Source: Agarophyton chilense (taxonomy: Eukaryota; Rhodophyta; Florideophyceae; Gracilariales; Gracilariaceae). From it: a DNA stretch of 64,000 bases. Location of the stretch: positions 682,001 through 746,000 of the forward strand of contig JARGXX010000031.1 in assembly GCA_030374765.1 (NCBI GenBank), in the 5' to 3' direction. The notes beneath the pieces are model-generated. The model saw only the letters and a list, made by a program, of their open reading frames with translations, was not told where the DNA came from and searched no databases. The translations under genes and the position numbers were made by a program. This document shows, piece by piece, positions 1-64,000 of the stretch (its first letter is position 1; each line of letters starts with the position of its first letter).

Positions 1-27
1 CCTCTTGACGCGGGGATAATATCGGCA

Positions 28-584
28 GTGGAGGCAAAGTACCGTCGTCGACTACTCTTTCGTGTGTTTGACAACATAGACGCGGGGAAGAACTCAATTT
101 ACAACATCGATATACTGACAGCAATGCGTTGGAGAACTGAAGAATGGGAAGGTTTGGCGGCGTCTTCAGTTTTAAGCTGTTTTAGGCATTGCTTTGAACA
201 AAATGTTCTGGATGATGGAGAGCACAACAATGATGTACAGAGAAGTCCACGCGAGCAAATCGTCAGAGACCTCAATGAACATGGTGTAAGATATACTAGG
301 GTGGGCATAGAAAATTTGCTGAACCCGTTGGAGGAGGATGAAGTTACTGAGGTTGTTTCTTTGGAGCATCAGGCAGCTTTTTGGCAGGCAATGATTGCTT
401 GAATGAAGATGTGACAGAGGATGAGGAAGAAGAGGAGCTTTATAGTGCAAGTGATGAGCTGAAAGCTATTGCGATAACAATATCTACAATGGAGCGCTTG
501 GGCACAATGAATAAAGGCATAGAAAGGGCCTTGCGCGCCTGCCAGAGGGCATTGAGGTTGGAAAAGGACGCCTCGCTCCGTTAG
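28..584 (+). pseudogene. C-terminal remnant of a pogo/Tigger (DDE_1) transposase
   Basis: The translation carries the pattern typical of the end of the DDE_1 catalytic domain of pogo/Tigger and CENP-B-like transposases: a Leu/Arg-rich helix, then 'NIDILTAMRW', then 'SSVLSCFRHC', where the family has a D-A-I-x-W block followed by a W-x-x-V/I-x-x-x-C-F/W-R block. The DDE catalytic core lies left of the window. The reading frame breaks between about 381 and 402: the first frame stops at 402, and the acidic tail typical of the family (EDEEEEEL) continues in another frame to 584. It is therefore 5'-truncated by the window and frameshifted. Family assignment is by motif, not alignment. The sequence just after 584 could include the 3' inverted repeat, but the partner repeat is not in view. 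Confidence 0.6.
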
Positions 585-1559
585 ACGACAATTTTAGACC
601 ACTTTAGTAGGCCGTAAATAATTCCCCCACTGCGAGCATACCCCCGTTGTCAGCATACGGAATAAGTTGACCACGTGGTATGCTATTTGCGTGGGAACAC
701 TGTACAATCTTTCGCCACGCAGCGGTACAGATCAACGGCTGAACGGCTAATTAAACTCAAAGGTTCCTCAAAATTTGAGTAAAACTGGTAATGATTTTTA
801 TATTTTTTATAAAAGTTCACTCTTTCACGTTCTGGGTAATCATAATCTTTTAATTTGGATGATAGTCTTTGAATTTTGATCATATTCTTTGAATTTAGAC
901 AATAATCTTTGAATTTGGATCACAATCTTTGAATTTAGATCATAATCTTTTAATTTAGAGCTTTCAAAAAAACAAAAAACATTGAATTTCGAGAGGTACA
1001 ACCGTGGGTTCAGAGTCCAAAACCATTCTTGACATTTCTTTGATTTTCAATACAGAACCTATATCTGTACCCAATCAAGCATATCTCGTTTTTGTAGGGA
1101 TGTTGTCTTTTGTGTTCAATTATTGGCAAAGCAAAAATGTGGTTGAGTTATCCAGAAACTTTGGCTGGTTCTGTTCGCAAGAAATCAAGGGCTGTGTCCT
1201 GGTGCTTTTGTGCGATGCAATACAGTGGGCTGTGCTCACTGATCGCAATACGTAAGTAAAACTTTGGGCTTTGCCCGGGTTTTCCTACATGAGAACAACT
1301 CCGGGCTGGGCCCCATATTGTATTCTTTCGAGGGCAGCAAACCGCGCTGTGCCTGTTTGATGCTCAAAAAGAGTACCAGAGCTGTGCCTTAGTGCTCTTA
1401 TGGACCTACTAGACTACAACTTCAGCAGTGCCTGAAATTGTAGTCTGTTTGCGGCAGCGAACTTGGCTGTGACTGTTCGCTGCTCAACATGAGTTCAATA
1501 ACCGTGCCCTGGCGGGCTCTTGTGCGATTCAATTCAGTCGGATGTGCACACTGATTGCG
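585..1559. other. Intergenic, AT-rich, with short and degenerate repeats
   Basis: No gene is supported here. An 83-codon open frame at 1004-1255 has no recognisable motif and is probably fortuitous. A degenerate motif (Ctgctc...GTGCCyTGG..GCTCTTgTGCGA) recurs roughly at 1173-1255, 1355-1410 and 1480-1567, each time followed or preceded by CAsTGATyGC-like sequence, so this stretch is an old imperfect duplication. Confidence 0.4.
841..960 (+). repeat. Six tandem 20-bp units
   Basis: Exactly six consecutive 20-bp units fill this interval, each a variant of CATAATCTTTGAATTTAGAT. Units differ from each other at one to four bases. There is no coding potential; it is a minisatellite. Confidence 0.9.
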
Positions 1560-1898
1560 CTACATAATTGATCTCAACGCGCACGCCAGGCTTTCAATGT
1601 TCTCTCGATCAAAATTCGTGGTTGGGTCATCCAAAACTATAATGCCACAATCCGAGCACAATATTTCGTCCAGCGCCAGCCGAATGGTCAAACACGCTAG
1701 TACTTTTTGACTGGAACTGCATCGACCTATCATGTCTAAAGTAGCTTGATATTGTGGCATTTGTACACGATACTAATTGTTTCCAGTCACTTTACCACCT
1801 AACGCTCTCGAGCTGTTGCTATCTGACGTGGTCTCAATATAATCAATATCGGTTCCTCTGTACGTCTGCTGCCATACTTCTTTTATTGTTCTGTTGAT
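1560..1898 (-). pseudogene. RAD50: RAD50 C-terminal ABC-ATPase fragment, decayed
   Basis: Read on the minus strand, 'INRTIKEVWQQTYRGTDIDYIE' matches the end of the RAD50 second coiled coil entering the C-terminal ATPase lobe. Further on comes '[21 protein letters not shown]' (the ABC signature, normally CSAGQKVLA) and '[12 protein letters not shown]' (Walker B/D-loop, normally LDEPTTNLD). RAD50 is the ATPase of the MRE11 double-strand-break repair complex. Signs of decay: an in-frame TAG between the two parts (near 1769), loss of the signature Gly, replacement of the catalytic Walker B Glu by Asp, and a stop about 40 residues before the usual C-terminus. No other part of RAD50 is nearby, so this is a translocated fragment, not the working gene. 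Confidence 0.75.
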
Positions 1899-1927
1899 GC
1901 AGACCATCAACGGAACAATAAAGGAAA
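1877..1927. repeat. Fold-back (inverted duplication) at the RAD50 breakpoint
   Basis: 1877-1899 and 1905-1927 are inverted copies of one another (20 of 23 bases) separated by 5 bp. The first arm lies at the start of the RAD50 homology. A further half-copy (TTCCGTTGATG, 1942-1952) pairs with 1905-1915. The RAD50 similarity stops exactly here. Confidence 0.7.
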
Positions 1928-1959
1928 CAATAAACAAAAAATTCCGTTGATGTCGCAAA

Positions 1960-3522
1960 AAGCTTCGATTACCGTTCAGCTATCTAAAAAAAGACGTCAA
2001 ACCTAGACTGCTCGCCTTTTTCTGTTTCCAGTCGCTTTCGAATATCTCGAATCACCGCAAGAACGGCCGTTTGCAATTGATCTTGAAAACGGTACAGCCG
2101 CCACTCGCCGATTATCCGCCGCGTGGCAATGCTCGCTCGCTCTACACTTCTACTGTACAGCGCGCGAGTACGTTATATTTGCCAAGGGTAACAATCTGTC
2201 TTACAACGGTACCAACGGAACTTCAGAAACATTACTACACTCGATGCGCGGGCGGATTGGATCTGCATGTCGAGTAACAAGTCGTGAAAGAAATCTTCAT
2301 TGAACGAAAGGGGCCACTTAAACCTCAACAAGGAGGAGGAAGTTGAGTCGTTTTCAAGATTCCTCCCAAAATACTGTTTGATGAACCTAAAAAGTTCGTG
2401 GGCATACTCAATCACCTCAAGGAGCGATCGAGTGGAAAGAAGGCCGGCATTAGAAAGACGCGGAAAGTGGCGACTCCGTCACAAGCAGCAAAAGCAAAGA
2501 GTTCGATGCAGCATGTAGAAGTGGTTGAGAACGCATTGATTTGGCGCATGTTCATTTTGAAACGACGGCGGCAGCAAACTAATTCTGTTGTCGTACAATC
2601 ACCTCCGGGGTATGCTACTGTCTTGTCTTGGGAGCGTGGTGACGCTCAACCTCAGGAGGTAGACGTGATAAACCTCGATGGTAACAGGGCACCGTGAAAA
2701 CCCGCAGGGGCAAACGGCGGGGCAACTAGCCTATACCGTGTAGGTGAACGATGGTAGGCGTCGACGCGCGGGAAAGCCTGTGTGGTAGTTGAGAAACGAT
2801 GAACCAAAAGGTATAGTCGTGACCCAAGTGATGCTTGCCTTTATCAGATAAGGATGGGGGAGGTGCAGTTTCCTATATGCAGTGGACTGCACTCTCCAGA
2901 TCACCCGGGAGGTGCCATCAAGGCATGGTCTCTGACCTAGTGTCCGAGACCTAGCCAGCACTGGCTACAGTGCCAGGTGACCACTCCACTACTGTACTAA
3001 AATGAATATAATTACAATTACAATTACTCAACCAGAAGGTACATGTCAGCACTACACGTGGCTGATAACACCTAGATGGTAGCTCGCCCGGAGCTGCATG
3101 GCCGATGATCCCTCGCACCCATCACCTACAGGGTCAGTGTAGTATATTGACAACCTCAAAGGTCAGACCTTCTGCCACTATACGACAGGAGGTGCCAGCC
3201 AGCGGGGAGAAGAAAAGTCCCATCTCTGGGATACTGTCACCAAATCTTGCCGGGGTTAGTAAGTTGGTGAAGTTGAAGATGTAGTCAACTTCAACGCTAC
3301 ACATTTTCTTCATGGCCGTCGCGGCCTGGGCGAGTGCAAGGGAGCGTAAGAAGATTGTCAGTGGACGAATCATGGTGGGGTGGAATAGACGAAACTTATC
3401 TCGTGGGACGGGAGAGGATGATGTTAACAGCTGCTTTGAGTTGGTGCTCAACAAAGCTGAGTTGTAGACCCAGGGTTTCATCTGGCTTTTAAAGAGAAAA
3501 GCGTAAGAAGATATGCAGAGGA
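1960..3522. other. No recognisable gene; possible retroelement 3' end
   Basis: Open frames on the plus strand (2300-2518, 2398-2697) and on the minus strand overlap each other and carry no known motif; one is rich in Lys/Arg. Around 2990-3030 there is a short A/T simple tail (repeats of TTACAA) after a GC-richer block. This resembles the 3' tail of a non-LTR retrotransposon, but no reverse-transcriptase frame precedes it. Function unknown. Confidence 0.25.
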
Positions 3523-4551
3523 TTGCTGAAGACGAACAACCGTCAGTTTCGCCAACGCGCAAAGAATCTCTATCGCGTGGACGAGTATCGTTCTTTAGTA
3601 TTGTGCAGCCGGACTACGGCGAGACAACAACAATTTTGGCGGATGTTTCACCCAGCAGTGAGTGCTATCGAAGTTAGCAGATTGCTGACCGCTTGGAAAG
3701 GGCCAATCTCCCAAGCCCAACATGAGTACCACTTTTCCAAAAAGCGTCGAGCTTCCCTTGACGCTGGGCTGTCCCAGCGAGCACGCCGTAAGAAGTTGCA
3801 TGCCACAGCGGTCGATACTGTGCGACGCGCTGATTTGAACCATGTGAAATATAGGGTTCTCGTCAACTGCACGCCGGGCCAGGAGAACCAAGCGTTTCGT
3901 ATTATCGTAGTTCTACTACCCAAATTTGTGAATCCGCGGACGGGGAACGATGCTGTTTGTCAGCCGCAACTTGACAAATTGGTGAAAAACGAAGCTCTTG
4001 CTTCACTGACTGCTTCGACAGATACCAATACGGCAGATGACGCCAAAGCAGGCTGTATTTAAACCAACGGATCACGTGGTGCGCGTGAGGGAGCGTCTGT
4101 GAATGCAAAGGTGAAGAACGCCTCGTTGGACGAAGAGTTGGCTGGGTTTCGAAATGCTTCGAATTATAATATATTAACGAAGGAAAGCCCTCAGGCTACA
4201 CGCTTTTTTGTAGATATCAATGGTTCGGTGTTTCTTCGCGTAAGCGGTGAACTTGTGGACATAGAAAATGCAGTTGAACAGGTTTTATTAAATGCACAAG
4301 AAAGCGGACGTCCTGGACCACGACAATGTGCTCGCTTGCTCTCCATACTCGGTACGTGTTATACAAGAGCGGATATGGCAACCACTACGGGTCTGAAGTA
4401 TTTTAAAGAGCACGTCAGAGTGTGGAACAGGTGGGAAGTTTGTCGTACGCCATCATTTGCCGAGCCCGTTGTAACAGCTCTGGGAAAAATGAAGACTTCA
4501 TTCATTCTATTCCTCGCCAAATTAGGTAGTATGAGCCTCTTTACAAATTAA
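3523..4551 (+). other. Two unrecognised open frames without good starts
   Basis: Two plus-strand frames, 3523-4062 (about 179 codons) and 4099-4551 (about 150 codons), lie 36 bp apart. Neither begins with ATG: the first opens with TTG and has its first ATG near 3643; the second opens with GTG and has its first ATG only late. The first is basic around residues 70-100 (KKRRASLDAGLSQRARRKK). No domain is recognisable. They may be exons or relics of one decayed gene. Confidence 0.25.
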
Positions 4552-5666
4552 AATTAACCAAGCCTGATGTTGTGCTTATCGTGGAAGTTTTGAAGATTAG
4601 CTGTTTTATCGGTATATTGAAAAAGTTTTATCAACTTGCTAAGCTAAATATTAGGGAGATGGCATGCCCATTCAAGCTTAAGAAAGAGAGGCAAGATGGC
4701 AAATAAAGAGGAAGGGAACCAACGCGCAGGCTGACGATGACAAACTTGAGTCGCCGCAGGGCGTGAGGGACAAGGACGGCAACACTGAAGAAAAGATTGA
4801 GGGAGAAAAGGTGGATGATACAAAGGAAGTGGAGGCTGAACCGTCGACGACCGAAGAAAAAGACGGCAAGCACACTGCGAAAGCGAAAGTAGAGGGGTGT
4901 GAATGCACACAAGCTGAAATTGCAGACGTTGGCCGTGGAGACTAATCACACTGAAAAAGCGAAGGTGGAGGATACCGCGCACACACAACTTGAGAGTTGA
5001 AAGACGGAAGGAGGTGAGACAAGGCAGAAACATTGAAGCGCAAAGGTGCGGAAACGCTTCGATAAAAAGAGAGAGCAGGCACTTGGGCAGCTGTGCAAAC
5101 AGCCCGTGCTGGTGTAAATCCTTCTTACTGTATCTTTGACGGTACAGGGTTGAAAAATGCTCCATACACATGACTGTTGCACTTTATTTCGCAGTCGCTT
5201 CGCTTCGTTGCGGACGGTAATAGATCCTCGAGCCTGCGCATTAGTTGTTGGCGCTGTCGAGGTGAAGTCGATGTACGCCGATGCGATGGATTGCAGTCCC
5301 CCGGTTCCATCCCTGGCGTGCGTCATTAAGGCATTCACAGACTGCGATATTGTTTATATCGGGTTGTTTTCGAGCGCTCCTTTGCCTAAAGAAGTTGCGC
5401 GTTCTGTCGACTTAGGCTTGCAAAATCAGCAACCTATTCTTCCGCGAAATTCACGCTGCTTCTGCTACAATATCTTCTGAACGTACTTTTGGGAACGCGG
5501 GGGTACAGTGTTCGGCTGCCGCCGCGGCCGTCAAGTTTCGCCGCATGCGTAGCCCATGGCGCGCTCGGTCCGCTTACAATTACCATTGCTCTGTCCACAA
5601 GTCTTACTATTCCGAAAGTCAGGCAAGGATGGCCAATCCAAGCCTGTACCATGATGGAGTTTATTT
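4552..5666. other. Low-complexity and unrecognised sequence
   Basis: 4700-4945 encodes a Lys/Glu/Thr-rich low-complexity stretch on the plus strand (EEK, EVEAE, TTEEKDGK), with no fold recognised. 5157-5480 is an open frame with no known motif. Some of it could be the eroded start of the ABC-transporter relic that follows. Confidence 0.25.
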
Positions 5667-7240
5667 CGGTATGCTGCTCGCGATGGCAAACTCATGTTGC
5701 TGATGTCTTCCGTCATAGCAGCGCTGAATGGCGCGCTTTTTTCCCATTTTGATTACTACTTTGGCACTGTTGTCGATGAATTTTCAGCGACCTTGTTTCT
5801 ACCATATGATCCGAATCTCGTGCGGATCACTTAGATTATCGGCATTTACGCGGATACTCCTAACCTGGTGTTCGTCATTTCTATTATGAGTCTGATTTTG
5901 GGAACTTTGCAGCTGTCTTTGACATATGACATTCCCAATGGCGGTTACCAATTGATTGCGAATGCTCTGCTTTCCCGCTCTTTTGCGCCAGGACTGTTAC
6001 TTCTACTATATACGTGGGACGGTTTTTTGGCTCATCGTATCGTCGATGACATCAATCGCATTCAAGCTGGTATTGGGTACAAGCTCAACTTGTCTTGCGG
6101 GTAATTTCTTGCAATATTGTATTGTAGCGCCCTATGATAGTGCGCAAAACGTTGCGGAAGAGATTCTTACTATGAAGCTTAGGCGGCTCGCTTTGCGTTC
6201 GTTGCCGAAACACGAAATTGGATACTTTGTTCTGCAGGAGAACTCTTTGGGGTCCTTGATGCGCAAACTCTTTCGGCCAGGTTGACTGCTATGAAGCGAC
6301 TCACAGGTGATCTTCTTGGTATCAAAATGAACACACTTGCTTCGCCCTGCTGTCCATTGATATTTGGGTTTGCAACATGCTGGTTCCTCGATCTGGTGAT
6401 CCAGGCGATTCTACCAGGAAGCATTTTGGGTGGATATTTCGAAGTGCAGGTTTCTGATGGTACCGCTTCTGGTACACGGAAAGTGTTTGCTCGTGCTAAT
6501 GGAGTTGCACTAGAACTTGGACACAATTTCCAACGTGCAATATCGAGGAGTAGAAGATGTGTTTTCCAAACGGTACAAAAGCTCATCGTTTCATATTCTG
6601 AGCTCAACATGTTAAGCATCTCTCTTACCGCGCACCCCCAAAGACTTCACAATTCGCATTCTGAAGAAAAAGAATCAAGCAAAACCTGAGAAATCAACTC
6701 TCTTCGATCAAGGAAACGCGAGCCTACAGTTGCTGAGTTTTCCGCACATATTTCACAAAATTCACAAACTGTTGGCTTGCACATCATGAAGTCGGACTTT
6801 TAATACCTTTATTCTGTTTTCCGTTCGTTTAAAAAGGTAAAGAAGGTTTATACCAATGACCATGTATTCATCTAACACTCAACCAGTACAGAATCATAGG
6901 CACACCCCTAGCAATATCATAAATCAAGCCCTTACGACCATGCTCTTAAACCTCGCGGCTATTTGGGAAGTGAGAACAACAGAAATGCCCCAGGATTCTT
7001 AAAAGTGCGTTTGGTAAACTCATAGTATCAAACTGCGTTGCGACGTATGGTTCCTTGGGTCACTCATTGGAAATTGCTTCACTGACTACGGAGTCTTTCA
7101 TGTTGGGTATCATTGCTGCTGCCGGAAGCATTATGTCCTCATTGCTCGCAGTCGGTCAGAAGTCAATCCCAGCTCTTGATTTCTCTCCGGCGAAGCGTGT
7201 CACGAACCATATGATCACAAAGGGACGAGAACCGCTAAGA
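5667..7240 (+). pseudogene. ABCB-type (P-glycoprotein-like) exporter relic lacking both ATPase domains
   Basis: From 5667 the frame reads 'GKLMLLMSSVIAALNGAL...FGTVVDEF', the start of the first membrane domain of a full-length ABCB exporter. A TAG near 5833 interrupts it, and it resumes with 'LILGTLQLSLTY' and 'RIVDDINRIQAGIGYKL', matching the intracellular-loop consensus (RLxDDVxKIxxGIGDK). At about 6110 it jumps to second-membrane-domain sequence: 'AEEILTMKLRRLALRSL...EIGYF', 'ENSLGSL', and 'RLTGDLLG' in another frame. 'FMLGIIAAAGSIMSSLLAVGQ' and 'AKRVTNHMI' near 7090-7215 match the end of the second membrane domain. Nucleotide-binding domain 1 and most of membrane domain 1 are missing between, and no Walker A or ABC signature is visible anywhere. 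It cannot make a working pump. Confidence 0.65.
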
Positions 7241-7942
7241 GTTTTCGAATGGCAAAGCTCAGCTTTGTCAAATGAACAGGATCTAAATGAAAGTAGACAT
7301 GAGCGTGCAGAGTATGTGAAATCTTATTTGCGGGGTAAATCCAGCTGACCATTTACCCAGACTCTTACCTTTGCCTCCCAAGGCATTACTACGAATTTTG
7401 GTGTCCTAGGACATGTATCTACGATAATGAGATATGAAGGTACAAGGCTTGAAACAGTTGGTTATGCGGGAATGAAGGCATTTGTTTATTGGGGTGCTAA
7501 GGGAAACGAAGATGCTCCATCGAGAACGAAAGGCCTCATTCCAGTCATTTTGGGAAGGCATCGCTTCTCTCGTCAGATGTGAAGTACGAAGCCAACAGAA
7601 GTGCGATCGGAAATGAGTGACACATTTCCTTATTAGATATCAACGATAACTAGTTTTTGGACGAGTTCGAACAAGGTCACGATTCAAATTTTGCAGCAGG
7701 GTGGAAGTGCAGCATTATGTTCAAGGCCCGATTATATATACCTTTACGGCTTCCTTTCTCATCTTTCAACTCCATGATTAGAACTGCATCTATCCAGTAT
7801 CACTCGACCACCTTTCTCATCTCTCAACTGATAAAAACGTGCCATGGTTGGAGTTTTTCTCGCATGCTTGAAAAATATGGAAGGACCGTTTCACTTCATA
7901 CACATCACTTACGGTGTGAACATGCTAATCCCCATCACAGAG

Positions 7943-8785
7943 TTATTCGATTGTTGAAGGACTTCTCTCAGCCACAGTAAGAAACAAAGGCTTAGAATCG
8001 GTACAAAAACCCTCCGAGTCCCGAGGTAGATACGATGTTGATTGCTTGCCCATATATTTCGAGGCTTGTTTTCTCTTTTCTCCAGATCGGCTTTGGGCGC
8101 TATGAGTAATGCGTTTTCTATGTCTTTGTCTATAACTTCGAGCCTTTGCCGCATTTGTGGCCGTCCTCTCAATCTTAAGATTAGAATCTGCACACAATGA
8201 CTTGCTTCCTACTCCTGGTATGATCAGATGCGTTCTAGGGGGTTTCTCCACTTCCATGAGAGGATTAGAGCTAGGTCCGCATAAAATGTGCAAACTATCA
8301 ACAATTATTCTCTTTAAAGGTTGTTTTTGGTTCACGGTATATCTGAAGCCCTGGACGTCTTTCGAAAGCACATCGTCAAGAACTCGATAATACTGTATGG
8401 CAACCACAAATTAGTGCGACCCGGTTTTGTCGTTCAATTTCGATTTACATTCGGTACAAAGAACACTCGCATCTGATCCCTCTTTCCGATCATTAGGAGC
8501 GTACTTGGTTCGAACTGAATCGTCCGGCAATGATCCACAACTGCTGTGAATAGGGTGCCTACAAACCCGACAAAAGTGACTTGGGATGGACCCAATCAAT
8601 CCATTTAACGTGCGAAAACTTCCATGTTTCTGTTCGACGCAGTGAAACGAATTGGAGTGCACACTTCTCATATCAGCATGTTCGCTGACGGACAAAGAGT
8701 GGCATTCATCTCGAGGGTCTAGTACGCATGAAATATACGGAGACATATTTGTTTTCCCGTCACTGAGATCAGCCAATAGTATCAC
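7943..8785 (-). pseudogene. Cys/His-rich reading frame broken by one stop
   Basis: A single minus-strand frame runs from 8785 to 7943 with one stop at 8411-8413. The first part contains a zinc-site-like cluster, 'CRVCRHPIHSSCG' followed about 25 residues later by 'LCTECK' (C-x2-C-x3-H-x2-C ... C-x2-C). This arrangement is seen at the ends of several transposase and RING/PHD-like families. The part after the stop is basic (RSYRQRHRKR) and has no recognised fold. There is no good ATG context. It may be a transposase relic; the family cannot be named. Confidence 0.35.
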
Positions 8786-8939
8786 TTAAGTCTCATCACC
8801 GTAAAAGTGTGCTGAAATATTAGGACTATTTTGAATGGGGTACATATTTCGAAACGACAACATTTTTCCTAGCAGACACTTGAAGTAGAACGACATTTTG
8901 CTGCCATTGTTGCTACTCCCTCCGCCGCGCTCGCTGCCA

Positions 8940-9560
8940 CTTTCAATCCTCTTGAAGCACGGCAGGCAGCTGCGTTGTGACCAGCATCGGCGCCAAAGAA
9001 TCACGGCCGAAGAATACACCGTGATCAGAAGCGCAAACTGCACGATCACAAGCGATCCTTATGGGCATAATGAGCTAAGCTGTCGTCACGAAGAATGCAG
9101 CTGCCGTCGTTATTGAAGTCACCATCTCCGCCCTCACCGCCCGCCGGTACGTCCAGTTTATCCCGGTGATGACGTCCGCTTCGGTTCCCAATTCTTTCAG
9201 AGACTGCTTCCACGCGTCTTTGAATGCAATCACGTCGTCTGCGCCTCTTCCCAGAAACAGGAAAATGGCAAGAATCTGCAGCGGTTCAAAGCACTTTTGC
9301 TGGAACACGAAGCGGAAAAGAACATACGCAACTGGGAACGAAAAGAATATTTGACCCAGCGTTACGACCGCCAATAACACACTGCCCGTGTGGACCCAGA
9401 TAAGCAGAAACACGAGAACAGTGGTAAAAACGCAAAACAACAAATCTCTTATCGCCGTGTCAGAAAACGCAGCGTTTCCCAGTTTTCCACTGGTTAGTGT
9501 GAGGCGGTACGCTTTTTTGGATAGCTGCTCGACGGTTTCTGTTTCGTGCAGACCTCACTG
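8940..9560 (-). pseudogene. Dispatched/Patched-like RND transporter fragment
   Basis: The minus-strand translation opens in-frame at about 9560 ('KKAYRLTLTSGKLGNAAFSD'), then gives a membrane helix, a second helix pair, and the diagnostic 'FLFLGRGADDVIAFKDAWKQS' (family pattern: GIGADDxFVFxDAW), followed by 'RAEMVTSITTAAAFF'. These are hallmarks of the sterol-sensing/RND transmembrane block of Dispatched, Patched and NPC1-like proteins. A stop at 9075-9077 ends this frame, and the next expected helix ('IVQFALLITVYSSAVILWRR') continues in another frame from about 9049. It is therefore truncated at both ends and frameshifted. A split gene with a short intron at the break is a less likely alternative. 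Confidence 0.65.
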
Positions 9561-9811
9561 AACTTATTAGTCTTCTTGTTCTGCTGTTCTGTCTTCAGTG
9601 GTAATGTAGCCTCAAAAACGACCTCCGATGCGCAAAATGCTGTGCATGAGCCAGGTGACGTTGCCTCCAACCGAGGGGTCTTTTCCATTATAACAAAAAC
9701 CTCGCCTACTTAACCCTGGGACCACTGAGAAAGGGCTAATAGGTTTTGCTTTATCGGCGCAACTAATATCTGCGTCATCAATGATGCTAATCCGAATTGC
9801 TTTAGATCGAG

Positions 9812-10300
9812 TTGCGGACGCCGTCACTGGAACAGGCTGCACTGATCTGGGCGTTCGGGTGCTTGATATTGGCGGTGTTTACTGTCTCCGCACTTGCATC
9901 AACAACACTTGTAGCCGCCATGGCTCTCGCTGGTTCGAGAATTTCGCGACAGCTCCGTATCTCACTCTGTCATCCCATACTGCTACAAGAAACTGCCTTC
10001 TTCGACACGCGTCGGTCAGGCACACTAGTGACTCGCCTTTCTTTAGATGTTCCACTCTTATCAAGGACATTAACAAAAAACTAAGTGAAAATGTTAAGAA
10101 ATGGGGTGACTACGGCATCGTCATTGTCGTTCATGTTGTACTTGTCGCCAAAGCTATCCATCCTCACCACTTTTACAATCCCACCAATTGTGGGCTTCGT
10201 TTTTCCTTTTTTTCGTACTTCTATGGCCTTGAAAAGAGGGTTTTCTTGGCAGAAACACTTTACGCAGGTTCAGTCCAGCTGTATGCGCAGATGTACCTAG
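9812..10300 (+). pseudogene. ABC exporter (ABCB half-transporter-like) membrane-domain fragment
   Basis: The frame reads 'SRISRQLRISLCHPILLQETAFFDTRRSGTLVTRLS', the classic first intracellular loop of ABCB/TAP-type exporters (R-x-x-L-F-x-x-L-L-x-Q-E-I-x-F-F-D-x-x-x-T-G-x-L-x-S-R-L). It is followed by 'LLSRTLTKN', a TAA at 10082-10084, then in the same frame 'MLRNGVTTASSLSFMLYLSPKLSIL', the next helix of the same family. The ATPase domain is absent. This is a different ABC relic from the one at 5667-7240, because the sequence around the shared motif differs. Confidence 0.65.
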
Positions 10301-12692
10301 TAAGAGTTTTATGGTTTGGGGGTCGAATGGTCGAATGGCTGGAAACCTTCTTCATCCGATGACTATCAAAATGCTGGTATTACTTCTTCTCTGCTGAAAT
10401 ACATGCTATGGAAAGCTTAATAGCCGAGTGTGGTGGATATGCATGTTGTTATCCAATTGATTAGGAAACAATTGACCTGGAACTATTTCTCTCCAAACTA
10501 CTAGTTCTGTCAACCTTCGTGATCAGGGTTCATGGCTCTCATTTCGTATGAAATGCACGACATCATCTCAAGTCTTTCCATTTTTTTGTACTATGGATTT
10601 ATGCAAATATATTAAGCTATGTGCAGAGGCGTGGAGGCAATGAGGCCACTAATTCGGTTCTAACGTGAAGAACGGGAGTTTTAGACTCTTGCTCTCGTTT
10701 TCTTCCCCACAAACATTTCACGGTCGGCTGTTCGAAGGTTTGTTTGTCCTAAGCCCAATCTGCGAGCTCTGTTTTTCAAAACAAGTCTCTTTCCTCCTCG
10801 ACTGCGAACAAACACACGACCTCTACCTTTTCCTTCTGAAGAACGCCTCGAGCACGACTACCCGTAAAAATGCGGAGGAGCGTTGCACCATCTTCATGGT
10901 GAGCAGCAGATAAAAACCCTGGTAGAGCGTTTGGTTCGGACGCTTGATATTGTATACAAGGAGTAGTTACTGTGTAACTCAAGTCATCTTTTTCACTTAC
11001 TGAGGCTCGTCGACGAGCTTCAATGTTTATGCGATCTAAAATTTCATTCAGTAGAGATACAGGGCGCCGCTGTGCCCTTGCATTCAAATGAGATACAGTA
11101 ACTAGAGCTCGCACTTGTAGGCGAAGCAAGAAGCTCTTGTTCGTCGACTTGGCGTGGGAATCATGTTGCAGGATTCTTCCAGAATTTGAATGGAAACCTT
11201 TCTTGAGAGCCTTTGAATGCGCTTAGTTGTGATTACGCAGAGCTGAATTGGTTTCGTGGCCATATTCGCGAAAAGATCCTACGCTTCTCCTGTTTTGTTC
11301 TGCTTTTGGGCCTTTATCGAAAATCTCAGCTCTCGCTTGAAACGAAGATAAAGATCTTTGAGATGAACGTTCATTGTGATCAACTTGTTTCGCATGGGTT
11401 GGGAAAGAAGTTTGAGCGGGTTTGAATACAAGCGATGAAGATGGTACCGGCGAAATTATATCCTCATATACAATCTCAGGACCTCTGATAGATATTTCAG
11501 CTCTCGTTCAAGATGTAGTTCCAATTCTGGATGGAGTATCTGAAAATGAAACGGTATTTAGAACAATCTGATTGGCGTTTTTGACTCTTCTTGTATGAGA
11601 CTGTTGCCCCTTGGACTTCGTTTTCTGTTCGGCCAACCACCTGATGTACCAAAGATTGCTGCTCTGTCTGTACACGACAAAGTATTTCGAAGCAGATGCA
11701 CTTCGAATGATGGGTTCGCACTGGGAAATGTGGGTTCTCTTTGAAGCTGTTCCCCACGCCAACTTCCCATAATCCACGCCAATCCTTACTATCATGATAA
11801 TTTCCAATGCATCTTTGGCATCTGCGTTCAGTTTCTTATCACTGACATTCTCTGGGATTGGGATATACTTCTCTTGTCCATCAGGTATCATGGCGTTTTG
11901 GGAGTCAGTTGCTGCTCGCATGAGAGCCGTAAAGTTTGGTTCTTAGACGAAATCTTTACCGCGAACTGGGCTGGAAATGGAAGGAAGTCTGGACGACGGC
12001 TCAAGGGCTTCGAGACGCCTGTTGATCTTTGCAACGCCATCCTTCCATATGCTAACGATATCCTCTTTGGTCTCTAAAATGAAACGTTCTAACGGAGCTT
12101 GAGAAATTTGGGGAGCCATGAGGGATGATGCTGTGGCGGTCCTCTGAAAGAACCATAAAGGTCACCCGACTATGAGTCGCGACTAAAACAAGAGGGCAAA
12201 GAAAAACCCTTTTCCAAAGGACGGTTACATTTTGATTCGACTGCTCTATAATCAAATGCGGAGATGAAAACAGCACGTGATCTTGGAAAGGAAACAGACT
12301 CGAAACAATTTTGTTTTCAAAGCTCTGTTGTTGTTCAAAACTGTAGAGATCGACTATGGCAGTTTGACTCACTTTTTCTTCAACATTTCTCTTTCATTAT
12401 CTTTTCCAGCTCCCATTCCATCTACTGAATGTGCCCGAAGTACGTATGTCTCCCGGAGTATGCTTGTACGTGCTATCCCCAAGGAAAACCCGTGAGTAGA
12501 ACTAATATGCTAAGGCATAGAAGATCAGTCAACATATCCCGAAGAAGGCAATGAATTCAAGCTTATATTCCCTGGGGTCCAATAGAGAGCCGCAGTTTGA
12601 CAGTTCGCACACAGTACGAATCTTTTGTTTAGCAATCTCTGGGGCATCTATGTGAAACGAATTCGAATATCGCTTCAAACGGAGAAGCCAAC
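10301..12692. other. No recognisable gene
   Basis: Several overlapping open frames of 70-137 codons occur on both strands (for example minus 10776-11129 and minus 11508-11921). None shows a motif I recognise, a good start, or an exclusive reading frame. Given the relics on both sides, this is probably more decayed coding DNA. Confidence 0.3.
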
Positions 12693-13636
12693 TTGGGTCA
12701 AAAGCAGACTATCAAGGAGATAGGAGAGAACTACTCGATGCCAGCTGATAGCGGCGTGTCATCTATGTTGAATTCAAACGAGTACGATACGCTGAACTTC
12801 ATCAGCGCCACGTCTCATGACAAACCATCAAATAAGGACTCAAAGCCAGCGCAAGGGATAAACGGGATGGTCATTGAGGTACCCGAAACGCTTCTAGAAG
12901 GTATGAATTTCCGTTTAAAGAACGAAGAAAAAGTTGCATCACAGATACAGCCATTTGAATACGAGTCAGACTGCTCCGTTCGCTCTGAATTAAGTCCCAA
13001 CTACATGCAAAGCTTCAATATTGGTGGCCAATATTTTGAAGCTCATTTTTCCAGTGGCAACTTCGAAGAGGAGTATTTGAATCGCTCTCCTACTGAGAAA
13101 AGCGTCCTGGATTCCAAATTTTTGTCGTGGGATTGAAAAAACAGACCCTTAATAGACTTGTTGTTTAAGCATGGTCTGGCACAGACAGTTATGGATGATA
13201 TTCTAAATCCTATTCAGGTACCCTACACGTGCTGGAAAACAGTGATCGCCCGCCCAAGCTTAGAGTCTGGAATTAATGAAGGAATAAAACCTTTCCCAAT
13301 ATGCTCCGGACACATGTGATTCTACAACGAGTCTATTACAAAGTGCTCCGTTTGCGAAAAACTTCGGTCAACGCCTGAAATTCAAACTGGGCCAGCCTTG
13401 TAATGGATACATCTTAAACAGAGACTGCAGCGTATGTTCTCGGATAAAGAACGATGCAAAAGTTGGTACGAATACCTGTAAGTGCTGCAAACGGTAGATG
13501 ATAGCGAAATAAATCGAGACATTTTCGACACAGAAGCCTTCGCACGGATTGTGGATGCCTTGGAAGGAAGATATGCAATGTAAAATGATCTGTTTCTATA
13601 GGTATCGACTGAAAGGCTGTTGGAATGGCGAAGGTG
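12693..13636 (+). pseudogene. CACTA/Plavaka-like (Tnp2-type) transposase relic with many in-frame stops
   Basis: One plus-strand frame can be followed for about 940 bases without an indel, although it is interrupted by TGA (13134 and about 13317), several TAA and one TAG. After a 147-codon acidic N-terminal part come 'CSGHM-stop-FYNESITKCSVCEKLRS', 'WIHLKQRLQRMFSDKERCKSW', 'DSEINRDIFDTEAFARI' and 'NDLFL-stop-VSTERL'. Plavaka and related CACTA transposases have the same order: a GH-x-FY line, a C-x2-C-x-x-x-R knuckle, a P-L-x-x-R-L-x-x-L/M-F block, a D-D-I-W/F-D line, and a D-x-x-L-x-x-S-T-D-G block at the first catalytic Asp. The catalytic Asp-Gly here reads as E-R. Identification is by motif order and is moderately secure. 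Confidence 0.5.
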
Positions 13637-13660
13637 AGGATCACTGTGTAGAGAACAAGA

Positions 13661-16600
13661 GAGTAAGAACTGATGTGGATTTGCTATCGTTGTTTCGGCC
13701 GAGCTCTATCAGTGGCGTGTTAATATGAAGGCAACTACTCTACTCTTACTGCTTCGCTCACTAGCGTAGAAAGCATAGCGCTCACAGCAGGAACACTCTC
13801 GGCTGACTTACGCTGAGAGGTTCTTATTATTTCCTATCTTCTACAAAACATGAACTACTTTTCCGTTCCTATTATATATTTTGAATTTCTTTTAAAAGAC
13901 ATATGAGCTCTTGAATAAGAGAGCTAAATCGAAAAACAAGACGTTAGAAAGCCTAGTTTTACGTTTGTGGCCTCTAAGTCCACTTTTAGCTCCACCATAA
14001 TTGCTTCTCCCGCTTCTTGCTTTTGCTTACAATTTTCAATTAGTCTTTGCTCCAGTCATGTGCACTCTTCATTTTAAAGTTTAGTAATTACATTTTCCAA
14101 AAGATCAATAACTTACAGTTTCTACTACTAACATTCCTCCTAGATTCATGCAAAACTACATGTTATGAAGAATCACACACGTTTCGCTATCGCAGACGAC
14201 ATTTTTTTATACCAAAGAAAAAATTCTCTCCGTGGCATCTGTAAACGAGCCTCCAGCACCCCAAACGCCTTTCAATATCCTTTCTGAGTGCTTCATGTAG
14301 CTTCGTTTACCTTTGTTCGCCATTACTTGCAATTGCATGAATCGAGCGTGCAGAAAGAGTGCGTGGCGGATATATTCCGTCACCAATAAAGTAGCCCAAC
14401 TGCCTGTTATTTTCATGGTACCGTAGCTTAAAGACAGAACGTAATTTTATGTTGTATCTACCGTTCATGTTAAACGTGAAAAGAGGTGATACTGCAATCA
14501 ATGTCTTGTCACTGTTCGTTATACATCTTTTTGTAAGTATATGCCATATGTACAAATCGCTATATCTTTATGCTTCTGGTGCAATCGTCCCCAGTTTCTT
14601 TCTTTGTGTTGTGATACTGTTCTTTTAGGGCAGCAAGACAGTTCTTTCACATGAGTTTAAAACCACCAAAAGATCCGATTCATTCTTTAAATCTTTCCTC
14701 GCCGTAGCTATCTGAAATATAATCCAGTTGACTTTTTGTTAGCAGCCTTTTCAGGAGTGATTTGTCTTACAGCGTCTTTAGCATGAGCAAAACGCTGGAA
14801 AGTACTTTTTTTTAGTTTTCAAACCCATACCACAGCTCTCGTGTTAGTCTTTGAACGACCTACTTGTACGCAGAATCCGTAAACAGGACAGTAACTTAAT
14901 TACGGGCACAATTTGCCTTTTTAAGCGGCGTCGTTTAAGTAATCCTAAGTAATTTGTATATAAAGAAGTTAAAGCATGTCGAATTTTGTAGAAAATGCTT
15001 CGAGGAACTCGAAAACGACGTCAAAATACCGAAGAGGTTTAACAGAATTAGGCCGAAGTTAATCTTTGATCCAAGTGCGAAAACAGCTATCAATGATTTG
15101 TGTACCTGGTTCGCGGTCTTTGCGCTTGGGTTTGTGGTTTTTTTGAATTTTGATTGGAACTGTAATTTTACGCGGCAAAAGCTGCTGTACGGGTGCGGAT
15201 ACACGTGAACAATGCTTTTTCCTCTATTTATGGCCATGTTGATGCCAATTGAAAAGCGCTTGTCTGTAGGGGCAAGCGTACCCTTTTCTTTTCTTCCGAC
15301 TGTTGCCTCCCTTTTTCCTTAAGAGCCGCCGCCGGTCTCGCCCACTAAACTATCGAGCGCGAGCGGCGGCGAGCTCGCTATGCACTACGTCGACACGTGT
15401 GGCGCATGCGCGCCACACGTGCCCGACACCAATTATGGTGAGATTGTGAGGACGGCGATCATTTGGCGATGGAAGTAGTTCGCTGGCAGTATGAGGACAA
15501 GGGTACATGCGTTTTGGTTTTTTCGTTTTTTGTATGCACTCCGCAAAATTTTTGGTTGACTTTAAACGAACAGAAGGAGGCTCATACTCAAGGTGGGGCA
15601 AATGGCACCCGTCAGGTAGTCTTGCTCGTCAGACGGGTCGCTATAGTTCGTTGTATTTTTAAGTAGGGGTTGTTTGAATCACAGCTGCCCTCAGTCTCTC
15701 TCTCGCTCTTGGAGAAAGTTGGCCCTCTTTATACGAGTTTGTGCCGTAGTAAACCCCTGCTAAAAACCTCAGCACGACATAGTAGCAAATTCAGCAGGGA
15801 GCTACAACCCAGAATTAAGACACCATATCAGTATCTAATGTATTCTACGTTAATGTAAGCAAATTCAAGCACCTACTTTCATTAACCTCTCGTGAGAACT
15901 ATGTTGCAGATTGCACATCTCCAATAGGGTTGCTATATTTTAATACACTGGTAAACTTGCTCATAAGTAATCAGGCACAATGGTTCTTTTGAAAACGTCA
16001 AGGTCGCGCCATGAAAAAAAGTGTCTATCAGCGACTTGGAGCTCTATGAAATCATATTCACCTTAAGCTTGGTATAGAGAAGAGTCTCGAGCGTGTTTAA
16101 ACTCACCAACTCTTTCTAGCCTTCACACTTTTCGTAAATGTATGTCCGTGTCTCTGTTTGTCAAATTCGCATGGTGCGATATATGACAGATGGACTTTAG
16201 TGGGCTGCGGACTCTAACGGGTTTGGGTCAACATAGAACTTAAAACTTATAGGTCAATCGACGTTTGTTGTAATTGTTCCTGTTTTCATGAGCTCTGTGG
16301 TGCGTACAATAACTTTTGGGCTGAATTGATCGTACAATAGAAAGCATTCGCGGATGGAGCGGGCGTGGAACTTCCACAATATCGGGTGAACTACTAATGT
16401 GGATACAAATGGTGACGCTCCCGCTTGTATCGATTCTCCCGCTTTTTTCATGTTTGAGCTCTAGGTATTCTGAAATTAGTAGTTTGTGATCGAAGATAAT
16501 AGTGTTTTCCTATCGTAAATTTAAACCAAAGTTGGAGTGGCAGTGATCACTGTAACAAAGTTAGGCTTTTTTCCCGTAAGGTTGACTGGTCTTTTCCGAT

Positions 16601-17131
16601 ACGTCTGTTCTATATTGAGGAGGGGGGGCGGCGTTCCTCCTTTTAAAGGTTGCCGCCGGCGATCACAAGCGCCGGTAATTATGTATAGGCTATCGTAGAA
16701 ATTCCCTATGGGTTGGTTACAGTACTGACTAGGTACGCAAATGCATCGGCAGTCTAAAAGGACAGAATACCGAGAACCGGTTTCAAAATGGTAAGTGGTA
16801 GCCACACAAGAGAACTTAATAGAAGAATACCAGACCCCTTCTTGACGGTCAAACTGCATACCATGGATAGGTGTATTAGTAATACGAAGTCTTTATTTCG
16901 TGGAACAAACTATTATACGAAAAAAGTTTTCAGACCAAGGTTAGTACAGGCTATCTCTTATCTCCGTGACCTACGAGTCAGTTGTATTAATTAAACTCGG
17001 CTTTGATTCTTATCCTTCCCTAGTGACACGAGTGTGGTTCAGGGCAAAGGTTTTCCTATCTTCGTTGAGACTGAGATAAGCTCTTAAATCTCATTCTTCA
17101 TCACGTTAAGTTCAGGAGTCTTTGAAAATCA
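13661..17131. other. AT-rich intergenic region with no recognisable gene
   Basis: Only short, motif-free open frames are present (the longest is minus 16521-16859, 112 codons). A GC-rich island at about 15300-15440 contains a strong inverted repeat (listed separately). The 15-base string GGGCAAGCGTACCCT at 15270-15284 recurs at 23105-23119, followed in both places by a pyrimidine-rich tract, so the two sites may share an old element. Confidence 0.4.
15394..15421. repeat. Perfect 12-bp inverted repeat with CACGTG ends
   Basis: CACGTGTGGCGC, then ATGC, then its exact complement. A longer relative with the same core lies at 30838-30870. It may be a paired bZIP/bHLH (G-box) binding site or a hairpin; neither is proven. 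Confidence 0.6.
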
Positions 17132-18334
17132 CTACTGCTTTAGAACGAGTCGAAACCAATAGATAGTTGACGTTGAACGTTTGTTTTGCCCAGTGACTAC
17201 CAAGGTGAGCTTGACCCATTTCTCCAATATAGGGGTTTTCCAAAAGAGTGTTTTCCCATCTCGATCTCCGAACATCAAATAGGGCTTATGTCGCTCTCGG
17301 CGGATGAGTCCACCATTCAAAAAGAAGTCGATATACTGTACCGGGCCCTTCGTAAATGCTTTAAACGCAATTTCTGTTCCATTTTCAACTGTTACTGTTC
17401 GGTAGAACTCTTTATCGAGAACAGTTCCTGATCGCAAATCGATCATTTTCAGCTCTTCAACGTAAGCATCGCGCTCGTCGTACACAGCTGACAGATTCAC
17501 ATCTTTGTACGGGTTCTTAAACGGATTGGAGTATGGAGAATCTCTTGTGTATATCGGAGAGGGAATTCGAGACAGGTTGAGAGGATACGGTTTAAAATAC
17601 CCGCCAGGATGTCCTTCGCAAGGTTCTCGCGAACAAATTCCTAGCATGTTGACGCCGGCCCAGCAGCCGAGGTTCTTTTGGTTCGAAGGAGAGACATGTT
17701 CCCCTGGATAGAATACAGGAGTATGGGACTCTCGAAATGGGCCACCTGTAATTCGGACGTCTGCACAACTCCAGTAGTCTCCGAAATAAGAATGAAACCC
17801 GTGCCAATGAAGACCACCAAACCAGGCCCAACCCAGAACATAATCACCATCTGGAAACGAGTAGGGAATTTTCACTTGTGTTCGTAGCAGTATAGGCTGA
17901 GTCCCGCAAATAGGCCGAACAGATGTATCATACTGACATTTATGTGGATCAGAATCGAAACATGCGTAACGAAATGCGAACTTCTTATGTGCTGAATGGT
18001 TCATTCGAAGAGCTTTCGGGACAAGAGAAAGTCGAATAAATCCTCCACGGTGATTATTTTTTGTCCAGACTACTGATATGTTTTGTCCTCTTTCGTAAGT
18101 TGTGCTACTCGGGGCCTGGTTATGTTGCCAAGAGTTTTTGGGGATGCAAGGACCATCACATGTGTCATTTGGGGAATGAGATGGCCCCCCTAGACGACAT
18201 TCCGGCTTAGTGAAATGGGAGAAGTCGGCTTTGGGGACAAGCATGAAACTATGTGCTTGGGTTGAAGGAAGATAAAAGAGTACCAAGAAGAAAATGAAAA
18301 AGTATTTGAATGTCGTGATATGTTTAACTTTCAT
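17132..18334 (-). CDS. Secreted lytic-polysaccharide-monooxygenase-like protein
   Basis: This 400-residue protein starts at the ATG at 18334, just before a hydrophobic signal peptide (residues 1-27, ending STQA). The mature chain would then begin with His28, as in copper LPMOs, where the N-terminal His forms half of the histidine brace. The catalytic-like domain runs to about residue 200 and ends with 'GDYVLGWAWFGGLHWHGFHSYFGDYWSCADVRI', close to the C-terminal end of chitin-binding-type-4/LPMO folds. His176, His178 and His181 are candidates for the second copper His. A second beta-rich domain (about 300-395, with 'FFLNGGLIRRE', 'PYLMFGDRDG') resembles the Ig/fibronectin-like modules of secreted carbohydrate proteins. 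Many Cys suggest disulfides. Role: probably oxidative attack on, or binding to, a wall polysaccharide outside the cell. AA family and substrate are not assignable by eye. Confidence 0.7.
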   Translation of the reverse strand: MKVKHITTFKYFFIFFLVLFYLPSTQAHSFMLVPKADFSHFTKPECRLGGPSHSPNDTCDGPCIPKNSWQHNQAPSSTTYERGQNISVVWTKNNHRGGFIRLSLVPKALRMNHSAHKKFAFRYACFDSDPHKCQYDTSVRPICGTQPILLRTQVKIPYSFPDGDYVLGWAWFGGLHWHGFHSYFGDYWSCADVRITGGPFRESHTPVFYPGEHVSPSNQKNLGCWAGVNMLGICSREPCEGHPGGYFKPYPLNLSRIPSPIYTRDSPYSNPFKNPYKDVNLSAVYDERDAYVEELKMIDLRSGTVLDKEFYRTVTVENGTEIAFKAFTKGPVQYIDFFLNGGLIRRERHKPYLMFGDRDGKTLFWKTPILEKWVKLTLVVTGQNKRSTSTIYWFRLVLKQ

Positions 18335-20027
18335 TTCGTTTAGTTGTTGTTCCGCGATGGTCTGAGGTTCTTCGTTCACAGTTCTGCAGATGTGGAGCCG
18401 GGGCCAGAAATACGGTTGTGTGTAAGGAGTTTCTGGATCTCATGAGTACAGACTAGAAATTTGCAAATAGAGGGTTGGGGTTTTTATATGGAACAAAGCC
18501 AGAAGCGAATGGTAGGGTTTCATTACTAAAGAAAAGGAGATGGTGAACAGGGTGATGCCACGCAAGGTGATTGCTTGACACGAAATTGAAAATGCTATGA
18601 ATTGGAAGCGAAACGAGGGAAAGCAAGTCATAGCTGCGGAACCACTGTCTCCAAAACAGCACCGTAACTGATTTGAGCCTTCTCGCTTCAAGCCAGCTAT
18701 TGCCATGAAAGCATCCTTAAAAGTATGAATCAATTATTTCTATGCTAGACACACAACTCGACAGAACGACTTGCAGATCAAAAACGGAAGTAGGCAGAAT
18801 GAAATGCGAAGTTACATTAGCTGGAAAAGACGGAAATCGCTGGCCAGTCTGCATGGTTAGATATGGGTTTTGTTCTCTCTGGCCCGCGATCATTGTAGGA
18901 AAAAGTATAGAATTAACCCTAACCCTGCGGAACCCTATATCATTCACTTCCCTCGTTTCTGTTTGCCAACCTTTCCGCTGCCTTCGTGCACAGTCGAGTC
19001 GGTGCATGCGCTCGTGATTCAAAGTGAATTACGTAGTCCCTATGGTAGCCCTCTCGCTGAGTCGTGAGTCGTATCAACACATCGAATGACACGATACCAC
19101 AGGAGGATTGCTTTTCGAACGCTGATTGGCCTTTGTATACCATCCTGATAGAGCAGAACTCACTAAACCCCTAAACCCCTTTTTTACTATATCGCCATAA
19201 TCAGCAACCATGGTCACACAGTTTACTCTTTTCGTTTTGTAATAGATGCTGATATAGCGAAACTCCAGTATTAAAAATTTAAAACACTGGTTAACTTTTA
19301 TGCCGATCAGCATCCGGGAGGCACGTTTGCTGCGCAACAAGATCAATTCCCATTATTCTTGCCGCACCGCCGAGTCGGACCGACCCTCCACCCACCGGGG
19401 CGGGCGATAGACTCTTCATCTTCATGATCGCTCGATTTCGCAACGTAAATACAGTAAGAGGGTCAAGGATTAGATTTCTACTGTACCTGTCAATGTACAG
19501 TCAAGTTGTTCATCCCGCAGAACGGCCATGATTGGAGCGCGCAAACCTGTCTGGCCCCCTGCTGTTGTACCACTGTACGTTTTAAATGCAACCACAGCGC
19601 CATCCGCTGCTCCATGTCCGTTGTCAATCTGCACACCACCTCCTTGCACATAAGCCCTCCGTCGTCGTTTGACCCTTTGGCCAAGCAAGTCTTGGTCCGT
19701 GATCGTAGCCATCATCATCATCGGTCTCCTTTTGATCCCAACCGCCGTACCGCCCTTTGCCCCTCATGCTACGAACTGCGCGCCCAGCACCTTCCTCACG
19801 ACGGGCATAATCGACCGGCGTGCAAATTCCGCCCACACAAGACTATCTACAACAGCTTTATTTCCGCTTCGGAAGAGCACTAGAGAGAGAGCCAGCCAGC
19901 ATTTCTTCATAATGTACGATCGTAAAACTGCCGTTAAAACCGATTTGTCTGTAATGAATCGACAACTGCATGTGTTTGTCTTCACATAAACATTTGGGCC
20001 TGGTTGCTGGCCACTTTTCGTATCCCG
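18335..20027. other. Intergenic; no convincing gene
   Basis: Open frames here overlap on both strands and lack motifs. Two units of CCCCTAAA (19163-19180) are the C-rich complement of the telomere-like repeats further right. 19370-19900 is GC-richer and has a plus-strand frame (19669-19989) with one hydrophobic stretch, not otherwise recognisable. Confidence 0.35.
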
Positions 20028-21842
20028 CTAGCGGAAACAGCAGTGTTTACGTGCTCTACTAACATTCTTCTTAAGTGCCGCCACCATATTCGCTTCTTTC
20101 TTCTGTCTCATCAGCTTGTTCATCTTTACGCTACTTGGATCCTTCAACTCGGATTCAAATAGATTGTAGATAATTTGCGTGCTGACCTGCATATCAGTCA
20201 TTGGCGCTCCCTCAGAAATGCCATGGTAGCTTATCGGCATGCCCATGTCCGTATCAAACAGTGGACCCATCGCCAACAAAGCTAGATTTCCCTTTGCATC
20301 CGTACCTCCCCCAATCGCCAAGCGGGGCGGGTTCATCATCATCACCTTTCGGAATGCCTCTTCTGCCTTGAGATAGTTTTCGTTTGAATCCGGCACTCGG
20401 ATGTCAGGTCCGAAGATGGTCTTGGGCTTCACTGAAACACTTCCAAGTGTCGGATGAGTTCCATTGAACCTATCCGCAAGGGTAGTGAAAATGGCGCTGA
20501 ACTTACTATTGCCGTCCAACTCCCCCTCGGTCTCTCCATCCCATTCCAGAGCGTGATGAGGCAAAGCGTATCTGATATCAATTTCTAGTTTTAAAGATCC
20601 ATCTTCCTGCATGGTACTCTTTGTCACGCCATACGTTGTTCCATTACCCTCTGAAAATATCGAGTCATGCTTATAGAGCGATTCGTGATTCTCTCCAAAC
20701 GCAAAAGTTCCCCATGTCCATTGGATGAATTTCGCCATTGAACTTACAGCATTTACGCCCAAAGTTCCAGCGTCAGACAGGCCAGCGACAAAGTTCGAGA
20801 GCGACACAAACGGGTTCACTCCGTTGAGGCGATTCTGATCAGGGGCTGATCCGTGTTGGGCGCCTTCGACATTGACCGTTAGAATTACCTTCGTTAGTGT
20901 TCCGTTTGAGTCACTTTGAGAGTCCACTTCAAGAACGCCTCTGTAATAATTCGGATCATCGAAAGTAAAGTTTTTAAACACGTCCGGTACAGTCTCCTTA
21001 AATGTAGCTAGCGCTGCTGGGTGACCAGTTACCTCAACCTTAGCCCAATCCGGAATGGTGTTACAAGAATTGTTCGAAGATGTGTACATGGCAGACGCGT
21101 ACAAAGGCACCTCAGGAGATTCGTCCATCGGACCCACAAAAAACACGGGTCGTTCGCAACCTTTCTCAGCTCGAACAATCCACCAAGCATCGTAAACAAC
21201 GCCGAAGCTAGGAAGTTTCGTACCAGGATCCAACATGTACCTGGGTGTCGACATATCCCATTCTTCAGATGTATCAAAGATGATCTCCAGTTGCGTTGTC
21301 TCAAATAAATCTGGTTCAGCCTTGTCATACGTCTGAGCAAGAGCACGGAACATAATGAAAGCAGACATGGCCGGTCCCTTGTCGTCGATGCAACCCCTAC
21401 CTACCAGAAACTGCTGAGGTGAGGTTGTTCCACCAGGATAATCTCTCTCCTCTTGCGTTGGGGTGAACGGCGTCCATCCATCTCCGTCCGACGCCGGAAC
21501 GGTATCAAGATGGCAGACAATACTGACCTTGTTTTCAGCAGAATCAGAACCGATACGAAAGCCAAACACCCAGAATGGGCTGCTGGCAATTTCTTCTTCA
21601 GTTGGATTGTGTGTACCATTAGTACCGTCGCCACACCACTGAAATGAAACGAGCTGGTGCTTTTGCATAACAGTTTGGTTGAAGTTCTCGGCGATGCGAA
21701 AGATATATTTCCGGCATTGGCTCAGGCCCGCATGCACCTGCTCATCTGAAAGGTCAGCATCTCTATACGCTTTGATTTTGCACAGATCCGTGGTCTCGTT
21801 CGCCCAATTCGTCCACAGGTTGCTCAGAATCTGATTGTCCAT
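20028..21842 (-). CDS. M20-family metallopeptidase (PepV/carnosinase-like dipeptidase)
   Basis: This 604-residue, intronless protein starts at the ATG at 21842 (MDNQILSN). The di-metal site of M20 peptidases is visible in order: 'VCHLDTVPASDG' (metal His111, with Asp113 orienting it), 'GCIDDKGP' (bridging Asp153/Asp154), 'TSEEWD' (catalytic Glu193 and metal Glu194), and near the C-terminus 'ISYHGISEG' (metal His540). A dimerisation-type lid segment with 'GAQHGSAPDQN' lies in the middle. It should hydrolyse short peptides or N-acyl amino acids using two zinc ions. It is longer than bacterial PepV (about 470 residues), mostly through the N-terminus and lid insertions. No signal peptide is evident after the chosen ATG, so it is probably cytosolic. 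It is complete, with no broken motif. Confidence 0.88.
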   Translation of the reverse strand: MDNQILSNLWTNWANETTDLCKIKAYRDADLSDEQVHAGLSQCRKYIFRIAENFNQTVMQKHQLVSFQWCGDGTNGTHNPTEEEIASSPFWVFGFRIGSDSAENKVSIVCHLDTVPASDGDGWTPFTPTQEERDYPGGTTSPQQFLVGRGCIDDKGPAMSAFIMFRALAQTYDKAEPDLFETTQLEIIFDTSEEWDMSTPRYMLDPGTKLPSFGVVYDAWWIVRAEKGCERPVFFVGPMDESPEVPLYASAMYTSSNNSCNTIPDWAKVEVTGHPAALATFKETVPDVFKNFTFDDPNYYRGVLEVDSQSDSNGTLTKVILTVNVEGAQHGSAPDQNRLNGVNPFVSLSNFVAGLSDAGTLGVNAVSSMAKFIQWTWGTFAFGENHESLYKHDSIFSEGNGTTYGVTKSTMQEDGSLKLEIDIRYALPHHALEWDGETEGELDGNSKFSAIFTTLADRFNGTHPTLGSVSVKPKTIFGPDIRVPDSNENYLKAEEAFRKVMMMNPPRLAIGGGTDAKGNLALLAMGPLFDTDMGMPISYHGISEGAPMTDMQVSTQIIYNLFESELKDPSSVKMNKLMRQKKEANMVAALKKNVSRARKHCCFR

Positions 21843-23365
21843 CGTTCTTTGACTCTCAAGGAATCGATGCAAACAAAATGTTCCAAATGATTCGGTTTCG
21901 CAAAGCAAGAAATTTGTTCTCGAAGGAGAGGGAATTTATATGGCGACGCACATAAGAGTAGGAATGGCAAAAAACGACACCACGTCTGCTTGCAGATCTT
22001 TCGAACATGATTGGTGGAATGACTTGCGTCAAGAGCATCGTGCTGTTCATATATAGCCAGCCATATTTCGTCGTGGAAGAGCTGGCTGTAAAACAGACCG
22101 AGAATACGTAAAGGCAATTCGAGCAGTGAAGGCGATAAAAACCTGCTTCCTCTGTGCCCTACCAAACCCCTGGGACCTCATCTCATCATGTCATAGAAAG
22201 CGCCATAGTAGAGTTCGGAAGCAAAAAGCCTTAAATTTCCAACAGTGCGATTATAGAGGTTTATAGGTGAAAGACGAGTTGTCGAGAACGAGCAGCTTGG
22301 GTAAAGCAACGTGCCCAGATAAGGTCGAGATGCTCCAGACCTGGTCGCGAGAGTGCGGAGTGCCGTAGGAAACCGGTGAAAAGCCCGAGCGAGTGGAGTG
22401 CAGCGTCGTACAGAAGTCCGCGAGGGAATGGAGCGCAAAGCGTGCGACGGCGAAGAATGGGCGCTTTCTGAAAACACAATTTGTGAATGCACAAAACTTG
22501 TCACTGCCCGTGGCAGATTACGCAAGAAAGGAGTCATTACACTATAATATGCTCTGTATGCACAACTAGCTACGGGCATCCAACCACCGACGTTTCTTTT
22601 TCTGCACTGTCGTTCTGTAGGACAAAATTTTTTTTTGTTTTCACGAAGCGCCCAATTAGGAAGCAAATGTCGCCCCCTCTGTTTCCTTATGAAAACGGCC
22701 GAAGCTCTGGTTTTTTTTCTCCAAGGTTGCTTCCAGGCGTAGTGGAAGCACCAGAGCGGGGCAAAGTAGGCGACACGTGGCTTTCCTAGCAGACAACCCT
22801 CCACAAGGGGGGTACAACGTTTAGGAAAAAGTCAGTGGTCCAAAATTGATCCAGTTCCCCCAGTGCGAAGCGTTTCGCTGACGTCAGCACAAGGGGTGAC
22901 CAAATTGGGCAGCGAATCGTGCCAGTGTTATACAGTACAGGTTTGAGCAACCTGATCTCTCGAATAACATCTTTCAACCGATTTTCCAGATTCTTTCAAA
23001 CCATACAAACGCATTTCCTTCAAAGGCAGAGCATTCCTCTCGTCCTGAATGAACATTCGTATGTGAAGCCTCTTCAGCAGTGTGGTAACTGTAAGGCTTG
23101 TTACGGGCAAGCGTACCCTCTGTTTACTTTTCGTTGTCTTTCTTGTCCCCCCTCCCCCCACCAATTCCACCGCTCGCAGGAAGGTTTTGATATTTCAGCT
23201 CGCGAGGGGCTGCGTCCGCGTCACACGTGGACACAGCCCCAAACAGAGGCCGACAGTAACTTCGCTCTACACTACCTGAATGACATGTCTTGCAGGAAAT
23301 TAGCCTTAAAAATTAAGAAAAGTTTTTGAGCTCAAGTTTATGAATTAGGTCGGGATGTGGACGAG
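21843..23365. other. Intergenic region upstream of the M20 gene
   Basis: This is presumably the promoter region of the M20 gene, which is transcribed leftward. An open minus-strand frame at 22178-22804 is Ser/Arg-rich with no motif and is not supported. A hairpin-like sequence with GGGGCTG/CAGCCCC arms around CACACGTGG lies at about 23206-23240. Confidence 0.3.
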
Positions 23366-23370
23366 ACAGT

Positions 23371-23609
23371 TGTAAGATGACCTTCCGACATGTTGTTGAA
23401 GTTCATACGTGTGCAGTGGTGGGGACGATCTCAACACAAGCGATACTCGGCACAAAGGGTCTGCCGGAAGCTCTGGGAAGAGCTCCAAGGTTATTGACGT
23501 GGGTTTATAAAGGGATACTATGCGACCCTTCGGACACTTGAGGTGACGTACTCCTTCTAGTAGTGTGTACGTCATCGATTGATGTTGTACGTGTCTTAGC
23601 TATCTCACA
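23371..23609 (-). repeat. 3' LTR of the copia element
   Basis: 239 bp, TG...CA ended, with TTTATAAA at 23504-23511. It appears identical to 26574-26812. Confidence 0.93.
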
Positions 23610-23647
23610 CACCCTCCTGTCGCGTTAGTATCCTCTAAAAAAAACTC

Positions 23648-25387
23648 CTATTGCCAATTCCTTGAGTCATGACTGACTCCTTTGGAAACATCTATGCTCC
23701 AGAACCCATCACGAAACATTTGGTTCATCTTTGCTGAGTGATTTACGCTACGTTTGGTAAGAGCGTCGGCCAAATTGATTGTTCCCGGAATCCAAGTGAT
23801 CTCATCCAGTTCTCCGGCCTCGAAAGCGTCTCTGATAATCGTGACTGTTTTCCTCAAGCGAAATTCGCGACATTCGTGTAACGTTGTGATGGTATCGAAC
23901 AGTGCTTTAGAATCAACTAGGATTCGGTGAGAAATGCTAATCTTCGGAAAGATGTTAGCGAACGTCACCTTCATGTCAAAACCTCGATCTTCTGCTTCCG
24001 CACACGCTAGTATTTCTGCACCGAATGAAGAGTAAGTCACACGTCTTTGTTTTGTGCTCGACCAGTACAAGGGATGGAAGATGGGATCGTCGTCAACTTC
24101 CGTGAATAATTGAACACCGCAAATAATACCCGATTGTCCGTATGCGAGATCTTTGGAGCCATGTGATGCATCGGAAAGAGTGGTCAAGGTTACGGCTGTA
24201 ACTCCGAATGGTCTGATGTATTTGATCGTAGGTCCCAAACTTCGTATTTCTTGTAACATTACGTTGGCATCTACCAGGTGCTTAACTCTCAGATTACCCA
24301 GTTCTTGTTGCATTTTTGACGTAACGAACGATGCTGAGGGAAGGACGCCTGAGCCCAAATACATGAGGGTTCCAGCTAGCGAACGATATTTTTTGATCTC
24401 GTCGTCATTAGCTCTTTCATCACGTTCTCTTCTTCTCGCCTTCGAAAGTTCGATGGGATGGAGGCGTTCCATGTACGGAACCATTGACAAGATGACATTC
24501 TGGTCCGCGTCTTTGGTTATATCACATCCGGCAAAGTTCAGTACGGCGTCAATTCGGACTTTTCCCACTTCGAATTCGTGCTGTAGTGAGTCCATGAAGT
24601 TGCGGATTCTCAATTCCGTACCGGCGACCAGGAGGTCGTCGACGATCTTGGCTATGAGAAGAGTGATGCGGCCGTCTTCATCCTTCTTTGTAAACAGTTG
24701 GTTAACCCCGTATACCCTTTCTAGTTCAGCTGTTCCGATCATCCATGACTCTATACGTTTTGCCCATTGCCTTCCAGCTTCCACGATTCCGTATGGCAAC
24801 TTCATAAGTTTCCATAGGACGCCTTTCTTCTTTCGGAATTCCAATGCAGGTCTGACGTAGATATCCCGCTGTATTGGGCCACTTTGAAGAAATGCACCCT
24901 TGATATCAGCAACGCCGAATACGAAACCAAGAGAAAGAGCGACACTAATCAAGATGCGAATGATGGTCATATCGGCATTAGAGCAGTCTTTTCTGATGTC
25001 ATCTTTAAGATCGTCTCTGTTTCCGTGTGTCACGAGGCGTGCTTTCAACTTCCTGTGATTGTCTTCGTCTACTTTAACCTTGTACACTGTGTGAGATGAT
25101 ATAACGTTTGCACCACGAGGTATTTCATTCTCTGATACCTCCATGTATGACTCCGACCAATTATCCGCATGTTCCTTCTCGACTGCCTTCTGTAATATCC
25201 AGGCTGGAGCAAATTCTACTTCTCTGGCATTCACCTGTCTTGACCCAATCACCCGTTGCATGTCCTTCAGAATCTGCTGTTCGTTTGACTGCAATGTCTG
25301 TTCGTCGTTGAGGGTTTGAACTCTATGTTGAGCACTTGACACAGTCGCACGGCAGAGATAATTCCTCCTGAGGATATAGGACTCCCT
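23648..25387 (-). pseudogene. pol: copia-type reverse transcriptase and RNase H, with N-terminal pol deleted
   Basis: The frame opens after a TGA at 25388-25390 and has no ATG near its start, so it was probably part of a longer pol. RT motifs are visible: 'RKLKARLVTHGNRDD', 'GVADIKGAFLQ' (first catalytic Asp), 'KLMKLPYGIVEAGRQW' and 'KIVDDLLVAG' (the catalytic Asp pair). The residue before VDD is Ile, where Ty1/copia enzymes normally have Tyr or Phe. RNase H follows: 'LSDASHGSKD' (Asp), 'SSFGAEILACAEAE' (Glu), 'ILVDSKALFD' (Asp). The 142 codons before the TGA (25816-25391) are open in the same frame and overlap gag, so gag and pol could once have been joined by frameshifting. Protease and integrase are absent. 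Confidence 0.85.
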
Positions 25388-25433
25388 TCGTCAAGAATGG
25401 GATTCGGATCCACTGTGTTCAGGTCCGAATCCC

Positions 25434-26609
25434 CTACTGAAAAAACGGTTTTCCTTCTCCGTTAATCTTAGTCTGTCCCGTAGGCCTAGGCTGCCAATTA
25501 CCTTTGGGCTTATTGGTGTATCTCCCTCTTCCTTGCGTTTTATCATGGTTATCCTTCTGAGGTTTCTCTTCGTCGTCATTCTTATCATCAGATTCTTTGT
25601 CATCCTTTGTATTCTCGGTACTTTCGTTGTCCTGATTATACTTACGCTTCCTGTTCCTCCTGTTGAATTTATTAGAGTTAAGGTAGGACCGAGTAGATGA
25701 TTCAGGTTTCTTATCAAAAAAGGATGTGTTATTGAGATCGCTCTCTTCCAAACCTGCCTCTTCCAACGCTCGTATGGCGTCTTGAAGTCCGATCCATGAA
25801 GGATTTTCGTCGTCATCGAAGGTTTTCTCTTGTTGGAAGACAGCTGCTTTCATAGTCGAATGACATTCGACACAAGTCCTTTTCTCATCTTCGTTCAATG
25901 TTCCTGAGGAAGCTTTGTTTAGGATACCAATGACGCTCTCCAGACGGGTTTTTAGCATCGGAATGACTGCGACACTCCGTTCGTGATTTCTACTCTTTGC
26001 TGATACGACGAGGTTGCTCATTATGTTATTGAATGTCTGTGCTGATAACGTCGCGTTGAGAAGCAGTATAATAGCGAAGTTCTGACTATCGCTAGAGTCC
26101 TGCTTCGAATTCGTTAAGTTGAGATAAGAAAGGGCAGGACCCGCAAAGCGGTCAACGAATTCCTTGATGGACTCTTTCGATCGACGTTTGCAGCCGTTGA
26201 TTTCCTTATAGAGACGAACAATTCGCCTCAGGCGATCTACGGTTGAGTCCTTCGCGACGAGCTCGACGACTTTCTTGACTACGGACATTTGATCCAGTAT
26301 TTCATCTTCAGATTGGGGTGTGAGTTGAATTTCTCCTGTACGGACGGCCTTTTTCACTACTTCCTTCTTTGCAAACTCAAGAGAACGGTAAAGTGTCAAT
26401 CCAAGTGTCGCTGCCGCTCCCTTTGCTCGTGAATCGCCTCCATGTGCACAAGCTTTCAAAGTTTGAGCCCATTCAAAGACGGCTTCACGCCATAAAAGCT
26501 TGTCTGTAGTTGCACGCAATTTTGGTGGGATTAGTATATTACTTGGGCTGAGATCGTCCCCTGGGCCCATAACTGTAAGATGACCTTCCGACATGTTGTT
26601 GAAGTTCAT
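25434..26609 (-). CDS. gag: copia-type Gag
   Basis: 391 codons starting with ATG at 26609, inside the 5' LTR, so the first 12 residues (MNFNNMSEGHLT) are encoded by LTR sequence. The N-terminal two-thirds is helical and Gag-like (UBN2/copia capsid type), with 'LLWREAVFEWAQTLKACA' and 'FVDRFAGPALSYLNL'. The tail is Lys/Asn/Asp-rich and basic, ending near 'KPKGNWQPRPTGQ'. A typical CCHC zinc knuckle is not visible; only a CVEC pair is present. It assembles the virus-like particle of the retrotransposon. The primer-binding site, which must follow the LTR directly, therefore overlaps gag codons; a TGG-led stretch begins 4 bases after the LTR. Confidence 0.8.
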   Translation of the reverse strand: MNFNNMSEGHLTVMGPGDDLSPSNILIPPKLRATTDKLLWREAVFEWAQTLKACAHGGDSRAKGAAATLGLTLYRSLEFAKKEVVKKAVRTGEIQLTPQSEDEILDQMSVVKKVVELVAKDSTVDRLRRIVRLYKEINGCKRRSKESIKEFVDRFAGPALSYLNLTNSKQDSSDSQNFAIILLLNATLSAQTFNNIMSNLVVSAKSRNHERSVAVIPMLKTRLESVIGILNKASSGTLNEDEKRTCVECHSTMKAAVFQQEKTFDDDENPSWIGLQDAIRALEEAGLEESDLNNTSFFDKKPESSTRSYLNSNKFNRRNRKRKYNQDNESTENTKDDKESDDKNDDEEKPQKDNHDKTQGRGRYTNKPKGNWQPRPTGQTKINGEGKPFFQ

Positions 26610-26812
26610 ACGTGTGCAGTGGTGGGGACGATCTCAACACAAGCGATACTCGGCACAAAGGGTCTGCCGGAAGCTCTGGGAAGAGCTCCAAGGTTATTGA
26701 CGTGGGTTTATAAAGGGATACTATGCGACCCTTCGGACACTTGAGGTGACGTACTCCTTCTAGTAGTGTGTACGTCATCGATTGATGTTGTACGTGTCTT
26801 AGCTATCTCACA
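26574..26812 (-). repeat. 5' LTR (promoter LTR) of the copia element
   Basis: 239 bp and identical to the left copy. A TATA box (TTTATAAA, 26707-26714) would place transcription start about 70 bases before the gag ATG at 26609, which itself lies inside the LTR, 36 bases from its end. Confidence 0.93.
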
Positions 26813-27250
26813 ACAGTACCCGCTTTGGAGAAAGGTGAGCAGAGAACTGCGAAAGACCTCATTTGATTGCTTGAAAGTACAGTCCTTTTTTAATTTGGCG
26901 TGAGTGTCTGGACCGTCACCGCCGTTGTGAACCTGTACATTAGTTCGAAATCTCAACAATATGTATTCAACAGCCATAGCGTTGGAAGCATTGAAAGTGT
27001 AAAGTGGAGAGGTCAATTAAATCTTAAACGAAGGAAAGCACCACTACAAGTTCTGTTGTTGACAAACGTTCTCGTTTATGATCATGTCACACAGAAATTG
27101 TGCGAGAAGAAAAAAGCCTGAGTATCAACAGGTGTCTGCTGAGGCACGAGACAGCCAAAGAACTGTCCTGGAATTCGGAGGATTAGATCACTACCAATGA
27201 GACCTGTTGCTTTCTTTCTCCCATGATATCCCAAAACCGGCTCCTTAAAC
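26813..27250. other. Short intergenic stretch
   Basis: No gene is recognised; a 73-codon plus-strand frame (26900-27121) has no motif. It lies between the retrotransposon and the end of the SnoaL-like gene. Confidence 0.4.
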
Positions 27251-27724
27251 TTAGGCTGGCGTCGTAAAGTTCAATTCCTCGGAGTCAAACGTAGTCACTT
27301 GGGCAGCCATCTTAAATCCACGAGTGATATAAGTATCGGCACCATGATAGTCTTGCATGAACGGTGCCGAAGCAACCCACCGAACATTCCACGTATTAGA
27401 AACAAGAAAACTATCCTTAATAGTGAATTTGATACCCCGAAACCCTTCCGGATACGGCTTACAAAATGAACCGAATAATTCCCTGGCACCGTCTACACCC
27501 TCTACTAACTCACCTCGCGGAAGGTAAAACTTGAAATCGTCAGTGCGAAGGCGAATCAGGCGTTTAAGGTCGCATTCATTGAGGGCATCCAAATGTTATT
27601 CCGTCACCAAAACAGGAAGAGGTGTCTCGTCCGTGCAAAATTTTCTTTCATGTTTGTCGGAAGCGGCTGTCAATGACAAAAAGCTAAAGAGAACTACAAA
27701 CGAGAAAGCTAGCGTAGAATTCAT
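27251..27724 (-). pseudogene. Secreted SnoaL/NTF2-fold protein broken by one in-frame TAA
   Basis: The ATG at 27724 starts a clear signal peptide (MNSTLAFSFVVLFSFLSLTAA). About 20 residues on, a TAA at 27596-27598 interrupts the frame. The same frame then continues without a break as 'HLDALNECDLKRLIRLRTDDFKFYLPRGELVEG' to 27251. This is the standard opening helix and first strand of SnoaL-like/NTF2-like domains (consensus HLxALNxxDLDxLxxLYxDD). The domain is about 115 residues, near full size, ending 'AAQVTTFDSEELNF'. Only one base change is needed to explain the stop (a Gln codon is usual just before the HL). Either a very young pseudogene, stop readthrough, or a sequencing error; the exported domain would otherwise be a small ligand-binding or enzyme-like pocket of unknown substrate. 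Confidence 0.65.
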
Positions 27725-28250
27725 TTCGTCAGACTGAAATGATGACGGTGGTGATGAAAAGAAGATAAATCCAAGAACTGTTTGAGGAAAGGTGTTTGTA
27801 TCGTAGGTGACGAAGAAAGGGGTGGGTGAGGAGGTATATGTGTTGTGCCAAAGACGATTTGGTGTAAGCGGTGTAGAACGCGGCGGAATCGGCGTAAACG
27901 GCGTAGAAAGCGGCGGTGCGGCGGAATCGGCGTATACGGCGTAGAAAGCGGCAGGGGAGCAAGACGGACGAGCAGGACGGTTACGGTGATGGAGTTGTTG
28001 TTGTGGGAGAGGTTGAAAGTTGTTTTGTCGTTTAAACAAAAACAGTGGTTCTCTTGTTCCGAGCTCTTTTATAGTGGCTGGGAGCTTGGTGTGGGTCTCT
28101 ACCGCGCTAAGTAAGCAGCGTCATTCTAGTTGAATCGTCTACTAGATTAGACTACCAATTCAAATTAAAGATTCGTGTTGTAATTCTACATTCTCCTCTC
28201 GGGAGACGTCCTCAACAATATGACCACCTTTCAAGTGACTAATCGAACGC

Positions 28251-28268
28251 TGACCTCATATGAGGTCA
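28251..28268. promoter_or_regulatory. 18-bp perfect palindrome TGACCTCATATGAGGTCA
   Basis: A perfect dyad about 610 bp upstream of the MsrB start. Two closely related palindromes follow at 28482-28520. The half-site TGRCCTCA could bind a dimeric regulator; this is inference. Confidence 0.45.
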
Positions 28269-28481
28269 AACTGTAAATTTTTGTGCTGATTCTTAGTTAT
28301 TTTGACCTTTTTTTGTGGTTTCCCCTAAAGACTATCTTCTCAAAAAAAACTGCCCTTCACGAAACTGCTTCTATATGAAAGAATACACGTTGAGTAACAA
28401 AATAATATAGAGAGCTGTGCATGAAACAGAAGTATCTTTCAAAAAAAATCAATTTCGAAATAATTTATCGGAAAATAGAAC

Positions 28482-28520
28482 TGGCCGCATATGAGGCCAA
28501 GCTGGCCTCATGTGAGGCCA
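28482..28520. promoter_or_regulatory. Two adjacent 18-bp dyads (TGGCC-CATRTG-GGCCA type)
   Basis: TGGCCGCATATGAGGCCA (28482-28499) and TGGCCTCATGTGAGGCCA (28503-28520) are separated by 3 bp, so their centres are 21 bp apart, about two helical turns. Both share the CAT-R-TG core of the dyad at 28251. They lie about 360 bp upstream of the MsrB ATG. Confidence 0.45.
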
Positions 28521-28876
28521 ATTCTCCGGGCGTGTAGACAGAAACAACTATGTCCTGTGTGGAGGCTGGTCGAAATTTGTCCACACACACAGCGGCCATT
28601 TTGATTTAGTGGAGGGCAGTTTTTGCACGCACATTTTCTTAACTCGCACCCCCGTTTCATGCACTCCTGCAAGCTTCTGTCAATCGTGGTTGATAGCCGT
28701 TGGAACGATATGTTGCAACACGTGTAACTTTCTGATGCGCTCTCTCCGAATCGGGTTCGGGTTCGGGTTCACAGAAGAGACGGGCGAGTCAGCCGCCGCT
28801 GGTGACAGCCACCAGCTAGTGGAAACACGCGCCTTCTGCGCAAACCCCCCACGGCGCGCCGCCCCACCCCTCCGCA

Positions 28877-29440
28877 ATGTATCGCGTCGCCTTCAGCCTG
28901 CCGCCGCACGGCCGCGCGCGCCTCACGGCCGAACCGCCACACCCGTCATCAAAGCGCCCCGCCACCGCCCCACCGCCGCGCTTCACCCGCCGTGCTGCGC
29001 TCCCGTTGCTCACCACTCTCGCGCTCGCCCCCATCGCACACGCCGACCCCATCCAACTCCCCAAAACCGAGCAGCAATGGCGCGAAACACTTACGCCTGA
29101 GCAATTCTTCGTGCTCCGCGAGCACGGCACGGAACGCCCGTTCTCGTCGCCGCTCAACGCGGAAAAGACCCGCGGCACCTTTTGTTGCGCCGCGTGCGGC
29201 GCCCGCGTATTTAACTCGGCCGCCAAGTTCGAGTCTGGTACGGGCTGGCCGTCTTTCAGTTCTGCAATTGAAGAAGGCATTCGCGTGAAGCAAAGCATAC
29301 CCGACCGATTCTTGCTGCGAAAGGAGGTTTCCTGCAAAAGGTGTGGCGGCCACCTGGGACATGTATTCGAGGATGGTCCACGTCCAACCGGCTTGCGCTA
29401 TTGCATCAACGGTGTCGCGCTCTCGTTTTTTCCGGCCTGA
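28877..29440 (+). CDS. msrB: Methionine-R-sulfoxide reductase B with a plastid-lumen-type presequence
   Basis: This 187-residue protein from the ATG at 28877 has its catalytic domain at about residues 60-187. Visible are 'LTPEQFFVLREHGTERPFSS', the zinc ligands 'CCAACGA' and 'CKRCGGHLGHVF', 'FESGTGWPSF', and 'LRYCINGVALSFF', where the C-terminal Cys is the catalytic one of MsrB. It reduces methionine-R-sulfoxide in oxidised proteins. The first 60 residues are Arg/Pro/Ala-rich and positively charged, then show a twin-arginine pair followed by a hydrophobic run and an A-x-A site (TRRAALPLL ... AHAD). That is the architecture of a bipartite transit peptide plus Tat-dependent thylakoid-lumen signal. 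This is the main hint that the host has a plastid. It is intronless; three palindromes lie upstream. Confidence 0.9.
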   Translation: MYRVAFSLPPHGRARLTAEPPHPSSKRPATAPPPRFTRRAALPLLTTLALAPIAHADPIQLPKTEQQWRETLTPEQFFVLREHGTERPFSSPLNAEKTRGTFCCAACGARVFNSAAKFESGTGWPSFSSAIEEGIRVKQSIPDRFLLRKEVSCKRCGGHLGHVFEDGPRPTGLRYCINGVALSFFPA

Positions 29441-32066
29441 GGTCTGTTTAACGCAATTGTGTTGTTCGACAAGTACAAAGGGACGGATAATCTTTAACCC
29501 TCAATTCTTGTAGCATAAGGCGCGCGCTCATACGTGCCTTGCCGTGACACTCACTTGGTCGTCTCATCGTCAACCGCAATAACACAATGCACCATTCATC
29601 ATTTCAACCCCCAGAGCCAACCCTTGTTCCTCTGCTCCATTCCTTCCCCAGCGATTCCTGCACCCAATGTCGCCCCACCATGGAAGTCATCTGCGCTTAA
29701 CGCAGTGTGCCACGAGCTTTCGTCCCCTGCTCTCTCATCCACTCTCATCACCAGCGCCCATCCCTCATTATCTATTACCATTTTCTAATCTGTTTACACG
29801 CCTCACCCTCGTCCCGACCCGCCACCCACGCAGCCAATCTCATCAAAATCGGTCCCGTCGCCTGCGTAGTTGCACTTCTTCTCCATCGTCACCACATAAC
29901 TGAAATGCTCATCTGCTCCACGCTGCGCCACCCCTCTCTTCAAATCGCACGCGCCTATTCGTTGGAAATAAAAAACTTGGAATGCAGGGTATTCTCTCAT
30001 TTTCCACGCCTATCTTGTCAGATTGTGGAAATCGTTGCCCTTTGTTCTCCTCTACAATGCCACTTTCGACAGCCTACGGGAAGCTGGAAGGTCGCCGCGC
30101 TTGTAATTTTGGAGACTGGGAAGGAACCCAGCTACTCCATCTTGCGCCACAAGTTCATTTCTATACACCATAATGAGATTGATTCTGGTCCCTTGATGGC
30201 TTTTATGTGCAATACTACATCCGAGTACATCCAGGTAGATTACGAAAGCAGTTGTCGGCTGCAGTAGAAACTTGCGTCCGTCCACAGAACCTTCCACAAC
30301 ACGCCTCTGTTCTTTGCCTATGACCTCTTCCGCTCCGCGTGTGCGCAGCTTTTCAAGATGATCTCGTGAAGCTGACTTTTGGCTTGCAACAATGCTCATT
30401 TTGAACAAATGTTTCAGATTTTGGCACCAAAATACTTGCCATACATCAAGATTTTTCCATAACCGAACCGGTCAGTACTGTGGGCGATGAGAAGTACGCC
30501 CCGGGCAAAAAAAGCATGAACACATTACTCAAAATCTAGGCGTTTGAGAGGGAAAGTCGCTTTTGCTGGATATTTTTCCCTAGTCAAAAGATGTCATTAA
30601 GAAAGGGGGGGTTTCCCGAGCTATGGTTCGCGCCCATCTCTTTCATATCATCTGGCGTCTCAATGACGTTAATGAAGCAGCAGAGGGTATCGAGAAAGAA
30701 CTTCACTTGTTGCGTCCTCGACAAGCCATAAGAGATGGTGATATGTCTACTTTTTTTTCGCCCATGTGTTGCCCATCGCACTGCGGTTGTTTCTTGCGGT
30801 GCGTGAGGCGCCGCAGGTTTACATACTAAGATCTCAGGCCACGTGTGGTGCGCAGTGCACCACACGTGGCCCACAGAAAGCTGGCTGCCATCCATGCCTT
30901 ACTGGAAAGGGGCAAGACATGATTCGTGGAGCAATGTATCGAAGGTAGCAATTGGTACCTCTTGTTCAGGTCGTTTGCGATTGTGCCCTCATTCACACAA
31001 GCTTCAAAAGAAGAAAGACTGTTGACGATTCGTCAAAGATTTTCAGCGTCGTGTACTCGAAACCGAGTGCAACTGCCGGGGCACGTTTTATTACATGCTT
31101 GGCGCACTGCTGGGCATTCGACAGCAGAGTCACCAAGGATGATTACATAGCAACAGAGTGCAACTACAGTAATGGGTGAAACCTAACGCTCGCACATGCA
31201 TTGCTTGTGAACAATTTCTCGCCTGTACGTGTTTCATTGAAGGCCTCATGTTCAAATCATAAGGTAACTACAAGTTCCATGCACAACAAAGTGACACGAT
31301 AAAGCACGAGATTAAAGATCTGCCCGGCCTATCGAACGTTGATTAGCCACGGAATACAGCCCGGAAAAAGAAAGCCCTTGTGTCCGTGGTGCTCTATCAC
31401 GATAATTTGCGAGACTCGTCAAAACGGGATCTTTTTCTGCTTCGTAATGCTGTATTATTTAACAGCCAATTAATGCAGCATTTATTTACGTAGTCAGGGT
31501 CATTTGGGGGTTGTGAACCCCGCAAAGATATAAAGCACCCCCTCTTCTCCCTGGAAAAATCATTAGCGTCGTGACTAGTTTCTTCAAACCGATGCCTTAT
31601 AGAAAGCATAAAATTGTCATCTAGATCTTTCTCTTTCACATCGCTCGTCAATTGCTGATTTATCGTGCATAGTCTGCCTTACATTTTCCGGAATACTTGC
31701 GAGTTTCAAATAAGATGTTCAAGAGAAATTGATCGCCAACTTTTCGTACTTTTATCTCGTGCCAACTGTCTTCTGTACAGCCTCGAATCTAGATGTAGAA
31801 TACAAGCATGGTCGATTAACATTTCGAAATTTCGCAAGTGTCATTTCGCAACTATCACTCACGGCTGTTTAGACAGACTTTGATTAACGAAGATTCATGC
31901 AACAACGTTTTCATTGTTATGAGTACACCAGTTCGTGTGCTCTCGGTATCTATTAGCGAGGGCATAAACCAAATTCTGGTTTCAACGTCTGTCCGTATTT
32001 CAAATTCAAGTCCCACAGACAGCCTAGCCTATCTACAGCGTAATTGGCACTGTTCTCAGTGAGCCG
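29441..32066. other. Intergenic; unrecognised open frames
   Basis: A 186-codon plus-strand frame at 29707-30267 is His/Leu/Ser-rich and matches nothing I know; it could be a real hypothetical gene but has no support beyond length. Other frames (30584-31179) overlap on both strands. 31838-32062 is open just upstream of the membrane-protein gene but in another frame. No RNA gene is seen. Confidence 0.3.
30838..30870. repeat. Perfect 14-bp inverted repeat with CACGTGTGG core
   Basis: GCCACGTGTGGTGC, a 5-base spacer, then its exact complement. The core CACGTGTGGYGC is shared with the inverted repeat at 15394-15421, so the two may be the same kind of site. Confidence 0.6.
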
Positions 32067-33146
32067 ATGGCTTTTCAACAATTTTCAGAAGAGAAAATAG
32101 GGCTACCACCAGGCCTGATAATTGCACTACGCCCACTTACAACTCTGCTAATCTCCTCTGTGATATCCGCCATTTCCGAACTCTTCCTTGTTTCGGGTGT
32201 TAATGTTCTAATCGTGTTTGCCGAAAATCGAGCACTTTTGCGCGGAAATGCTGTGAGCATAGAACGCCATATGCTTCGTATACGTGTAGCAGCAATTTTG
32301 CCTATCTTCATGTTCCTGCTACTGGAAACGTTGATTTCATCTTATCAAATAAGCGCCTTTCTCCCAATTCCAAAGCGTCAACCGTGTGTCGAAGTTGGGC
32401 AATCAGCGGGTTTGCCCCGGTTCCTGAATAACGAAGAGCTCTTTAACCAGTCAATCGTGGTACAAACTTGTGAAACACTCGAAATTACTAAAACAGGTAA
32501 TGTCGTCGTTTCTGTTTTCGGCGGAAGCTTGAATCTGCAGCCAGGTCCCGCAGACTTTCCCGTGAACTGCGATAAAGACTGGATATTCAACTACAGTTAC
32601 AAAGCTAGGCCGCTCCTGAAGAAGCATCTCGAGAAAGAGCCATTCTGCTTCGAAGATTATGATACTTGCTCATACGCTATCTCTATCGAAAATGTAGTTT
32701 CTGTTGGAATTTTCCTCAAAAACAATGGTTCGCGAAGGGAGGAGAGAAAGACGGTACTGAACTTCAGGCCTGATTCATCGCTAACAGATATAGCTAAGAG
32801 AAGACTGGAGCTACATCGTGAAGGGATTGCTGATGATAAAATTATACGGCAACTTCTTTTCTTGACTATGGAGAAAGCAGAATGCGAAATGAGTCTTGAA
32901 CAGTCGCTACTTCCGTACTGGATTGTCGGCTTGGCCGGATGTATGTGGACGCTTTCGTTTTTCTTGTTTGCGTTGACCTTAATGCTGAAAAGGGCGGCCT
33001 TTTACAACATATCAAATGCCAAGGACTGGGTAAAGAAAATTGATTGGTCGAAATATGAAAGTATTCAAGGAAACGACACACACGTACGATCTATGAAAGT
33101 GGATGGGGTTCGCAAATTTTATCTTTGCGGTGCTTGTCAGAGCTAA
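32067..33146 (+). CDS. Multi-pass membrane protein of unknown function
   Basis: 359 residues from an ATG at 32067. Hydrophobic segments lie at about 16-52 (long enough for a hairpin or 1-2 helices), 74-97 and 284-307. Between the last two is a roughly 185-residue loop with several Cys (107, 135, 168, 194, 201) and Asn-linked glycosylation sequons (for example NQS 127, NYS 175, NNGS 219), so it is probably on the outer or lumenal face. The C-terminus is short, basic and probably cytoplasmic ('AKDWVKKIDW'). I do not recognise the family. The single long uninterrupted frame, ATG start and sensible topology support a real gene; an upstream exon is possible because the region before it is open in another frame. 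Confidence 0.6.
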   Translation: MAFQQFSEEKIGLPPGLIIALRPLTTLLISSVISAISELFLVSGVNVLIVFAENRALLRGNAVSIERHMLRIRVAAILPIFMFLLLETLISSYQISAFLPIPKRQPCVEVGQSAGLPRFLNNEELFNQSIVVQTCETLEITKTGNVVVSVFGGSLNLQPGPADFPVNCDKDWIFNYSYKARPLLKKHLEKEPFCFEDYDTCSYAISIENVVSVGIFLKNNGSRREERKTVLNFRPDSSLTDIAKRRLELHREGIADDKIIRQLLFLTMEKAECEMSLEQSLLPYWIVGLAGCMWTLSFFLFALTLMLKRAAFYNISNAKDWVKKIDWSKYESIQGNDTHVRSMKVDGVRKFYLCGACQS

Positions 33147-34172
33147 TCTGCGGAACACGCAATGGCATTCAATCGCACGCAGTTGCAGTTCATACCATAT
33201 GAGCAGGCATAAAGACCTGAGAGTCCGTCTGAGGATATTTATTACTCTGAGCGAGTCCCATTGTGGTCAGGTGTCATGTATACTGACCCTCTTCTGGTAG
33301 TCGATTGGAATGTTTATCTTTCGAGCTGCGTTTGAGGCCCATGCTAACTGCTTTGTGGGGCGTGTTCTACAGTATAGTTGTCACGCCCTGCGCTCGCCCA
33401 GGCTAGGCCAGGAAAAGCTACCATCTGAACAGTTCCGCAGCGTTGCATGTTGATCCTCCTTAAGGAAAACCTGCGCGGGATGAAGGTGGACAGATGCATC
33501 CTGATCTGCGGTACGAGCATGCAATGACTGAGTCGTCTGAGATGATGACGCCAGCGATCCGCTCGTGCTTCCCTGTCATACAGCAAGGTATGGCGAGGAC
33601 CGACCACGGGGCGCCAACACGTGAGCTGGGCAGCAATCGACAGTCGCCGCCGAACAGGGACGACGCCGTAGCCTGCTCAGCGATTTGCACCCGGGCGTGA
33701 TGAGTCCATAAAGGCACCATTCACTGACTCAACCTGCTGATACTAAAGATTCTCGAATAAGAAAAATGTAAAGCGAAGCACTGATTTTGATTTGGCATGA
33801 GTCAAGTCCATCTTCTCCATCAGCTCATAGACCAGTTTGTTAATCAGATACCTTTTTGATGCTCTCATCCTTTTGATGACCTGAATATTCACAAATCCGT
33901 TCATGCCATTTATTGTATCATCACCACTTCGTCGACCTGAATATATTGGTGTTTTGGCATGCTGAAAAATCAATGAATTTTTTGATGTCTGTGTCTGAGT
34001 TGAAAACAGGGCCGGCCAGACAAAAAATTGTAAAAATTATGCTGTGGCGCAGGTCAAGCAGCCAGACATGTATTTTGATTAAATCTACCGAATAGCAGGC
34101 CTCAGTACACCGCAAATGCAAGTCTGATCGAGACTAGAAAAGCGCGATAGAAGGTGCCAAAAATGGAGGTTG
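33147..34172. other. Intergenic; GC-rich block then AT-rich block, no gene
   Basis: 33340-33720 is GC-rich with overlapping frames on both strands and no motif. 33720-34120 is AT-rich with a short Lys-rich minus frame (33743-33973). It leads into the repeat-rich subtelomere-like part. Confidence 0.35.
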
Positions 34173-34226
34173 TCCGAGACAAAACGGGTGTCTGAGACAA
34201 AACGGGTGTCTGAGACACCACGGGTA
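34173..34226 (+). repeat. Three tandem 18-bp units
   Basis: Three units of GTCTGAGACAAAACGGGT with a few differences fill exactly 54 bp, about 100 bp before the telomere-like array. Confidence 0.85.
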
Positions 34227-34326
34227 TGTATGAACTTGTGACAGTTGCCATACCAAACTCATCTCTGGGCACTGGACTACACGTTGCACGCGCATGTAAC
34301 GCGGCTAAACACGTAGGAAGACGTGT

Positions 34327-34622
34327 GAGGGGTTTTAGGGGTTTAGGGGTTTTAGGGGTTTAGGGGTTTTAGGGGTTTAGGGGTTTAGGGGTTTAGGGGT
34401 TTAGGGGTTTAGGGGTTTAGGGGGTTTAGGGGTTTTAGGGGTTTAGGGGTTTAGGGGTTCTAGGGGTTTTAGGGGTTTTAGAGGTTTAGGGGTTTAGGGG
34501 TTTTAGGGGTTTAAAGGGTTTAGGGGTTTAGGGGTTTAGGGGTTTAGGGGTTTAGGGGTTTAGGGGTTTAGGGGTTTAGGGGTTTAGGGGTTTTAGGGGT
34601 TTAGGGGTTTAGGGGTTTTAGG
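34327..34622 (+). repeat. Telomere-like array 1, (TTTAGGGG)n with TTTTAGGGG variants
   Basis: About 300 bp of T3-4AG4 repeats, G-rich on the plus strand, with a few degenerate units (TTCTAGGGG, TTTAGAGG, TTTAAAGGG). This orientation is that of a right-hand chromosome end. More than 29 kb follows, so the array is interstitial here. Confidence 0.9.
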
Positions 34623-34990
34623 TAGGAGATATTGAAGGTGTGCGGCGTCGCTAGGTGAGAGAGAGAAGGGCTTAGGGGAAGCCCTTAGAAAAAGAGGAGG
34701 ATTTAGGGGAAGTTTTACCTTTACGGGGATTTATTTTTGCGTAAGGAAAACAATCCTCCTCTAGGGGCTGCTCCCACAGCAGGGTACTGCACCCCGCTCT
34801 GGGAGAAAAGGGATGTAGAGAGAAAGGGGCGAAGAACAGGGGCGATTCGCGTAGGGCAGAGCGCTTTCGTCTTTATTGACTCTTCAGTGCCGTGTGGTGG
34901 GATGAGAAGAATTATGAGTAGCAGGCGGGGCCTACTGAGCTCTTATATCCTATCTCAAATCCCACTGCACTGTCATGCTACTACCTTACT
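34623..34990 (+). repeat. Subtelomeric cassette between telomere-like arrays
   Basis: Unique spacer containing GTGCGGCGTCGCT (also found in the 349-bp repeats) and, at about 34698-34775, the block TTTACCTTTACGGG...GAAAACAATC...TAGGGGCTG. This block recurs two or three times at 57600-57905 and, partly, at about 55490-55540. A 106-codon open frame at 34737-35057 ends in repeat-encoded residues and is not a gene. Confidence 0.6.
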
Positions 34991-35453
34991 AGGGCTTAGG
35001 GGTTTTAGGGGTTTAGGGCTTAGGGGTTTTAGGGGTTTTAGGGGTTTAGGGGTTTAGGGGTTTTAGGGGTTTTTTAGGGGTTTTTTAGGGGTTTAGGGGT
35101 TTTAGGGGTTTAGGGGTTTTTAGGGGTTTAGGGGTTTAGGGGTTTAGGGCGTTTAGGGGTTTAGGGGTTTTAGGGGTTTAGGGGTTTTAGGGGTTTTAGG
35201 GGTTTTAGGGCGTTTTAGGGCGTTTAGGGGTTTTAGGGGTTAGGGGTTTTAGGGGTTTAGGGGTTTAGGGGTTTAGGGGTTTAGGGCGTAGGGGTTTTAG
35301 GGGTTTTAGGGGTTTAGGGGTTTAGGGTTTAGGGGTTTAGGGGTTTTTAGGGGGTTTAGGGTTTAGGGGTTTAGGGGTTTTAGGGGTTTTAGGGGTTTAG
35401 GGGTTTAGGGGTTTAGGGGTTTAAGGGGTTTAGGGGTTTTAGGGGTTTTAGGG
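34991..35453 (+). repeat. Telomere-like array 2, degenerate T3-5AG3-5 units
   Basis: About 460 bp of the same motif as array 1 in the same orientation, but more degenerate (TTTTTAGGGG, TTTAGGGCG, TTAGGGG). It runs directly into the 349-bp tandem repeat, whose first bases (GTTTAGGTGTTAAG) grow out of a telomere-like unit. Confidence 0.9.
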
Positions 35454-36373
35454 GTTTAGGTGTTAAGAAATGCGGTGGGAATGTGCGGCGTCGCTGTGCT
35501 CTGGAGGAACTTAATTTGCTAATTAGGGGTGGCCAAACCTTAATTGCAAGTGTTACCTCGTCATTAAGCTAATTACATGATATTAGGGGCGCTACTCCTA
35601 ATTGTAATTGTCCTGCAAACAATGGGAATTGAACCCACGACTTGTGGAAAATATTAACAAATATTAACCACTGAGCTAAACGTACTCATATTGGCTTGAC
35701 TTATGGACTTGCGACGTTTCCATTTAAGGTACTAATCGACTTGCAACTGTTCCCCTTAAGGGTACTTGGTTGGCGACGGCATTTTTCTATTCCGCGAATG
35801 GGGTTTAGGTGTTAAGAAATGCGGTGGGAATGTGCGGCGTCGCTGTGCTCTGGAGGAACTTAATTTGCTAATTAGGGGTGGCCAAACCTTAATTGCAAGT
35901 GTTACCTCGTCATTAAGCTAATTACATGATATTAGGGGCGCTACTCCTAATTGTAATTGTCCTGCAAACAATGGGAATTGAACCCACGACTTGTGGAAAA
36001 TATTAACAAATATTAACCACTGAGCTAAACGTACTCATATTGGCTTGACTTATGGACTTGCGACGTTTCCATTTAAGGTACTAATCGACTTGCAACTGTT
36101 CCCCTTAAGGGTACTTGGTTGGCGACGGCATTTTTCTATTCCGCGAACGGGGTTTAGGTGTTAAGAAATGCGGTGGGAATGTGCGGCGTCGCTGTGCTCT
36201 GGAGGAACTTAATTTGCTAATTAGGGGTGGCCAAACCTTAATTGCAAGTGTTACCTCGTCATTAAGCTAATTACATGATATTAGGGGCGCTACTCCTAAT
36301 TGTAATTGTCCTGCAAACAATGGGAATTGAACCCACGACTTGTGGAAAATATTAACAAATATTAACCACTGAG
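35454..36373 (+). repeat. 349-bp tandem repeat, 2.6 copies
   Basis: Copies begin at 35454, 35803 and 36152, exactly 349 bp apart; the third is cut off at 36373. The copies are nearly identical. Each begins with a telomere-like unit joined to GTTAAGAAATGCGG, so the telomeric unit is part of the repeat. Each copy contains a tRNA-like segment on the minus strand (listed separately). Confidence 0.95.
35625..35679 (-). other. tRNA-like A-box/B-box pair inside the 349-bp repeat
   Basis: On the minus strand TTAGCTCAGTGG (35668-35679, fits the Pol III A box) is followed by GGTTCAATTCC (35625-35635, fits the B box), with a pairing T-stem (GTGGG/CCCAT). It repeats at 35974-36028, and in the third copy with the A box cut. 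The D-stem and acceptor stem do not pair properly and the anticodon arm is not convincing, so this is not a working tRNA. It looks like a tRNA-derived SINE head or a tRNA relic. Confidence 0.55.
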
Positions 36374-36459
36374 ACGACTGCAGAAGGGCGATAGCCGACA
36401 GCTCAAATACGGTCGGGGTCGGTTAACGTGAGATGCAGTTTGAGGGAGCAAAAGGGGGA

Positions 36460-36600
36460 TTGCCTGCAGGCAATAAATTTCAACTGCGAATTACGGCTCA
36501 TAATTTGCACCCCGATTGTTGATTTGCATTATTATTTCGCACTTTCGGGGTGCAAATTATGAGCCGTAATTCGCAGTTGACCAAAAGTGCCCGCAGGCAA
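36460..36600. repeat. 141-bp hairpin (MITE-like) element, representative copy
   Basis: Structure: 21-bp outer end (TTGCCTGCAGGCA...), a 35-bp arm, a 29-bp loop, the exact complement of the 35-bp arm, and a 21-bp outer end whose last 12 bases (TGCCCGCAGGCAA) mirror the first. The arms pair perfectly over 35 bp, from CAACTGCGAATT to CACCCCGA. There are 12 copies in the first array and five in the second (50175, 50948, 51722, 52495 and, diverged, 53348). A small non-autonomous inverted-repeat transposon captured in the satellite would look like this; so would a dedicated recombination or hairpin-RNA sequence. Confidence 0.85.
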
Positions 36601-39600
36601 TTTCACTCAATGTGAGCAAACTCGTTTCTCTTCTACCAGGCGCCGTACCAAGGCAATAGCTGCTCTATAGAGCCGATTCCAATGAATGTGTCTCCTTCTA
36701 ACGGCTTTATACCGGCGGTAACGAAGGTTATTGAACCGGTTGGGGCTGAACGTCTTTTCTAGCGGCGCCCAACCTTAGACTACCACAGGCGAATACTGTC
36801 GAATGTGAAAGGTGAACGAGCTTGCGTAAAGGGTATCGACAGACATGTTTGTGGAAAAACATGTTTTAGTGCACTTCCGAGAATTAGTAGCATCTGTATA
36901 GAGAGGAGAGTGGTGAGAAAGTTTGGTGTTTTACAGTACTTGGTTGAAATTGAAAAGTTGAATGTATATTAGTTGTGACATGGTCCAGTGGAGAAGAAGC
37001 GCTGTGTGCGAGTGAAGGGGTTTAGTGAAACAACATTAGGTTTTCGGTTTTGCAATGACGCTTGATATGGGTCTACAGAGGCGTATGTGAGAGACGAGGG
37101 GTGTGGTGAGAGTTTAGGAGTGTGGCGCAAATGTAGGGAGCGGCGTGTGGGCGAAGGCGAAAAACGGGGTGTGGGGGGCCCAGGGGGGTGTTTTTGGATG
37201 TGGGCAGACGTAGTCAAAAAGGGGGATTGGGATTGCCTGCAGGCAATAAATTTCAACTGCGAATTACGGCTCATAATTTGCACCCCGATTGTTGATTTGC
37301 ATTATTATTTCGCACTTTCGGGGTGCAAATTATGAGCCGTAATTCGCAGTTAACCAAAAGTGCCCGCAGGCAGTTTCACTCAATGTGAGCAAACTCGTTT
37401 CTCTTCTACCAGGCGCCGTACCAAGGCAATAGCTGCTCTATAGAGCCGATTCCAATGAATGTGTCTCCCTCTCACGGCTTTATACCGGCGGAAACGAAGG
37501 TTATTGAACCGGTTGGGGCTGAACGTCTTTTCTAGCGTCGCCCAACCTTAGACTATCACAGGCGAATACTGTCGAATGTGAAAGGTGAACGAGCTCGCGT
37601 AAAGGGTGCCGACAGACATGTTTGTGGAAAGACATGTTATGGTGCACTTCCGAGAAGTAGTAGCATATGTATAAAGAGGAGAGTGGTGAAAAGGTTTGGT
37701 GTTTTAGAGTACTTGGTTGAAATTGAAAAGTTGAATGTATATTAGGTGTGACACGGTGCAGTGGAGAAGAAGCGCTGTGCCCGAGTGAAGGGGTTTAGTG
37801 AAACATCATTAGGCTTTCGGTTTTGCAATGACGCTTGATATGGGTCTACAGAGGCGTATGCGAGAGGCGAGGGGTGTGGTGAGAGTTTAGGAGTGTGGCG
37901 CAAATGTAGGGAGAGGCGTGTGGGCGAAGGCGAAAAACGGGGTGTTGGGGGCCCAGGGGGGTGTTTTTGGATGTGGGCAGACGTAGTCAAAAAGGGGGAT
38001 TGGGATTGCCTGCAGGCAATAAATTTCAACTGCGAATTACGGCTCATAATTTGCACCCCGATTGTTGATTTGCATTATTATTTCGCACTTTCGGGGTGCA
38101 AATTATGAGCCGTAATTCGCAGTTGACCAAAAGTGCCCGCAGGCAATTTCACTCAATGTGAGCAAACTCGTTTCCCTTCTACCAGGCGCCGTACCAAGGC
38201 CATAGCTGCTGTATAGAGCCGATGCCCATGCCTGTGTCTCCCTCTCATGGCTTCATACCGGCGGTAACGACGGTTATTGAACCGGTTGGGGCTGAACGTC
38301 TTTTCTAGCGGCGGCCAACCTTAGACTACCACAGGCGAATACTGTCGAATGTGAAAGGTGAACGAGCTCGCGTAAACGGTGTCGACAGACATGTTTGTGG
38401 AAAGACATGTTATGGTGCACTTCCGAGAAGTAGTAGCATATGTATAAAGAGGAGAGTGGTGAAAAGGTTTGGTGTTTTAGAGTACTTGGTTGAAATTGAA
38501 AAGTTGAATGTAAATTAGGTGTGACACGGTGCAGTGGAGAAGAAGCGCTGTGCCCGAGTGAAGGGGTTTAGTGAAACATCATTAGGCTTTCGGTTTTGCA
38601 ATGACGCTTGATATGGGTCTACAGAGGCGTATGCGAGAGACGAGGGGTGTGGTGAGAGTTTAGGAGTGTGGCGCAAATGTAGGGAGAGGCGTGTGGGCGA
38701 AGGCGAAAAACGGGGTGTTGGGGGCCCAGGGGGGTGTTTTTGGATGTGGGCAGACGTAGTCAAAAAGGGGGATTGGGATTGCCTGCAGGCAATAAATTTC
38801 AACTGCGAATTACGGCTCATAATTTGCACCCCGATTGTTGATTTGCATTATTATTTCGCACTTTCGGGGTGCAAATTATGAGCCGTAATTCGCAGTTGAC
38901 CAAAAGTGCCCGCAGGCAATTTCACTCAATGTGAGCAAACTCGTTTCCCTTCTACCAGGCGCCGTACCAAGGCCATAGCTGCTGTATAGAGCCGATTCCC
39001 ATGCCTGTGTCTCCCTCTAACGGCTTTATACCGGCGGTAACGACGGTTATTGAACCGGTTGGGGCTGAACGTCTTTTCTAGCGGCGGCCAACCTTAGACT
39101 ACCACAGGCGAATACTGTCGAATGTGAAAGGTGAACGAGCTCGCGTAAACGGTGTCGACAGACATGTTTGTGGAAAGACATGTTATGGTGCACTTCCGAG
39201 AAGTAGTAGCATATGTATAAAGAGGAGAGTGGTGAAAAGGTTTGGTGTTTTAGAGTACTTGGTTGAAATTGAAAAGTTGAATGTAAATTAGGTGTGACAC
39301 GGTGCAGTGGAGAAGAAGCGCTGTGCCCGAGTGAAGGGGTTTAGTGAAACATCATTAGGCTTTCGGTTTTGCAATGACGCTTGATATGGGTCTACAGAGG
39401 TGTATGCGAGAGACGAGGGGTGTGGTGAGAGTTTAGGAGTGTGGCGCAAATGTAGGGAGAGGCGTGTGGGCGAAGGCGAAAAACGGGGTGTTGGGGGCCC
39501 AGGGGGGTGTTTTTGGATGTGGGCAGACGTAGTCAAAAAGGGGGATTGGGATTGCCTGCAGGCAATAAATTTCAACTGCGAATTACGGCTCATAATTTGC

Positions 39601-42600
39601 ACCCCGATTGTTGATTTGCATTATTATTTCGCACTTTCGGGGTGCAAATTATGAGCCGTAATTCGCAGTTGACCAAAAGTGCCCGCAGGCAATTTCACTC
39701 AATGTGAGCAAACTCGTTTCCCTCCTACCAGGCGCCGTACCATGGCCATAGCTGCTGTATAGAGCCGATTCCCATGCCTGTGTCTCCCTCTCATGGCTTC
39801 ATACCGGCGGTAACGACGGTTATTGAACCGGTTGGGGCTGAACGTCTTTTCTAGCGGCGGCCAACCTTAGACTACCACAGGCGAATACTGTCGAATGTGA
39901 AAGGTGAACGAGCTTGCGTAAAGGGTATCGACAGACATGTTTGTGGAAAAACATGTTTTAGTGCACTTCCGAGAATTAGTAGCATCTGTATAGAGAGGAG
40001 AGTGGTGAGAAAGTTTGGTGTTTTACAGTACTTGGTTGAAATTGAAAAGTTGAATGTATATTAGTTGTGACATGGTCCAGTGGAGAAGAAGCGCTGTGTG
40101 CGAGTGAAGGGGTTTAGTGAAACAACATTAGGTTTTCGGTTTTGCAATGACGCTTGATATGGGTCTACAGAGGCGTATGTGAGAGACGAGGGGTGTGGTG
40201 AGAGTTTAGGAGTGTGGCGCAAATGTAGGGAGCGGCGTGTGGGCGAAGGCGAAAAACGGGGTGTGGGGGGCCCAGGGGGGTGTTTTTGGATGTGGGCAGA
40301 CGTAGTCAAAAAGGGGGATTGGGATTGCCTGCAGGCAATAAATTTCAACTGCGAATTACGGCTCATAATTTGCACCCCGATTGTTGATTTGCATTATTAT
40401 TTCGCACTTTCGGGGTGCAAATTATGAGCCGTAATTCGCAGTTGACCAAAAGTGCCCGCAGGCAATTTCACTCAATGTGAGCAAACTCGTTTCTCTTCTA
40501 CCAGGCGCCGTACCAAGGCAATAGCTGCTCTATAGAGCCGATTCCAATGAATGTGTCTCCTTCTAACGGCTTTATACCGGCGGTAACGAAGGTTATTGAA
40601 CCGGTTGGGGCTGAACGTCTTTTCTAGCGGCGCCCAACCTTAGACTACCACAGGCGAATACTGTCGAATGTGAAAGGTGAACGAGCTTGCGTAAAGGGTA
40701 TCGACAGACATGTTTGTGGAAAAACATGTTTTAGTGCACTTCCGAGAATTAGTAGCATCTGTATAGAGAGGAGAGTGGTGAGAAAGTTTGGTGTTTTACA
40801 GTACTTGGTTGAAATTGAAAAGTTGAATGTATATTAGTTGTGACATGGTCCAGTGGAGAAGAAGCGCTGTGTGCGAGTGAAGGGGTTTAGTGAAACAACA
40901 TTAGGTTTTCGGTTTTGCAATGACGCTTGATATGGGTCTACAGAGGCGTATGTGAGAGACGAGGGGTGTGGTGAGAGTTTAGGAGTGTGGCGCAAATGTA
41001 GGGAGCGGCGTGTGGGCGAAGGCGAAAAACGGGGTGTGGGGGGCCCAGGGGGGTGTTTTTGGATGTGGGCAGACGTAGTCAAAAAGGGGGATTGGGATTG
41101 CCTGCAGGCAATAAATTTCAACTGCGAATTACGGCTCATAATTTGCACCCCGATTGTTGATTTGCATTATTATTTCGCACTTTCGGGGTGCAAATTATGA
41201 GCCGTAATTCGCAGTTAACCAAAAGTGCCCGCAGGCAGTTTCACTCAATGTGAGCAAACTCGTTTCTCTTCTACCAGGCGCCGTACCAAGGCAATAGCTG
41301 CTCTATAGAGCCGATTCCAATGAATGTGTCTCCCTCTCACGGCTTTATACCGGCGGAAACGAAGGTTATTGAACCGGTTGGGGCTGAACGTCTTTTCTAG
41401 CGTCGCCCAACCTTAGACTATCACAGGCGAATACTGTCGAATGTGAAAGGTGAACGAGCTCGCGTAAAGGGTGCCGACAGACATGTTTGTGGAAAGACAT
41501 GTTATGGTGCACTTCCGAGAAGTAGTAGCATATGTATAAAGAGGAGAGTGGTGAAAAGGTTTGGTGTTTTAGAGTACTTGGTTGAAATTGAAAAGTTGAA
41601 TGTATATTAGGTGTGACACGGTGCAGTGGAGAAGAAGCGCTGTGCCCGAGTGAAGGGGTTTAGTGAAACATCATTAGGCTTTCGGTTTTGCAATGACGCT
41701 TGATATGGGTCTACAGAGGCGTATGCGAGAGGCGAGGGGTGTGGTGAGAGTTTAGGAGTGTGGCGCAAATGTAGGGAGAGGCGTGTGGGCGAAGGCGAAA
41801 AACGGGGTGTTGGGGGCCCAGGGGGGTGTTTTTGGATGTGGGCAGACGTAGTCAAAAAGGGGGATTGGGATTGCCTGCAGGCAATAAATTTCAACTGCGA
41901 ATTACGGCTCATAATTTGCACCCCGATTGTTGATTTGCATTATTATTTCGCACTTTCGGGGTGCAAATTATGAGCCGTAATTCGCAGTTGACCAAAAGTG
42001 CCCGCAGGCAATTTCACTCAATGTGAGCAAACTCGTTTCCCTTCTACCAGGCGCCGTACCAAGGCCATAGCTGCTGTATAGAGCCGATGCCCATGCCTGT
42101 GTCTCCCTCTCATGGCTTCATACCGGCGGTAACGACGGTTATTGAACCGGTTGGGGCTGAACGTCTTTTCTAGCGGCGGCCAACCTTAGACTACCACAGG
42201 CGAATACTGTCGAATGTGAAAGGTGAACGAGCTCGCGTAAACGGTGTCGACAGACATGTTTGTGGAAAGACATGTTATGGTGCACTTCCGAGAAGTAGTA
42301 GCATATGTATAAAGAGGAGAGTGGTGAAAAGGTTTGGTGTTTTAGAGTACTTGGTTGAAATTGAAAAGTTGAATGTAAATTAGGTGTGACACGGTGCAGT
42401 GGAGAAGAAGCGCTGTGCCCGAGTGAAGGGGTTTAGTGAAACATCATTAGGCTTTCGGTTTTGCAATGACGCTTGATATGGGTCTACAGAGGCGTATGCG
42501 AGAGACGAGGGGTGTGGTGAGAGTTTAGGAGTGTGGCGCAAATGTAGGGAGAGGCGTGTGGGCGAAGGCGAAAAACGGGGTGTTGGGGGCCCAGGGGGGT

Positions 42601-45103
42601 GTTTTTGGATGTGGGCAGACGTAGTCAAAAAGGGGGATTGGGATTGCCTGCAGGCAATAAATTTCAACTGCGAATTACGGCTCATAATTTGCACCCCGAT
42701 TGTTGATTTGCATTATTATTTCGCACTTTCGGGGTGCAAATTATGAGCCGTAATTCGCAGTTGACCAAAAGTGCCCGCAGGCAATTTCACTCAATGTGAG
42801 CAAACTCGTTTCCCTTCTACCAGGCGCCGTACCAAGGCCATAGCTGCTGTATAGAGCCGATTCCCATGCCTGTGTCTCCCTCTAACGGCTTTATACCGGC
42901 GGTAACGACGGTTATTGAACCGGTTGGGGCTGAACGTCTTTTCTAGCGGCGGCCAACCTTAGACTACCACAGGCGAATACTGTCGAATGTGAAAGGTGAA
43001 CGAGCTCGCGTAAACGGTGTCGACAGACATGTTTGTGGAAAGACATGTTATGGTGCACTTCCGAGAAGTAGTAGCATATGTATAAAGAGGAGAGTGGTGA
43101 AAAGGTTTGGTGTTTTAGAGTACTTGGTTGAAATTGAAAAGTTGAATGTAAATTAGGTGTGACACGGTGCAGTGGAGAAGAAGCGCTGTGCCCGAGTGAA
43201 GGGGTTTAGTGAAACATCATTAGGCTTTCGGTTTTGCAATGACGCTTGATATGGGTCTACAGAGGTGTATGCGAGAGACGAGGGGTGTGGTGAGAGTTTA
43301 GGAGTGTGGCGCAAATGTAGGGAGAGGCGTGTGGGCGAAGGCGAAAAACGGGGTGTTGGGGGCCCAGGGGGGTGTTTTTGGATGTGGGCAGACGTAGTCA
43401 AAAAGGGGGATTGGGATTGCCTGCAGGCAATAAATTTCAACTGCGAATTACGGCTCATAATTTGCACCCCGATTGTTGATTTGCATTATTATTTCGCACT
43501 TTCGGGGTGCAAATTATGAGCCGTAATTCGCAGTTGACCAAAAGTGCCCGCAGGCAATTTCACTCAATGTGAGCAAACTCGTTTCCCTCCTACCAGGCGC
43601 CGTACCATGGCCATAGCTGCTCTATAGAGCCGAGTCCCATGCCTGTGTCTCCCTCTCATGGCTTCATACCGGCGGTAACGACGGTTATTGAACCGGTTGG
43701 GGCTGAACGTCTTTTCTAGCGGCGGCCAACCTTAGACTACCACAGGCGAATACTGTCGAATGTGAAAGGTGAACGAGCTCGCGTAAACGGTGTCGACAGA
43801 CATGTTTGTGGAAAGACATGTTATGGTGCACTTCCGAGAAGTAGTAGCATATGTATAAAGAGGAGAGTGGTGAAAAGGTTTGGTGTTTTAGAGTACTTGG
43901 TTGAAATTGAAAAGTTGAATGTAAATTAGGTGTGACACGGTGCGGTGGAGAAGAAGCGCTGTGCCCGAGTGAAGGGGTTTAGTGAAACATCATTAGGCTT
44001 TCGGTTTTGCAATGACGCTTGATATGGGTCTACAGAGGCGTATGCGAGAGACGAGGGGTGTGGTGAGAGTTTAGGAGTGTGGCGCAAATGTAGGGAGAGG
44101 CGTGTGGGCGAAGGCGAAAAACGGGGTGTTGGGGGCCCAGGGGGGTGTTTTTGGATGTGGGCAGACGTAGTCAAAAAGGGGGATTGGGATTGCCTGCAGG
44201 CAATAAATTTCAACTGCGAATTACGGCTCATAATTTGCACCCCGATTGTTGATTTGCATTATTATTTCGCACTTTCGGGGTGCAAATTATGAGCCGTAAT
44301 TCGCAGTTGACCAAAAGTGCCCGCAGGCAATTTCACTCAATGTGAGCAAACTCGTTTCCCTCCTACCAGGCGCCGTACCATGGCCAAAGCTGCTCTATAG
44401 AGCCGAGTCCCATGCCTGTGTCTCCCTCTAACGGCTTTATACCGGCGGTAACGACGGTTATTGAACCGGTTGGGGCTGAACGTCTTTTCTAGCGGCGCCC
44501 AACCTTAGACTACCACAGGCGAATACTGTCGAATGTGAAAGGTGAACGAGCTCGCGTAAACGGTGTCGACAGACATGTTTGTGGAAAGACATGTTATGGT
44601 GCACTTCCGAGAATTAGTAGCATATGTATAGAAAGGAGAGTGGTGAGAAAGTTTGGTTTTTTAGAGTACTTGGTTGAAATTGAAAAGTTGAATGTACATG
44701 AGTTGTGACACGGTGCAGTGAAGAAGAAGCGTTGTGGGCGATTGAAGCGGTTTAGTGAAACATCATTAGGCTTTCGGTTTTGCAATGGGGCTTGAAATGG
44801 GTCTACAGAGGCGTATGCGAGAGACGAGGGGTGTGGTGAGAGTTTAGGAGTGTGGCGCAAATGTAGGGAGAGGCGTGTGGGCGAAGGCGAAAAACGGGGT
44901 GTTGGGGGCCCAGGGGGGTGTTTTTGGATGTGGGCAGACGTAGTCAAAAAGGGGGATTGGGATTGCCTGCAGGCAATAAATTTCAACTGCGAATTACGGC
45001 TCATAATTTGCACCCCGATTGTTGATTTGCATTATTATTTCGCACTTTCGGGGTGCAAATTATGAGCCGTAATTCGCAGTTGACCAAAAGTGCCCGCAGG
45101 CAA
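36460..45103 (+). repeat. 773-bp satellite array, 11 spacers between 12 hairpin elements
   Basis: The period is exactly 773 bp throughout: the hairpin element starts at 36460, 37233, 38006, 38779, 39552, 40325, 41098, 41871, 42644, 43417, 44190 and 44963. Each unit is a 141-bp hairpin element plus a 632-bp spacer. The array starts and ends at hairpin edges (36460; 45103). Both strands contain short open frames in every unit (104 codons minus; 71-84 plus), but these look incidental. A higher-order duplication is present: variants private to units near 36.5-39.7 kb recur 3,865 bp (five units) later. Confidence 0.95.
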
Positions 45104-45540
45104 TTTGCCACACACAACCCCCCTAAAACTTATAAAATTTGGTGTCTGTGCAGCGGTTTTTTTGGAACGGATCGCGATTGCTGTGACGCGTGTCACGCGT
45201 CGTTGGGGTTCAGGTTGCCACTACACAACCACTAGGAGCCCTTTTTAGTTTTTCGCGGAAAGGACGGAGTCGAAGTACACCCGTTTACACCCGTTTTCCC
45301 CGCCGTCACATTCCTTCCCTTTCCCGAACTGCAGCCTCTGTCTTGTTTTGTAAACGGATCAAGCGGGCGCCATCAAAGTTCGCATCAAGTCTGCACTTTT
45401 ACTTGAATCATCTCCCCGCGGGCCTGAGTTTCGGATCTGCCGTATTTGGCTTTGTGTTCCGCCTTCATTCGCCCGTGTCATAGTTTTTGTTGTCACGCTC
45501 TTCTGCGCGCATCTCCCCGGTTCATATTGTGTGTATTGCA
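45104..45540 (+). other. Upstream region of the ParB-dioxygenase gene
   Basis: Non-repeat sequence begins at or within two bases of the right edge of the twelfth hairpin. It includes AAAACTTATAAAATTTGG at about 45126, a possible TATA element, and a GC-rich leader. The frame is open upstream of the ATG from 45487, but with only non-ATG codons. Confidence 0.4.
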
Positions 45541-48500
45541 ATGCCATCGCGTGGAAAACATCAACACATGAAAGCAGCCGACGTCGTGTTTCTTTTGGCG
45601 AAAGGCGAAGGGGGAAACCGCCGGCGCGTCGGAACGGCTGTGTTGATGCCTGGTAGGAAGGAGGGGGAATTGTCCAGGGATATGCATGGATCTAGCCTAA
45701 AGAGCTTTGAGGCGGAAGGTGAGGATTTGGTGAAAGTTCGCAGTGTTAAGATCCTGCCGGGGTTTGACGACATTAGGTACCCGTACCGATTTGGTGGTGT
45801 GGAAGAACCGCCTGCAACACTGGGTGGGGTGTTACCGAATTCTTTTTATTCGTGGGACCTCGGTATGATGGAGGCGATGGAAACAACAGGGGAGGTGGTT
45901 GAGGTGGATTCAGATGAATCCGCTGATGCGGTCGGAAAGAGGAGGAGAAAGTCCCCACCCCCGTCGAAGGGTACTCCCGACGTACAACGGCGTCCACCTA
46001 CGACGCCCCGAACGGGAAGTCGTAAGACGAGGTCCCAGAGCCGCCAAGGGCGCGCATCGCAGCGCTCGAATGCATCTGGTTCGACTGCAACTGGTGCTGG
46101 GGCAACTGTTGCCACCGTTTCTCCTGGTACAATTCGACGCACTGGGCGACCTCGTCTGAGGTCTCAACCAACGCCGCGCAGGGGCACATCCGTTTCACGC
46201 GCAGTAACGCCACGCCCTCGTACGCCACCGGGCGGAACGATTGAAGTGGGTACTTCGGCCGCCAAGGCAATGGAGGTGGATGAGGACGTCATTTTCACGG
46301 GTATGAGGTCGGGCCCGTCGAACACCCGGTCATTGTCACAAGCGATGGAGCCTCCGAAACAGGCTGTTGCGATCCCCACCGATAGCAAGATTGAGCTGAA
46401 CCACTATAGGCAGGTGAATGCTACGGTGGATATCGGCAGAATTCGCTACGGGGAGCATCAAGTGCGGGCATTGAATGGGCAGCACAGGGAGAATTTGAAG
46501 GTTATGATGGAGCAGCAAGGTGTTTTGGGAGCGGTTGGGCGGGTCAGCGTTGCAATCGTGCTCGGCGGCAGATCAGTGGATGAGGTTCTTCAAGGCAATT
46601 CAATTACCTGTGAGTGTCTGTTGGTGGATGGGCTTCATCGTTTGGTGGTGTACCAAGACCTGAGGAACACGTCCCAGAGTTGGAAAAGCATGACCCAAGT
46701 GCTGGACGTCGTTCTGTGGTTGCGACCGGACGGGAAGGACCTCACAAGGAAGGAGCGGTTGAGCATCGGTTGTAAGCTGAACATCATGGCAAGCAACGTG
46801 TTGGCGATGTCGTTTGCAGACCGCGTGCACACCACCGTGTCGTTCATAATGGCGTCAGTGTTGGATGACAAAGTGAAGGTCAAGTCACTGACGTCATATG
46901 CGGTGGCAGTAGCGATGCAAGAGTTTATGCTACTCGGCACATTGGAAACGACGCAACTTCGGCGCTACGCCGACATTGCCCTTGCTCTTGTAAGGAGCCC
47001 GGAGTTGCTGAGCAACTTTGAGAAGGTGTGCAAAGAGGCGCCGAAGTTGGGTCTGTCGCATTTGTCGGACGACCGGTTGTACACACTCGATGAAGGCGGT
47101 TTTTTGTTTTGCGTGGAGTGTGTGAAGGCTTTACTGGGTACCCGCGGGGGTTTCGAAGGGGGGAGAAGGGGCCGGTTCGAGGATATGCGGTATAACTTTT
47201 TCAAGTTTGCGCTGCAGGTGTACTTCTTTTGCCGACAAGTGGCAGAGAAGAAGGACGTGACGGTTGCCGCCGTGCTCGACACCCAAATGAGCATTGGCGG
47301 AGTGGAAACGTCCACCGTGCGGAACTTCCTCGTCATGATTGTGTCGAAGATGGAGAACTCCGGGAGCGACCGGCAGTGGGAAAGGAAGCTGGAGCGCAAA
47401 ATGAAGGAAGTAACGGACAGGATGGAGGGGTTGTTTGAAGTAGGGAGTGAGGAGAGGAGTAGGGAAAGGGTCTCCAGCGAGCCCTCGGGGCAGCATCAAA
47501 GTCGGAGCGCTCCGGGACGGGCGAAGGTGAAGACTGTGGCGCCGTCGCCGGAGGTGGCTGTGTTGGACTTGGACGACGACATGAACTACAACGAGTCGCG
47601 TCCAAGGGTGAGCACGCGTAAGGGGAAAGGAAAAAGAACTGTTCCAAGCGTGGAAGAGGTGCCGGTTGGGCGTGCAAGGGGTGTGAAGCGAAAAGCTCCT
47701 GACACGAGACTGTCTCCACCCAGTCGCCGGTCGAAGAGAACCCAACTGGCACAGGAAAGGGAGTTGTTGCAGCGGATGAAGCAGTTGCGGAGAGATACTC
47801 TGTTTGAACTGTTGGGGAACCTGGGAATCCGCGCCGAGAACTTCTCAGACGGCGAGGGTAATGAGGCATTCGTGACGGACGATGCAGTGGGTGAAGGTGT
47901 GCAGCAGGGTGGGGAGGGGTCGATGAGAGATGCTGACATTGAGCGCCCATTTGACGACTCTAACCCTCCCGATGGACCGCCGCAATGGATGAGGCTGCCA
48001 GAAACTTACAAAGGGGCTTCATCGCCGGCATGGTGTAATTGGGCAAATGTGCCGCCGAGCATGTTGCCAAAGGATGTTAACGTGATTGAACACGTGCATC
48101 CTTGGCTGGACACCATCCATATGGCGTCCAAGCACCGAGCTGAATGCCTGACGGCGGAAGAGCTGAAGCTGGTCCACCATCTGGTGTTTTGGCACGCCGC
48201 GAAGGAGAAGCATGCGGCGCTAGAATCTACCAAGGTTCCGGTGTTTGGACAAGTGCTACCGACGAGCGGCAATCCGAAAAGTGAAGAGGAGCGCCTGTGG
48301 ATGGCAGCGATGGAGCGGGATGAGTTGGCGTTGGAGTTCTTCGGTGAAAAGCGCAGGGAGCTGCAACACCAAGGGTTCTGCATTTTGGAATCGTTTGCAA
48401 CCGATGAGGGTGCGCCGAAATGTTTGAATGGTGGGGATGTGTCTGGGAAAATGCTGCAATGGTTTGAAGACAACTTCAAGCAGCAGCCCGACTTGCGGAT

Positions 48501-49434
48501 TGAATCGAACCGCATAAGATGGAACCCGATTATCAACGCCGGATCGGCGGTGGATGGGAAGGATCGGAATGTAGGAGTTGGAAGGTTTATGACGACCCGA
48601 GCCGGGATGGTGGATGCAGTAGAACGCGACCCGCAATTGGAGTGGCTTGTTCGGCGTCGGGCATTGTTGGATGCGCGGCTGGGCCAGATCTTGTGTGCGT
48701 TGCGATTGAACAACAACCTCAGCAACAGCATCAAGATGCATGGGCCGGTGACAGGAGGCAGAGTTTTGTGCACGAGCTTGGAATGCCGGCGGCAAGCTCT
48801 TCACACCGACTTTCGAGGGCTGACGCACGAAGAAAGGGAGGCCGGAGGGAACCCGGGGTACTTTATGATGGTTTCTGGGCAGTTTTCGTTCCCCATATGG
48901 GTGTGCGAAGATTCGCACCGCACGGTATTCGGAAGCTTGCAGCGCCTGAAGCAGCTTTCGAAGAGCATGGAGGTGAAAAAGTTGCGAGTGCCACCGTTCT
49001 CTGTTTTCATTGGCAGGGGAGACGTGTTCCACGCTGGAGCTTCTTACGAAGACGGGTACATGGAGCGTGAGCTGGTCCGCTACCACATGTACATGGTGCC
49101 TGACGGATATCAGCTCCCTGATGCAGTTCACCGGCAACAGGGATTCACTCCGCGGTTTGTGTCCAATGATGACGTGGACCTACAAGCCGAAGAGGAATAT
49201 GAAGGACTGGGGGAACAAGGGACCAAGAATAACTCCGGAGAGGACGATGCGCAGTCGCCGATAGAAGCAGACGAGATAGAAGCGATGGAGGTGGCCAACG
49301 ACGAATCGGATTTAGACGCGGAGATTTTGCAATTGGTGGGAGGGGACAACAACGGCTATGCAGGGGCTGATAGCGATGGCATTCATGAGTCTGACTGGGT
49401 CGTCAGTGATGAATCTGAAGCCAATAACGCATGA
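45541..49434 (+). CDS. ParB/sulfiredoxin-like domain fused to a 2OG-Fe(II) dioxygenase-like domain
   Basis: 1297 residues from ATG at 45541, intronless. Residues 1-120 are of unknown fold; 120-260 are basic and disordered, with an AT-hook-like GRPRLR and many S/T-P. About 285-400 reads 'VDIGRIRYGEHQVRALNG', then 'MMEQQGVLGAVGRVSVAIV' and 'CLLVDGLHRLVVYQDL': the ParB/Srx N-terminal fold with its D-G-x-H-R motif (D363, G364, H366, R367). A helical region with 'LTRKERLSIGCKLN' follows, as after ParB domains. A second disordered basic stretch lies at 640-760. From about 800 to 1190 is a 2OG-oxygenase-like domain with H1088-x-D1090 (LHTDF), distal H1164 (GDVFHAG) and R1180 (LVRYHMY): the iron triad and 2OG-binding Arg spacing of the superfamily. 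The tail is acidic. Likely nuclear and DNA-acting; base oxidation in the TET/JBP sense is conceivable but unproven. Confidence 0.72.
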   Translation: MPSRGKHQHMKAADVVFLLAKGEGGNRRRVGTAVLMPGRKEGELSRDMHGSSLKSFEAEGEDLVKVRSVKILPGFDDIRYPYRFGGVEEPPATLGGVLPNSFYSWDLGMMEAMETTGEVVEVDSDESADAVGKRRRKSPPPSKGTPDVQRRPPTTPRTGSRKTRSQSRQGRASQRSNASGSTATGAGATVATVSPGTIRRTGRPRLRSQPTPRRGTSVSRAVTPRPRTPPGGTIEVGTSAAKAMEVDEDVIFTGMRSGPSNTRSLSQAMEPPKQAVAIPTDSKIELNHYRQVNATVDIGRIRYGEHQVRALNGQHRENLKVMMEQQGVLGAVGRVSVAIVLGGRSVDEVLQGNSITCECLLVDGLHRLVVYQDLRNTSQSWKSMTQVLDVVLWLRPDGKDLTRKERLSIGCKLNIMASNVLAMSFADRVHTTVSFIMASVLDDKVKVKSLTSYAVAVAMQEFMLLGTLETTQLRRYADIALALVRSPELLSNFEKVCKEAPKLGLSHLSDDRLYTLDEGGFLFCVECVKALLGTRGGFEGGRRGRFEDMRYNFFKFALQVYFFCRQVAEKKDVTVAAVLDTQMSIGGVETSTVRNFLVMIVSKMENSGSDRQWERKLERKMKEVTDRMEGLFEVGSEERSRERVSSEPSGQHQSRSAPGRAKVKTVAPSPEVAVLDLDDDMNYNESRPRVSTRKGKGKRTVPSVEEVPVGRARGVKRKAPDTRLSPPSRRSKRTQLAQERELLQRMKQLRRDTLFELLGNLGIRAENFSDGEGNEAFVTDDAVGEGVQQGGEGSMRDADIERPFDDSNPPDGPPQWMRLPETYKGASSPAWCNWANVPPSMLPKDVNVIEHVHPWLDTIHMASKHRAECLTAEELKLVHHLVFWHAAKEKHAALESTKVPVFGQVLPTSGNPKSEEERLWMAAMERDELALEFFGEKRRELQHQGFCILESFATDEGAPKCLNGGDVSGKMLQWFEDNFKQQPDLRIESNRIRWNPIINAGSAVDGKDRNVGVGRFMTTRAGMVDAVERDPQLEWLVRRRALLDARLGQILCALRLNNNLSNSIKMHGPVTGGRVLCTSLECRRQALHTDFRGLTHEEREAGGNPGYFMMVSGQFSFPIWVCEDSHRTVFGSLQRLKQLSKSMEVKKLRVPPFSVFIGRGDVFHAGASYEDGYMERELVRYHMYMVPDGYQLPDAVHRQQGFTPRFVSNDDVDLQAEEEYEGLGEQGTKNNSGEDDAQSPIEADEIEAMEVANDESDLDAEILQLVGGDNNGYAGADSDGIHESDWVVSDESEANNA

Positions 49435-49481
49435 TGCACCGATGCGGTCTGTTGGAACAGTAGCATATCTAGATACCTTGG

Positions 49482-49487
49482 AATAAA
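49482..49487 (+). terminator. AATAAA polyadenylation signal
   Basis: AATAAA 48 bp after the stop codon of the ParB-dioxygenase gene, supporting it as a transcribed Pol II gene. Confidence 0.55.
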
Positions 49488-50076
49488 GTACTCGTTTCTA
49501 TCCTCAAAACCTAACCTTTCATCGTGCTTCTTCCTCTACTTGTACTAGTAATTCTGGTAGTACAAGTATATGTGCTACTAAAACTATTGGTAATCAGCAT
49601 AAGTAAGAGGTAGTAACACACATAGTACTACATCAGTGGTTGTTTTAGTCATACGTAGAACATTTTCTGAATACGGTATTCCAAGTAGATTTGGCGCTTG
49701 CAACGGCGCCACTGTATGCAGTATAAAACCGTACGATGAGTACACGCGATTGCAACGGGGGGGGGACCAGTCAAGGAGGCGGTTTTGTGTTGTGAGGAAT
49801 ATAGAAGTGTTACGAAATGGGGCCATTTGACGATTGCAGGCGTAAATGTGGTTTTCAAAAAGGTATCTTATATCGAAAGTTACCCGTACTTTTCCGTGAT
49901 GATTGTATTTAACGGTAAAGACATCACAGCGTACACGCGTATTGAGGTAAGTCGACGTACTGCAGCTCTGCGTAAAAGTAATGCAAGCACGTGCGTGCAT
50001 ATGTAAAGCAACGGCCACTTGAATGCGCGGTGGCACCCTAGCGCGTGATGTTTACCATGTGCTGTGAAGGCTATGT
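49488..50076. other. Downstream flank of the ParB-dioxygenase gene
   Basis: AT-rich, with short overlapping frames on both strands and no motif. It ends where a partial satellite unit (GTTTTAGAATACTTGGTTGAA) begins at about 50080. Confidence 0.4.
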
Positions 50077-52770
50077 GTTTTAGAATACTTGGTTGAAGAC
50101 GTAATATGGCGTGTGGGGGGCCCAGGGGGGTGTTTTAGGATGTGGGCAGACGTAGTCAAAAAGGGGGATTGGGATTGCCTGCAGGCAATAAATTTCAACT
50201 GCGAATTACGGCTCATAATTTGCACCCCGATTGTTGATTTGCATTATTATTTCGCACTTTCGGGGTGCAAATTATGAGCCGTAATTCGCAGTTGACCAAA
50301 AGTGCCCGCAGGCAATTTCACTCAATGTGAGCAAACTCGTTTCCCTTCTACCAGGCGCCGTACCAAGGCCATAGCTGCTGTATAGAGCCGATTCCCATGC
50401 CTGTGTCTCCCTCTAACGGCTTTATACCGGCGGTAACGACGGTTATTGAACCGGTTGGGGCTGAACGTCTTTTCTAGCGGCGCCCAACCTTAGACTACCA
50501 CAGGCGAATACTGTCGAATGTGAAAGGTGAACGAGCTCGCGTAAACGGTGTCGACAGACATGTTTGTGGAAAGACATGTTATGGTGCACTTCCGAGAAGT
50601 AGTAGCATATGTATAAAGAGGAGAGTGGTGAAAAGGTTTGGTGTTTTAGAGTACTTGGTTGAAATTGAAAAGTTGAATGTATATTAGGTGTGACACGGTG
50701 CAGTGGAGAAGAAGCGCTGTGCCCGAGTGAAGGGGTTTAGTGAAACATCATTAGGCTTTCGGTTTTGCAATGGGGCTTGAAATGGGTCTACAGAGGCGTA
50801 TGCGAGAGACGAGGGGTGTGGTGAGAGTTTAGGAGTGTGGCGCAAATGTAGGGAGAGGCGTGTGGGCGAAGGCGAAAAACGGGGTGTTGGGGGCCCAGGG
50901 GGGTGTTTTTGGATGTGGGCAGACGTAGTCAAAAAGAGCGATTGGGATTGCCTGCAGGCAATAAATTTCAACTGCGAATTACGGCTCATAATTTGCACCC
51001 CGATTGTTGATTTGCATTATTATTTCGCACTTTCGGGGTGCAAATTATGAGCCGTAATTCGCAGTTGACCAAAAGTGCCCGCAGGCAATTTCACTCAATG
51101 TGAGCAAACTCGTTTCCCTCCTACCAGGCGCCGTACCATGGCCATAGCTGCTGTATAGAGCCGATTCCCATGCCTGTGTCTCCCTCTAACGGCTTTATAC
51201 CGGCGGTAACGACGGTTATTGAACCGGTTGGGGCTGAACGTCTTTTCTAGCGGCGGCCAACCTTAGACTACCACAGGCGAATACTGTCGAATGTGAAAGG
51301 TGAACGAGCTCGCGTAAACGGTGTCGACAGACATGTTTGTGGAAAGACATGTTTTGGTGCACTTCCGAGAATTAGTAGCATATGTATAGAAAGGAGAGTG
51401 GTGAGAAAGTTTGGTTTTTTAGAGTACTTGGTTGAAATTGAAAAGTTGAATGTACATGAGTTGTGACACGGTGCAGTGAAGAAGAAGCGTTGTGGGCGAG
51501 TGAAGAGACGCAGTGAAACAACATTAGGTTTTCGGTTTTGCAATGACGCTTGATATGGGTCTACAGAGGCGTATGCGAGAGACGAGGGGTGTGGTGAGAG
51601 TTTAGGAGTGTGGCGCAAATGTAGGGAGCGGCGTGTGGGCGAAGGCGAAAAACGGGGGTGTGGGGGGCCCAAGGGGGTGTTTTTGGATGTGGGCAGACGT
51701 AGTCAAAAAGGCGGATTGGGATTGCCTGCAGGCAATAAATTTCAACTGCGAATTACGGCTCATAATTTGCACCCCGATTGTTGATTTGCATTATTATTTC
51801 GCACTTTCGGGGTGCAAATTATGAGCCGTAATTCGCAGTTGACCAAAAGTGCCCGCAGGCAATTTCACTCAATGTGAGCAAACTCGTTTCTCTTCTACCA
51901 GGCGCCGTACCAAGGCAATAGCTGCTCTATAGAGCCGATTCCCATGCCTGTGTCTCCCTCTAACGGCTTTATACCGGCGGTAACGAAGGTTATTGAACCG
52001 GTTGGGGCTGAACGTCTTTTCTAGCGGCGCCCAACCTTAGACTACCACAGGCGAATACTGTCGAATGTGAAAGGTGAACGAGCTTGCGTAAAGGGTATCG
52101 ACAGACATGTTTGTGGAAAAACATGTTTTAGTGCACTTCCGAGAATTAGTAGCATCTGTATAGAGAGGAGAGTGGTGAGAAAGTTTGGTGTTTTACAGTA
52201 CTTGGTTGAAATTGAAAAGTTGAATGTACATGAGTTGTGACACGGTGCAGTGAAGAAGAAGCGTTGTGGGCGAGTGAAGGGGTTTAGTGAAACATCATTA
52301 GGCTTTCGGTTTTGCAATGGGGCTTGAAATGGGTCTACAGAGGCGTATGCGAGAGACGAGGGGTGTGGTGAGAGTTTAGGAGTGTGGCGCAAATGTAGGG
52401 AGAGGCGTGTGGGCGAAGGCGAAAAACGGGGTGTTGGGGGCCCAGGGGGGTGTTTTTGGATGTGGGCAGACGTAGTCAAAAAGAGCGATTGGGATTGCCT
52501 GCAGGCAATAAATTTCAACTGCGAATTACGGCTCATAATTTGCACCCCGATTGTTGATTTGCATTATTATTTCGCACTTTCGGGGTGCAAATTATGAGCC
52601 GTAATTCGCAGTTGACCAAAAGTGCCCGCAGGCAATTTCACTCAATGTGAGCAAACTCGTTTCTCTTCTACCAGGCGCCGTACCAAGGCAATAGCTGCTC
52701 TATAGAGCCGATTCCCATGCCTGTGTCTCCCTCTAACGGCTTTATGCCGGCGGTAACGACGGTTATTGAA
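50077..52770 (+). repeat. Second block of the 773-bp satellite
   Basis: It starts inside a unit with an internal deletion (the spacer jumps from TTGGTTGAA to GGGGGGCCCAGGGG near 50095-50110). Full units follow, with hairpin elements at 50175, 50948, 51722 and 52495 (spacings 773, 774 and 773). Variant patterns match the right-hand units of the first block, so both blocks come from one array interrupted by the 5-kb gene-bearing segment. Confidence 0.93.
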
Positions 52771-53488
52771 CCGGTTAAGGCTGAATGTTTATTGTAAGAG
52801 TTGGCCATCCCAACACTACAACATTCAAAGACTGTCAGGTAGGAAGGGTGAACTAGGGCGTCCTAAAGCTACCGACAGAGTTTGTTGTAAAAAAGTGTTT
52901 CTCGGTGCGTTGGCGAGAAGTTGTAGCAGCTGCATAGCGAGTGGTGAGGAGTTGAGGTAGCAATTGACCTGCTGGGTTGAATGTTGAGTTTTTGATCATT
53001 GTTTTGATTACGTGGTACAATGGGTTTAGATAGTTGTGCGCGCTCCAAGAAAAGCAGAAGAACAAAAGTAAGTTTAAACGTTTGAACTGACTATTGAGAT
53101 TAGTCTACGGTGGTTCATGCGAGATTTTACGCATTTGTTATGGGTTCATAGTGTTGCACAAAAGTAAAGAGAGCCGGGTTTCAAACATGATTTGCGGCAT
53201 TTTACGCATTTAGACGGGTTTAAAGCATGTCCAGGAGCGGGGTGGAAAACCCTGCCGTAGAACTTGTTCTGGGGTGCGGTTCTAGGACTTTAGGCTGTGG
53301 AGGGTTGTTTTGGGATGTTGGCGTGTTTAGTTGAGAGTGTCCAAGAATTGCCTGCTGGCAGAATTTTTCACCTGCAAATTACGGCTCATAATTTGCTACG
53401 TGATTGTTGATTTGCATTATTTTTTCGCACTTTCGGGGTGCAAATTATGAGCCGTAATTCGCAGTTGACCAAAAGTGCCCGCAGGCAA
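52771..53488 (+). repeat. Strongly diverged terminal satellite unit
   Basis: From about 52771 similarity to the satellite falls sharply but remains traceable (TGAAC, GAGTGGTGA, TTGTTTTGGGATGTTGG). It ends with a diverged hairpin element at 53348-53488, whose left arm has several mismatches while its right arm is nearly perfect. The array ends exactly at that hairpin edge. Older, diverged units at an array edge are usual for satellites. Confidence 0.8.
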
Positions 53489-54702
53489 TCCCATACATTA
53501 AAAAATAAAAATATTAAATTATCATAGAGGGAAACCGAAAGTGGCAAAACGCGACACGAGGCCACGAGGCCACGAGTCCACGACGCCACGACGCCACGAC
53601 GACTCCGCGTCACGACTCGAGGCATTTGTACAGCAAGGCCCGGTGGGTGATGGCGCTTGTTGTGCAATGGGTGTGCGCTGTATACAGTGTCGCTGTTGTA
53701 TAGTTGGGACACGAGGGGCATGTACGAGATGCGATGGGCATTGTACATTTTCGGACAAGCGCTGCCAAACAGCGCATGTGTATCGGTGGCAGCGTGACTC
53801 CCATTCAGAATTTTTCAGCGTTGTTCGTTTGAGCGTATGTGTGTGTGACTGCTTCCGCGTCGCGCCGGAATGGTATGGGGGCGTCGACGTGACAAAAAAG
53901 CGCGCTTGCGACGCACGTTTTACATCATCTGAGAAGCACGCGTGTGCGCGTAGTGGAGCGAGCGACGGTGATGTGATTGCTATTTGCAATATACAAACTG
54001 AACATTCTATCAGAATGTCGCTGTCAAATTCTGCAGTGGATTAAAACTGTGCAGCCGGCTTTGTGCGCAGCGGTGCGTGGCACTAGGCCCACCCCCACCG
54101 GAGTGGAAGGGAGGGTTGGTCACAGAGGGGTTTAGCCTTGCAAATTGTATTGGGGGTATCGAGAGAGCCGGGGATTTTAGGCGGGAGGAGTATTGAGGAG
54201 GGCTTGCAAACATGCCATAGTTCGGAACAGCGACAAGCAGACATAATGTGCCAGTGCTTTAAGTTGCGACAAGGAAGCGAGACGTTTTGTCGTGCAATTT
54301 GGCCGAGCTGGCGCGCACGTCACACAAACAAACAAACAGCATAGACATGGTAGACACATGCGCGAGAGCGCCATGGACGCGCGGGGGTGACTGTAATAAA
54401 GGGCAACGGCTCCAGCGCCCGCTGTGAATGACGTTGTCGGCGAGCGCTCTCTTTGGCGTGCATACAACACGCGTTGGCACACGCGGCTCACTCGGACGCG
54501 CACGCGACGCATCCATGTCACGCTGTGTGCAAGACGGGCACGTCTTGTAGGGGCGTTGTGAGCTATAAGAAGTGAGGCGACGGCGATCCGTGACAAGAAA
54601 ACAACGGGCACAGGTTGTAGTTTAGTATAGCAGCTTTACAGACAAGAACCCATCCACATCCTTGAATTGCATGCTGTGGGTGGTTTTCGAGGGGTTAAGA
54701 CT
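53489..54702. other. Non-satellite flank with 9-bp minisatellite
   Basis: About six units of a 9-bp motif (CCACGAGGC/CCACGACGC) lie at about 53553-53604. Frames here (for example plus 53541-54044, Cys-rich, opening with GTG) overlap long frames on the minus strand and are not supported as genes. Confidence 0.35.
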
Positions 54703-55116
54703 ATGATCATGCAGCCCACGCAGAGAATCACGCCACTTGGGACACACGCATCGTCCCAGCCAAGGCCGGCCGCGCAGGCAACGACGGGGTTGGCGCCGCC
54801 GGTGACGGCAGCCACGAAAGAGCCGTGGCACGGAGACGCTGCACATCTCATTGAGGCACAGCGGTGGGGCTTAAACCCATGGACGAGGAAGTGGAGCGTA
54901 AAATACTTTGGATATGTAATCGACGCGATCATCATAGGCCCCTGTCACTCGAAGCAGCGTGTCTCTCAAAGTCAAGCGTTCAAAGCCACCGTACTTTGTG
55001 AGTTGTGTGGCGCAACTTTCATCAGCAAGGGCAATCGGAACCGCCACCGCCGGGTGGTGCACCAGGGTAAACGCGTGAGGTGCGACCGCGCACAGTGCAA
55101 CGAGGTACGTACGTGA
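54703..55116 (+). CDS. Small C2H2 zinc-finger protein
   Basis: 137 residues from the ATG at 54703. Near the C-terminus is one canonical C2H2 finger, 'CELCGATFISKGNRNRHRRVVH' (C-x2-C-x12-H-x4-H), followed by the TGEKP-like linker position 'QGKRVRC' and the start of a second finger ('CDRAQC') that is cut by the stop codon. The rest is low-complexity (Ala/Pro/Thr) and then 'WTRKWSVKYFGYVIDAI'. One finger plus a truncated second suggests either a 3'-truncated gene or a missed downstream exon: the sequence after 'NEVRT' begins GTACGTACGTGA, and GTACGT could be a 5' splice site. Probable nucleic-acid binding; target unknown. Confidence 0.5.
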   Translation: MIMQPTQRITPLGTHASSQPRPAAQATTGLAPPVTAATKEPWHGDAAHLIEAQRWGLNPWTRKWSVKYFGYVIDAIIIGPCHSKQRVSQSQAFKATVLCELCGATFISKGNRNRHRRVVHQGKRVRCDRAQCNEVRT

Positions 55117-55642
55117 AGGCACGCAGCGGTAGATTTTGAGCGCGCGCACGATATATGTTCTAACCGAAAGAAACACCGCCTGTCCCTTCGTCGCTGCGAT
55201 CAGACTTTTACACAAATAGCCGACATGCGGCGGCACTGCCGCCGATGGCATCACGGCACGCCGCCACGACCATGCGCGCCGCGTTCTGAGTAAACTAAAA
55301 CTCCCGTGCGAAGGTGAGATCAGACCTTCTTCTATTTGCACTACATCTATCTCCGTACCCCTGTCGGACACGTGCACCACGACTGCCTGCGAGAAGTATA
55401 AAGCATTTGTGGAAGAAAACTTGTAATTGGTGTTTAGGGCATTTAGAAAAGCGTTAGGGGGTCTTAGACACAGATGAGGTGTTTAGGGGAGGTTTTGAGT
55501 TTACGGGGTTTTATATATCATAAAAGAAACCGGCTCTTCTATATATATGTAAATATTTCTTGTTGGAGCTGACGTCTCACGTCGTAGAAATGTTAAAAGA
55601 TGTGTTCAATCTATTCATGAGAGCCTATACGTATTGCATGGC
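55117..55642. other. Intergenic with scattered telomere-like remnants
   Basis: At 55434-55540, degenerate pieces (GTTTAGGGC, GTTAGGGGG, GTTTAGGGGAGG) precede TTTACGGGGTTTTATAT, a partial copy of the cassette seen near 34.7 kb and 57.7 kb. No gene is seen. Confidence 0.45.
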
Positions 55643-55713
55643 GTAAGTGTGGGCTGGCGCTTGGTAAAACGCGGTTGCCACAAGCGCTTGGTAATTACAT
55701 AGACTAAGCGCCA
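55643..55713 (+). repeat. Left direct repeat flanking the PanE-like gene
   Basis: About 71 bp, roughly 87% identical by eye to 56753-56823 in the same orientation. Each copy is itself partly palindromic, with GGCGCTTGG near one end and its complement-like CTAAGCGCC/CCAAGCGCC near the other. Confidence 0.8.
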
Positions 55714-55909
55714 AAGGCTGGTTTTACATTTAGTTTGGTGTGCATGGAAGTTTAGAAAACCTAAGTTGTTTAAAGTTTGAGTATGAAAAGCGGGTTGTTT
55801 GCAGTCTAATTAGGGAGGGTTTGCAGAAAGAAATAATTGTAGGTTGACACATGCAAATACTTTTTGATATAGACTGGTGCCTTTGGCGATATTTCGTAGT
55901 GATATCACG

Positions 55910-56725
55910 CTAGTTGTGTTGCAAGGCCATTGTGACAAAGTAGCTATGGGTGGGCGCGATATCCGCTTCTCCTTCGGCTGAAAGGCGTAAGCTCATGTCG
56001 TGAAAAACTCGGTTGCGCCAATTGAACTCGCTTAGAGAAGTGGCAAAGTGGCCTACGTGTAGCCCATAAGCCAACAAAGCGTTCACCGTTGCTTGCTGTG
56101 GTAAGTACACGCCTCTGCATTTGGCTACCAGCGTGATCAGCTCGGTCATAACTGGTCGTAGCACTGCTTGGTATTGTGTGGCAAGTGCTTTAATGTCCAC
56201 ATTTCCAAAAGCAGCTCCTACAATGTTAAACGAACAAAGCCAAATTAACTTTTCGTAGTAGGCGCGCGTCCAGTCGTCGTCGTTCACCACAGAGGCTTCT
56301 ACCCCTCCTGTTCGTAGGCGGTCGGCCAAAGCTTGGGCCCATTTGCCAGTCATTGTAGTGCGACCGCCGTTTCTCACAGTGGACGGGTCTCGCGATGGAA
56401 CTGCAACGTAGAGCACGACTCGTGTGTTGTGCTGCAAGCCATGTTTCTGTAGAAACGGCATGATATCTCCATTTTGCATGAACACAAGATCCTGGCGTCG
56501 ATGAGGTGGGCATTGTGTAATAACTTCTTGCAATGCATCGTTTCTCGTACATACGAAAATGGGTCCTTCATTTCTGCATCGATTGAGGTTGTCTCCACGT
56601 CGCAGCACCACATCCGCTTCCTGCGATTGCGTTGGACTACCAAGGGTTTTGAGCCAAGAGCCAATTCTTCCCGCTCCCACGATGGTGCATGGTATGGGTT
56701 TTTTTTGCGTCCGAGTCGCGGTTAT
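55910..56725 (-). CDS. Ketopantoate-reductase-like (ApbA/PanE) protein, start codon problem
   Basis: The frame contains an N-terminal Rossmann motif 'CTIVGAGRIGSWL' (NADPH-binding G-x-G-x-x-G), 'DLVFMQNGDIMPFL' (the family's QNG line), and in the C-terminal helical domain 'YYEKLIWLCSFNIVGA', where the Lys matches the catalytic Lys of 2-dehydropantoate 2-reductase. At about 260-270 residues it is close to family size (300). Such enzymes reduce ketopantoate to pantoate, or related 2-keto acids. The frame has no ATG before the Rossmann motif. An ATG at 56690 (ATGCACC...) is out of frame by one base, so a single-base insertion there, an upstream exon, or a non-ATG start is needed. It is flanked by direct repeats, so it may have moved as a block. 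Confidence 0.6.
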   Translation of the reverse strand: MTATRTQKKPIPCTIVGAGRIGSWLKTLGSPTQSQEADVVLRRGDNLNRCRNEGPIFVCTRNDALQEVITQCPPHRRQDLVFMQNGDIMPFLQKHGLQHNTRVVLYVAVPSRDPSTVRNGGRTTMTGKWAQALADRLRTGGVEASVVNDDDWTRAYYEKLIWLCSFNIVGAAFGNVDIKALATQYQAVLRPVMTELITLVAKCRGVYLPQQATVNALLAYGLHVGHFATSLSEFNWRNRVFHDMSLRLSAEGEADIAPTHSYFVTMALQHN

Positions 56726-56752
56726 GGCTGTGTCCTATATATATTACAGGTT

Positions 56753-56823
56753 GTAAGTGTGGGCTGGCGCTTGGTAAAACGCGGTTGTCAGTAGCGCTTG
56801 GTAATTACATACACCAAGCGCCA
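56753..56823 (+). repeat. Right direct repeat flanking the PanE-like gene
   Basis: Partner of 55643-55713, 1,110 bp away. It contains GGCGCTTGG and CCAAGCGCC as the ends of a possible hairpin. GCGCTTGG also recurs rightward at about 100-bp intervals. Confidence 0.8.
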
Positions 56824-57400
56824 CGCGCTGCATTCGACGTATGTGCGATTTTGACCCCCTGGATGGAAAACGTTGTGCTGGAGAGCGCGTATGACACATT
56901 GGCACGCTCAAAAAATCGTGGCTAATTGCGCTCAGGCGCTTCGTTTGGGTAACGTAGCGCGCGACTTGCCAGATGTTGGGGCGCAGCACCCATTTTCGCA
57001 ATTTTTGCATTTGAAAAAATCATAAATTTTAGGCGCGCTTGGCTTTCTGCCAAATCCTGCGTTTGCACATGTTTTATTGTAACATTTTTGCTGCACAACG
57101 TGGAGGCGTGCGTCGAGTGTGGCACTCAAAGGCGCTTGGTTTCAGCCACATCTCCGCTGCACAGTCGAGCTGTGTTGTAAGCTGGATAATGTGCGAAATT
57201 TTTATCAAAAGAAAGGGTTGTGTTATGCGTTTGCGCTTGGTTCTGTGGCGATTTCGTGGAGGCAGATGGCACATTGTCAGGCGTTTTGTATGTGCGTTTT
57301 TGGGGTCGTGTACGCGGCTGAAAAAGGTGCGTTTGCGCTTGGTTCTAGGATGGTTTTCATATCCGGCAACACTGGGGGTCGATATTCGATGGTATTGCCA
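56824..57400 (+). repeat. Degenerate ~100-bp phased repeat marked by GCGCTTGG
   Basis: The motif GCGCTTGG (or GCGCTTCG) occurs at 56936, 57035, 57132, 57233 and 57335, with spacings of 99, 97, 101 and 102. The intervening sequence is only weakly similar. Open frames here (57039-57467) look incidental. Confidence 0.5.
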
Positions 57401-57599
57401 AGTTCAATGTAGGTTGAGTGTGGTGAGTAGTAGGTCACGCGAGTGCTGGCGCCACACTCTCAGCTAAAGAAGCCGCGTGCAGTGCGTTTAGTGAGGTAGG
57501 GATGACGTATGCTTAACGATGACAGGTAGATTCTTATGACGTTAAGGTTTGTCCAACAGTGGCATCGCCACTAAGTAGCTATCGGTCAGGGCCTACGGG

Positions 57600-57905
57600 A
57601 GTTTACGTTTTCGTAGAGGAAACCATTGTGTACGGGCTTTTACAGGTTTCAGGGGTTTAGGGGTTTAGGGGTTGAGGGGTTTAGGGGTTTTAGGAGAAGC
57701 TTTACCTTTATGGGATTTTGAAGTTACGGAGAGGAAAACATTGTGTAGGGGTTTTAGGGGTTTTAGAGGTTCAGGGGTTCAGGGGTTCAGGGGGTTTAGG
57801 GGAAACTTTACCTTTATGGGATTTTTTATTTACGGAGAGGAAAACATTGTTTAGGGGCTGGAGGGCTTTAGGGGTTTTAGGGGAAGCTTTGCGTTTATTG
57901 GATTT
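57600..57905 (+). repeat. Telomere-like repeats with subtelomeric cassettes
   Basis: Short runs of GGTTTAGGGG/GGTTTTAGGGG alternate with two good copies and one partial copy of a block reading TTTACCTTTATGGGATTT...TACGGAGAGGAAAACATTG. The same block is found between the arrays at 34.7 kb. The G-rich strand is again plus. Confidence 0.8.
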
Positions 57906-58339
57906 TAGGGGTTTTAGGAGTCTAGAGTCGAGACGTCAAGTTCCATTATAGTACGAATGCGTGGTGAACAGATTGTTTGAGGGTGTACTCGATATCTGCG
58001 GTGGTTGGATAAAGTTCTGTGTTGAGCGACCTGCATTCGATAAGTGTACTGGGCTTTATGTGTAGGACTGATATAGAGTGTAGGTTGTTTCGTTACACTG
58101 TATTTTTGAGGCGGAGTTGGGGTATTTAGGGGCTGAGGTTGAGCTGGAGATAGAGTCGTTTGAATAACGCTTGTTGCTGGGTTGGGTGTAATGTAACGGT
58201 CGAATATGGGGTGTTTGGCGTTATACTTAAGTATAAAGAGTAGGAAATGTGGTTTTCTGTGGCAAGGAAGAGAGTTGAAAGCAAAATGGAGAAAGAAGAA
58301 TGGGTGTTTATTGTACCGGGTTGGAATCTAAAATCGTGC
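57906..58339. other. Downstream flank of the helicase gene
   Basis: No gene is seen. It contains the AATAAA signal of the leftward helicase gene (TTTATT on the plus strand at 58307-58312). Confidence 0.5.
58307..58312 (-). terminator. AATAAA polyadenylation signal of the helicase gene
   Basis: AATAAA on the minus strand 28 bp past the stop codon of the helicase frame. Confidence 0.5.
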
Positions 58340-61300
58340 TTAAATGAGTGTTGTGGTTGACTTCCACCAAGCTGCAAGGCGTAGAATGTTGGGTACGGCA
58401 AAGTGGTTGTTGTGTGTTAACCAATCATGAAACATGGCGTCTATTTCAAGGTGGAGGGGTGAGGAATCTTGGGAGGATTGGGAAATGGAGTTGAACTTGG
58501 ATTGCATGCGGCCGTCAAAGAGGTGGAGTGCAATTTCGGAGCGAGTTTTGGAGCATGTTCGCCACAAGACCCATGCCAGTTGATAGAGCGAAATGAAGAT
58601 GCAGTGTCTTGTTCCAAAAGTGTGCGGTTGAGAATGAGTTTTGAGTCCCTTGCAGAATCCGAGATGGCAACGGTAGCAGGTTCCTTGAGGTGATTTATCG
58701 AACCTGCAGTTGCGCGATATATGGTGCGGCGAAAAGCATCTGAAGCATCGTTGACGGGAATGGGGGCATGCATGAGTGTCCGTCAAGTGCACTTGCGTTT
58801 TTTCGTGCAGCAAGCATGGCACACAGAGAGGGGCAAGTCGGCGGGAGAGCTCCTCGAAGTGTGACACGATTTGTTGCGGTGTTTTTCGTTCCAAGGTGTA
58901 AAAGAAGGTGGCAGAGTGCGACTGAGATTGAGAATGAGCGACAGTGGGCGATTGGGTCGCTGCGGATGGATGCGTGGTTGTCAGCAACGGCGATGGAGTG
59001 GAGGTGGGGGGTCGTGGTGGACGACTGGCGTGGGGTTTGGGGCTTTGTGTTGGGCCGCCGTTGGTGTTGGTGTTTTGGTTGTTTAAGGATGTTCTGTTTG
59101 ATTGATTGGCACGGTTTTTTGGCGGCGTGGGCGTTTGTGGGGAAGCGCTGGGTGACGGTGAAATGGATTGGGCGTGCTGAGAGGCAGAAGGGGTAGCGGA
59201 AACGGAGCTTCGTTCCGGGGTGGGAGAGGGGGAGACAGCTGCGATGCTATTGCAAATATCGCAATTAAGAACCGAAGGAGAGAAGAGACAGATGCCTGGT
59301 TCTTTTCCGTCCATGTGGAAATAGAGGGCGTTCCTTCGACAAACAGATTTGCATTCGACCCAATGCTGCGCTTCCAACCAACGCTCCGTGGAAAGTGCTT
59401 GGTTGTATATGCGATTGGGCTCCTCAAACGCATTTGTGTTGGATGAGGACGAAGAAAGAGTTTCCGTAACGAGTTTGAAGTAGGGCTGGAAATAAATGGT
59501 GACGCAAGTGGATGGGTTTCCATCGCGGCCGGCCCTGCCGGCCTGTTGCGCGAGGTCGCAAAGACTCGCTACTCCACCAAAGTTGAAAACCAGGCGAACG
59601 TTGGGAACGTCGATGCCCGTACCAAAAGAAGAGGTGCAAACCATGAAGAGAATGTGGTTGGTTGTGGGTGCGCTGGAAGAAGGCGGAGAGTTCCAAAGGG
59701 TGTGAGCCCGGCGTTTACGAACATCGGAGAGACCAGAATGGTACAGGAGAACCGTGACAGTAGTGGATTGTTTAAGGGCACCAAAAGAAGAACGCGAAGC
59801 GGCGAGAGCTTCATGGACAGCTTCGGCAGCCGGGCGTGTTAACGAGAATATAAGAACGCGAGCTAGGGTTGTGTCAGCCGACGAGTGAAGCAATCGAGCC
59901 ACATGCTCTTGCATGATTGAGACGCCCAGCTGAAGCAGGTATCCAAACACATCCTGAAAGTGGCCATGAGCGGCGCGAAAGCGTGTGGCACGCGAAGTGC
60001 TGGGGGCTGAGCTTAGCTGATACACGACAAAAGAAATGTTGTTTCTTGCAGTCGAAGAAGCGTACACATGCGCGTTCGGGATGTGCAGCTGCGACAGAAG
60101 AAGGGGGCGGTCGCGCGGCGGCACTGTCGCGCTTAAAAGCACGCGAGGGATCTTTGTGGGAATATGGCCGAAGCAGTTGTGGAGGTTGGCCAAGCACGGG
60201 CGAAAGTGTTGCCATAAAAGAAATAAGTGACATTCATCGATGGCAATGCGGGCGAGGCGGTCGGCGGCGATCAGTCGCGTGGTGAACTCTGTAAAAGAAG
60301 GAAGAGAAAGTCTTTCAGCGGAAAAGATGTAAATGTCGGCAAAGGAGTGCGATCCGGGAGGGGTGGGTGTACGAGAAGCACGAAGGCCGAAGAGCTGAGC
60401 GCGCAGTTCGTATTCACTGAGCAAGGCTGTGAGAGGGGTGATGAGAACGGTGGAGTATTTGCCCTTTTCCATGAAGACGGGGAGCAGAAGAGATAGTGTT
60501 TTTCCAGATCCAGTCGGCTGGAGTAGTAGCATGTTGGAAAGCCTGTTGTACACGGCCGCTGTGTTCACAAATTGTTGGTGGGACTTGAATAAAGCGGAGT
60601 CGTTGGAAAGTGCCTGTCTTAGTGCTCGGAGCATTTCTGATGTAATATGTTCGTAGGTCACAAGCGGTTGTTGTAAGAGAGAAGCTCCACCGCGCGGTAT
60701 GGCGGCTGCCATAAAAGCAGGCGGATGTGGATTGAAAGGATGAGAGGCGGCCAGGTTTAGGTTGATTTGAGAATGGGGGATCGCAGAGCGGTCAGTGGGA
60801 GGGGACGGGGTTGGCTGCGATGTATGGATGGAGCGCTTTGGTTCAGGTGTAGGTAGAACTGTGTCAGTAACCGGACGTTTTCTGTGGTGTTGTTGTTGTT
60901 GTTGTTGTTGGGTGAGGGGAGCATTAAGAAGAAGACCGAGATACTGGTGCCATTTGCTGGACCACTCGCGATATTTGGAAAGTTGAGAGTGCTGCAAACC
61001 GGATATGTCATGTGGTGTACGAGCGTAAAGAAAAGCGGCGGTGTGCGCAGAGTGGCCCGCCTGGCCATGGGCAGTGGTCAATAGCTCTTCCAAGATGTGA
61101 TCGGCTACAGAAGATGCGGTGACATTGGAAACTGTGTTGGTCATTCCCACGGTGAAGTTTCTATAGTCGTTGAAGGATATCGGGAAACCGCGTTTGCTCA
61201 AGTGAGAGCTGATTATCGAGCGGATGGTGTTTGCGGCATACGGAATTCCGCAGTTGGCGAACAGCATTTTCCAATGCATCTGGAAACAGTTTTCTCCGTG

Positions 61301-63097
61301 TAGGCAGCGGACGATATATGCTTCAAACGGACGTATCAGAGTCAAGTACATGAGCAGAAGACGGGATGTTTGGGCATCGGGAAAGCGAGCAATCGGAGTG
61401 GCGGCCCCTTTGCTGTTTCGCGTTTTCATGTACCGGCAAATGAGGACAGGCGATTTGTCGATGAGCATGAGACAACGTTGAAAGTGTTGGTCGTTGTGGA
61501 TACGGTATGTCTCAATCTCTGTGCCGCGCGCAGGAGAGCCCGACGAAAGGTGTAGCGCAACCAACAGGCGTTCTTGGATTTTCTGTGCACATGAGAGCCA
61601 CCTCGACAACGCATGCGTGAACATATCGGTGCCCAAAATGTCGGTTGTGGGCAGTTGTGTGCGGGGAAAGGTACCGTTTTGCTTGCGTTGCGGAAGAAAC
61701 GGAGTGTGGTCGGTGTTGGAGTTGTGGGGCATGGAAGACGTGAGACAAGTGAAAACGAAAGCCATGTTTTGTTCGATAAATGGGCGGTTGTTGAGGTTGG
61801 TAAGGAAAGAAAAGCCTGGGCTTTTGTTGAAGGAGTCGTCCTGAAGTGAGTGTAGCGCGTTTGTGAAACCGGTTGGCAGAGCGTGGCCAAGAAGCAGGTC
61901 GTTGTGAAGAGTATGTTGTATTTCTTTGTGTAGAGTTAAAACCAAAGAGCCGACTTCTGAGAGGGCGAGGTGAGTGTCACGCACTATGCCGCAGGACGGG
62001 TGAACATCACAATTGTGGAAAGAAACGAACATTTCCTCGCGAGAGGATATGGACATTGCAAGCGTGAGTGTCTTTCTGACAAACGAAAGGGCGTTGTTGG
62101 AATCAGCGTCGATTGCCGCGTCGATGGTACGCATGCGTTCTTGAACGTGAACTGGGCGTTCGGAAGCAGGGGTGGCAGGTTGCAACAGGGGAGAAGATTT
62201 GGAGAGCACGTGCAGTTCGTGTATGGCGCAGGCACAGATGCCATATTGAAGAGCGGCGAGGAGGTGCGTCACATCTGAGGCGGCTGCAAAACGAAAGGAG
62301 GTATTGTTGGGGTCGTGAGAAATGACCGTGTCGTAAGGCTCAGGCGTGCGGTCAGACGGCAAGGGGGCAGCGATAGGCGGGTTGGGGTCGGTGCTTATCA
62401 CGCTTGCGCAAGCAATGAAGTTGCGAACGGAGAGGAGATCCAAAGAGTGGTATGGCGCTAAAGATTGAAGCAAGAAGGGCTTGAGCGCGCTATGGACCGC
62501 TGGGCCATGTTGGGTTGGAGGAAAGGGAGCGGGGAGCTCACCAGAGGAAGACATGCGAATGGCATCCAACACGGAAGTAGTGTAGCAGTACATGAGGTCT
62601 GAGTCGGGTACGAGATGAGGGAGGTTTGCCCTTGTCCTGTGAGTAAACACAAGCAAACGGGAAATGTGTGAAGCGTAACGCTTGAGGGTTTCAGTGGAGA
62701 CAGTTTTAAAAGCTGTGTCGGTGCGCTTGTTGAGGCGGTCCAAGAAAGCCAGGGAGGTCTTACTAACCAAAATGTTCACCTGAGAGAGGTAGTCGAAGAT
62801 GTGGTGGGTGATGGTGCTTTCAGCGGATGTGGGCGTTGTGCCAGTTCTGGATAGTTGAGCCGCCACATCCAGATGAACATGAAGCGAGTGAAGAACGATG
62901 TCAAACTTGGAAAAGGTGATGAAAGAATTCTTCTCCGAGTGGTGACGAAGCAAAGGGTCTGATTGCGAACAAGGAGCGCCGGTGTTGAACTTTTGTAAAA
63001 AGTGGTTAATGTGTTGAAGCGGGGGCTCGATGCCTTTGGCAGTCGTTGCCACTGGACGATGGGGTGGTTGGAGACAAACAGGCTGCGCCGGGGGGTC
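58340..63097 (-). CDS. Telomere-linked-helicase-like protein: recombinase-like region plus RecQ-type helicase (main frame)
   Basis: About 1,570 codons are open. The first ~740 residues match the large N-terminal region of fungal telomere-linked helicases, including 'HLSSGSPARGTEIETYRI' and 'GHSAHTAAFLYARTPHDISG', with spaced Arg, His and Tyr reminiscent of tyrosine recombinases. The helicase follows: 'LLQPTGSGKT' (Walker A, 60497-60520), 'IDECHL' (motif II, DECH instead of RecQ DEAH), 'LLSATVPP' (motif III), 'SFGTGIDVPNVRLVFNFG' and 'QQAGRAGRDG' (motif VI, about 59525-59550). A Cys cluster (CKSVCRRNALYFHMDG...CDIC) and a zinc-knuckle pair (CFRCFSPHHISRNC, CYRCHLGFC) come after a Ser/Pro/Thr-rich linker. 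A (GTT)n tract at about 60890-60911 encodes poly-Gln. There is no ATG at the left edge of this frame: it is the continuation of the frame starting at 63882, displaced by one frameshift. Confidence 0.8.
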   Translation of the reverse strand, partial: DPPAQPVCLQPPHRPVATTAKGIEPPLQHINHFLQKFNTGAPCSQSDPLLRHHSEKNSFITFSKFDIVLHSLHVHLDVAAQLSRTGTTPTSAESTITHHIFDYLSQVNILVSKTSLAFLDRLNKRTDTAFKTVSTETLKRYASHISRLLVFTHRTRANLPHLVPDSDLMYCYTTSVLDAIRMSSSGELPAPFPPTQHGPAVHSALKPFLLQSLAPYHSLDLLSVRNFIACASVISTDPNPPIAAPLPSDRTPEPYDTVISHDPNNTSFRFAAASDVTHLLAALQYGICACAIHELHVLSKSSPLLQPATPASERPVHVQERMRTIDAAIDADSNNALSFVRKTLTLAMSISSREEMFVSFHNCDVHPSCGIVRDTHLALSEVGSLVLTLHKEIQHTLHNDLLLGHALPTGFTNALHSLQDDSFNKSPGFSFLTNLNNRPFIEQNMAFVFTCLTSSMPHNSNTDHTPFLPQRKQNGTFPRTQLPTTDILGTDMFTHALSRWLSCAQKIQERLLVALHLSSGSPARGTEIETYRIHNDQHFQRCLMLIDKSPVLICRYMKTRNSKGAATPIARFPDAQTSRLLLMYLTLIRPFEAYIVRCLHGENCFQMHWKMLFANCGIPYAANTIRSIISSHLSKRGFPISFNDYRNFTVGMTNTVSNVTASSVADHILEELLTTAHGQAGHSAHTAAFLYARTPHDISGLQHSQLSKYREWSSKWHQYLGLLLNAPLTQQQQQQQHHRKRPVTDTVLPTPEPKRSIHTSQPTPSPPTDRSAIPHSQINLNLAASHPFNPHPPAFMAAAIPRGGASLLQQPLVTYEHITSEMLRALRQALSNDSALFKSHQQFVNTAAVYNRLSNMLLLQPTGSGKTLSLLLPVFMEKGKYSTVLITPLTALLSEYELRAQLFGLRASRTPTPPGSHSFADIYIFSAERLSLPSFTEFTTRLIAADRLARIAIDECHLFLLWQHFRPCLANLHNCFGHIPTKIPRVLLSATVPPRDRPLLLSQLHIPNAHVYASSTARNNISFVVYQLSSAPSTSRATRFRAAHGHFQDVFGYLLQLGVSIMQEHVARLLHSSADTTLARVLIFSLTRPAAEAVHEALAASRSSFGALKQSTTVTVLLYHSGLSDVRKRRAHTLWNSPPSSSAPTTNHILFMVCTSSFGTGIDVPNVRLVFNFGGVASLCDLAQQAGRAGRDGNPSTCVTIYFQPYFKLVTETLSSSSSNTNAFEEPNRIYNQALSTERWLEAQHWVECKSVCRRNALYFHMDGKEPGICLFSPSVLNCDICNSIAAVSPSPTPERSSVSATPSASQHAQSISPSPSASPQTPTPPKNRANQSNRTSLNNQNTNTNGGPTQSPKPHASRPPRPPTSTPSPLLTTTHPSAATQSPTVAHSQSQSHSATFFYTLERKTPQQIVSHFEELSRRLAPLCVPCLLHEKTQVHLTDTHACPHSRQRCFRCFSPHHISRNCRFDKSPQGTCYRCHLGFCKGLKTHSQPHTFGTRHCIFISLYQLAWVLWRTCSKTRSEIALHLFDGRMQSKFNSISQSSQDSSPLHLEIDAMFHDWLTHNNHFAVPNILRLAAWWKSTTTLI

Positions 63098-63882
63098 TCA
63101 GGCCGTGCCGCAGGCGCCTGCGGAACCTGGAAAGTTTTGGACAAGCAGCCTATGGGTTGAGCATTGGTAACGGGGAATAAACGGCGACGAACGCCGCCGT
63201 ACACTGTCTGCAAGGCAATACGGCCCGACGAGACGGTACGGTCAAGGTGTGGCTGGGCAACCGCAGGCGACATATTGTGGCATTCGATCAGATGCGCTTG
63301 CAAACGAACGGGGTCGAGGTAGCAGAATTTGCAGAGCGGGCACTGATAGCCATTGTGAATGGCAATGTGTGCCAGGGGCGTGAGGAACGTAGAGGGCCCG
63401 GACACAAATTGAGCGTTGTGTTGGGGGCGATACTTTTGCCACACGGGGGCAACGTTAGAGTTGTTGCGCAAGGTGTGCACCTCGTGCAGGATTGCCATTG
63501 ACATGGGACTTGCAATTTCCAAAGGGATGGAGTGCTGTTTGCGCAAGTGATGTTGGATTGCGCGGGCAGACGGCAGCCCACACTGGCAGTTGACGCACAA
63601 CGGAAAGAACCCAATAGAATGAATACCCATATTCACAATGGTACCGAGTGCCATGATAAAAGAGGAAGAATCGTCGGCTGCATTTGCGTCGGTAACGGGT
63701 AAGTCGGAATGGGGTTGAGCATGGGCGTCACGCGCCACGGGCGGAGGCGGTGGGGGGAGCAGGGGATTAGGGGGAGTGGGCGGTGAGATGTTCACCGCAG
63801 CCCTCGGTGGGCTGTGCACCGAAGAGGGGATGAACACGGGCAAGCCATGTTCGCCGGCGGAGGATAAGCTGTTTTGCGACAT
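63050..63882 (-). CDS. N-terminal part of the same gene: two C2H2 fingers (OrsD-like)
   Basis: It starts at the ATG at 63882 (MSQNSLSSAGEH). After a Pro-rich stretch come two widely spaced zinc fingers, 'CVNCQCGLPSARAIQHHLRKQH' and 'CPLCKFCYLDPVRLQAHLIECH'. This is the pair found in the OrsD/DUF3505 family, often joined to RecQ-like helicases in fungi. The useful frame gives way to the helicase frame close to 63050-63097. The helicase frame opens just after a TGA near 63098, next to a run of six G (63090-63095), so a one-base change in that homopolymer would join the two parts. The frame formally stays open to 62776, but the part below about 63050 is probably noise. Only about 118 bp of upstream sequence is in the window. 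Confidence 0.7.
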
Positions 63883-64000
63883 AACTGAACGTGTAAGAGA
63901 GAGAAGAAGACGCTTGGGAGGATTGTTTTTGAAGACGCAAAGAAAGACACACACAAACAAACACAATCGAGTTTGGGAGCATCAGCGAAATGGACGGGTT

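What the first reader, a model, noticed from the sequence alone, without database searches (positions are those of the whole stretch)
45541..49434. Eukaryotic gene joining a ParB/Srx-like domain to a 2OG-Fe(II) dioxygenase-like domain, embedded in a satellite
Seen: one 1297-codon intact frame with a D-G-L-H-R motif in a ParB-like context and an H-x-D...H...R set in a C-terminal domain, with basic AT-hook-like and acidic linkers. Known: ParB/Srx folds are mostly bacterial and phage proteins, and 2OG oxygenases of the TET/JBP group modify DNA bases; in fungi TET/JBP genes travel with transposons (KDZ). I do not know this fusion. Inference: a DNA-acting, possibly base-modifying or partitioning protein tied to the repeat array that contains it. 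Pressure to keep 3.9 kb open inside a satellite implies function or very recent arrival.
Basis: partly seen in the sequence, partly recalled or inferred. Interest (0 to 1): 0.88.

Follow-up and report, generated by a model that had tools for sequence, protein, structure and literature searches.

The report
Transposon-borne DNA and histone modification cassette
The gene belongs to a mobile gene set in a fungus-like genome, paired with a bacterial-type DNA-methylating enzyme fused to a histone-methylating type of domain; it travels in large DNA transposons and, in a second lineage, sits in satellite DNA at chromosome ends.

Summary
The 1297-codon frame at 45541-49434 is real and intact. It is one of 9 listed full-length, stop-free copies of a subtelomeric lineage (family 1). 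A second lineage (family 2, 42% identical) has at least 40 copies of the full C-terminal domain. The five family-2 elements delimited are 18.0-18.9 kb, with 23-bp inverted repeats, TA duplications and a Plavaka transposase. In both lineages a divergent neighbour encodes a bacterial-type N6/N4 DNA methyltransferase fused to SET (both above Pfam cut-off), a PanE-like gene follows, and hairpin repeats fill the region between the two genes. The 773-bp satellite looks like that intergenic hairpin region, amplified. Family 1 points towards the contig end at 15 of 15 listed ends. ParB-like (Box I, GxxR) and dioxygenase-like (HxD, H, R) motifs are kept in both families, but neither fold could be confirmed: models were poor and no profile matched significantly. 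Best reading: transposon cargo that writes and edits chromatin or DNA marks around its own hairpins, and that also settled in Y'-like chromosome-end units. The anatomy is well supported; the mechanism is inferred. A new variant of transposon-borne epigenetic cargo.

The parts
45541..49434 (+). ParB-like / 2OG-dioxygenase-like gene, family 1, 1297 aa, intact
45541..45879 (+). N-terminal part conserved between families, no known family
46483..46533 (+). Box I-like helix and loop of a ParB-type nucleotide pocket (residues 315-331, loop GVLGA; GWLAS in family 2)
   Evidence: read by eye; pattern described in PMC12704722 passages
46627..46641 (+). Box II-like P motif DGLHR (GxxR), DGHHR in family 2
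   Evidence: GxxR in PMC12704722 passages
47896..49167 (+). C-terminal dioxygenase-like domain, 54% identical between families
48802..48810 (+). H-T-D (H1088, D1090)
49030..49032 (+). distal H1164
49078..49080 (+). R1180, 16 residues after H1164
44962..45104 (.). long imperfect hairpin at the gene-proximal edge of the satellite
36456..45106 (.). 773-bp satellite array upstream, starts at unit position 82 and ends at 229
50095..53580 (.). 773-bp satellite array downstream, resumes at unit position 6; the last unit is only about 60% alike
55910..56728 (-). PanE/ApbA-like gene (Pfam score below cut-off), 39% identical to its family-2 counterpart
34328..35464 (+). interstitial TTTAGGGG-type telomere-like arrays (34328-34618 and 34992-35464), G-rich strand pointing to the contig end
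57645..57883 (+). short degenerate telomere-like array distal to the PanE-like gene
58340..63966 (-). RecQ-family helicase (58340-63052) and OrsD-type zinc-finger frame (62776-63966), resembling fungal subtelomeric RecQ helicases
   Evidence: comparison with PMC7473861 passages

Best explanation
The ORF is a cargo gene of a mobile modification cassette. SHOWN: the cassette has a divergent gene for a bacterial-type N6/N4 DNA methyltransferase (DPPY before the FxGxG motif) fused to SET, an intergenic region of hairpin repeats, the ParB-like/2OG-like gene, and a PanE-like gene. Family 2 is carried by Plavaka-class TIR transposons of about 18-19 kb. Family 1 (the window) has no Plavaka transposase in the expected place; it sits near contig ends in satellite, at all 15 informative ends listed transcribed towards the end, and in the window and C21 beside a RecQ-type helicase. 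In the listed arrays the satellite between the methyltransferase and the ParB/2OG gene begins and ends at the hairpin. INFERRED: the ParB-like module loads at the hairpins; the methyltransferase and SET domains write DNA and histone marks there; the 2OG domain removes or converts marks. Together they keep the element expressed and guard it against host silencing. Unequal exchange between hairpins grew the satellite.
For: Copies across the genome. PF01555 and PF00856 above cut-off in both families; PDB hits to DpnA, CcrM, MboIIA and RsrI. 121 PF01555 match rows in this genome, some of them pieces of one gene. Co-location: of 40 full-length family-2 2OG hits, 36 have a divergent methyltransferase 3-9 kb upstream and 33 a same-strand Plavaka domain 8-18 kb upstream, using 99 of 121 methyltransferase and 61 of 123 Plavaka rows. 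23-bp TIR, 22 of 23 matching in C86, and TA at both junctions in 5 of 5 elements. PanE-like gene shared. Hairpins in both intergenic regions. Satellite edges at unit positions 82 and 229. Fewer replacement changes than neutral in family 1.
Against: No fold, expression, methylation or binding data. ParB and 2OG assignments rest on motifs alone; the only weak profile hits point elsewhere (Peptidase_C93 at E 0.034 and DUF4382 at 0.22 on family-2 pieces; PHROGs 0.016 unknown, 0.39 'endonuclease' and 0.36 unknown). One genome, unnamed. The C86 family-2 methyltransferase has F where family 1 has G in motif I (FAGTF against FAGTG). Many copies are broken: 12 of the 40 family-2 domains contain a stop. 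4 of 40 family-2 copies lack a divergent methyltransferase and 7 of 40 a Plavaka domain in the range set. The terminal dinucleotide is TA in the 5 elements read, but many other ends show TG, TT, CA or AA. For the window copy the divergent methyltransferase is missing: telomere-like and 349-bp repeats take its place, and the nearest lies in the next unit beyond the window. 10 of 13 full family-1 copies have a divergent methyltransferase upstream within 12 kb. The hairpins of the two families are not alike in sequence (by eye).
Confidence: 0.6

Rival explanations
1. A restriction-modification-like selfish pair: the methyltransferase protects sites and the ParB-like domain, as a nickase or nuclease, cuts unmodified DNA, so loss of the element is punished or recombination at the palindromes is provoked.
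For: Divergent methyltransferase and ParB-like genes around palindromes. PMC5512222 passages report nicking by a ParB-methylase fusion; PMC12704722 passages report phage ParB-N6/N4 methyltransferase fusions. The best PHROG match of the methyltransferase is a phage family, 1.5e-25.
Against: Does not explain the SET domain or the 2OG-like domain, the better conserved of the two regions measured (54% against 38% identity). Broken copies are common.
Confidence: 0.13
2. A partition or centromere-like system: the ParB-like protein binds the satellite to segregate or cap chromosome ends.
For: Hairpin arrays beside a ParB-like gene; subtelomeric location and uniform orientation of family 1.
Against: Family 2 is interstitial and transposon-borne; no ParA-like family hit in the 9 window frames scanned or the four neighbour frames; fold not shown.
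Confidence: 0.08
3. The ParB and 2OG labels are wrong: it is a transposon accessory protein, for example a DNA-binding partner of the transposase, with chance motifs.
For: No significant profile match; poor models.
Confidence: 0.19

Closest known systems
TET/JBP-carrying fungal DNA transposons (Kyakuja, Zisupton, Plavaka and others; PMC12730594, section 21 in full and passages seen)
   Same: Fungal DNA transposons, Plavaka included, with a dioxygenase-type cargo that may act on DNA marks.
   Different: Here the dioxygenase-like domain keeps HxD but matches no TET/JBP profile, is joined to a ParB-like part, and travels with a methyltransferase-SET gene. 'ParB' does not occur in that paper's main text; it discusses 6mA only as a possible dioxygenase substrate in the passages seen.
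Bdelloid rotifer N4CMT (PMC8885841, passages seen)
   Same: A bacterial-type permuted N6_N4 methyltransferase joined to a eukaryotic chromatin domain.
   Different: There a chromodomain and one allelic gene pair; here a SET domain and many mobile copies. That paper states the bdelloid enzyme has no eukaryotic homologs.
Phage ParB-N6/N4 methyltransferase fusions (PMC12704722, passages seen)
   Same: ParB-type fold tied to an N6_N4 methyltransferase, often in prophages.
   Different: Here on separate divergent genes of a eukaryotic transposon, with SET and 2OG-like parts.
Yeast Y' elements (recalled) and fungal subtelomeric RecQ helicase regions (PMC7473861, passages seen)
   Same: Chromosome-end repeat units with a helicase; Y' units with internal telomere repeats.
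   Different: These units also carry the modification cassette and a hairpin satellite.
SET-carrying HarbingerS and MuDR transposons of Phytophthora (one sentence in PMC12730594)
   Same: A transposon that encodes a SET protein.
   Different: No DNA methyltransferase fusion or ParB-like partner is mentioned in the passage seen.

Membership tests
Plavaka DNA transposon (family-2 element) | PF18759 transposase inside the element | tested here: met
   domain inside the C86, C117, C10, C12 and C98 elements, frames 910-1155 aa; 33 of 40 family-2 copies
Plavaka DNA transposon (family-2 element) | terminal inverted repeats and 2-3 bp target duplication (PMC12730594 passage) | tested here: met
   23-bp TIR, TA in 5 of 5; termini CGTC..GACG differ from the two Plavaka termini given in that passage
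Plavaka DNA transposon (window copy, family 1) | Plavaka transposase nearby | tested here: not met
   1 of 13 full family-1 copies has one within 25 kb, at 17.5 kb (61 of 123 rows used; by eye the unused rows name no place within 25 kb of these 13)
N6/N4 DNA methyltransferase (partner gene) | PF01555 above cut-off with DPPY before the FxGxG motif | tested here: met
   motif I altered in the C86 copy
SET domain protein (partner gene) | PF00856 above cut-off | tested here: met
   26.0 and 23.4 bits against 22.4
ParB/Srx (ParB-CTPase) fold | Box I and Box II (GxxR) motifs | tested here: met
   by eye against the description; no statistical test
ParB/Srx (ParB-CTPase) fold | fold or profile match | tested here: inconclusive
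   pLDDT below 50 over the motif region; no Pfam hit
2OG-Fe(II) dioxygenase | HxD...H...R | tested here: met
   invariant between families
2OG-Fe(II) dioxygenase | double-stranded beta-helix | tested here: inconclusive
   pLDDT 32
TET/JBP | Tet_JBP (PF12851) profile match | tested here: not met
   0 matches in the genome at E<=1 (control rang weakly in E. coli only); none by hmmscan. PF20515 also 0, but its controls rang nowhere, and its link to TET/JBP is recalled
ParABS partition system | ParA partner and parS | not tested
   no dedicated search; one search scanned 9 of the 15 window frames of 200 aa or more and shows no ParA-like hit

The most novel reading that the evidence does not exclude
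A eukaryotic transposon carries a complete, phage-like epigenetic operating system: a DNA N6/N4 methyltransferase-SET writer, a ParB-type clamp fused to a 2OG eraser, and arrays of hairpin sites they act on. One lineage has lost its transposase and become a chromosome-end element whose site array is the satellite.
Probability: 0.3. Interest if true: 0.93.

Novelty: new variant of a known kind. Interest (0 to 1): 0.78.

Why it matters
It would be a case of transposons in a fungus-like eukaryote spreading a bacterial-type DNA methyltransferase fused to a SET domain, next to a candidate eraser, to roughly a hundred places (121 match rows, some of them pieces of one gene). That makes testable whether 6mA or 4mC is a mark made by mobile elements in such a genome, how transposon cargo counters silencing, and how a satellite can arise from a transposon's own regulatory repeats and settle at telomeres. 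A 2022 paper on bdelloid rotifers stated that their enzyme of this class had no eukaryotic homologs (PMC8885841 passage).

Tried and rejected
Ordinary host gene: rejected, copies are multi-locus and in transposons or satellites. Chance ORF: rejected. Separate insertions of a young element into a pre-existing satellite: not supported, because 15 distinct family-1 copies match 45000-50200 end to end, satellite on both sides included. C116 (cut by its contig start), C22 and the six C21 copies do not match the whole stretch. KDZ transposon: PF18758 gave no hit, but its control rang nowhere. Canonical TET/JBP: not met. Viral relatives: 66 pattern matches in viral contigs, none confirmed. Structure prediction on two-row alignments was uninformative. 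The family-2 terminal sequence was sought in the window: 0 matches. The 251-aa and 217-aa frames of L049 match no Pfam family and nothing in the window or loci. Phage proteins similar to the methyltransferase are distant: 19 records, all under 60% identity, the 12 listed at 25-43%.

Papers. PMC12730594: section 21 in full and passages. PMC8885841, PMC12704722, PMC5512222, PMC7473861, PMC8290104, PMC10100673, PMC4469406: passages only. Others: search listings only. What is said about absence from print rests on the searches alone, which cover open-licence PMC papers.

Full report
The observation. The frame at 45541-49434 is intact, 1297 aa, with no Pfam or NCBIfam match at E<=1 and one irrelevant PDB match at E 0.44. 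The window is G000:C31:682001-746000 of an unnamed 79.8-Mb, 135-contig genome. Satellite units of 773 bp flank it on both sides, each with one long hairpin.

Copies. A genome search (36 of 473 candidates scored, so counts are lower bounds) lists 9 full-length stop-free copies at 99-100% identity, further broken ones, and a second family at 42% (A1) with four stop-free frames of 1193-1247 aa. A search with the family-2 C-terminal domain (100 of 177 candidates scored, 101 matches) gives 40 matches covering all or all but one residue at 95-100%, 28 of them without a stop in the domain. It also gives 13 full family-1 matches at 55% and 12 older matches at 37-47%, all with stops, besides shorter pieces. 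Family 1 is subtelomeric. At 15 contig ends (C21, C22, C31, C33, C68, C92, both ends of C95, C96, C98, C103, C106, C107, C116, C117) it lies within about 64 kb of the end, and in 15 of 15 it is transcribed towards the end (read; for C68 the end is the low-coordinate one). Five small contigs (C9, C32, C63, C76, C89) are uninformative. Telomere-type repeats (TTTAGGGG and variants) are seen at the start of C95 and the end of C22.

Neighbours. Upstream and divergent in both families lies a gene for an N6_N4 DNA methyltransferase (PF01555, E 9e-17 and 3e-18) fused to a SET domain (PF00856, E 1e-5 and 8e-5, above cut-off); the two versions are 37% identical. PDB relatives are DpnA, CcrM, MboIIA and RsrI, E 2e-8 to 5e-5; the best phage family is phrog_67, 1.5e-25. 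For C31 it lies just beyond the window (C31:746852-750190, in L014). Among the fetched family-1 loci, tblastn shows the gene or its start beside the ParB/2OG gene in L010, L012, L015, L016, L018 (broken), L020, L021, L022 and L023. A PanE/ApbA-like gene follows in both families (39% identical), though its Pfam scores are below cut-off. The genome has 121 PF01555 match rows.

Family 2 is a transposon. Comparing C86, C98 and C97 copies gave a sharp right end. The terminal sequence occurs 251 times with up to two mismatches and 0 times in the reversed control, and at both ends of elements in inverted orientation, for example C86:960196-978925 (18.7 kb); the five delimited elements are 18.0-18.9 kb. 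Both ends were read in C86, C98, C10, C117 and C12: TA at both junctions in 5 of 5 and no longer direct repeat up to 11 bases. In the wider list many ends show TG, TT, CA or AA in place of TA, so the duplication is probably any two bases with a preference for TA. A Plavaka transposase domain (PF18759) lies near the left end of all five, with frames of 910-1155 aa. In one search, 36 of 40 full-length family-2 domains have a divergent methyltransferase 3-9 kb upstream and 33 of 40 a same-strand Plavaka domain 8-18 kb upstream; I used 99 of 121 and 61 of 123 rows. Three of the 12 older matches (C103, C128, C16) also have a same-strand Plavaka domain 7-13 kb upstream (read by eye), so the association may be old. 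Of 13 full family-1 copies, 10 have a divergent methyltransferase upstream within 12 kb, the window copy has it only in the next unit downstream, and two (C9, C63) have none listed, although C9 shows a broken one by tblastn. One of the 13 has a Plavaka domain within 25 kb, at 17.5 kb.

The repeats. In family 2 the region between the two genes holds seven palindromes of about 75-80 bp, 81-89% self-complementary, in C86 and likewise in C98 (sequence). In family 1 the same region is the 773-bp satellite. Where one search lists both sides (C31, C9, C96, C98), the array starts at unit position 82 on the methyltransferase side and ends at 229 on the ParB/2OG side, the two edges of the hairpin. In C31 telomere-like and 349-bp repeats stand where the methyltransferase would be. 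Distance between the two genes: about 1.66 kb in C96, C92, C33, C9 and C22; 0.84 kb in C21; 2.4 kb in C95; 3.3 kb in C98; 4.0 kb in C103. The window array has about eleven units. I infer that unequal exchange between hairpins grew the array. The hairpins of the two families are not alike in sequence by eye, so the shared feature is architecture.

Chromosome-end unit. In the window the order is: telomere-like arrays, 349-bp repeats, satellite, ParB/2OG gene, satellite, PanE-like gene, short telomere-like array, RecQ-family helicase with OrsD-type frame, then beyond the window the next methyltransferase-SET gene and satellite. The helicase was seen in one other place, C21 (L026). This resembles tandem Y'-type units with interstitial telomere repeats (Y' recalled) and the subtelomeric RecQ genes of other fungi (PMC7473861 passages).

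Protein function. The ParB-like stretch fits published motif descriptions: a Box I helix with loop GVLGA/GWLAS and a Box II GxxR (DGLHR/DGHHR) (PMC12704722 passages); the match is by eye. The C-terminal domain is better conserved (54%) than the ParB-like part (38%) and keeps H1088, D1090, H1164 and R1180. The 16-residue spacing of the last two is like TET and JBP enzymes (recalled). Structure models were too poor to decide, and the only weak profile hits do not support either fold. No Tet_JBP match was found in the genome; PF20515 gave none either, but its control rang nowhere. Replacement changes are under-represented among family-1 copies (14 synonymous, 10 replacement); the three intact family-2 copies compared are too alike to say (3 and 4).

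How it may work. Shown: anatomy, mobility, co-inheritance. Inferred: a ParB-type module bound at the hairpins brings a dioxygenase that removes or converts marks, while the partner writes DNA and histone methyl marks; together they keep the promoter region between the two genes in a chosen state. The restriction-modification-like rival remains open. Which base is modified, and whether at all, is unknown.

Novelty. Transposon-borne dioxygenases and SET proteins are known in fungi and oomycetes (PMC12730594), and one eukaryotic recruitment of this methyltransferase class is known in rotifers (PMC8885841). The combination found here appeared in none of the listings of ten paper searches, which cover open-licence papers only. 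I rate it a new variant of a known kind.

Noticed in passing
window 58340-63966: RecQ-family helicase with an adjacent OrsD-type zinc-finger frame beside the satellite; resembles subtelomeric RecQ helicases of fungi.
   Followed up: partly
window 34328-35464 and contig ends of C95 and C22: Telomere-type repeats are mixtures of TTTAGGGG, TTTTAGGGG and TTTAGGG rather than TTAGGG, with interstitial arrays in the subtelomere.
   Followed up: partly
L039:1-2448 (C97:1062800-1065247): A 2.45-kb repeat with 42 match rows, including five copies 9,734 bp apart on C5 and two 9,736 bp apart on C78; the spacing suggests a tandem array such as ribosomal DNA.
   Followed up: no
window 35451-36373: Tandem 349-bp repeats, 99% alike, between the telomere-like array and the satellite, where other copies have the methyltransferase-SET gene.
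   Followed up: no
C3:24938-29751 and C1:1548338-1553176: Short (about 4.8 kb) elements with the same terminal repeats and a Plavaka domain but no methyltransferase or ParB/2OG match listed: smaller relatives of the large element.
   Followed up: partly
C21:638574-667259: Six family-1 copies in tandem, 4.8-5.6 kb apart, all lacking the stretch that corresponds to window 48374-49573.
   Followed up: partly
window 23648-25342: Copia-type reverse transcriptase fragment (RVT_2, 2e-22).
   Followed up: no
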